A stretch of DNA of 32,084 nt from an uncultured Lachnospiraceae bacterium (GTDB taxonomy: Bacteria; Bacillota; Clostridia; Lachnospirales; Lachnospiraceae): positions 1-32,084 of the forward strand of contig CANSTU010000039.1 in assembly GCA_947650005.1 (NCBI GenBank), given 5' to 3'. Below the pieces are notes generated by a model. The model ran no database searches and was not told the origin of the DNA. It was given only the letters and a program-made list of their open reading frames with translations. Positions 1 to 32,084 of this stretch are shown here, in pieces. The first letter of the stretch is position 1, and each line of letters begins with the position of its first letter. The position numbers and the translations under genes were made by a program.

Positions 1-1
1 G

Positions 2-907
2 GAACTGATGAAGGCTGTCAAGAACCCGGTGGAGCTGGCCAACATGGAAAAGGTCTACCTCAAAGACAGCGCCGTGGTGTGCAAGTTCATCTATTGGCTC
101 AAGAGCAATATCGGAAAAATACCGATCACTGAAGTGACGGCTGCGCAGTACCTGGACGACCTGAGAAGGAATACGGAAGGCTGCCTGGATCTGTCCTTCC
201 CCACCATCAGCGGCTATCAGGAAAATGCGGCCATGATGCACTATGAGGCCACGCCGGAGTGCTGCAAGACGCTCGCGCCGGAGGGAATGCTGCTGGTGGA
301 TTCCGGCGGACAATATCTGGGCGGCACCACGGATGTGACCAGAACCATTGTCCTGGGCCCCGTTTCGCAGGAGATGAAGAAGCATTTCACCGCGGTGGCC
401 GTCGGTATGCTGCAGCTGTCTAACGCCAGATTCCTGTACGGCTGCACGGGACGTAACTTGGACATTCTGGCGCGCGGGCCTCTGTGGAACCTGGATATGG
501 ATTACAAATGCGGAACCGGTCACGGAGTCGGTTATATTCTGAACGTACATGAAGGGCCTCAGGGAATCCGCTGGCGCTATATGGAAGGGATCGGGGAAGC
601 CGTGATCGAGCCCGGGATGGATGTGACCAATGAGCCGGGCGTCTATATCGAAGGCAGCTATGGGATCCGTACGGAGAATGTGATGGTGGCGAAAAACGGG
701 ACGAAGAACGGCGACGGGCAGTTTATGTATTTTGATACGCTCACCTTCGTGCCGATAGATCTGGATGCTATTGACACTGCGTATATGGAGCCGGGACAGA
801 TTGCCATGCTCAATAGGTATCATGCGCAGGTACGTGAAAAGATGGCGCCTTTCATGACGGCTGAAGAAATGGAATGGTTAGAGGCCGCTACCCGGGAGGT
901 CGGCTGA
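2..907 (+). CDS. M24 family Xaa-Pro aminopeptidase, C-terminal part (cut by window edge)
   Basis: Cytosolic metallopeptidase of the creatinase/aminopeptidase P fold, which removes N-terminal residues that precede proline. The frame is open to the left edge, so the true start lies outside; family members of this long type have about 600 residues and only about 300 are here. Counting from the Met at base 8, all five dinuclear metal ligands of the family are visible: D98 (in LLVDSGG), D109 (TTDVTRT), H172 (GTGHGVGY), E209 (TNEPGVY) and E223 (IRTENVMV). The ending after the last ligand is typical of the aminopeptidase P branch. The next gene starts about 50 bp later. The family call is firm; substrate preference cannot be read from sequence. 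Confidence 0.93.
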   Translation, partial: ELMKAVKNPVELANMEKVYLKDSAVVCKFIYWLKSNIGKIPITEVTAAQYLDDLRRNTEGCLDLSFPTISGYQENAAMMHYEATPECCKTLAPEGMLLVDSGGQYLGGTTDVTRTIVLGPVSQEMKKHFTAVAVGMLQLSNARFLYGCTGRNLDILARGPLWNLDMDYKCGTGHGVGYILNVHEGPQGIRWRYMEGIGEAVIEPGMDVTNEPGVYIEGSYGIRTENVMVAKNGTKNGDGQFMYFDTLTFVPIDLDAIDTAYMEPGQIAMLNRYHAQVREKMAPFMTAEEMEWLEAATREVG

Positions 908-958
908 CGGACGGGGTCAAGAGAGTTTATGGCATCGGAAGTTGTGGGAGCGATTGGC

Positions 959-1459
959 ATGGGAAATGTGAAGTTGCGGAGGGCGAAAGCGGGCGACGAG
1001 AAGGTATTGGCCTATATCCAAACGGAATCTTGGAAATCCGCATTCGACGAAATCCTATCAGCAAAAGAGTTGGAACGGTGTACGGATGTGGAAAAAGCAG
1101 AAGAGATGTATAGAGAAGTTTTGCGTTGCCAGAATGCCAGTATATTCATTGAATTCGTTGATGATAGGCCGCATTGTATTGCAGGATGGAGCCGGAATAG
1201 GGAGGGATTGGAAGAAAATATTGCGGAGCTGATTTGTATACACAGTTTGTGCGATAAATGGCATAAAGGGTATGGTTCCATGATGATGGGGCATATTTTG
1301 AATGAAATAAGGCAGGCCGGTTATTCAGAGGTTATATTGTGGGTTTTTGAAAAGAATCTGAGGGCGAGAGGTTTTTATGAGAAACATGGTTTCTCTGTGA
1401 CCAAACAGAAAAATCAATCGCATGGCGCTATGGAAGTCATGTATTCAATTCAGTTATAA
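959..1459 (+). CDS. GNAT family N-acetyltransferase
   Basis: A 166-residue GCN5-type acetyltransferase that would move an acetyl group from acetyl-CoA to an unknown amine. The acetyl-CoA loop is seen as WHKGYGS (residues 101-107, with G104 and G106), preceded by strand LICIHSL, and the C-terminal motif ARGFYEKHGF (136-145) is the usual motif B of the fold. An in-frame ATG at 929 would add ten residues, but the ATG at 959 has GGGAG eight bases upstream and the fold begins right after it (VKLRRAKAGDE), so I prefer 959. It stands alone between the aminopeptidase and a VOC protein. The substrate cannot be predicted. Confidence 0.85.
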   Translation: MGNVKLRRAKAGDEKVLAYIQTESWKSAFDEILSAKELERCTDVEKAEEMYREVLRCQNASIFIEFVDDRPHCIAGWSRNREGLEENIAELICIHSLCDKWHKGYGSMMMGHILNEIRQAGYSEVILWVFEKNLRARGFYEKHGFSVTKQKNQSHGAMEVMYSIQL

Positions 1460-1542
1460 AAGCATGGACGAAGCGGCGTGGCCGGGGAATCGTATTTTTC
1501 GAGTGGCTTTATCTTAATTCATTATGGAGGAGATGGATAACA

Positions 1543-1959
1543 TTGTTGGGAAAAGAGGCAAGAATCGGAGTGTGTCCGTTAGCGGATGATATGGACAGTA
1601 TGGTTCGGTTTTATAGGGATATATTGGGGTTTCATACGCAGTGGGACGGCGGAGACTTCGCGGAGTTTGAGACTGCGGGAGGCGAACTGTCCCTATTCAT
1701 GTATAGCAGAAAAGCTTTTGTGCAGGAGCTTGGGGAGAGCTATATCCCTCCTAAGGGCATCAATCAGACCTTTGAGATCGCCCTTTGGCTGCCCTGTTTT
1801 GCCGATGTGGATGCGGCGTACGAGCGGCTCTCGAAGTTCGACGTATCTTTCCCGATGGGAGGCCCCAAGACCTTTCCCTTTGGCATCCGTAACTTTTACG
1901 TCGCTGACCCCGAGGGAAATCTACTTGAAATCGGAAGCCGGAGAGAAGCCTTGGCCTAG
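1543..1959 (+). CDS. VOC (glyoxalase/bleomycin-resistance fold) family protein
   Basis: A 138-residue single-domain vicinal-oxygen-chelate protein. Signs are an N-terminal strand and helix with MVRFYRDILGF (20-30), a middle strand ELSLFMY, and the C-terminal NFYVADPEGNLLEIG, which is the usual family ending with the Glu of the metal site. The start is TTG at 1543, with GGAGGAG ten bases upstream; ATGs at 1524 and 1533 are in another frame. Members include glyoxalase I, fosfomycin thiol transferases and dioxygenases, and nothing here separates them. Length is typical of small soluble members that act as dimers. Confidence 0.85.
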   Translation: MLGKEARIGVCPLADDMDSMVRFYRDILGFHTQWDGGDFAEFETAGGELSLFMYSRKAFVQELGESYIPPKGINQTFEIALWLPCFADVDAAYERLSKFDVSFPMGGPKTFPFGIRNFYVADPEGNLLEIGSRREALA

Positions 1960-2303
1960 AAGAAAGAGAATAAATCCAGACGCGAAGGCAGGCATGAAAG
2001 CCAGCCGGGGGAAGAGCGCATCTTCCGCCCCGCGCCCCAGTTTCCCTTGGCGTCTTTCTGCCAAGAAAGCTGGCCTGATCTGCCCGGTGCCAAATGAGCG
2101 CTGGAACATAGCACGGCTTCCCCAGCTCCTTCTGGGACGCTCCCCCTTCGGCCGATGTCCTGGCAGGGGTGGAACTGAAACATTTCTTCATTAAAATACC
2201 AAAATGCCAAAGATAAAATCTTGACTTTTTAAATACGGTCTGAGATAATAATGTCGGCTGTAAATGAAGTGTTAAGGATACAATCAATAAAGGAGGACGC
2301 GAA
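1960..2303. other. Intergenic region before pckA
   Basis: 344 bases without a believable gene. The left 220 bases are G/C-rich and contain a small hairpin, CTTGGC/GCCAAG (2046-2051 with 2060-2065). Bases about 2112-2175 resemble one arm of the large palindrome that lies after pckA: both contain GGAACAT followed by ACGGCT, and both contain the 13-mer GTCCTGGCAGGGG. This may be a decayed relative of that element. The right end holds the pckA promoter and ribosome binding site. Open frames on either strand here have no family features. Confidence 0.6.
2221..2249 (+). promoter_or_regulatory. pckA promoter
   Basis: TTGACT (2221-2226), a 17-base spacer and GATAAT (2244-2249) with an upstream TG, making an extended -10. 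This is close to the housekeeping sigma consensus. The transcript would start near 2256, giving a leader of about 48 bases with AGGAGG at 2291-2296. Confidence 0.8.
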
Positions 2304-4001
2304 ATGTCAACAAAAGCGTATTATCCGATTTCAGAAATCGGAGCCGGAAAACCCGGATTTTCCAAAACAAGATCCATCATCGAAGCTGCTTTCTACGGAA
2401 ACAACGTAATCAAGGTTGATACCCTGAAAGAAGCTTATGAGATGGCAAAGAATTCTCCCGGAACCATTATCACGGACATGCCGGTATATAGGGCTGAGGA
2501 AATTGGTCTGGATAAGAATGCCAAGGTTCTCCTGTTCAATGACGGTGCCGTTACCGGACGTTATGCCGCTGCACGCCGCATCAAAGGCGAGCCCGGCGTG
2601 GATGCTGTAAAGCTGGATAAGGTAGTTATGGATGCGGTGTATGAAACCCGCTGGAAAACCATGTATCATGCTACCTGTTACATCGGCCTGGATCCGGAAT
2701 TCATGGTAAAGGCCCATCTGCTTCTTCCCGAAGGCGAAGAGAATATCATGTATTCCTGGATGCTGAATTTCCAGTACATGTCCGACAAGTATGTTGAGAT
2801 GTACAAGAATTCCAAGGCTGTGGGCGATGGAAAAGAAGCGGACATTTACATTTTCTCCGATCCCCAGTGGGTGCCTGGCAACCGTCCTGACGTTGATTAC
2901 AGCTGCCTGAGCGATCCACTGACCCTGTGCTACTTCGACACCAATGAGAACTGCGCCGCTATCCTGGGTATGAGATACTTCGGTGAGCACAAGAAGGGCA
3001 CCCTGACCATGGCATGGGCTATTGCCAACAGAAACGGCTATGCTTCCTGCCACGGCGGACAGAAGGAATATCTGCTGGCAGATGGAAGGAAGTTCGTTGC
3101 TTCCGTATACGGCCTGTCCGGATCCGGCAAGTCCACTCTGACCCATGCTAAGCACAATGGCAAATATGAGATCAAGGTTCTCCACGACGATGCGTTCATT
3201 ATCAACACGGATACCTGTGCATCCATCGCTCTGGAGCCCACCTATTTTGATAAGACCGCTGACTATCCGACAGGCTGCGCGGACAACCAGTATCTGCTCA
3301 CTGCGCAGAACTGCTCCGCAACCCTGGATGAGGACGGAAAGCTGCAGCTGGTAACCGAGGATATCAGGAACGGCAACGGCCGTGCAATCAAGTCCAAACT
3401 CTGGTCTCCTAACCGTGTGGATAAGATCGATGCTCCGGTTAACGCCATCTTCTGGATCATGAAGGATCCTACCCTTCCTCCGGTTGTAAAACTGAAAGGC
3501 GCTGCCCTGGCATCCGTTATGGGCGCTACTCTGGCCACCAAGACCTCTACTGCAGAGCGTGTTGCTGCTGGAACCGACTTGAATGCTCTTCGTATCGTTC
3601 CTTATGCAAATCCTTTCAGGACCTATCCTCTGGCTAACGACTACGAGAAGTTTAAAAAGCTGGTGGAAGAGAAGGATGTGGACTGCTACATCATCAATAC
3701 GGGTGACTTCATGGGCAAGAAGGTAAAACCTGCCGATACCCTGGGCATCCTGGAAGCCATCGTGGAAAACAAGGCTGAGTTCAAGGCATGGGGACCGTTC
3801 TCCGATATCGAGATCATGGATTGGGAAGGTTTTGTGCCTGATCTGAAGGATTCTGCTTATGTCAGCGAGCTGAAAGCCCGTATGCAGGATCGTGTCAATG
3901 CGGTGGAAGGCTTTGCTACCAAGAAGGATGGCTATGATAAGCTGCCCGACGAGGCTCTGGAAGCTGTCCGCAAAGTGGTTGCAGAGGCAAATACCCTGTA
4001 A
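2304..4001 (+). CDS. pckA: Phosphoenolpyruvate carboxykinase (ATP), divergent clostridial form
   Basis: Interconverts oxaloacetate + ATP and phosphoenolpyruvate + CO2 + ADP in the cytosol; in fermenting clostridia it often runs towards oxaloacetate. 565 residues against about 530 in enterobacteria. Landmarks fall in the right order: TGRYAAARR (R86, substrate arginine), YFGEHKKG (225-232, metal-site lysine), SCHGG (H250, metal-site histidine), P-loop GLSGSGKST (270-278), LHDDAFI (D295, D296), DPTLPPVVKL, and near the C-terminus IINTGDFMGKKV. Outside these blocks it is quite unlike the E. coli enzyme, so the call rests on motif order. AGGAGG lies seven bases before the ATG. It has its own promoter and terminator, and codon choice looks like that of a highly expressed gene. 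Confidence 0.85.
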   Translation: MSTKAYYPISEIGAGKPGFSKTRSIIEAAFYGNNVIKVDTLKEAYEMAKNSPGTIITDMPVYRAEEIGLDKNAKVLLFNDGAVTGRYAAARRIKGEPGVDAVKLDKVVMDAVYETRWKTMYHATCYIGLDPEFMVKAHLLLPEGEENIMYSWMLNFQYMSDKYVEMYKNSKAVGDGKEADIYIFSDPQWVPGNRPDVDYSCLSDPLTLCYFDTNENCAAILGMRYFGEHKKGTLTMAWAIANRNGYASCHGGQKEYLLADGRKFVASVYGLSGSGKSTLTHAKHNGKYEIKVLHDDAFIINTDTCASIALEPTYFDKTADYPTGCADNQYLLTAQNCSATLDEDGKLQLVTEDIRNGNGRAIKSKLWSPNRVDKIDAPVNAIFWIMKDPTLPPVVKLKGAALASVMGATLATKTSTAERVAAGTDLNALRIVPYANPFRTYPLANDYEKFKKLVEEKDVDCYIINTGDFMGKKVKPADTLGILEAIVENKAEFKAWGPFSDIEIMDWEGFVPDLKDSAYVSELKARMQDRVNAVEGFATKKDGYDKLPDEALEAVRKVVAEANTL

Positions 4002-4044
4002 TCGAAAGCTTGCCGTGAATATGCGGTTAAGATGAAAAAATAGA

Positions 4045-4094
4045 AAACCCCGTGAAGCATTGCGGATAAAATGTGATGCTTTGCGGGGTTTTTT
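4045..4094 (+). terminator. Rho-independent terminator after pckA
   Basis: An A-rich lead, a stem pairing 4045-4060 with 4075-4090 (AACCCCG.../...CGGGGTT, with two imperfect positions) and a run of T to 4094. It ends exactly where the large palindrome begins. Confidence 0.85.
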
Positions 4095-4439
4095 GTTCCC
4101 GTCTCCCCCTGCCAGGACGCGCCCCCAGGAGAAGTGCGGCAGCCATCCCATGTTCCCGACACAGTCCTGCCCCCAAAACGTCCCGGGAAAGGAAGGACCG
4201 CTGTCCCCTGTTTTTGAACGCCATCGCGCCGGGCATTCCGATGAGCCCTGGGCGCTTCCCAGTCGGGATGCGTCCCTCCTGGGAAGCAGGTCTCATCTCC
4301 ATGGCGCGAAATGCGTTCAAAAACAGGGGACAGCGGCCCTTCCTTTCCCGGGACGTTTTGGGGGCAGGACTGTGTCGGGAACATGGGACGGCTGCCGCAC
4401 TTCTCCTGGGGGCGCGTCCTGGCAGGGGGAGACGGGAAC
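4095..4439. repeat. 345-bp near-perfect palindrome between pckA and the channel gene
   Basis: Bases 4095-4221 and 4313-4439 are inverted copies of 127 bp with only two mismatches by my reading. The 91-bp centre is itself partly symmetric: ATGAG and GCTTCCCAG on the left match CTGGGAAGC and CTCAT on the right. The G/C content is far above that of the neighbours. It abuts the pckA terminator on the left and ends about 37 bases before the next promoter. No transposase is encoded; overlapping open frames on both strands are by-products of the symmetry. It could be a non-autonomous mobile element (MITE-like) or a remnant. As RNA it would fold into one very long hairpin. Confidence 0.85.
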
Positions 4440-4476
4440 GGTTTTAAATCAAGAACGAAATCATGCAAAAGAAGAG

Positions 4477-4505
4477 TTGCGCAGAGAAGGGATGTAGAAT
4501 ATAAT
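4477..4505 (+). promoter_or_regulatory. Promoter of the formate/nitrite-type channel gene
   Basis: TTGCGC (4477-4482), 17-base spacer, TATAAT (4500-4505). The leader is about 25 bases and carries AAAGGAG just before the ATG at 4536. Confidence 0.7.
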
Positions 4506-4535
4506 TACTTTAATTGTACAAAGGAGATAAAACAG

Positions 4536-5114
4536 ATGAGTCATGGAAAAATGTTCATAAAGGCAGTTTATGCCGGCTTCATGATCGGTATTGGAGGTAT
4601 GATTTATTTATCCGTGGAAAATAAAATCATCGGTTCCCTGCTGTTTTCTTTCGGCCTTCTTACGATCGTAACCCAGGGTTTTTATCTGTATACGGGAAAA
4701 ATCGGATTCGTGAGAAAGATCGCAGAACTGGTCGATATGGCTGTTGTGATCGCTGGGAATTATGTAGGGACCCTGCTCGCGGCCATTCTGGCTAAGGCGG
4801 CGCATCTTTCCGTAAGCAGCGAGGAATTGGCGACGCGGAAGCTGGAATGTCCCGTTTGGAACGTCTTTTTCCTATCGGTTCTGTGCGGCGTTATGATGTA
4901 TCTGGCGATCGATAATTTTAATAAGTCTAAAAATATCTTGTTCGTCATCGCTCCGGTCATGATCTTTATTTTGTCCGGTTTCGAGCATTCTATCGCGAAT
5001 ATGTTTTATTTCAATCTGGCTGCGTCCTTTCATCTGCGTACCGTGGGCTATCTGGGCGTGATGCTTCTGGGAAATGGGATTGGAGCCAAGCTTTTTGACC
5101 TGAAACCGGATTGA
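4536..5114 (+). CDS. Formate/nitrite transporter (FNT) family membrane channel, short form
   Basis: Integral membrane protein of 192 residues with six likely membrane segments. FNT proteins are pentameric channels for formate, nitrite or hydrosulfide. The decisive motif is GFEHSIANMF (148-157), where H151 matches the central gating histidine of FocA; GNYVGTLLAA and a TQGFYLYTG segment match the other family landmarks. FocA-type proteins have about 280 residues, so the loops are trimmed. The open frame runs further back into the palindrome, but the ATG at 4536 has AAAGGAG at the right distance and a promoter directly upstream. Formate export fits a fermenting anaerobe, but the substrate is inferred only from family. 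Confidence 0.82.
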   Translation: MSHGKMFIKAVYAGFMIGIGGMIYLSVENKIIGSLLFSFGLLTIVTQGFYLYTGKIGFVRKIAELVDMAVVIAGNYVGTLLAAILAKAAHLSVSSEELATRKLECPVWNVFFLSVLCGVMMYLAIDNFNKSKNILFVIAPVMIFILSGFEHSIANMFYFNLAASFHLRTVGYLGVMLLGNGIGAKLFDLKPD

Positions 5115-5164
5115 GGAGCACAACGGTCTTTGTGTGCGGACAGGCTGCGATGGGGGAAGAAAAG

Positions 5165-5245
5165 GATTGAAATTTCGTTTCAATCTTCTCACTTGTATGC
5201 GTGTTATGCACGCAAATGGGTTTCACTTGATTAGCAACAGTATTG
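5165..5245 (+). repeat. A/B hairpin module upstream of the Nudix gene
   Basis: Module A: GATTGAAA (5165-5172) pairs with TTTCAATC (5178-5185). Module B: TGCGTG (5198-5203) pairs with CACGCA (5209-5214). An ATGGG tail follows (5216-5220) and then a shortened stretch resembling module C, with CAGTATTGCAGGGGTA (5228-5243). Unlike most copies it ends about 60 bases before the gene, so it does not supply the ribosome binding site. Confidence 0.7.
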
Positions 5246-5279
5246 CAGGGGTACGAGCAAAGGAAAAGAGGCGCGGGAT

Positions 5280-5735
5280 ATGGACAGGACGGAGCGGGTG
5301 GAGCTGACGGTGATGTGTCTGCTTTATGAGGAAGGACGGATTCTCATGCAGAATAGGGAAGGAAGGGGAAGAAAGTGGAAAGGTTATGCCCTGCCCGGGG
5401 GACATGTGGAACCTGGGGAGTCTTTCGTGGAGGCTGTGAAACGGGAAGTGTGGGAAGAGACCGGACTCGTGATTTCCCATCCTGTCCTGTGCGGCGTAAA
5501 GCAATTTCCCATAGAAGCGGGCCGTTATGTGGTATTGCTCTACAAAACAAAGGAATTTTCCGGCAGGCTGGTTTCCTCTGAAGAGGGAGAAATGGAGTGG
5601 GTGGATAGAGATCGCTTGGCAGAATATGATCTGGCGGATGACTTCCTGGAACTGCTGCGTGTGTTTGAGGAAGACGGTTTGTCGGAATTTCGGTATACGG
5701 TGGAGGGGGAAGAGTGGACGTTGCATCTGGAGTGA
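5280..5735 (+). CDS. Nudix hydrolase (MutT-like)
   Basis: A 151-residue soluble pyrophosphohydrolase, probably acting on a nucleoside diphosphate derivative. The Nudix box is complete at residues 41-63: G41, E47, R55, E56, E59, E60 and G62 are all at consensus spacing, so it should bind metal and be active. It begins with strand ELTVMCLLYEEGRILMQ as in 8-oxo-dGTP/NTP phosphatase relatives. AAGAGG lies eight bases before the ATG. Its last 22 bases overlap the next gene, which indicates translational coupling. The substrate cannot be told from sequence. Confidence 0.88.
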   Translation: MDRTERVELTVMCLLYEEGRILMQNREGRGRKWKGYALPGGHVEPGESFVEAVKREVWEETGLVISHPVLCGVKQFPIEAGRYVVLLYKTKEFSGRLVSSEEGEMEWVDRDRLAEYDLADDFLELLRVFEEDGLSEFRYTVEGEEWTLHLE

Positions 5736-6865
5736 TACAGGGGATTGCTCTGTGTGAAGGTTTTTTTCATGAAACGGCAGAACCGTTATTGGCCGAGCGC
5801 TTCCCAAGCCTGGCCTATGCGGCGGGGCTGATCGGGTACGGTTCGGATGTGCTCGGGTTTGATGACGCGGTGTCCCGTGACCATATGTGGGGCCCTAGGT
5901 TTTATCTGTTCCTCCGCAGGGAGGATATGGCTTTCAAACCGGAGATAGAGGCGCTTTTTTCTGAGCGGCTCCCATATACCTATAGAGGATTCAGCGTTCA
6001 TTTCTCCAAGCCTGACCCGAAGGATCATGGGGTCCGCCATGCGGAGTTTCGGACGCAGGGACAGGTCTCCAGCCTGATTGAGATCCATACCTTGGAAGGC
6101 TTTGCAAAAGAATATCTGGGGCGGGCTGATTTCGAACGTCTCACGGAAAGGGACTGGCTGGCGTTTTCGGAACACCGTCTCCTTGGAATGACATCGGGTA
6201 AAATTTTCCGGGACGATATCGGGTTAGAGGAAATGAGGGCAAAAATCCGGTTTTATCCCGATGATGTGAAGCTATATCTGATCGCGTCAAATTGGTCGCT
6301 GATCGCCGAGGAACAGGCCTTCGTGAAACGGTGCGGCATGGTGGGGGATGATTTGGGTTCCCGCCTCATAGCTGCCAGGATTGCGGAACGGCTGATGCGG
6401 CTTGTCTTTTTATATGAAAACAGATATGCTCCGTATGGCAAATGGTTTGGGACTGCTTTTGCTGGCCTTCCGGCAGGCGAAGGAATCGGAGCGAATATTG
6501 CCGCGGCGCTTTCGGCGGATGGCGTAGAAGAGAGGGAGGCGCATCTCGTGGAGGCGCAGAGGCTTACCGCCCTGTTACATAATGAAAAAGGGCTCACGGA
6601 CAGGGTATCAGCGCAGGTATGCAGTTATTTCGGCAGGGATATCCAGGTGATCTATGCGGATAGGATCGCGGAGGCCGTAAAGAAGAAATTGGAAGGAACT
6701 GTTTTCGCCCGTATGCCGCTGATCGGCACGCTCAGCCAGGTGGGAGGTTTTGCCTGCCTGGCTGACGATCCGACCTATGCGGAGCGGGTGAGGAAAATCT
6801 ATGAGGAGGCGGATGCCTTGCAGGAACCCTGCAAAGAGCCCATTAGAATGGCAGAACAATCGTAA
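5714..6865 (+). CDS. DUF4037 family protein, nucleotidyltransferase-like
   Basis: A 383-residue cytosolic protein. Residues 41-51 read GYGSDVLGFDD followed by VSRDH, a variant of the G-S-x-x-G-x-D motif of small nucleotidyltransferases, and the following WGPRFYLFL is characteristic of DUF4037 proteins. The reaction is unknown. I chose the GTG at 5714 because GGAGGGG lies five bases upstream; a second GTG at 5732 overlaps the Nudix stop codon and is the alternative. Either way the two genes are coupled. The 220 bases that follow hold no gene; they include an imperfect palindrome (CCCAA...TTGGG around AGCGA/TCGCT, about 6909-6957). Confidence 0.75.
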   Translation: MDVASGVIQGIALCEGFFHETAEPLLAERFPSLAYAAGLIGYGSDVLGFDDAVSRDHMWGPRFYLFLRREDMAFKPEIEALFSERLPYTYRGFSVHFSKPDPKDHGVRHAEFRTQGQVSSLIEIHTLEGFAKEYLGRADFERLTERDWLAFSEHRLLGMTSGKIFRDDIGLEEMRAKIRFYPDDVKLYLIASNWSLIAEEQAFVKRCGMVGDDLGSRLIAARIAERLMRLVFLYENRYAPYGKWFGTAFAGLPAGEGIGANIAAALSADGVEEREAHLVEAQRLTALLHNEKGLTDRVSAQVCSYFGRDIQVIYADRIAEAVKKKLEGTVFARMPLIGTLSQVGGFACLADDPTYAERVRKIYEEADALQEPCKEPIRMAEQS

Positions 6866-7086
6866 GAATGTCCTGAAATGGGATGGAGCAGGGGCCAAAA
6901 GGGTCTATCCCAAAATGGCGGCACTTAGCGAGTTTACTATCGCTGCGTTATTGGGTGGGCGAGAGTATGCCCAGGATGGATCCCCACAGACGGCCTGCTG
7001 CGGCAGTGGCAGGCGCAAAGAGGTATCGTATCATTTATGATGGGTTAATGGTCTATGATTGCGCCAGAGTGCGCAGAAAGGAGTCA

Positions 7087-9111
7087 ATGATGGATCAACA
7101 GGCATACAGCCGCCCCATATCCCTGAAAAGGGTGCGGGTCACAGATGAATTCTGGAAACAGGAGATGGAACTGGTGAGAAAGGAGGTCATTCCCTACCAG
7201 TGGGAGGCGCTGAACGATCGGATACCGGATGCAGAACCCAGCTTTGCCATGCGTAATTTCAGAACGGCGGCAAAGTTAAACGCCATGAAAAAAGAGGGCA
7301 AAGCGCCGGTGAAGTGGCCGCTGGATTTCCGAATCCTTCCGGAGGAAGGGAAACCCATGGAGGATCGTTTCTACGGATGTTTGTTCCAGGACAGCGATTT
7401 TTCCAAATGGATTGAAGCGGTGGGGTATTCCCTCGCCCAGCAGGCGGATCCTGAACTGGAGCGGACTGCGGACGAAGCGATTGATACGATATGTGCGGCC
7501 CAGTTGGAAAATGGCTATCTGGATACCTACTATATCATAAGCGACCAGGATGAGATTTTCACCAATCTTCGGGACAACCATGAGCTCTACTGCTTCGGAC
7601 ATCTGACGGAGGCGGCGGTGGCCTACTATCAGGCCACGGGAAAGGATAAGCTTTTGGGAGCGGCAAGGCGCTATGCGGATTATATCGCTTCTCACATCGG
7701 GCCAGAAGAGGGGAAAAAGAAGGGCTATCCCGGCCACGAGATCGCGGAAATGGCTTTGGTACGCCTCTATGAGGTGACGGGAGAGGAAAAGTACCTGAAC
7801 CTGGGAAAATATTTCGTGGACCAAAGAGGCGTGCGCCCCTATTACTATGACCTGGAACATCCGGAGTGTGTGGAAAAGGGAAAAGAAGCGGAATTGAGGC
7901 ATACCTATAACCAGGCCCATCTTCCGGTGCGGGATCAGGAGGAAGCGGTGGGGCACGCCGTCCGGGCGGTCTATCTGTACGCCGGAATGGCGGATGTGGC
8001 ACGCCTGACAGAGGATGCGTCCCTTTTGGAGGCTTGTGAGCGCCTGTGGAAAAGTATCACGGAGAAAAAGATGTACATAACGGGAGGGATCGGGGCGACC
8101 CATGTGGGCGAAGCGTTTTCCTTTGACTATGACCTGCCTAATGATACCGCTTATGCGGAGACCTGCGCATCCATTGGACTTGTTTTTTTTGCAAGAAGAA
8201 TGCTGGAAATCAAGGCGGACAGCCGCTATGCGGACGTGATGGAAAGGGCGCTTTATAACGGTATTTTGAGCGGTATGGCGTTGGACGGAAAGAGCTTCTT
8301 CTACGTGAATCCTCTGGAGAGCGTCCCTGAGGCCTGCGTCAAGGATGAGAGAAAGCAGCATGTGAAACCGGTGCGACAGAAATGGTTCGGCTGCGCCTGC
8401 TGCCCGCCCAATCTGGCGCGGACGGTCAGTTCTATCGCTTCCTATGCCTTTACGGAATCGAAGGATACCCTGTACGTTCATCTGTACATGGGAAGCGTGT
8501 TGGAGCAGGAATGGAACGGCAAGCATGTGGATATCCGGATCACTTCGCAGTTCCCCTGGAACGGGAAGGTATCCTTGGAAGTAAGAGCACAGCAGGAGAC
8601 GGAGTTTACCATCGCCCTGCGTATCCCGGGTTGGTGTACTTCCTATACGCTGGACGGACAGCCCGGTCCCATGGAAGGAGAGCAGGTAAAGGACGGCTAC
8701 CTGTATATAAAACGGATCTGGAAGGATGGAGACAGGCTGGAACTGGAATTCCCCATGGAGATTCGATTCCTGGCTGCGGACGACAGAGTCCGGGAGGATA
8801 TCGGCAAAGCTGCGGTTTCCAGAGGCCCCATTGTGTACTGTATGGAAGAAGCGGACAACGGAAAAGATCTCCATCTCTATCGCCTGGCCAAAGAACCCGA
8901 TCCGGTGGAGCAGACGCGGGAAATTGGAGGGATAACGGTGATCGGTGTAAGGACGAAGGCATCCCGCAGAAAGCCGCAGGAGCCAGGGGCGCTATACCGG
9001 GAATACCGTAAACCGGAGTATGAAGAGACGACGGTGGACTGGATCCCTTACTATACCTGGGCAAACCGGGGCGAAGGGGAGATGCAGGTGTTTATCCGGA
9101 CGGAAGACTAA
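7087..9111 (+). CDS. Glycoside hydrolase family 127 (beta-L-arabinofuranosidase type)
   Basis: A 674-residue enzyme that would release beta-linked L-arabinofuranose from plant glycans or hydroxyproline arabinans. The family's unusual cysteine-based, zinc-bound centre is present: E358 and C360 in AYAETCAS, and C438-C439 in GCACCPPN, at almost the same spacing as E338/C340/C417/C418 of the Bifidobacterium enzyme HypBA1. The N-terminal (alpha/alpha)6 barrel is followed by C-terminal beta domains. There is no signal peptide, so it acts inside the cell on imported oligosaccharides. The frame is open further upstream, but AAAGGAG before the ATG pair at 7087/7090 decides the start. No transporter or regulator for arabinan use is next to it. 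Confidence 0.9.
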   Translation: MMDQQAYSRPISLKRVRVTDEFWKQEMELVRKEVIPYQWEALNDRIPDAEPSFAMRNFRTAAKLNAMKKEGKAPVKWPLDFRILPEEGKPMEDRFYGCLFQDSDFSKWIEAVGYSLAQQADPELERTADEAIDTICAAQLENGYLDTYYIISDQDEIFTNLRDNHELYCFGHLTEAAVAYYQATGKDKLLGAARRYADYIASHIGPEEGKKKGYPGHEIAEMALVRLYEVTGEEKYLNLGKYFVDQRGVRPYYYDLEHPECVEKGKEAELRHTYNQAHLPVRDQEEAVGHAVRAVYLYAGMADVARLTEDASLLEACERLWKSITEKKMYITGGIGATHVGEAFSFDYDLPNDTAYAETCASIGLVFFARRMLEIKADSRYADVMERALYNGILSGMALDGKSFFYVNPLESVPEACVKDERKQHVKPVRQKWFGCACCPPNLARTVSSIASYAFTESKDTLYVHLYMGSVLEQEWNGKHVDIRITSQFPWNGKVSLEVRAQQETEFTIALRIPGWCTSYTLDGQPGPMEGEQVKDGYLYIKRIWKDGDRLELEFPMEIRFLAADDRVREDIGKAAVSRGPIVYCMEEADNGKDLHLYRLAKEPDPVEQTREIGGITVIGVRTKASRRKPQEPGALYREYRKPEYEETTVDWIPYYTWANRGEGEMQVFIRTED

Positions 9112-9133
9112 AATGGGCTGAGGCGGATCGCGC

Positions 9134-9168
9134 AGGACGCCGGGAGGAAGGAACCTCCCCGGCGTCCT
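9134..9168 (+). terminator. Possible terminator hairpin after GH127
   Basis: AGGACGCCGGGAGG (9134-9147) pairs with CCTCCCCGGCGTCCT (9154-9168) with one bulged base. The stem is very strong, but no T run follows directly, so termination efficiency is uncertain. Confidence 0.5.
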
Positions 9169-9226
9169 CCGCGTCCTCAGCGCCCCCATCCTCCATCAGT
9201 TTTTCACACTTGAGAGAAGGAAGGGA

Positions 9227-9285
9227 TTGCCTTTTTGGGAAACAGAACGTATAATAGGGGTGCCTGAGACAGGCAACCCTATTAT
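9227..9285 (+). promoter_or_regulatory. Promoter with an overlapping 35-bp palindrome (SGNH-trkAH operon)
   Basis: TTGCCT (9227-9232), 17-base spacer, TATAAT (9250-9255). A palindrome covers 9251-9285: ATAATAGGG and TGCCT (9251-9265) mirror AGGCA and CCCTATTAT (9271-9285) around a 5-base centre, with one G/A mismatch. It spans the -10 box and the expected start point near 9262, so it may be a repressor operator. Alternatively its 3' part forms a leader hairpin. Confidence 0.65.
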
Positions 9286-9303
9286 TGCGGAAAGGATTCT
9301 GGA

Positions 9304-10239
9304 ATGGATAAGAAAAGGCAGGGCTACGGACCCAAGGCCATGTTTACCCTCTTTCTGGTGAGCATGCTGGCTCCGCTGTCCTTATCCGTGCGGGCGGGGG
9401 AAACACAGACGTCCGCAACGTTCACAGAAGAGGACACGATAGGATTACTGACGAGTGCTATAAAACCGGCTGCGCCGGTGGACGAGACTGCCGCGGAAGG
9501 CTTGGGGACTTCGGAAGAGGAAATCCCTGGAAAAGGGGACGGACTTCTGGGGACAGATGTTTCTGCAAAAGAGAGAGGGGAACCGGAGGCCTTTCAGGAA
9601 GAAGGAAAATTTTCGGAACCGCTGGATTTCTGGAAAGAAGGAAGTTTCCCGGAGTCAGAGGTTATCCGGGAGGTAGGGGAGTTTCCGAGAGCGGAAGACG
9701 AAAATCAGGAGGAAGCGGAGGCGTCCACTGATTTTAACAAGGTTATTTTTGTGGGGGATTCCCGATTCGTACAGATGCGGGATGCGGCGGAGGAGAACCC
9801 CCATGTATGGATCGCAAAAGTGTCGCAGGGCTATGTATGGCTTACCCGGACGGCCGTTTCCCAGATCGATGAGGCGGTGGGAAGTAAGACAAAGGTGCTT
9901 CTGAATCTAGGCGTAAATGACACATGGGATGCGGACGCATATATTGAATTAGTAAATAAGAAGGCTGAGGAATGGAGGGAGCAGGGAGCGCAGGTGTATT
10001 ATGCTTCCGTCAACCCCGTAAGGGACGGGCGTTATGTCACGGTTAAAGACGTAGAACGTTTTAATGATAAAGTGCAGGCGGGTCTGGATCCGGAAATCGG
10101 TTGGATCGACAGCTATTCCTGGCTTGAAGAAACGGGATATACCTTGACGGACGGCCTGCACTTCGATAATGAGACGAGCGAAAGATTGTACCAGTATTAT
10201 CTGAAGGCTTTAGGAATGGAAAGTAAGGATTACGGATGA
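9304..10239 (+). CDS. Exported SGNH/GDSL-like hydrolase with acidic linker
   Basis: A 311-residue secreted or surface protein. Residues 1-31 form a signal peptide with cleavage expected after VRA. Residues about 32-144 are a low-complexity Glu-rich linker. The C-terminal domain carries SGNH-type blocks: FVGDSRF with S153, NLGVND with N205, and D283-G-L-H286 as catalytic Asp/His. Such domains often remove acetyl groups from cell-wall or surface glycans. AAAGGA precedes the ATG by seven bases. Its stop overlaps the trkA start (ATGA), placing it at the head of a K+ uptake operon, a link for which I see no mechanistic reason. Block II is weak, so the activity is inferred. Confidence 0.75.
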   Translation: MDKKRQGYGPKAMFTLFLVSMLAPLSLSVRAGETQTSATFTEEDTIGLLTSAIKPAAPVDETAAEGLGTSEEEIPGKGDGLLGTDVSAKERGEPEAFQEEGKFSEPLDFWKEGSFPESEVIREVGEFPRAEDENQEEAEASTDFNKVIFVGDSRFVQMRDAAEENPHVWIAKVSQGYVWLTRTAVSQIDEAVGSKTKVLLNLGVNDTWDADAYIELVNKKAEEWREQGAQVYYASVNPVRDGRYVTVKDVERFNDKVQAGLDPEIGWIDSYSWLEETGYTLTDGLHFDNETSERLYQYYLKALGMESKDYG

Positions 10240-11594
10240 AAATTATTATAGCGGGCTGTGGTAAGGTAGGTTATGCCCTGGCCGAACAATTGAATGAAGA
10301 AGGGCATGAACTCACGATTATTGATACGAATGAAGAAAAAATGAGGCTGGGAGATATCCTGGACGTCATGTGCATTCAAGGGAACGCCACCAGCTATCGG
10401 GTGCAGGAGGAGGCGGGGATCAAGGATGCCGACTTGCTGATCGCCATGACCGGCAAGGATGAGGTGAACCTGTTATGCTGTCTGATCGCCAGAAAAGCAG
10501 GCCACTGTCAGACGATTGCAAGGGTGCGCGATCCCGGCTATTATGAAGAGATCAGTTTTATTAAAGAAGAACTGGGACTGTCCCTTGCTGTGAACCCGGA
10601 ATTGACGGCAGCTTCCGACATTGCCAGGCTGATCCGTATCCCATCCGCCATGGAGGTGGACAGTTTTGCTAAGGGAAAGGTGGATTTGGTTCGTTTCCGG
10701 ATTCCAGAAGGGTCTGCCTGGGCGGATAAAAAGGTATATGAGGTCAGCAGGCGTTTCGGCGGGAACATGTTGATCTGTGTGATTGAGAGGACGGCGGATC
10801 ATGAGGTGATCATACCGGGAGGGAATACCGAACTGTATGAAGGGGATTATATTTCTGTGATCGTCCCGCCCGCCCGGATGAAGGAACTGTTCTCGGGAAT
10901 CGGAATCAAGAGCAGGATGATCAAGAACGTGATTATTGCCGGAGGGGGCACCCTGGCTTACTATCTGGCCCGCAGACTGTTGGAAACCAAAATCCAGGTG
11001 ACCATCATCGAGCGCAGCCGCTCCAGGTGTGAGGAGCTCAGCGAGCTTCTGCCCAAAGCCATGGTCATCTATGGGGATGCTGCGGTGACGGACGTCCTAC
11101 AGGAAGAGGGGATAGAGGAGGCGGACGCTTTCGTATCCTTGACCGGCCTTGATGAAGAGAACATCATGCTCTCCTGCTATGTGGGAAAGGTTTCCCATGC
11201 AAAAGTGATTACCAAGATTAATAAAGTCCGGTATGGCGGGATCATGGATAATTTTGACATGGGAAGCGTCATCAGTCCCAAGAACCTGACCGCGGAGCGT
11301 ATTCTTCAGTATGTGCGCGGTATGCAGAATTCCATGGGAAGCGCCGTGGAAACCCTGTACCGTCTCATCGATAACAGGGTAGAGGCATTGGAGTTCTCCG
11401 TAAAAAGAGATGCGAAGGTGCTCGATACCCCTCTGGCCCAGTTAAGGCTGAAGGATAACCTTCTGCTGTGCAACATCGTCAGGAAGGGAAAGGCGATCCT
11501 TCCTTCCGGCCAGGACTGCATCCGGGCCGGTGATACGGTTATTGTGGTAACGACCCATAAAGGGCTGGATGAGATAGATGATATCCTGGCGTAA
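10236..11594 (+). CDS. trkA: Trk potassium uptake system, regulatory subunit TrkA
   Basis: A 452-residue cytosolic peripheral protein that gates the TrkH potassium channel in response to nucleotides. It contains two RCK units in tandem, each a Rossmann subdomain followed by a C-terminal TrkA-C subdomain. The first has the dinucleotide motif G7-C-G9-K-V-G12 with acidic D30 at the end of strand 2; the second begins near residue 230 with an altered motif (GGGTLA). The start overlaps the upstream stop codon by four bases, and trkH follows after 33 bases. Length and domain order are those of standard bacterial TrkA. Confidence 0.95.
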   Translation: MKIIIAGCGKVGYALAEQLNEEGHELTIIDTNEEKMRLGDILDVMCIQGNATSYRVQEEAGIKDADLLIAMTGKDEVNLLCCLIARKAGHCQTIARVRDPGYYEEISFIKEELGLSLAVNPELTAASDIARLIRIPSAMEVDSFAKGKVDLVRFRIPEGSAWADKKVYEVSRRFGGNMLICVIERTADHEVIIPGGNTELYEGDYISVIVPPARMKELFSGIGIKSRMIKNVIIAGGGTLAYYLARRLLETKIQVTIIERSRSRCEELSELLPKAMVIYGDAAVTDVLQEEGIEEADAFVSLTGLDEENIMLSCYVGKVSHAKVITKINKVRYGGIMDNFDMGSVISPKNLTAERILQYVRGMQNSMGSAVETLYRLIDNRVEALEFSVKRDAKVLDTPLAQLRLKDNLLLCNIVRKGKAILPSGQDCIRAGDTVIVVTTHKGLDEIDDILA

Positions 11595-11627
11595 TATCAG
11601 GACCGGAGGAATCGAGGACAGAATGCA

Positions 11628-13067
11628 ATGAGTTACAAAAGTATCGGTTATGTGCTGGGGTGGATCATGCGGGTGGAGGGGATTTTTTTCCTGCTTCCCT
11701 TAGTGGTGGCATTTTGGTATCGGGAGGATACCTGGCATGTTTATTTGGGATGTGCGGTGGTCTGTTTTGGAATCGGCCGTCTCCTGTCAGGAAAGAAACA
11801 GGGAAGGCATTCCCGGTTTTTTGCAAGGGAAGGATATACTGCCGTAGCGCTGGGATGGGTGGTGATGAGCCTGATCGGTGCGCTGCCCTTTTGGATTACC
11901 CGGGAAATACCGTCCTATACGGACGCCCTATTTGAGATCATTTCCGGATTTACCACCACTGGGGCCAGCATCCTTTCTAGGGTGGAAGATCTCTCCCGCA
12001 GCGCATTGATGTGGCGCAGTTTTTCCCATTGGATTGGGGGAATGGGAGTACTGGTTTTCGTCCTGCAGATCATTCCTGTGACCAGCGGACAGACCATGAA
12101 CCTGATGCGGGCGGAAAGCCCGGGTCCCACGGTCAGCAGGCTGGTGCCCCGTGTGCGAGAGACTGCATTCTATCTGTACGGAATCTATATCGCCTTAACC
12201 GTGCTGGAATTGGTGCTGCTTCTGCTTGGCAGAATGCCCCTTTTCGATTCGCTCTGCACTGCTTTTGGTACGGCGGGAACAGGCGGCTTTGGAATCCGTT
12301 CCGACAGTATGGCCGGCTACAGCCCCTATCTTCAGGTCGTAGTTACGATATTTATGATGCTTTTCGGCGTGAATTTCAGTTTTTACTATCTCCTTTTGGT
12401 AAAGAAAGGGAGGGATGCATTCCGGATAGAGGAGGTGCGGGCTTACCTGGGTATCTTCGTGGTCTCTTCCATCCTGATCATGTTCAATATTCTGCCCCAG
12501 GTGGGAAAGCTTTCGGACAGCCTGCGTCATGCGGCATTCCAGGTGGCCACCGTGATGACCACAACCGGGTTTGCCACCATGGATTTTGACCAATGGCCTG
12601 AATTCTCCCGAATGCTCCTGGTGATGCTGATGTTTGCCGGGGCATGTGCGGGAAGCACCGGCGGCGGCATCAAGATATCGCGTATTTTAATGTACCTGAA
12701 AACCATAAAAAGAGAACTGGCATTCCTGATTCATCCCAGAAGTGTAAAAACGGTGATGATGGATGGAAAAAAAGTGGAAAATACGGTGATTCGGGCCGCC
12801 AATATTTTCCTCCTTTCCTACCTGATGATCTTAGTAATATCCGTGCTTTTATTGAGCCTGGACAACAATGATTTTACCACAAGTGTCACGGCCGCAATAT
12901 CCGCCCTGAACAACATCGGCCCAGGGCTTTCCCTGGTAGGCCCGGCAGGAAATTTCGCCTTTTTTTCGCCCCTTTCCAAATACGTCCTCATGTTTGACAT
13001 GCTTGCAGGCCGTCTGGAAGTCTTTCCCATGCTCATCCTTTTCCTTCCCGGGACCTGGAAAAAATAG
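11628..13067 (+). CDS. trkH: Trk potassium uptake channel subunit TrkH
   Basis: A 479-residue polytopic membrane protein of the TrkH/KtrB superfamily that carries K+ inward with TrkA. Four pore-loop repeats are recognisable by their filter segments: FTTTGAS, GTAGTGGFG, TTTGFATMDF and NNIGPGLS. The conserved cytoplasmic GSTGGGIKI segment and the final LPLF-like tail (FPMLILFLPGTWKK) are present. GGAGG and GAGG lie upstream of the ATG, 33 bases after trkA. The gene ends one base before the -35 box of the next promoter. Confidence 0.95.
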   Translation: MSYKSIGYVLGWIMRVEGIFFLLPLVVAFWYREDTWHVYLGCAVVCFGIGRLLSGKKQGRHSRFFAREGYTAVALGWVVMSLIGALPFWITREIPSYTDALFEIISGFTTTGASILSRVEDLSRSALMWRSFSHWIGGMGVLVFVLQIIPVTSGQTMNLMRAESPGPTVSRLVPRVRETAFYLYGIYIALTVLELVLLLLGRMPLFDSLCTAFGTAGTGGFGIRSDSMAGYSPYLQVVVTIFMMLFGVNFSFYYLLLVKKGRDAFRIEEVRAYLGIFVVSSILIMFNILPQVGKLSDSLRHAAFQVATVMTTTGFATMDFDQWPEFSRMLLVMLMFAGACAGSTGGGIKISRILMYLKTIKRELAFLIHPRSVKTVMMDGKKVENTVIRAANIFLLSYLMILVISVLLLSLDNNDFTTSVTAAISALNNIGPGLSLVGPAGNFAFFSPLSKYVLMFDMLAGRLEVFPMLILFLPGTWKK

Positions 13068-13068
13068 A

Positions 13069-13098
13069 TTGCATCCGGAGGGGGAGGGATGTTATAAT
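13069..13098 (+). promoter_or_regulatory. Promoter of the pyrH transcription unit
   Basis: TTGCAT (13069-13074), 18-base spacer, TATAAT (13093-13098). It implies a leader of about 230 bases before pyrH that contains the structured repeat 13105-13249 and a B-type hairpin. Confidence 0.7.
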
Positions 13099-13104
13099 TT
13101 ATTA

Positions 13105-13249
13105 ATGCAGGCCCTATCCGGTAGCCGGGCATTGGTACATGCTTGCATGCGTCAATGCCCGGATATCGGACGGGCAAGCCGGCAGACGCCAAAGGGCGTC
13201 CGCTCTTTGGCGTCTGCCGACGGCGATCGCTGGAGTAACCGGCTTTCAT
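13105..13249 (+). repeat. Structured repeat element, copy 1 (pyrH leader)
   Basis: A 145-bp element alignable with 20856-21016. It starts ATGCAGGCCCT and ends GGCTTTCAT. It holds a 10-bp hairpin (CCGGGCATTG 13125-13134 with CAATGCCCGG 13153-13162), the shared motif CAAGCCGG, and a 14-bp perfect hairpin (13181-13194 with 13205-13218). Copy 2 has hairpins in corresponding places but with different paired bases. No T run follows either stem. Confidence 0.65.
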
Positions 13250-13261
13250 GGATGGAGCGAG

Positions 13262-13333
13262 ATCCCGTGCCCTGCACGCAGAAGGGATTCCTCTGATTTG
13301 AGTGCCCGCTAAAGCGGGCAGATGGGAGCAGAA
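13262..13333 (+). repeat. A/B-type hairpin module supplying the pyrH ribosome binding site
   Basis: An A-position hairpin of unusual sequence (ATCCC 13262-13266 area with GGGAT 13284-13288, inner GTGC/GCAC), the linker CCTCTGATTTGAGT, then module B GCCCGC-TAAA-GCGGGC (13304-13319) and the tail AGATGGGAGCA. GGGAG at 13324-13328 is the Shine-Dalgarno of pyrH, five bases before its ATG. Confidence 0.75.
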
Positions 13334-14029
13334 ATGCGCAGGATTTTATTGAAACTAAGCGGAGAAGCGCTGGCCGGAGAGAAAAAGCAGGGATTTGACG
13401 AAGAGACCGTACGCCGTGTGGCGCTTCAGATGAAACAGCTGGTATCGGACGGCATCCAAGTAGGCGTCGTAATCGGAGGCGGCAACTTCTGGCGTGGAAG
13501 AACCAGTGAGAATATGGATCGCACCAAAGCGGATCAGATTGGAATGTTGGCCACGGTAATGAACTGTATCTATGTATCCGAGATCTGCCGCAGCATAGGA
13601 TTGGGAACGGCAGTATTCACGCCGTTTCTATGCGGCTCATTTACCGAGCTGTTTTCTAAGGACCGGGCTAACGAATGCTTTGAAAAGGGAACGGTCGTCT
13701 TCTTTGCAGGCGGGACAGGCCACCCCTATTTTTCCACGGATACCGGCGTGGTGTTGCGGGCGGTGGAAGTGGAGGCGGAAGTGATCCTTTTGGCTAAGGC
13801 GGTGGACGGCGTATACGACGATGATCCAAGAACCAATCCGAACGCAAGAAAATATGAGGAAGTCACCATAGACGAGGTGATCGCCAAAAATCTGCAAGTG
13901 GTGGATATGACGGCCTCTATTCTGGCCAGAGACAACAAAATGCCTATGTGGGTATTCGGCCTGAATGAGGAAAACAGCATCGTTAATACGGTAAAAGGGA
14001 AATTTAACGGTACGAAAGTGACCGTATGA
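13334..14029 (+). CDS. pyrH: Uridylate (UMP) kinase
   Basis: Phosphorylates UMP to UDP with ATP in pyrimidine nucleotide synthesis; a hexameric cytosolic enzyme of the amino acid kinase fold. 231 residues, standard length. Motifs: KLSGEAL (7-13, phosphate binding), VVIGGGNFWRGR (UMP/ATP site), GGTGHPYFSTDT and AKAVDGVYDDDP. An in-frame ATG at 13322 lies inside the repeat tail; the ATG at 13334 has GGGAG five bases upstream and matches the family N-terminus (RRILLKLSGEA). frr follows after 96 bases, as in most bacteria, although rpsB-tsf are not upstream here. Confidence 0.97.
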   Translation: MRRILLKLSGEALAGEKKQGFDEETVRRVALQMKQLVSDGIQVGVVIGGGNFWRGRTSENMDRTKADQIGMLATVMNCIYVSEICRSIGLGTAVFTPFLCGSFTELFSKDRANECFEKGTVVFFAGGTGHPYFSTDTGVVLRAVEVEAEVILLAKAVDGVYDDDPRTNPNARKYEEVTIDEVIAKNLQVVDMTASILARDNKMPMWVFGLNEENSIVNTVKGKFNGTKVTV

Positions 14030-14050
14030 ACAAAGGAAAGCGGGTTTGTG

Positions 14051-14110
14051 TCTGCGCTGCCGCCGCAAACCTTTAAGCCACGGCGGCTTCCTACAACCCG
14101 GCAGCGCAGA
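14051..14110 (+). other. Long stem-loop between pyrH and frr
   Basis: TCTGCGCTGCCG (14051-14062) is the exact inverse of 14099-14110, and inside it CCGCCG/CGGCGG (14060-14065 with 14081-14086) can form a nested stem. No T run follows and frr starts 16 bases later. It may be a processing or attenuation structure, or another inserted palindrome. Confidence 0.65.
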
Positions 14111-14125
14111 AATGAGGAAATCATC

Positions 14126-14677
14126 ATGAATGAAAAGCTGGAGCAGTTTGAAACGAAGATGAAGAAAACCTGTGAACACCTGGTGGCGGATTTCGTCACC
14201 ATTCGGGCAGGACGGGCCAATCCCCATGTGTTGGATCGGATCAAGGTGAATTATTACGGGACGCCCACCCCGATTCAACAGGTGGGAAATGTGACAGTGC
14301 CTGAACCCAGGATGCTCCAGATCGCGCCCTGGGAAAAATCCCTGATTAAAGAGATCGAGAAGGCGATTATGGCGTCCGAGCTGGGGATTACGCCCTCCAA
14401 CGACGGAAATGTGATTCGTTTGGTGTTTCCTGAAGTGACGGAGGAACGCAGGAAATCCCTGGTCAAGGAGGTCAAGAAAAAAGGGGAAGAGGCGAAGGTG
14501 GCCGTCCGCAATATCCGCAGGGACGGAAACGATTACTTAAAGAAATTGGGCAAGACGGATGCGTCAGAGGACGAGGTGAAAGAGCTGGAAGAGCAGCTTC
14601 AGAAACTTACCGATAAGTATGTGAAGGAAGTGGACAAGCTGGTGGACGATAAATCGAAGGAAATCCTTACGGTATAA
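14126..14677 (+). CDS. frr: Ribosome recycling factor
   Basis: Splits post-termination ribosomes together with EF-G. 183 residues, the normal size (about 185). Recognised by TIRAGRANPHVLDRI, YYGTPTPIQQ and the C-terminal helix RRDGNDYLKKL with VKEVDKLVDDKSKEIL. The open frame begins earlier inside the preceding stem-loop, but the ATG at 14126 has GAGGAAA upstream and gives the family N-terminus. It follows pyrH and is ended by a terminator hairpin. Confidence 0.97.
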   Translation: MNEKLEQFETKMKKTCEHLVADFVTIRAGRANPHVLDRIKVNYYGTPTPIQQVGNVTVPEPRMLQIAPWEKSLIKEIEKAIMASELGITPSNDGNVIRLVFPEVTEERRKSLVKEVKKKGEEAKVAVRNIRRDGNDYLKKLGKTDASEDEVKELEEQLQKLTDKYVKEVDKLVDDKSKEILTV

Positions 14678-14702
14678 CAGATAGGGATGCAGGAACATAA
14701 GA

Positions 14703-14732
14703 GGGCAGGCGGTGGGGTGGCCTGTCCTTTTG
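14703..14732 (+). terminator. Terminator after frr
   Basis: GGGCAGGC (14703-14710) pairs with GCCTGTCC (14720-14727) with one G-U pair, followed by TTTTGTT. It separates pyrH-frr from uppS, so uppS needs its own promoter or readthrough. Confidence 0.75.
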
Positions 14733-14795
14733 TTGTCGTTTGCGCACTACAGTCCTTCTAAGTGGAAGCCGCCTGTGGCGACAGAATGAGAGGAA

Positions 14796-15076
14796 GGCTG
14801 GAACGTGGTAGGTTCAATCTTCCTGATTTGTATGCGTACCAAGGCGTGCAGATGGGATCAGGTTTGGAACTTTGTTTGAAACTCTCTATATAGTGGCAGT
14901 ATTGTAAATGCTGCCTGCGATATGCAGGGTTGTAAGTTTGAAACTACGTTTCAAACTCTTTATTGGTGGCAGTATCGCAGTCATAGCCTGCGATATGCAG
15001 GGGTATAAGATTGAAATTTAAAATTTTCAATCTCCCTGATTTGTATGCCCGCTAAAGCGGGCAGATGGGTGTAAAT
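14796..15076 (+). repeat. Composite A/B/C hairpin repeat array in front of uppS
   Basis: The 399 bases between frr and uppS hold no gene but are nearly filled by repeats. Order: a degenerate A; B (TGCGTACC/GGCGTGCA, 14831-14848); A (14862-14882); C (hairpin 14900-14906 with 14916-14922, two G-U pairs); A (GTTTGAAAC-TAC-GTTTCAAAC, 14936-14955 area); C (TATCGCAG 14973-14980 with CTGCGATA 14988-14995); A (15009-15032); B (GCCCGC-TAAA-GCGGGC, 15047-15062). The tail GATGGGTG gives a weak Shine-Dalgarno. A units are spaced 73-74 bases. TTGGAA (14864) and TATATA (14887) are 17 bases apart across an A-C junction and could be the uppS promoter. Confidence 0.75.
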
Positions 15077-15781
15077 ATGGAAATACCAAAACATGTTGCA
15101 ATCATTTTGGATGGGAACGGACGCTGGGCCAGGGCCAAGGGGATGCCAAGGAACTATGGACATGTCCAGGGGGCAAAAACCGTGGAGAAGATCTGTGAGG
15201 AAGCCCATCGAATGGGGATTCAGTACCTGACGGTATACGCATTTTCGACGGAAAACTGGAGCCGGCCACAGGAAGAAGTGGATGCCCTGATGGGACTTCT
15301 ACGCAATTATATGAAAACCTGTCTGAAAACGGCGGCCAAAAATAACATGTGCGTCCGGGTGATTGGGGATAAAACCGGGTTGGATGCGGATATCAGGAAT
15401 CGCATTGATCAGCTGGAGAAATCCACTAGGGAAAATACCGGGCTGCATTTTCAGATCGCGTTGAACTACGGCGGAAGGGATGAAATCGTACGTGCAGTAA
15501 GAAAGCTGGCATACCAGGTGGAGGAAGGGACGCTTTCTCCCTCGCAGATTACGGAAGAGGCCGTTGCCATGGCGCTGGATACTGCAGGAATACCGGAACC
15601 GGATCTGTTGATCCGCACCTGCAATGAGCAGCGGATTTCCAATTTCCTGCTCTGGCAGCTGGCTTATACGGAGTTCTATTTTACGCAGGTGGCATGGCCG
15701 GATTTCTCAAAAGAAGAATTGGAAAAAGCCGTTGAGGCATATAATAACAGGGAGCGAAAATACGGCGGCATCAAGGGATGA
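15077..15781 (+). CDS. uppS: Isoprenyl transferase (undecaprenyl diphosphate synthase)
   Basis: Condenses isopentenyl diphosphate onto farnesyl diphosphate to make the C55 lipid carrier of cell-wall synthesis; membrane-associated cis-prenyltransferase. 234 residues. Motifs: HVAIILDGNGRWA (catalytic Asp in DGNGRW), GHVQGAKTV, FSTENWSRP and SNFLLWQLAYTEF. The usually strict RTSGEQR or RTGGEQR reads RTCNEQR here (C182, N183), which is odd. The ATG at 15077 gives the family N-terminus; an in-frame ATG at 15065 lies in the repeat tail. cdsA follows after 13 bases. Confidence 0.95.
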   Translation: MEIPKHVAIILDGNGRWARAKGMPRNYGHVQGAKTVEKICEEAHRMGIQYLTVYAFSTENWSRPQEEVDALMGLLRNYMKTCLKTAAKNNMCVRVIGDKTGLDADIRNRIDQLEKSTRENTGLHFQIALNYGGRDEIVRAVRKLAYQVEEGTLSPSQITEEAVAMALDTAGIPEPDLLIRTCNEQRISNFLLWQLAYTEFYFTQVAWPDFSKEELEKAVEAYNNRERKYGGIKG

Positions 15782-15794
15782 GAGGGTCTGGCTT

Positions 15795-16679
15795 ATGTTT
15801 ATGACGAGATTGATGAGCAGTGTGGTGTTGGTGGCTGCGGCACTGTTTCTTTTGTTGACGGGAGGCAGTGTGCTGGCCGTGGGGCTTCTGTTTCTGTCCT
15901 TGATCGCATTTCGTGAACTGGCCTTGGCCTGCGGCGTGGCGCATTTCGGCGGGGATGGGAGAAAGGCGGAAGAAGGAAAGCCTGAAACGAATGACGCGGG
16001 AAAAAAGAAAACGCACAATGGGCTAACAATAGTGGGCTATGCAGGAATCCTGCTGTATTATGCGGCGGTGTGCCTGGCCGATGCGCCCGTTTACTGGATG
16101 GGCGCGCTGGCTGCGGTATTTCTGGGAATGATGGCAGTGTATGTGTTGTCCTTTCCTTCCCATCGGGCGGAAGCGGTGATGGCGGCTTTCTGTAGTTTCT
16201 TTTATGCGACGGTGCTGTTTTCCTTCATTTATTTAACCAGAAGCCTCCCTGGAGGAATCTATCTGGTCTGGCTCATTTTCATCAGTTCCTGGATTTGCGA
16301 TACCTGTGCCTATCTAACAGGAATGGCTTTTGGGAGGCATAAGCTGGCGCCCATTCTCAGCCCCAAGAAATCCGTCGAGGGCGCCGTGGGGGGCGTGGCG
16401 GGGGCGGCTCTGGTAGGGGCTCTTTTTGGCTGGATTTTTCTGGAGAAGGTTTATCCGGATCCCAACATCATATGGGTCACGGCCCTGATCTGCGGTGCGG
16501 GTGCAGTGATCTCCCAGATCGGGGATCTGGCGGCCTCCGGAATCAAGAGGAATCATGGGATCAAGGATTACGGAAAACTGATTCCGGGCCATGGAGGAAT
16601 TATGGACCGGTTTGACAGCGTGCTGTTCACGGCTCCTATCATTTATTATCTGGCCACCTTGTTGATTCGGTTTGAATAG
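15795..16679 (+). CDS. cdsA: Phosphatidate cytidylyltransferase
   Basis: Makes CDP-diacylglycerol from CTP and phosphatidate, the branch point of phospholipid synthesis, in the cytoplasmic membrane. 294 residues with about seven to eight hydrophobic segments. The C-terminal signature begins at S248: SGIKRNHGIKDYGKLIPGHG, then GIMDRFDS, matching the family pattern with its metal-binding K-D, H-G-G and D-R-x-D. The ATG at 15795 is taken because GAGAGGG lies eight bases upstream; the frame is open further back within uppS. A hydrophilic insert of Lys/Glu-rich sequence follows the first hydrophobic pair. Confidence 0.95.
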   Translation: MFMTRLMSSVVLVAAALFLLLTGGSVLAVGLLFLSLIAFRELALACGVAHFGGDGRKAEEGKPETNDAGKKKTHNGLTIVGYAGILLYYAAVCLADAPVYWMGALAAVFLGMMAVYVLSFPSHRAEAVMAAFCSFFYATVLFSFIYLTRSLPGGIYLVWLIFISSWICDTCAYLTGMAFGRHKLAPILSPKKSVEGAVGGVAGAALVGALFGWIFLEKVYPDPNIIWVTALICGAGAVISQIGDLAASGIKRNHGIKDYGKLIPGHGGIMDRFDSVLFTAPIIYYLATLLIRFE

Positions 16680-16690
16680 ATAGAAAGGTA

Positions 16691-17046
16691 CAAGGCCCGC
16701 TAAAGCGGGCATATGGGAACAAGATTGAAAATAGATATGTTCAATCTCCTGAAGCAAGCTGCGTGCTTTGCACGCATACGGGAACAAGATTGAAATATAG
16801 TATTTTCAATCTCTTGAAGCAAGCTGCGTGCTTTGCACGCATATGGGAACAAGATTGAAATATAGTATTTTCAATCTCTTGAAGCAAGCTGCGTGCTTTG
16901 CACGCATATGGGAACAAGATTGAAATATAGTATTTTCAATTTCCTGATTCGAGTGCGCGCTTTGTACGCATAGGAACAAGATTGGAAGAAGGTCTTTCAA
17001 TCACCCTGATTTAGGCGCGGCAGGGACGCGCAGACGGGAGCCAAAC
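16691..17046 (+). repeat. Tandem 65-bp A/B hairpin array in front of dxr
   Basis: Fills nearly all of the 367 bases between cdsA and dxr. B stems start at about 16695, 16760, 16825, 16890, 16954 and 17015; A stems at 16723, 16788, 16853, 16918 and 16980. The spacing is exactly 65 for the first four and 62 for the last. Internal B units read TGCGTGC-TTT-GCACGCA and the first reads GCCCGC-TAAA-GCGGGC. Two 65-bp units are identical to the eye (16788-16852 and 16853-16917). The last unit ends in ACGGGAG (GGGAG at 17036-17040), the Shine-Dalgarno of dxr. Confidence 0.9.
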
Positions 17047-18201
17047 ATGAAGAAAATAGCCATCCTGGGTTCCACAGGTTCCATTGGAACCCAGACGTTG
17101 GAGATCGTAAGGGACAATCCGGATCTTAAGGTGGAAGGCCTGGCCGCGGGTTCTAATACAGCGCTGATGGAGAAGCAGATCAGAGAATTCCTTCCGAAAA
17201 CAGCGGTAATGTGGGAGGAATCTGCAGCTTGTGACTTGAGGAGCCGGATAAAGGATCTGCCTGTGCGGGTGCTTAGCGGTATGGGCGGGCTGCTGGAGCT
17301 GGCTGCGGCGGATGGGTATGAGGTGTTGGTAACAGCGATAGTGGGGATGATCGGGATCCGCCCAACCATCGCGGCAATTGAAAGCGGTAAGACGATTGCT
17401 CTGGCGAATAAAGAGACATTGGTGACGGCAGGACATCTGATCATGCCGCTGGCGGCCAGGCATGGGGTTTCCATTCTGCCGGTGGACAGCGAACACAGCG
17501 CCATTTTTCAGTCCTTGAACGGGGAAAATCGTTCCCAGGTATCCAGGATTTGGCTTACGGCCTCCGGCGGGCCGTTCCGGGGAAAGACCAGGCAGGAGTT
17601 GGCTTCCATGACTGCGGCGGATGCCCTGAAGCATCCCAATTGGTCCATGGGCCGTAAGATTACGGTGGATTCCGCCACTCTGGTAAATAAGGCTCTGGAG
17701 GTAATGGAGGCAAGATGGCTTTTTGATGTGGGTCTGGACCAGATCGAGGTGTTGGTTCACCCTCAGAGCATCATCCATTCTATGGTGGAATATGTGGACG
17801 GGGCGGTGATCGCCCAGTTGGGAGCGCCGGATATGAAGCTTCCCATCCAGTATGCCCTGTTTTATCCTGACAGAAGGCCCATGGACGGGAAACGGGTGGA
17901 CTTTTTTGAATTGGGCAGCCTGACCTTTGAACGCCCGGACAGGGAAACCTTCCGAGGGCTGGAGCTGGGAATGCGGGCGGCATTGGAGGGAGGAAGCATG
18001 CCCACGGTGTTTAACGCGGCGAATGAGCGCTCGGTGGCCCTGTTCTTAGAGGGGAAAATCGGATTTTTGCAGATTGCGGAATTGATCGAGGCCTGTATGG
18101 GGCATCATAAAAATAGGGAAAATCCGGATGTGGATCAGATCCTGCAGGCTGAGGCGGAGACGTATGCTTTCGTGGAACGCTCGCTTGCCCAAAAGGGCTG
18201 A
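17047..18201 (+). CDS. dxr: 1-deoxy-D-xylulose 5-phosphate reductoisomerase
   Basis: Converts DXP to 2-C-methyl-D-erythritol 4-phosphate with NADPH, the committed step of the MEP isoprenoid pathway that feeds UppS. 384 residues, typical length. NADPH motif GSTGSIG (8-14); metal ligands D147 and E149 in VDSEHSA; substrate-binding TASGGPF and the flexible-loop region HPNWSMG; then DSATLVNKALEVMEA. The ATG at 17047 has GGGAG six bases upstream, supplied by the repeat array. rseP follows after 37 bases. Confidence 0.97.
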   Translation: MKKIAILGSTGSIGTQTLEIVRDNPDLKVEGLAAGSNTALMEKQIREFLPKTAVMWEESAACDLRSRIKDLPVRVLSGMGGLLELAAADGYEVLVTAIVGMIGIRPTIAAIESGKTIALANKETLVTAGHLIMPLAARHGVSILPVDSEHSAIFQSLNGENRSQVSRIWLTASGGPFRGKTRQELASMTAADALKHPNWSMGRKITVDSATLVNKALEVMEARWLFDVGLDQIEVLVHPQSIIHSMVEYVDGAVIAQLGAPDMKLPIQYALFYPDRRPMDGKRVDFFELGSLTFERPDRETFRGLELGMRAALEGGSMPTVFNAANERSVALFLEGKIGFLQIAELIEACMGHHKNRENPDVDQILQAEAETYAFVERSLAQKG

Positions 18202-18238
18202 GTTGTAATCTGTAAAGGAAAAGGAGAACGAAGAGCAA

Positions 18239-19288
18239 TTGACTATTGTGTTATTTATCCTGATATTCGGAGTGATCGTCGTTGGGCATGAGCTGGGACA
18301 TTTCTTGCTGGCCAAGGCGAATGGTATTACGGTGGTGGAGTTTTCCGTGGGCATGGGCCCCAAGCTGCTTCATTTCAAGCGCGGCGGGACGGAATATTCC
18401 CTGCGGCTGCTTCCCATTGGCGGGGCCTGTATGTTTGAAGGGGAAGACGGCTTGGAGAATGGAAACGGCGCGCCCTCCGAGGGGGCTTTTCCCAATGCGA
18501 GCGTGTGGGCCAGGATTTCCACGGTATTTGCAGGGCCCTTTTTCAACTTTCTCCTGGCCTTTGTACTGGCCATGATCGTGGTTGGATATACAGGAAGCGA
18601 CAGGCCGGTGCTCCTGGATGTGATAGACGGCTATCCTGCCCAGGAGGCGGGTATGCAGGGCGGAGATCTGATCACGCGGATGAACGGAGAGCGGATCTAC
18701 CTGTCCCGTGAAATCTGGCTGAATACCTTTGCCAACCCCGGCGAGACCATGGAAGTGGAGTACGTTCGGGAAGGGGAAACGTATACGGCCACGCTGGTTC
18801 CCAAGTATGATGAGGAGGAGGGACGTTTCCTTCTGGGTTTTCAGGGATATGGGGAGAGCGTGGACTGCAGGAATGCGGGAATTTTTAAATACAGCTATTA
18901 TGAGGTGCGTTATTGGCTCAAGGCCACGGTCAAGAGCCTGGGAATGCTGTTTTCCGGGAAGGCAGGGAAGGATGATATCACCGGGCCCATCGGCATGGTT
19001 CAGGTGATCGATGAGGTGAAGGAGCAGGCGCAGCCCTATGGAATCTGGATTGTGCTTCTCAATATGATTAACATTGCGCTTCTGCTCAGCGTCAACCTGG
19101 GCGTGATGAATCTTCTGCCGCTTCCAGCGTTGGACGGAGGACGCCTGGTCTTTTTGATTCTGGAGGCCGTACGGGGTAAACCAATCCCACCGGAAAAGGA
19201 AGGAATGGTGCATCTGGCGGGTTTTGTGGTCCTGATGATTGCCATGGTGCTTGTGATGTTTAATGATATTTCCCGGCTGCTTCACTAA
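18239..19288 (+). CDS. rseP: Site-2 protease, RseP/RasP family membrane metalloprotease
   Basis: Intramembrane zinc protease that cleaves membrane-bound anti-sigma factors and remnant signal peptides. 349 residues. HELGH at residues 17-21 (H17, E18, H21) lies in the first membrane segment, a PDZ domain occupies about residues 120-200, and LPLPALDGG supplies the third ligand D299. GPFFNFLLAF marks the central membrane segment. The start is TTG at 18239, since no ATG or GTG precedes the conserved N-terminus; AAGGAG lies 12 bases upstream, a slightly long spacing. Position after dxr is conserved among Firmicutes. Confidence 0.95.
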   Translation: MTIVLFILIFGVIVVGHELGHFLLAKANGITVVEFSVGMGPKLLHFKRGGTEYSLRLLPIGGACMFEGEDGLENGNGAPSEGAFPNASVWARISTVFAGPFFNFLLAFVLAMIVVGYTGSDRPVLLDVIDGYPAQEAGMQGGDLITRMNGERIYLSREIWLNTFANPGETMEVEYVREGETYTATLVPKYDEEEGRFLLGFQGYGESVDCRNAGIFKYSYYEVRYWLKATVKSLGMLFSGKAGKDDITGPIGMVQVIDEVKEQAQPYGIWIVLLNMINIALLLSVNLGVMNLLPLPALDGGRLVFLILEAVRGKPIPPEKEGMVHLAGFVVLMIAMVLVMFNDISRLLH

Positions 19289-19313
19289 AGGCCGGCTGTC
19301 TGTTTTGGAACTG

Positions 19314-19375
19314 CTCCCGTGCGCTGGGAGGGCTTGGAAAACGATGCCGCCGGTGGCGGCAGGATTGGAGGAAGG
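19314..19375 (+). other. Two hairpins and Shine-Dalgarno before the DUF3048 gene
   Basis: CTCCC (19314-19318) pairs with GGGAG (19326-19330), and GCCGCC-GGT-GGCGGC (19346-19360) forms a second stem that is followed by GGAGGAAGG and the ATG. The layout recalls the A/B modules, but the sequences do not match the family. Confidence 0.45.
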
Positions 19376-20443
19376 ATGAAAACACAAAGGAAGCAATTGT
19401 TTACGGCGCTGTTTACCTTGGCGGCTGCCGCATTCACGGCGCTGGCTATGCCGGCGCAGACGATTCGGGCGGAAGAGCTTCCGGCCGGATATGTGAGGAG
19501 CGTCTACACCAATGAGCCCGTCACCGCACAGCAGGCGGGCACGCGTCCTATTGCGATCATGATGCCCACGGACAAGACGGCGCAGCCTTCCTATGGAATC
19601 GGCAACGCGAAGGTGCTCTACGAGGTCATGGAGGAAGGCAACATTTCCCGTCAGCTGGCGGTGATCGACGACTGGCAGGGGCTTTCCCGGATCGGGAATG
19701 TCAGAAGCTGCCGCGCTTACTATATCCCTATTGCCACAGAATGGGATCCAATTCTGGTCCATTTCGGCGGCGTGTGGTATATGGCTGACCGTATCACCAT
19801 GCCGGATATTAACAACCTTTCCGGGACTTCCGAATACGGAACCGGAGGAGATGCGCCTGGCGCAGGGGCTTTCTTCCGCAGCTCTGATAGAAAGGCGCCC
19901 CATAACGCCTACATCAGCGCCAATGGTATTATCAATTCTTGCAATCAGCTGGGATACTCCTTAACGATCCGCCCGGAATTCTACAGCCCGAAGCATTTTA
20001 ATTTTTCACCCGGTGTGAATACCCTGGATCAGTATGGCCCTGCAGCCCAGAGCGCTTCGTCCATCAGCCTGGCCAATATTTTCCCTTATACGAAGACAGG
20101 CTTTACCTATAACCCTGCGGACGGGCTGTATTACAAAACCCTTCACGGAAGCAGACATGTGGACGCCCTGAGCGGACAGCAGCTGGCATTTGCCAATGTG
20201 ATCGTACAGAATTCGCAGTGGATGCCGCTGGATGCCAAGGGATATCTGGCATTTGTCAATTACGATACGACGCAGGACGGATATTATTTTACCAAAGGAA
20301 AATGCATCCATATCACCTGGCAAAAGACAGCGGATTATGGCCCTACACGCTATTTTGACGATGCGGGAAATGAAATCCAGTTAAACACTGGAAAGACGTA
20401 CATAGCAGTGGCCCAGGCGGGCCGGCTGCCGGCTTTTTCATAA
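19376..20443 (+). CDS. Exported DUF3048 family protein (YerB-like)
   Basis: A 355-residue secreted protein of unknown role. Residues 1-32 are a signal peptide with cleavage expected after IRA; there is no lipobox cysteine, unlike Bacillus YerB. The DUF3048 fold shows in RPIAIMMPTDKTAQPSYG, AKVLYEVMEEGNISRQLAV and GNVRSCRAYYIPIA, followed by a C-terminal domain with a YFTKGKCIHITW segment. The ATG at 19376 with GGAGGAAGG upstream is clear, although the frame is open earlier. The gene ends within a small GC hairpin plus five T that may terminate transcription. Confidence 0.88.
   Translation: MKTQRKQLFTALFTLAAAAFTALAMPAQTIRAEELPAGYVRSVYTNEPVTAQQAGTRPIAIMMPTDKTAQPSYGIGNAKVLYEVMEEGNISRQLAVIDDWQGLSRIGNVRSCRAYYIPIATEWDPILVHFGGVWYMADRITMPDINNLSGTSEYGTGGDAPGAGAFFRSSDRKAPHNAYISANGIINSCNQLGYSLTIRPEFYSPKHFNFSPGVNTLDQYGPAAQSASSISLANIFPYTKTGFTYNPADGLYYKTLHGSRHVDALSGQQLAFANVIVQNSQWMPLDAKGYLAFVNYDTTQDGYYFTKGKCIHITWQKTADYGPTRYFDDAGNEIQLNTGKTYIAVAQAGRLPAFS
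20421..20438 (+). terminator. Possible terminator overlapping the end of the DUF3048 gene
   Basis: GCCGG-CTG-CCGGC followed by TTTTT. The stem is only five base pairs, but it is G/C-only and lies 16 bases before the next -35 box. Confidence 0.4.
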
Positions 20444-20453
20444 AGCCTGAAGG

Positions 20454-20482
20454 TTGACAAAGGCGTATGGAGCGCATATCTT
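20454..20482 (+). promoter_or_regulatory. Promoter of the T-box/cysES unit
   Basis: TTGACA (20454-20459), perfect consensus, 17-base spacer and TATCTT (20477-20482). The transcript would start just before the T-box stem I sequence. Confidence 0.6.
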
Positions 20483-20489
20483 ATAGTTA

Positions 20490-20852
20490 TAGAATGAAAA
20501 GGCAGAGAACGGAAGAGAGTAGGAAAGGGAATTCGTGTCAGAGAAGGGGCGCCATTGGCTGAAAGTGTCCTTTGCGAAGCCGTCCGAAGATGCATCCGGG
20601 AGCCGATCCGGTGAAAGGGACAGAATTAGTGAGACCATGCTTTGGGGTAAGAAAGCTTTTCTAAGGCTGTTGTCCAAGGCGCTGACTAGCCGGATACGGG
20701 TTGCGCACGTTACGCGTCACGAGTGCAGGGGCCACGGTGTGCCGCCGGAAGCAGGGGAAGGATCGCCTGTGGAAGGGGCCGGATGACGCCTGAATCAGAG
20801 TGGGACCACGGCTTCGCCGTCTCTGTAATCCGAGAGACGGCGAAGCCCTTTT
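20490..20852 (+). promoter_or_regulatory. T-box leader (tRNA-sensing attenuator), probably Cys
   Basis: An RNA that senses uncharged tRNA and switches between antiterminator and terminator. Stem I carries GGAAGAGAGTAGG (loop E/AG region, 20509-20522 area) and a distal hairpin with loop CATTGGCTGAAA. A TGC at 20591-20593 in GAAGATGCATCC is the likely cysteine specifier. The T-box core reads AGAGTGGGACCACGG (about 20797-20811), with the UGG that pairs with the tRNA CCA end. The terminator is a perfect 15-bp stem (20810-20824 with 20833-20847) followed by CTTTT. It fits cysE-cysS downstream. The short reading frame 20535-20786 lies inside and is not a gene. The fourth T-box base is G where A would pair best with the U73 of tRNA-Cys, so the specifier deserves checking. 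Confidence 0.85.
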
Positions 20853-20855
20853 ACT

Positions 20856-21016
20856 ATGAAAGCCCTGGCCGGCGGCTGAGCAGATGCGCAAGCTTGCTTG
20901 TCTATCTGTTCAGACATCGGCCAGTCAAGCCGGTATAAGCAAGAAGGGAGTTAGCCCGGATTGCGCATACCAGCGCTGGTTGCGAGAGCGCGAAGCGTGA
21001 AGCAACCAGCTTTCAT
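20856..21016 (+). repeat. Structured repeat element, copy 2 (between T-box and cysE)
   Basis: 161 bp with perfect 8-bp terminal inverted repeats, ATGAAAGC (20856-20863) and GCTTTCAT (21009-21016). It contains an outer stem CTGGCCG/CGGCCAG, a hairpin CTGAGCAGAT (20876-20885) with ATCTGTTCAG (20904-20913), the CAAGCCGG motif shared with copy 1, and GCTGGTTGC (20975-20983) with GCAACCAGC (21002-21010). No reading frame. It begins nine bases after the stem of the T-box terminator. Confidence 0.65.
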
Positions 21017-21050
21017 GTATGTCGCGGGCCGGCTGAGCAGGTGGAGGGAA

Positions 21051-21114
21051 GTTTGAAACTTCGTTTCAATCACCCTGGTGTGTATGCGCGCTTAAGCGCG
21101 CAGAGGGGAGCAAA
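21051..21114 (+). repeat. A/B hairpin module supplying the cysE ribosome binding site
   Basis: A: GTTTGAAAC-TTC-GTTTCAATC (21051-21071, one mismatch). B: TGCGCGC-TTAA-GCGCGCA (21085-21102). Tail GAGGGGAGCAAA with GGGGAG as Shine-Dalgarno four bases before the cysE ATG. Confidence 0.8.
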
Positions 21115-21867
21115 ATGGGTATCATCAGCAAAATGAAAGAAGAAATCAGGGTGATCCGGGAGCGGGATCCTGCCATTCATTCGTCATGGGAGGTGTTCCT
21201 TTATCCCAGTTTTAAGGTGATGCTCCACTACCGCCTCGCGCACAGGCTGTATCTGTCGGGCCATTATTTTCTGGCCAGATTGATTTCCCAGCGGGGAGTG
21301 AGAAAAACCGGAATCGAGATCCATCCGGGCGCGCAGATTGGAACCGGATTTTTCATTGACCATGGGAACGGTGTGATTATCGGGGAAACGACGGTCATCG
21401 GCGACAACGTGACCCTCTATCAGGGGGTTACTCTGGGTGGGACCGGAAAAGAGCATGGAAAACGGCATCCCACAGTAGGAGATAATGTGATGATCAGCGC
21501 GGGCGCAAAGGTGCTGGGATCGTTTACCATTGGGGAAAATTCCAAAATCGGGGCTGGGAGCGTGGTATTGAACGAGGTGCCGCCCAATTCCACGGTGGTC
21601 GGCGTACCCGGCCGGGTGGTAAAGCGGAGGGATCAGCCGATACCCCGTCATACCATGGATCAGGTAAATCTGCCAGATCCAGTAAAGGAGGATATCTGCG
21701 CCCTGCAGCGGGCCAACAGCGAATTGATCAACAGAATACTTGACCTGGAGGCGGAAGTGCGTTACCTTAGAAAGCAGGAAGAAGAGCCGTCCGAAGAAGC
21801 AGGCCGGAAGCAAGCGGAGCAAAAGAAGGACGAAGGGAAAGGAAAATTTCAGAATGAAAATCTATAA
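21115..21867 (+). CDS. cysE: Serine O-acetyltransferase
   Basis: Acetylates L-serine with acetyl-CoA, the first step of cysteine synthesis. 250 residues; a left-handed beta-helix of hexapeptide repeats (about 66-170) with the catalytic FIDHGNG (D82, H83), VIIGET, and the acetyl-CoA loop VTLGGTGK. The N-terminal helical domain is shorter than in E. coli, as usual for Firmicutes. After residue 170 comes an extra C-terminal part with a coiled-coil-like stretch ([16 protein letters not shown]) and a Lys/Glu-rich tail. The last 14 bases overlap cysS. A cysteine T-box upstream explains control of the pair. Confidence 0.95.
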
Positions 21868-23263
21868 TACGCTGAGCAAAACAAAAGAAGAGTTCAAGCC
21901 CATTACGCCGGGAGAAGTGCGGATGTACGTGTGCGGGCCTACGGTCTACAATCTGATCCATATCGGGAATGCCCGGCCCATGATCGTATTTGACACGGTG
22001 CGCCGCTATTTTGAATATAAGAACTATAAGGTGAACTATGTGAGCAATTTCACCGATGTGGACGATAAGATTATTAAAAAAGCGGTGGAAGAAGGCGTGG
22101 AGAGCGCAGAGATCTCTGAACGGTATATTGCGGAATGCAAAAAGGATATGGAGGCGCTACACGTCCGCCCTGCCACCACCCATCCCCAGGCGACACAGGA
22201 GATTGGCGGCATGCTGGAAATGATAGAAACCCTGATTCAAAAAGGGCATGCCTATGTGGCACAGGACGGCACGGTATATTTCCGTGTGAGAAGTTTTCGG
22301 GAATATGGAAAGCTCTCCCATAAAAACCTGGATGACCTGGAGGGAGGGAAGCGCTCCCTGTTGGTTTCCGGAGAAGATCAGAAGGAAGATCCTCTCGATT
22401 TTGTGCTTTGGAAACCGAAGAAAGAGGGAGAACCCTATTGGGAATCCTCCTGGTGTGACGGGCGTCCGGGCTGGCATATCGAATGCTCTGTGATGAGCCG
22501 GAAATATCTGGGTGAAGAGATCGACATCCACGCGGGCGGTGAGGATCTGATCTTCCCTCATCATGAGAACGAAATTGCCCAGTCGGAAGCGGCAAACGGA
22601 AAAACATTCGCAAGGTACTGGATGCATAATGCTTTTTTAAATATCAATAATAAGAAGATGAGTAAGTCTGCCGGGAACTTTTTTACCGTGCGGGACATCC
22701 TCGAGAAATATGAACCTCAAGTGGTGCGTTTCTTCATGTTGTCCGCCCATTACAGAAGCCCTCTGAATTTCAGCGCGGAATTGATGGAAGCGGCTGCAAA
22801 TGGCCTGGAGAGGATCGTCACAGCGGTATCCAATCTGAATTTCCTCCTGGAAAAAGCGGAGAATGCGCAGCTTCGTGCAGAAGAGGAGAGGCTTTTGGAG
22901 GAAGCGAAGGAATTCACGATGAAATTCGAGGAAGCCATGGAAGATGATTTCAACACGGCGGATGCGATCGCAGCGATCTTTGAGCTTGTGAAGTTTGCCA
23001 ATACCAATACTGGAGCGGATAGCAGCGCGGCATATCTGTCCGAGCTGATCGACCGGATCAAGGAGCTTTCAGACGTGTGCGGGCTGGCGGTGGAGAAAAA
23101 GGAAGGACTGCTGGACGATGAGATTGAAGCGCTGATAGAGGAAAGGCAGGCTGCGAGGAAAGCCAGGAATTTCGGCCGGGCGGATGAGATTCGGGAGGAA
23201 TTAGCTGCCCGCGGAATCCTTCTGGAAGATACCCGGGAGGGTGTGAAATGGAAGAGAGCCTAG
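21854..23263 (+). CDS. cysS: Cysteinyl-tRNA synthetase
   Basis: Charges tRNA-Cys; class I synthetase, cytosolic monomer. 469 residues. Zinc and active-site features: C27 in VCGPTVY, HIGNA (36-40) as the HIGH motif, WHIECS and [12 protein letters not shown] (zinc ligands Cys, His), and KMSKS (268-272). The C-terminal helical DALR-like part ends in [17 protein letters not shown], typical for CysS. The ATG at 21854 overlaps the cysE end by 14 bases with AAAGGAAA upstream; the longer open frame is spurious. mrnC overlaps its 3' end. Confidence 0.97.
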
Positions 23264-23691
23264 GACTGGAGGAACTGATCAGGAGGAAGTTTGCATTGGG
23301 GGAGACCAATCTAAAGACCTACTCTCCCTTGACCCTTGCCTTTGTGGGAGATTGTATTTATGACCTGATCATCCGCACTGTGCTGGTGGAACGTTATAAT
23401 GCGCCTCCTGAACGGCTCCATAGGGAGAAGAGCGGCCTGGTGAAGGCCCAGACCCAGGCAAGGATGATAATGGATCTACAGGAGGAATTGACGGAGGAGG
23501 AGAAAGCCGTCTATCGGCGGGGAAGAAACGCCCGGCCGCACAGCACGGCGAAGAACGCTTCCGTGGCGGATTATCGAAAAGCCACGGGGCTGGAGGCCCT
23601 CTATGGGTATCTGTATCTATCCGGCCGGATGGATCGTCTGCTGGAATTGGTGAAACTTTCCTGCGAAAATTTGGACGACCCTATAGGATGA
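23248..23691 (+). CDS. mrnC: Mini-ribonuclease III (Mini-III)
   Basis: A 147-residue RNase III-like catalytic domain without a double-stranded RNA-binding domain; it matures 23S rRNA ends in Firmicutes. Key parts are AFVGDCIYDLIIR (D35 catalytic), the RGRNARPHSTAKNAS segment characteristic of Mini-III, and TGLEALYGYLYL (E116 catalytic). It overlaps cysS by 16 bases with GGGAGG upstream of the ATG. Position between cysS and rlmB is the conserved Firmicutes arrangement. Confidence 0.95.
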   Translation: MEESLGLEELIRRKFALGETNLKTYSPLTLAFVGDCIYDLIIRTVLVERYNAPPERLHREKSGLVKAQTQARMIMDLQEELTEEEKAVYRRGRNARPHSTAKNASVADYRKATGLEALYGYLYLSGRMDRLLELVKLSCENLDDPIG

Positions 23692-23729
23692 CAGCCTGGT
23701 CGGCAGCAGCCGGGATACAGCGGGATTTG

Positions 23730-23900
23730 AATGCTTGCTAAAGCACGTAGGAGGGAACAAGTTTGGATGTTAAATTCCAAACGCTCTATTTTGTGACAGT
23801 ATCGTAAGCGCTGCTTAGGATATACAGGGATATAAGATTGAAACTATGTTTCAATCTCTCTGATTTGTATGCGCGTCAAAACGCGCGGATGGGTATGAGA
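23730..23900 (+). repeat. B-A-C-A-B hairpin array in front of rlmB
   Basis: B-like GCTTGC-TAAA-GCACG (23733-23747); A GTTTGGA/TCCAAAC (23761-23782); C (TATCGTAA 23800-23807 with TTAGGATA 23815-23822, one mismatch); A GATTGAAAC-TAT-GTTTCAATC (23836-23856); B GCGCGT-CAAA-ACGCGC (23871-23886); tail GGATGGGT just before the rlmB starts. The A units are 75 bases apart. TTGGAT (23763) and TATTTT (23787) are spaced 18 and may act as a promoter. Confidence 0.75.
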
Positions 23901-24644
23901 ATGGAAAATCAGGAAATGAGAATAGAAGGGCGCAATGCGGTACTGGAAGCAATGCGTTCCGGAAAAGCGGTGGACAGGCTGTATGTTTTGGACGGATGCC
24001 AGGACGGCCCGGTGGGTACAATAAAGAGGGAAGCGAGGAAGCGGGATGTTCCCATTAAATATGTATCAAGGGAGCGTCTAGATCAAATGTCCGAGACGGG
24101 AAAGCACCAAGGAGTGATAGCGTTTGCGGCCGCATATGCATATGCGCAGGTGGAGGATATGTTGTCCTTGGCTGAGAAGAAAGGGGAGCCGCCCTTTTTG
24201 ATCCTCTTGGATAATATAGAAGATCCCCATAATTTGGGCGCTATCATCCGCACGGCCAATCTGGCCGGTGTGCATGGGGTGATCATCCCCAAAGACCGGG
24301 CGGTGGGATTAACGGCAGCAGTGGCCCGTACCTCGGCTGGCGCTTTGAATTATACGCCGGTGGCTCGTGTGACCAACCTTGTGAAAACCATGGATGAATT
24401 GAAGAAAAAGGGAATGTGGTTTGTTTGCGCGGATATGGCTGGGACGCGGATGTATGATCTGGATTTGACCGGCGCCATGGGAATGGTGATCGGCAGCGAA
24501 GGAGAAGGCGTGGGGCGGCTTGTCCGGGAAAATTGTGATTTTGTGGCATCTATTCCCATGAAAGGGGATATCGATTCCCTGAACGCATCCGTCGCGGCCG
24601 GCGTACTGGCATATGAAATCGTAAGACAGAGGCTTGGGAAATGA
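23901..24644 (+). CDS. rlmB: 23S rRNA (guanosine-2'-O-)-methyltransferase RlmB-like (SpoU/TrmH family)
   Basis: Methylates a ribose in 23S rRNA (G2251 in E. coli) using S-adenosylmethionine, through the knotted SPOUT fold. 247 residues: N-terminal RNA-binding domain (EGRNAVLEAMRSG), then motif 1 DNIEDPHNLGAIIRTAN (N111, R117), motif 2 MVIGSEGEGV and motif 3 IPMKGDIDSLNASVAAG. In-frame ATGs at 23889 and 23895 also exist; I chose 23901 because it stands at the same distance from the repeat as in the other loci. The stop overlaps the next ATG (ATGA). Confidence 0.93.
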   Translation: MENQEMRIEGRNAVLEAMRSGKAVDRLYVLDGCQDGPVGTIKREARKRDVPIKYVSRERLDQMSETGKHQGVIAFAAAYAYAQVEDMLSLAEKKGEPPFLILLDNIEDPHNLGAIIRTANLAGVHGVIIPKDRAVGLTAAVARTSAGALNYTPVARVTNLVKTMDELKKKGMWFVCADMAGTRMYDLDLTGAMGMVIGSEGEGVGRLVRENCDFVASIPMKGDIDSLNASVAAGVLAYEIVRQRLGK

Positions 24645-26437
24645 GAAAAAGAGGTTTTTTGGCGGTCATATTCGGCAGCCTTCTTCTGGTTTTTCTGATC
24701 TCATTGGCTTCGATCCATCTTTTTGGGGCGACGAAGCAGGAAGCGGAGGCGGAAAGCACACAGGAGGTTGTCCGGGAAACCGGATCAGATGAAGAAGGGG
24801 GGGAGATAGAGGGGATACAAGTTAAGAGCGCGGAAAGCGACGGCCGGGAAGACGGCAGCGATGCGGCGGAGGAAGTATCCGCGGAAGCCGTGGCGGCGGG
24901 AAACTGGATGACAGAGGGGGAAGTGAGCGAAAATGGGATAACGGGAAAAGGAATATCGGAGGATGTAATATCCGAAAACCGGATTCCGGCTGAAACCCTG
25001 CTGCGAAGGAAGGACAGGACCGTATCAGGAAATGACGGCTCTGGCAGTCCAGTATCCGGAAACAATGTTTCAGGGAATGGGATATCTGAAAATAGCATAT
25101 CAGAAAATGATATATCGGAAAAACGCCTTTTGGGAGCCAGTATTTCTGAAAACGATAGTTTGGAAAACAGGATATCCGAAAAGAATCTCTCCGAAAGCGG
25201 CGTATCTCAAAATACGGTGTCTGAAAACCAGACATCCGGAAATCAGGCCTTAGGAAACGAGATATCCGCAGATACAACATCAGGAAACTCTGAATCGGGA
25301 AAACTGGCGTCAGGAAACGAGATATCTGCAGATACAACATCGGGAAATGCTGGATCGGAAAATCAGGCGTCAGGAAACGCGGTATCCGCAGATACAACGT
25401 CGGGAAACGCGGTATCGGGAAATCTGGCGTCGGGAAGCGTGATATCCGGAAATACAACATCGGAAAGCGCCGTATCGGAAAATCTGGTATCGGGAAACGA
25501 GATGTCTGCAGATACAATATCGGGAAACACGGTGTCGGGAAATCTGTCATGTGAAGATAGCGTATCGGGAAATCTGCTCTCAGGAAACAATGTTTCTGAA
25601 AACACGGTATCCGGCAATGGAGTTTCCGGAAACACAGCGGGACGGGCGTTGTCTGAAAATGCGGTCATGACCCTGGCCCAACGCCAGAAGGCGCGTAGTT
25701 CCCATAAGGAAACCTTGCTTGCAAATACCCAGGATCGGGCGACGATATCCGGAAACTGCATTGATTTTTCCAATATAAAAATTGCCTGCCTGGGGGACAG
25801 CATCACGGAAGCTTCCAATCTGGAAAGGCTGGAAAATTACAAAGAATTATCCTATCCGGCTGCTCTGGAAAAGGCCCTGGGGGCACGGGAAGTATACAAC
25901 CTGGGGATCGGAGGTTCTTCCATCGGCAGATATTGGGCGGACGCCTTCGTAGACAGATATCAGGAGATCCCGCAGGATACGGATCTCATTCTGGTCATGG
26001 GCGGGACGAATGATGGTTTCTGTGCCAGCATGGTGGAATTCGGCACGTCTACAGAACGGAAAAGTCGTACCTTTTGGGGAGATCTGGACGAGCTGATGGA
26101 CGGACTCGCGGCGGATTATCCGCATGCGGAGGTGATCTTTTTAACCCCGCTTCCCAACGGCCTGCACGATTACCTGAAAAAGGACCATCCTTATCTGATT
26201 TCCCAGGAAAAATATGCGCAGGTCATCGGTCAATTGGCGGCAGAACATGGTATGGAAGTAATCGATCTGTATAATTCCAATATTCTGGACGGTCACGACA
26301 AGGACAACGCCCTCCACCTGATGCCGGACAGCGTCCATCCCAATGTGGAGGGATATCGCATTCTGGGTGAGCATGTGGCGGCGGAGATCATCCGCCTGCT
26401 GGAGAAAAGGCACGCTTCAAGGGCGGGTTATGGATAA
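24641..26437 (+). CDS. Membrane-anchored SGNH/GDSL hydrolase with long S-[GE]-N pentapeptide stalk
   Basis: A 598-residue surface protein. Residues 6-29 form an N-terminal membrane segment (signal anchor). An acidic linker follows, then residues about 95-335 are built from some 45-50 five-residue units of the type [VI]-S-[GE]-N-x. The C-terminal domain (about 375-595) is an SGNH hydrolase: ACLGDSIT with S387, GIGGSS (block II), GGTND with N457, and DSVHPN with D563 and H566 as the catalytic pair. Such enzymes deacetylate or deacylate surface glycans, lipids or peptidoglycan. It is translationally coupled to rlmB. The stalk has a 20-residue super-repeat and is likely to vary in length between strains. 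Confidence 0.9.
   Translation: MRKRGFLAVIFGSLLLVFLISLASIHLFGATKQEAEAESTQEVVRETGSDEEGGEIEGIQVKSAESDGREDGSDAAEEVSAEAVAAGNWMTEGEVSENGITGKGISEDVISENRIPAETLLRRKDRTVSGNDGSGSPVSGNNVSGNGISENSISENDISEKRLLGASISENDSLENRISEKNLSESGVSQNTVSENQTSGNQALGNEISADTTSGNSESGKLASGNEISADTTSGNAGSENQASGNAVSADTTSGNAVSGNLASGSVISGNTTSESAVSENLVSGNEMSADTISGNTVSGNLSCEDSVSGNLLSGNNVSENTVSGNGVSGNTAGRALSENAVMTLAQRQKARSSHKETLLANTQDRATISGNCIDFSNIKIACLGDSITEASNLERLENYKELSYPAALEKALGAREVYNLGIGGSSIGRYWADAFVDRYQEIPQDTDLILVMGGTNDGFCASMVEFGTSTERKSRTFWGDLDELMDGLAADYPHAEVIFLTPLPNGLHDYLKKDHPYLISQEKYAQVIGQLAAEHGMEVIDLYNSNILDGHDKDNALHLMPDSVHPNVEGYRILGEHVAAEIIRLLEKRHASRAGYG
25252..25551 (+). repeat. Coding minisatellite, five 60-bp units
   Basis: Five in-frame units of exactly 60 bp start at 25252, 25312, 25372, 25432 and 25492. 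Each encodes a 20-residue block of the pattern SGNxxSADTTSGNxxSxxxx, with the first three most alike. Shorter 15-bp periodicity continues on both sides. Confidence 0.9.
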
Positions 26438-26446
26438 CGGGGAGTG

Positions 26447-26649
26447 AGGATTGAAAATTAAAATTTTCAATCCTCCTGAGTTGAGTGTCCGATTAAGCGG
26501 TCGGATGGGAGCAAGATTGGAAGAAAGACGCTTCCAACCTCCCTGAGTTGAATGCGCGCTAAAGCGGGCAGATGGGAGCAAGGTTGGAAGAAAGACGCTT
26601 CCAACCTCCCTGAGTTGAGTGCGCGCTAAAGCGCGCAGATGGGAGCATG
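26447..26649 (+). repeat. Tandem 67-bp A/B hairpin array in front of sigH
   Basis: Three units. A stems: AGGATTGAAAATT with its perfect inverse (26447-26474, 13 bp), AGATTGGAAG/CTTCCAACCT (from 26514, one mismatch), and the same with AGGTTGGAAG (26581-26607, perfect). B stems: TCCGA/TCGGA, GCGCGC-TAAA-GCGGGC (26553-26568, one mismatch), TGCGCGC-TAAA-GCGCGCA (26620-26637, perfect). The linker CTCCC (26539-26543, 26606-26610) is complementary to GGGAG (26574-26578, 26641-26645), and the last GGGAG is the sigH Shine-Dalgarno. The first A stem may also end transcription from upstream. Confidence 0.88.
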
Positions 26650-27273
26650 ATGAAAGGTTCCTACAGTGACAGCAGTGATGAAGAATTGATTCTCCGGCTC
26701 CGTGAGGGGGAGGGGGACATCACGGACTATATCTGTGATAAATATAAAAGGATGGTCAGAGCAAAAGCCAAATCTATGTTCCTGCTGGGCGGCGATGTGG
26801 ATGACCTGATTCAGGAGGGGATGGTCGGCCTGTTCAAAGCGGTACGCGACTACGATAGCGGAAGGGATGCCAGTTTTGCCACCTTCGCGGAGCTGTGCGT
26901 ATCCAGGCAGATGTATAAAGCGGTGCAGGCCTCTTCACGAAAAAAACACATGCCTCTGAATACCTATATTTCCCTTTACAGCGGCGGAGTGGAAACCGAC
27001 GAATCGGAGGAGACAGAGCTGATGAATGCCCTGCCCTCCGAGGGAGCGAAGAGCCCGGAGGAAATGATCATTGACCAGGAAAACGTTGCGGATCTTGAGC
27101 AAGTGATAGAAAAAGAATTGAGCGCTTTTGAAAAGCAGGTTCTGGATCTTTATATAACGGGAATGAGATATACTCAGATAGCAAGGGTACTGGGAAAAGA
27201 CGGGAAAAGTACAGACAACGCATTGCAGAGAATTAAGGGAAAATTACGGAAGGCCATTGGCAAAAATAGATAA
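26650..27273 (+). CDS. sigH: RNA polymerase sigma factor, SigH (Spo0H) type
   Basis: A 207-residue alternative sigma-70 family factor. Region 2 is seen as SDEELILRLREGEGD...ICDKYKRMVRAKA, DDLIQEGMVGLFKAVRDYD (core binding and -10 recognition) and FATFAELCVSRQM; region 4 is LSAFEKQVLDLYITGMRYTQIARVLG with a helix-turn-helix. Synteny with cysS-mrnC-rlmB is that of B. subtilis sigH, which controls the transition to sporulation. The preceding ATG at 26647 is also in frame, but 26650 gives the better spacing (four bases) to GGGAG. Its leader carries three hairpin repeat units. Confidence 0.9.
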   Translation: MKGSYSDSSDEELILRLREGEGDITDYICDKYKRMVRAKAKSMFLLGGDVDDLIQEGMVGLFKAVRDYDSGRDASFATFAELCVSRQMYKAVQASSRKKHMPLNTYISLYSGGVETDESEETELMNALPSEGAKSPEEMIIDQENVADLEQVIEKELSAFEKQVLDLYITGMRYTQIARVLGKDGKSTDNALQRIKGKLRKAIGKNR

Positions 27274-27299
27274 AAGTATATAAGAAAGGAAACGAAAAC

Positions 27300-28691
27300 A
27301 TGATTAGACTTAATTTTTCAGGAATCCAATCCCGCGAAGAAATGCACCAGTATCTGCAGACAAAACTGCAGATTCCTAGTTCCCAGGGCGAAGAAATGGA
27401 CGATATTTATAACTTTCTCACCCTGGCGGCCGGAAGAATACATATTATTGTGGAAGGGCTCGCCAAAAGCCGCAAGAGACTGGGAAGTTATCTGGACGGC
27501 GTACTCAAGACGCTGAAGGACGCGGAGGCTGTGACGGAGGGTCTGACGGTAGAACTGAGGGAGCAGATGGATGCGGGCAAGGAATGGCTGGATAATCCGT
27601 CGGTGCTGGAACAGTCCTGTGCGTTCAGCTCGCCTGCAATGGTGGACATAGAGAGCCGCCTGGCGCCTGCTTCTTCCAGGGAGGGATTGATGTACCATGC
27701 GGAAGGGATGCCTTATATCAGACTGCGCTATCCCAATGCGATGAATCTGCAGATCCAAGTGGGAGATGCGATGTATCCTTTCCTGGAAACGGAAAAGGAT
27801 ATCTGGACGGTGGAACTCCCCTTGGATCCCGGCTTTTATTATGTCCATCTCTATGTGGATAACTGCTTGGCGCTCAGCCCCTTTCTCCCAATCGGATACG
27901 GGCACTGCAGACCCGTGAACTATATTGAGGTGGGCCCCATGGAGGAGTTCTGTATGATGAAGGACGTTCCTCATGGTACGATTCGCCACGAATATTACTT
28001 TTCCACGGTGACTGGACGGACGGAAACCTGTATCTGCTACGTGCCGCCATGCTATGAGGAATCCCAGGAAGAATACCCCGTTCTCTACCTGCAGCACGGG
28101 TTTGGAGAAAACGAAAGAGGCTGGGTCTGGCAGGGCAAGGTAAACCATATTATGGACAATCTGCTGGCGGAGAAAAAGGCGGTCCCTATGCTGATCGTCA
28201 TGGGAAACGGCATGGTTCTGGAAGAGGCGGAAGAAGGGGGAATGCGCCTGGTTCATCAGAAATTCCCGAAGGAACTAACCGAGGATATTATTCCCTTCAT
28301 TGAAAAGAAGTATCGAGTCATCAAAGATAGAGAACACCGCGCCATGGCCGGCCTTTCCATGGGCTCCATGCAGACGAGCATATTGGTGGGGAATCACCCG
28401 GAGCTGTTCGCCTGGGCCGGACTTTTCAGCGGCTTCATGCATAATGTGATCGGCGATGCGCCGGACAACAGCCACTTGGAGACCATGAAGAATCCTGCGT
28501 TTAACAGCCAGATGAAGCTTTTCTTCCGGGGAATGGGTAGGAAGGACGAATTCTGGGACAGATTCGCGGCTGACGATGAATTCTGCCACGAATACGGCGT
28601 ACAATGCGTGCGCAGGGAATATATGGGTGCACACGAATGGAATGTATGGAGAGAATGTATTTATGATTTCCTGCAGCTGCTGTTTGTATAA
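27300..28691 (+). CDS. Esterase D/feruloyl-esterase type hydrolase with N-terminal barstar-like domain
   Basis: A 463-residue cytosolic protein without signal peptide. Residues about 140-225 look like an Ig-like esterase N-terminal domain. Residues 225-463 are an alpha/beta hydrolase of the putative-esterase family: LQHGFGENERGW (oxyanion region), AGLSMGS with nucleophile S353, likely D416 in GRKDEFW, and H445 in GAHEWNVW. Residues 1-87 resemble barstar, the barnase inhibitor: SREEMHQYLQTKL, then GEEMDDIYNFLT aligned with barstar GENLDALWDCLT, so D34 matches D35 while N38 replaces D39. AAGAAAGGAAA lies upstream of the ATG, 27 bases after sigH. The esterase call is firm; the barstar call rests on motif spacing. 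Confidence 0.85.
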   Translation: MIRLNFSGIQSREEMHQYLQTKLQIPSSQGEEMDDIYNFLTLAAGRIHIIVEGLAKSRKRLGSYLDGVLKTLKDAEAVTEGLTVELREQMDAGKEWLDNPSVLEQSCAFSSPAMVDIESRLAPASSREGLMYHAEGMPYIRLRYPNAMNLQIQVGDAMYPFLETEKDIWTVELPLDPGFYYVHLYVDNCLALSPFLPIGYGHCRPVNYIEVGPMEEFCMMKDVPHGTIRHEYYFSTVTGRTETCICYVPPCYEESQEEYPVLYLQHGFGENERGWVWQGKVNHIMDNLLAEKKAVPMLIVMGNGMVLEEAEEGGMRLVHQKFPKELTEDIIPFIEKKYRVIKDREHRAMAGLSMGSMQTSILVGNHPELFAWAGLFSGFMHNVIGDAPDNSHLETMKNPAFNSQMKLFFRGMGRKDEFWDRFAADDEFCHEYGVQCVRREYMGAHEWNVWRECIYDFLQLLFV

Positions 28692-28742
28692 AGCATAGTT
28701 TTTTCGTACTACAAAAAAGTTGTAAAAATTTCCCCGTATGGG

Positions 28743-28771
28743 TTGGCGAACCGGTCATTGGCAGTTATAAT
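28743..28771 (+). promoter_or_regulatory. Promoter of the small conserved gene
   Basis: TTGGCG (28743-28748), 17-base spacer, TATAAT (28766-28771). It lies inside the longest open frame, which supports the later start at 28821. Confidence 0.6.
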
Positions 28772-28820
28772 GGAGAAGAAACATCGTGACGGTTTACGAC
28801 AGAATACGGGGAAACTGTTT

Positions 28821-29162
28821 ATGGAAAAAACGTTGGCAGAGGAACGCAGCGCTGCGGTAGAAGCTGTCAGGACATATGATGGGACACAGGAGCTGGGGGA
28901 GCGGCTATGGAAGGCGATTGAGCTCCATGCGGGACAACAGTTCTACACGAGCAAAAAACTTCCGTTTATGTACACGGTAAAGGGAGGCGAGCTTTTCTGC
29001 GACCGGAAGGAAAAATCCATCACAAAGGCCACGATCCTGCGGGCCTATGAGAAGATCCGGACAGCGGAGGGCTCCGGGGAACCGATCAGAGGTCCAAAGC
29101 AGCTGAGCATGTTCGGCGCTCCCTATATCTGGAGCATCCTGAAAGGGATTGGGCTGATGTAG
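28821..29162 (+). CDS. Conserved hypothetical protein
   Basis: A 113-residue soluble protein without membrane segments. I recognise no function. The sequence ELHAGQQFYTSKKLPFMYTV, then a GELFCDRKEKSITKATI stretch and the end PKQLSMFGAPYIWSILK resemble a family of short Firmicutes proteins that share an 'R-K-x-K-S-I-T' core and a 'K-x-L-G-x-F-G-A' C-terminus, known to me only as hypothetical. The longer frame from 28743 overlaps a good promoter, so I start at the ATG 28821 with GGGGAAA upstream. A terminator hairpin follows. Confidence 0.7.
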   Translation: MEKTLAEERSAAVEAVRTYDGTQELGERLWKAIELHAGQQFYTSKKLPFMYTVKGGELFCDRKEKSITKATILRAYEKIRTAEGSGEPIRGPKQLSMFGAPYIWSILKGIGLM

Positions 29163-29199
29163 AGGAAATAGTTGTAAAGACATTCATAGGAATCCGAGT

Positions 29200-29237
29200 G
29201 AAGGGCCAGGAGAGTTTATCATTTTCCGGCCCTTTTC
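29200..29237 (+). terminator. Terminator after the conserved small gene
   Basis: AAGGGCC plus GGA pair with TCC plus GGCCCTT (29201-29211 with 29225-29234, one bulged A), followed by TTTTC. Confidence 0.75.
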
Positions 29238-29558
29238 TGAACGAAAAAAGCAGTGCCGGGAAAGCGGGACATTCTCTTTGGCGCCAAGGAGGTAGATCTA
29301 TAGGGAAAGTATCCGGTTCCGCAGGAATATGGGATGGGCATCCATCGTCATCCGTCCTTTTATTTTAACCGGCTGGACATGAATACAGCCGCATAGTGAG
29401 ATGAAAATAACAGATTTGTCTGAACTATTACAACGGAGTAACGGTTCAGACGGGTCTGTGTATTTATGGTATGAGAGTTTGAAAATCTTACGGTTGTCAT
29501 GCACTCAGCCTATCGCGATTTAAAAGAATTAATTGAAGAATGCAACATAATAAAAAGC
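29238..29558. other. Gene-free stretch before the metal-resistance operon, with a strong RNA-type hairpin
   Basis: About 320 bases with no believable gene. It holds a 10-bp perfect palindrome TTGGCGCCAA (29278-29287), an orphan AAGGAGGT-like site just after it with no start codon, and a hairpin at 29411-29458: a 15-bp outer stem (29411-29425 with 29444-29458) in which three pairs are G-U on the + strand RNA only, and an inner TTAC/GTAA stem. That asymmetry favours a + strand transcript. No clear promoter for it was found. Confidence 0.6.
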
Positions 29559-29615
29559 TTGCATTTCATAAAAAGCGTGTTATAATGGGATTAATATATG
29601 AACAAATGATCATAT
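29559..29615 (+). promoter_or_regulatory. arsR-cadA promoter and operator
   Basis: TTGCAT (29559-29564), 16-base spacer, TATAAT (29581-29586). Directly downstream, ATATGA (29596-29601) and TCATAT (29610-29615) form an inverted repeat with an 8-base centre containing ACAAATG. ArsR/SmtB repressors bind such A/T-rich ATATGA-type dyads at or just after the start point, so this is a likely self-regulation site. Confidence 0.7.
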
Positions 29616-29680
29616 GATATAATAATTGTTTCAAATTTGACCGAATGTACAGATTTTTAAGAATGGAGGATTTACCCTAT

Positions 29681-30055
29681 ATGAAGAGAAACCATGAGCA
29701 TGCGGAGGTGTGTGAATTTATCCATGTCCACGAAGAAGTAGTGGAGCGGGTGGCGGCACAGATGCCGGAAGAAGATGATCTGGACGATCTGGCGGAATTT
29801 TTTAAGATATTCGGGGATACGACCAGGATCAAGATGCTGTATGTGCTGTTGTGTTCCGAAATGTGCGTCTGCGATCTGGCGCGGATCCTGAATATGACCC
29901 AGTCCGCCATTTCCCATCAGCTGCGGATGCTGAAAAAGATGGATCTGGTGAAGAGCCGTAGGGAGGGGAAGAGCGTGGTCTATTCCCTTGCGGACGGGCA
30001 TATCAAAACGATTTTAAGCCAGGGTATGGATCATATACAGGAGGATGAGGACTGA
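29681..30055 (+). CDS. ArsR/SmtB family metal-sensing repressor (CadC-like)
   Basis: A 124-residue winged-helix repressor that would release DNA on binding Cd, Pb or Zn. The motif SEMCVCDLA gives C62 and C64, the core of the CadC alpha3 site, and C11 with H15/H17 in the N-terminal arm can complete it. A second alpha5-type site is suggested by D105, H107, H118 and E121 (YSLADGHIK...DHIQE). The recognition helix is TQSAISHQLRML. Upstream ATGs at 29645 and 29663 are in frame; 29681 is preferred because GGAGGA lies ten bases before it. Its stop overlaps the ATPase start (TGATG). Confidence 0.88.
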   Translation: MKRNHEHAEVCEFIHVHEEVVERVAAQMPEEDDLDDLAEFFKIFGDTTRIKMLYVLLCSEMCVCDLARILNMTQSAISHQLRMLKKMDLVKSRREGKSVVYSLADGHIKTILSQGMDHIQEDED

Positions 30056-31926
30056 TGACGAAGAAAATGAAAAGAATGCTGAAGCGTATTTTGGTTGGAA
30101 CCGCATTTTTGGCAGCGGCCGTTATCATGGAACATCTGATCGGGACTCTTCCCTGGTTTGTGGTTCTGGCCGCTTATCTGGTTTCCTATGTGATCATAGG
30201 CGGGGATGTGGTGAAGCTTGCAGTAACGAACATCGGTCATGGGCAGGTTTTCGATGAAAACTTCCTGATGGCGCTGGCCACGGTGGGAGCCTTTTTCGTA
30301 GGGGATTATCCGGAAGCCGTGGCGGTCATGCTGTTTTACCAGGTAGGGGAACTGTTCCAGAGTTATGCGGTTAACCGCTCCCGGAAGAACATCGCGGAGC
30401 TGATGGATATCCGTCCGGATTATGCCAATGTGGTGCGGGACGGTAAAGAAGAGGAAGTGGATCCGGACGAAGTAGCGGTGGGTGAAACCATCCTGGTGAA
30501 ACCGGGGGAGCGGATTCCGCTGGATGGAAGGGTGATCAGGGGGGATTCCAGCCTGGATACCGTAGCCTTAACTGGGGAAAGCGTGCCGAGGGAAGTACGC
30601 TGCGGGGAAGAGGTGATCAGCGGCTGTGTCAATCTTACGGGCGTGCTGGAGGTAGAAGTAACGAAACCCTATGGGGAGTCCACAGTGAGCAAAATCCTGG
30701 ATTTGGTGGAGAATGCCAGCAGCAAGAAGGCTCAGGCGGAGAATTTTATTACACGTTTTGCCAGATATTATACGCCTGTAGTGGTGTGCTGCGCCGTAGC
30801 GCTGGCTGTTATCCCGCCTCTGTTTCTGGGAGGATGGGCCGACTGGATCTATAGAGGGCTGACCTTTTTGGTGGTGTCCTGCCCCTGCGCGGTGGTAATT
30901 AGCGTGCCCTTGAGTTTCTTTGGCGGACTCGGCGGGGCCAGCAAGGCGGGTGTGCTGGTAAAAGGCAGCAATTATCTGGAGGCCCTTGCGGAGACGGAAA
31001 TCGTGGTGATGGATAAGACGGGCACCCTCACGAAGGGTACCTTTACGGTGCAGGAGGTAAAACCGGCAGGGGAAGGGAACGGCCGGGAAGAACTTCTGGA
31101 GTTGGCGGCATTGGCGGAAAGCTATTCCAGTCATCCCATCTCTCTCTCCATCCGAAAGGCCTGCGGGAAGGAGCCGGATAAAACCCGTCTGGGCGAGGTA
31201 AAGGAGCTGGCGGGATGCGGCGTGGCGGCGCAGATCGACGACAGGCAGGTTTATGTTGGAAATGAAAAGCTGATGGCGAGGCAGGGAATCGTCGTTTCGG
31301 ACAGCGCCCCTGTGGGCACCATCGTGCATGTGGCGGAAGAAAACAGATATTTGGGCCATATCCTGATCGCGGATGAAATCAAAAAGGATGCAGCATCGTG
31401 CATCAGCGGATTGGCTGAACAGGGCGTAAAACGGATCGTGATGCTCACAGGAGACCGGAAGGAAGCGGCGGAGCATGTGGCGGCACAGATTGGATTGAAG
31501 GAAGTCCATTCCGGCCTGCTGCCTGGTGATAAAGTGGAGGAGGTGGAGAAGCTGATCGCATCCAAGTCCCCCAAGGGAAAACTGGCATTCGTGGGAGACG
31601 GAATCAACGATGCGCCCGTGCTGGCGAGGGCGGACATCGGCATTGCCATGGGCGGCTTGGGGAGCGATGCGGCCATTGAGGCGGCCGATGTAGTCATCAT
31701 GACCGACGAACCTTCCAAGATCGCAACAGCCATGCGGATCTCAAGGAAGACGCTGGGGATCGTCAAGCAGAACATCGTATTTGCCATCGGCGTGAAGATC
31801 CTGGTGCTTCTGCTGGCTGCGGCCGGAATCGCCAACATGTGGCTGGCGGTATTTGCTGACGTGGGCGTGGCAGTGATCGCCATTCTCAACGCCATGAGAG
31901 CCATGCAGATAAAGGATATTGTCTGA
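30055..31926 (+). CDS. cadA: Heavy-metal exporting P1B-type ATPase (Cd/Zn/Pb type)
   Basis: Pumps divalent soft metals out of the cell using ATP. 623 residues. Actuator domain LTGESVP, transmembrane metal site C276-P277-C278, phosphorylation D320 in DKTGTLT, nucleotide-binding SSHPIS, and GDGINDAPVLARADIG. The C-terminal membrane pair follows. The N-terminus goes straight into membrane segments: the usual cytosolic HMA metal-binding domain (GMxCxxC) is absent, and no metal-binding His or Cys clusters replace it. Coupled to a CadC-like repressor, which supports Cd/Zn/Pb rather than Cu as substrate. Confidence 0.92.
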   Translation: MTKKMKRMLKRILVGTAFLAAAVIMEHLIGTLPWFVVLAAYLVSYVIIGGDVVKLAVTNIGHGQVFDENFLMALATVGAFFVGDYPEAVAVMLFYQVGELFQSYAVNRSRKNIAELMDIRPDYANVVRDGKEEEVDPDEVAVGETILVKPGERIPLDGRVIRGDSSLDTVALTGESVPREVRCGEEVISGCVNLTGVLEVEVTKPYGESTVSKILDLVENASSKKAQAENFITRFARYYTPVVVCCAVALAVIPPLFLGGWADWIYRGLTFLVVSCPCAVVISVPLSFFGGLGGASKAGVLVKGSNYLEALAETEIVVMDKTGTLTKGTFTVQEVKPAGEGNGREELLELAALAESYSSHPISLSIRKACGKEPDKTRLGEVKELAGCGVAAQIDDRQVYVGNEKLMARQGIVVSDSAPVGTIVHVAEENRYLGHILIADEIKKDAASCISGLAEQGVKRIVMLTGDRKEAAEHVAAQIGLKEVHSGLLPGDKVEEVEKLIASKSPKGKLAFVGDGINDAPVLARADIGIAMGGLGSDAAIEAADVVIMTDEPSKIATAMRISRKTLGIVKQNIVFAIGVKILVLLLAAAGIANMWLAVFADVGVAVIAILNAMRAMQIKDIV

Positions 31927-31990
31927 TAACGGGTTTACCGTTATATCCGCCTCTTGGGGCGCTGCGGCCAACATAAGGCCATGGCGCCCC
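31926..31990 (+). terminator. Hairpins after cadA, probable terminator
   Basis: ATAACGG (31926-31932) pairs with CCGTTAT (31938-31944). Then GGGGCGC (31956-31962) pairs with GCGCCCC (31984-31990) enclosing GGCC/GGCC. The stems are strong, but no T run follows in the sequence as given, which may be unreliable here. Confidence 0.5.
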
Positions 31991-32084
31991 CTCTCCCCGG
32001 GGGGGGCGCTCGGGCGGCGAAAAAAAAGAAGGAGCCCCAAAAGAGGGGGCGATGGGGGTTTTGAGGAGGGGGGGTGGGCGGGGG
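31991..32084. other. Low-complexity G-rich window end, probable sequencing or assembly artefact
   Basis: Long runs of G, C and A without coding signal or repeat structure, unlike anything else in the window. I would not interpret it biologically. Confidence 0.6.

Follow-up and report, generated by a model that had tools for sequence, protein, structure and literature searches.

Why should the ribosome-binding sites of several unrelated genes be formed by the end of the same structured repeat? The question arises in a stretch of 32,084 nucleotides from an uncultured Lachnospiraceae bacterium (the window), in which an earlier note had described one repeat with two hairpins, A and B, and a tail serving as Shine-Dalgarno (SD) sequence, and had offered two readings of it, a portable translation-control leader or a mobile repeat tamed as a 5' UTR. 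The unit, henceforth type I, consists of an A hairpin, a B hairpin and GATGGGAGCAA, and its 22-base core occurs with up to three mismatches at 165 places in the window's own 3.59 Mb genome (G000), while the reversed pattern, used as a control in the same genome at the same threshold, occurs at none. The repeat as such was thus borne out, but its singleness was not: type I belongs to a larger family of modules, about 30-105 bp in length, whose types (I, II, III, IV and D) all end in an SD and are interchangeable. Type II comprises a GTTTGAAAC-type hairpin, a GGCAGTAT..GATATGCAGGG hairpin and the SD, and type D, which is short and partly variable, a GCCGCC hairpin and AGAATGAGAGGAAG. The A hairpins and linkers have sequence common to more than 100 copies. 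Many unrelated genes of two related gut bacteria, the window's source and its relative G007, appear now to have interchangeable leaders owing to hairpin inserts that lie the same way round.

Within the window, the repeat was present at all seven loci of the earlier note, with corrections to coordinates and type (Table 1). The common layout claimed for them holds at most loci, which carry full A and B units, but not for the copy opening the dxr leader or the first copy in the rlmB leader, where only B is found; at pyrH the A hairpin exists, but in a sequence that differs from GATTGAAA. The supposedly weaker version at rlmB is not weak by its score and is followed by GGGTATGAGAATG. A tail directly before the ATG had been claimed for five genes and is found at all five; since the rlmB copy also directly precedes its gene, the number is six (pyrH, uppS, dxr, cysE, rlmB and sigH, putative names that follow the earlier note and sequence features). 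Further SD-ending modules in the same leaders, three of type II and two of type D, had gone unmentioned.

Table 1. Repeat modules in the window, with positions counted from its first nucleotide.
Feature	Position	Strand	Remarks
Solitary type I unit	5165..5225	+	R1 match 52.0 bits; ATG of downstream gene 54 nt on, so not at a start codon
Type I unit, divergent A hairpin	13261..13331	+	R1 45.1 bits; 2 nt short of pyrH ATG (13334)
Type D module, first in stack ahead of uppS	14768..14796	+	GCCGCC hairpin and AGAATGAGAGGAAG
Type I unit within uppS leader stack	14797..14861	+	R1 43.1 bits
Type II module, uppS leader	~14862..14935	+	Repeat families D8/D10
Second type II module, uppS leader	~14936..15008	+	Weak R1 match, 24.4 bits, E 0.036
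Type I unit, uppS leader	15009..15074	+	R1 86.1 bits; 2 nt short of uppS ATG (15077)
B-only remnant opening dxr leader	16684..16722	+	Repeat family D4
Five tandem type I units, dxr leader	16723..17043	+	R1 matches at 16723, 16788, 16853, 16918 and 16980; last unit stops 3 nt ahead of ATG (17047)
Type D module	19349..19374	+	From repeat comparison; directly ahead of the ATG at 19376, start of the gene following rseP
Type I unit, cysE leader	21051..21113	+	R1 71.8 bits; 1 nt short of cysE ATG (21115)
B-only copy, rlmB leader	23722..23760	+	Repeat family D4
Type II module, rlmB leader	23761..23835	+	Ends set by eye
Type I unit, rlmB leader	23836..23898	+	R1 69.6 bits; 2 nt short of rlmB ATG (23901); then GGGTATGAGAATG
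Three tandem type I units, sigH leader	26449..26648	+	R1 matches at 26449, 26515 and 26583; last unit abuts start (ATG at 26647 and 26650)

Placement relative to genes was scored over an 832 kb sample holding 117 units in 78 clusters. A same-strand gene follows 72 of the 78 clusters, and an ATG lies at -2 to +7 nt from the 3' end of 61, compared with 24.9% of 755 random intergenic control places with an ATG at +0 to +10 and 7.5% with one that opens an ORF of at least 50 aa. Under a stricter test, relying on gene calls from a simple codon-usage script rather than a standard gene finder, the in-frame start of the called downstream gene falls at -4 to +8 in 50 of the 78 clusters (ATG in 47). The 17 clusters lacking an ATG in the tested span were sorted by reading: nine run into another module, three have an in-frame TTG and five have neither. 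On the left flank of each cluster's leading type I unit, an SD-like sequence stands in 49/76 cases, against 22% of 1263 random intergenic places, and AA precedes 36 of the 49 such units with a recognisable A hairpin. The spacing from module to ATG is exact. By a rough estimate, which is probably high because the tail patterns are loose (at least three doubtful calls came to light on reading aligned leaders), 19.3% of 615 genes in G000 and 14.3% of 609 in its relatives G007 and L031 taken together carry a module.

Junctions are sharpest in types III and IV, sets of near-identical copies at different genes that are each confined to one species. Type III has 27 copies in G007 and none in the remaining 12 genus genomes that were searched; six are identical across 85 bp. 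All 24 copies with an intact A have a left flank ending in AA, and in the 12 nt next to the element this flank always contains an SD-like sequence, a feature of 18% of random 12-mers. On the right, an ATG lies 2-4 nt beyond the end in 20 of the 24, opening an ORF of at least 50 aa in 17 of these 20, and the other four run into another module. Direct duplications had no consistent length (0 nt in nine copies, 1 in nine, 2 in five and 3 in one), and a 2-bp AA duplication is indistinguishable from the element's own ends. Those ends, GATTGAAAA.. and ..GGGTATAA, do not form the inverted repeats that mark MITEs of the terminal-inverted-repeat type. Type IV has nine copies in G000 and none in the other 12 genus genomes. 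Each abuts the end of another module on its left (eight of type I, two of them with a decayed SD, and one of type D) and each is followed by an ATG, which opens at least 143 aa in seven; the remaining two precede ORFs of just 6 and 29 aa.

Both hairpins covary strongly (z=18 for helix A, z=12 for helix B), confirming the compensatory pairing that had been claimed for the B stems, and the internal loop UGA / AGAU adjoining the B hairpin is nearly invariant. The earlier note had named beforehand three outcomes that would speak against it, and each was tested: in the 832 kb sample the copies are placed non-randomly, mostly at start codons and in one orientation, and both hairpins covary. We also considered an anti-SD switch, in which CUCCC after the A hairpin would pair with the tail GGGAG and, where units are repeated in tandem, also with the GGGAG that precedes A. 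This model was dropped, as the segments pair in 86% of cells, no better than when shuffled, with z of -0.6 for standard pairs and 0.5 for Watson-Crick pairs; a weak signal remains in a whole-arm shuffle, where the observed 380 was reached in 3/1000 trials (mean 372).

The modules thus have a set position, one orientation, covarying hairpins, exact junctions and species-specific bursts, with no target duplication beyond the ambiguous AA. With a probability of about 0.7, they are short, structured, MITE-like mobile elements that supply a replacement SD when they enter the gap between SD and start codon, transposition being the process that we infer. The element would always enter this spacer in the same orientation, at a site SD..AA^NN-ATG, and would carry its own SD..AA at the right end, such that each insertion would restore a usable ribosome-binding site and recreate the same target. 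Together, restored site and recreated target would explain why insertions are tolerated, why most copies sit at start codons and why orthologous genes of related species have different module types, and the recreated target would let further modules pile up next to the ATG, each behind the most recent SD, as tandem arrays or mixed stacks. An effect on translation strength, if any, would be a by-product or a later use.

Comparison of orthologues bears on this reading and on its rivals. Orthologous genes differ by whole modules in several pairs, and the module type can also differ at one gene. The gap between uppS and cdsA, for example, has a median of 12 nt in 78 relatives and measures 13 in the window, but is 104 in L031, where it contains type I sequence; likewise, in the L031 counterpart of the type D module behind rseP, a type I unit separates the type D sequence from the ATG. 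Any two orthologues can be expected to align from the ATG onwards. The leaders have diverged, and no pair was found whose members share an ancestral leader and differ solely by one clean insert. Among 104 orthologue pairs, a module is present in both members in 16 (at least one of which looks falsely called on reading the leaders), in one member only in 7 and 6, and in neither in 75. Such strong sharing is not given by random insertion alone; it would need ancestral copies, target preference or selection.

Selection is the core of the view that the modules are cis-regulatory RNA leaders of the host, that is, a translation-control element spread by recombination and retained for tuning translation, for instance through SD accessibility or a hairpin-binding protein. 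We consider this unlikely. The sharing between orthologues would fit, as would the covarying hairpins with their near-invariant internal loop, the exact spacing to the ATG and an SD accessibility that is slightly lower for 60 element SDs than for 221 controls from other genes (0.42 vs 0.52, p = 0.02). Type D, which recurs at corresponding genes of the two species and also occurs in other genera, has stems that by eye have changed yet still pair in some orthologue pairs. Type D could indeed be a host ribosome-binding-site motif rather than a mobile element. Yet the six window genes, the only ones whose functions were compared, have no obvious common pathway, several orthologue pairs carry modules of different types, and types III and IV form their species-specific sets of near-identical copies. 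The SD/anti-SD helix, scored pair by pair, does not covary (z about 0). Of the two readings in the earlier note, the translation-control leader is not borne out by the helix result or by so slight a difference in accessibility, and the tamed mobile repeat gains strongly from the start-codon sites, the single orientation, the exact junctions and the whole-module differences between orthologues.

If the modules are mobile, what moves them? One special case of the favoured insertion reading would make them a degraded family of the IS200/IS605 (HUH) type, with A and B as left- and right-end hairpins. An SD-like sequence acting as both target and right cleavage site would then account for the SD at the element's right end, and two hairpins per element, one orientation, the lack of a long target duplication and the resemblance of the right end to the left flank (SD..AA in both) agree with it. 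Against this, the Y1 HUH transposase (PF01797) had no match in either G000 or G007 with the threshold relaxed to E<=10, though six of the 13 genus genomes, all other than these two, carry it, and no gene-carrying copy was seen among the copies examined. We regard this special case as quite unlikely. The Y2 transposase (PF04986) was likewise absent from G000 and G007 and found in three of the 13 genus genomes; a search of the 13 for IS110 transposases found none in these two; and a reverse transcriptase (RVT_1) gave three matches in G007 and none in G000. Since multi-copy insertion sequences can drop out of draft assemblies such as G000 and G007, a missing mobiliser is weak evidence of absence. 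Convergent evolution of hairpins beside SDs, with copies lacking common descent, is highly improbable, being refuted for types I, III and IV by the identical type III copies and the sequence common to more than 100 copies, which leaves only the short, partly variable type D.

Three module patterns had no exact match in viral contigs, nor did one type I unit match phages or plasmids by blastn. Rfam at gathering threshold yielded, over the whole window, only a Clostridiales-1 RNA (RF01699) at 20857-21015, directly upstream of the cysE module and overlapping none, and there was no match for 14680-15100 (types D, I and II) at E<=5 or for six type III loci. In the open-access literature we recognised no description of this element, which cannot prove that none exists. 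REP/BIME elements, associated with RAYT transposases, are likewise short dispersed palindromes in many copies per genome, but the modules here occupy the SD-ATG spacer in genomes where no Y1 was found. Non-autonomous elements derived from IS200/IS605 have hairpin ends, are strand- and site-specific and make no target duplication; the likeness lies in hairpins near both ends, the single orientation and the absence of a long target duplication, and the difference in the Y1 transposase, not found in our two drafts. BOX elements of pneumococcus are small modular repeats (boxA, boxB, boxC) with strong secondary structure, clustered and inserted into one another, thought to be parasitic and able to affect co-transcribed genes; with 16 copies between convergent CDSs and 70 upstream of a CDS, they are reported to be over-represented in convergent gaps (p=0.0017; PMC3049150). 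The resemblance to BOX, whose modules have terminal inverted repeats like those of ISSpn2, is one of architecture only. Of our clusters, 2/78 lie between convergent genes, and most lie in sense at a start codon. TAACTGA direct repeats of Beggiatoaceae mostly lie within several nt upstream of the starts of functionally unrelated genes (169 sets), in genomes where canonical ribosome-binding sites are reported to be rare (PMC4679880); these are heptamers, whereas the modules here are SD-containing hairpins with species-specific sets and defined junctions.

More tentatively, we propose that the modules may represent a new class of mobile element integrating at SD..AA^NN-ATG, whose mover would lie outside the HUH, IS110 and reverse-transcriptase families searched, and that the ribosome-binding sites of very roughly one-sixth of the genes in the clade may be hairpin-SD modules that can be exchanged and stacked, and that are replaced from one species to the next while the genes themselves persist.

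Many bacteria carry small dispersed repeats, which are usually viewed as landing in neutral gaps. If our reading is true, an element that lands between SD and start codon and survives because it restores the SD would give selfish DNA a new route to harmlessness, and transposition could rewrite the translation-initiation regions in a considerable fraction of a genome within the time that separates two species. It raises the questions of which enzyme recognises the start site, whether the target is DNA or RNA and what the effect on protein output is, and it would make the modules natural, portable ribosome-binding-site parts.

Aligning 25 full units and scanning the window with R1, the covariance model built from that alignment, bore out the A/B hairpin unit, which an earlier note had described from the sequence alone as a repeat ending as the Shine-Dalgarno (SD) of unrelated genes. 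This type I unit measures about 66 nt and comprises the A hairpin GATTGAAA..TTTCAATC, then TCCCTGATTTG(T/A)(A/G), the B hairpin and GATGGGAGCAA. The window makes up all of contig C39 in a genome (G000) of 3.59 Mb and 138 contigs, and R1 matches it 19 times at E<=0.1; the + strand carries 15 of these matches, and the four on the - strand are palindromic shadows that overlap + strand copies. Over 146 distinct rows from 150 aligned R1 matches, double-sided pair changes occupied 227 cells; shuffling gave 80 and sliding the partners no more than 83. That alignment was fitted to the model and is hence biased toward structure. With the best 117 matches reduced to 114 distinct rows, pairing in helix A (z 18) and helix B (z 12) lay far above shuffles; a third helix, CUCC with the GGAG of the tail, paired no better than shuffles in 114 rows (z about 0). 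In the internal loop UGA / AGAU, four positions hardly vary (G 104, A 104, G 103 and A 106 of 114).

A 22-base core with up to three mismatches occurs genome-wide at 78 forward and 87 reverse places (reversed control, 0), and R1 finds at least 152 places in G000 (150 first-look candidates were scored). A census independent of these matches covered 832,084 bases, namely the window and 40 segments of 20 kb each drawn from the larger contigs; R1 located the units, and a simple script based on codon usage supplied the gene calls. The best 119 matches (E<=0.001) fell to 117 once opposite-strand shadows were dropped and grouped into 78 clusters. A same-strand gene lies downstream of 72 of the 78, including two clusters in sense inside a called coding sequence, and only two lie between convergent genes in this sample. 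An ATG stands at -2 to +7 nt from the R1 3' end in 61 clusters; by reading, nine of the remaining 17 abut another module, three precede an in-frame TTG and five, among them the window's copy at 5165, show neither. By the stricter measure, the in-frame start codon of the called downstream gene falls at -4 to +8 in 50 of 78 clusters (47 of them ATG). At random intergenic positions (n=755), an ATG occurred in +0 to +10 in 24.9% and one opening an ORF of at least 50 aa in 7.5%. Because dxr and uppS, as we take these window genes to be, sit inside the pyrH-frr-uppS-cdsA-dxr cluster, gene order argues that module placement tracks translation starts, not promoters. SD accessibility, scored for the 60 of 78 clusters where this was possible, is slightly lower in elements than in control genes (0.42, n=60, versus 0.52, n=221; p=0.02). 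Type I units also start no more than about 75 nt into G000 contigs C24, C32, C43, C73, C85, C119 and C121, among others; the repeat therefore probably breaks the assembly, making the copy numbers floors.

Type I is one of several such modules. Strand-specific k-mers near 701 called gene starts, GCAGATGGGAG (36; reverse 0), GGCAGAATGAG (15; 0) and TGCGATATGCA (11; 1), belong to type I, type D (a GCCGCC hairpin plus AGAATGNGAGGAAA) and type II (a GTTTGAAAC hairpin plus GGCAGTAT..GATATGCAGGGGTATAA). What follows their tails was scored in the order ATG in +0 to +10, else another module, else GTG/TTG, in G000 and in G007, a related genome of the same genus; reversed tail patterns occurred at one (I), three (D) and five (II) places in the G000 sample. 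In the type I tail ATGGGAGCAANN-ATG, and likewise in the D tail ATGAGAGGAAAN-ATG, an extra in-frame ATG lies 12 nt upstream of the start.

Sequence following module tails
Tail	Source	n	ATG	Module	GTG/TTG
Type I	G000 sample	106	58	32	6
D	G000 sample	58	47	6	2
Type II	G000 sample	41	17	10	4
Type I	G007	46	26	7	4
D	G007	36	28	5	0
Type II	G007	15	8	2	1

By UppS, the closest named relatives are mostly uncultured Lachnospiraceae and Eisenbergiella. Across 13 genus genomes, R1 at E<=1e-4 gave at least 149 matches in G000, at least 143 in G007, 1-6 in four others and none in seven. In 200 family genomes, the type I tail plus ATG (up to two mismatches) occurred 232 times in G000, 118 in G007, 12 in G175, 11 in G043 and 0-6 times in the rest, the reversed control giving 0-1 per strand; among the genomes searched, high-copy type I was thus seen only in G000 and G007, and one named relative (L031) also carries type I. 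The D tail (up to one mismatch) occurred 111 times in G000, 119 in G007, 51 in G184, 20 in G172, 17 in G015 and 8 in G034, the remaining family genomes staying at 0-3, the range of the reversed control. In 20 stretches picked around D matches (16 from G184, two each from G172 and G015), 20 of 24 D tails were followed by ATG. Given this range and placement outside G000 and G007, D is wider in distribution and probably older. In a locus from a relative outside these two genomes (L052), an A hairpin of this kind leads into another body, with GGAG preceding an ATG, which suggests that further module types exist in other lineages.

Orthologous genes differ in the modules that precede them. Gaps were measured in 79 relatives besides L031, with starts located by script: uppS-cdsA has a median of 12 nt (78 relatives), versus 13 in the window and 104, filled with type I sequence, in L031; cdsA-dxr 36 (69 relatives), versus 367 and 94; and frr-uppS 117 (76 relatives), versus 387 and 186. 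The leaders of cysE and pyrH carry type I in the window versus D and a D-like module, respectively, in L031, and one gene carries II+I in G000 (L116) versus D+III in G007 (L178). Reciprocal best matching of the G000 sample against G007 plus L031 yielded 104 pairs: a module was called in both members in 16, in one only in 7 and 6, and in neither in 75. The patterns used were loose, and one or more of the 16 appears to be a false call. Sharing this strong could reflect copies inherited from an ancestor, stacking onto modules already present, tolerance at certain genes, or selection.

Other features were noted as well. An Rfam Clostridiales-1 RNA lies 35 nt upstream of the cysE type I unit, and Clostridiales-1-like GCGCGAAG..CCGGCTTTCA occurs upstream of modules or starts in loci L113 and L172. 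Large palindromes, for example GACGCCAAAGG..CTTTGGCGTC, are unlike the modules. A presumed SGNH-type hydrolase gene, so named from its GDSIT motif, holds a long run of 15-nt repeats encoding SGN.VSEN-like pentapeptides.

Coordinates of further features
Feature	Sequence	Position	Strand	Detail
Type I/D tail with extra in-frame ATG, example	window	13322-13336
Type I/D tail with extra in-frame ATG, example	window	15065-15079
Large palindromes	window	13100-13230		between gene ending 13067 and pyrH
Clostridiales-1 RNA	window	20857-21015	+	101 bits
Presumed hydrolase gene	window	24641-26437
15-nt repeats	window	24900-25640
A hairpin with different body	L052	about 213-597	-

As to a mobiliser, PF01797, PF04986 and PF01548 had no match in G000 or G007, and PF00078 had none in G000 and three in G007; the queries used detected no modules in viral contigs, phages or plasmids. 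Modules work like MITEs or BOX-type repeats, but, as tested, they depart from features of TIR-MITEs, from the BOX distribution described in PMC3049150 and from features of Y1-dependent elements. We therefore assign them to none of the three and regard them as a variant of small dispersed repeats.

Two further types, III and IV, were each found in one of the 13 genus genomes. Type III occurs at 27 places in G007 and at none in the 12 remaining genomes of the genus; 24 of the 27 retain an intact A hairpin and six copies are identical over 85 bp. Each of the 24 intact copies has an SD-like sequence within 12 nt to its left (versus 18% of random 12-mers), which by eye often forms part of a D, I, II or III module that is older, and in each the left flank ends with AA. 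On the right, an ATG follows at 2-4 nt in 20 of 24 (17 of the 20 open an ORF of at least 50 aa or run off the locus) and another module's hairpin adjoins in four. No consistent direct duplication was found at the flanks of these 24 copies in G007. The right SD of type III does not change along with the left SD, and therefore belongs to the element. At three places (L230, L237 and L251), a further unit opening with GAGTGAAAGATTTTTCAAATCTTTCA follows type III. Type IV was found nine times in G000 and not at all in the 12 remaining genomes of the genus; all nine copies follow another module's end (eight type I, two of these with a decayed SD, and one D) and have ATG next, which opens at least 143 aa in seven and 6 or 29 aa in the other two. 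An SD-like sequence likewise stands just left of the first type I unit in 49 of 76 clusters, versus 22% of 1263 random intergenic places; of the 49 left flanks next to a recognisable A hairpin, 36 end in AA.

Module anatomy and junctions thus agree with an element that would insert at SD..AA^NN-ATG and then rebuild the same site, and this one rule would account for where the modules sit, which way they point, their stacking and tandem arrays, and the turnover of types. With type III only in G007 and type IV only in G000 among the 13 genus genomes, and like flanks in both, the modules thus entered the same kind of site in separate bursts in two species of one genus.
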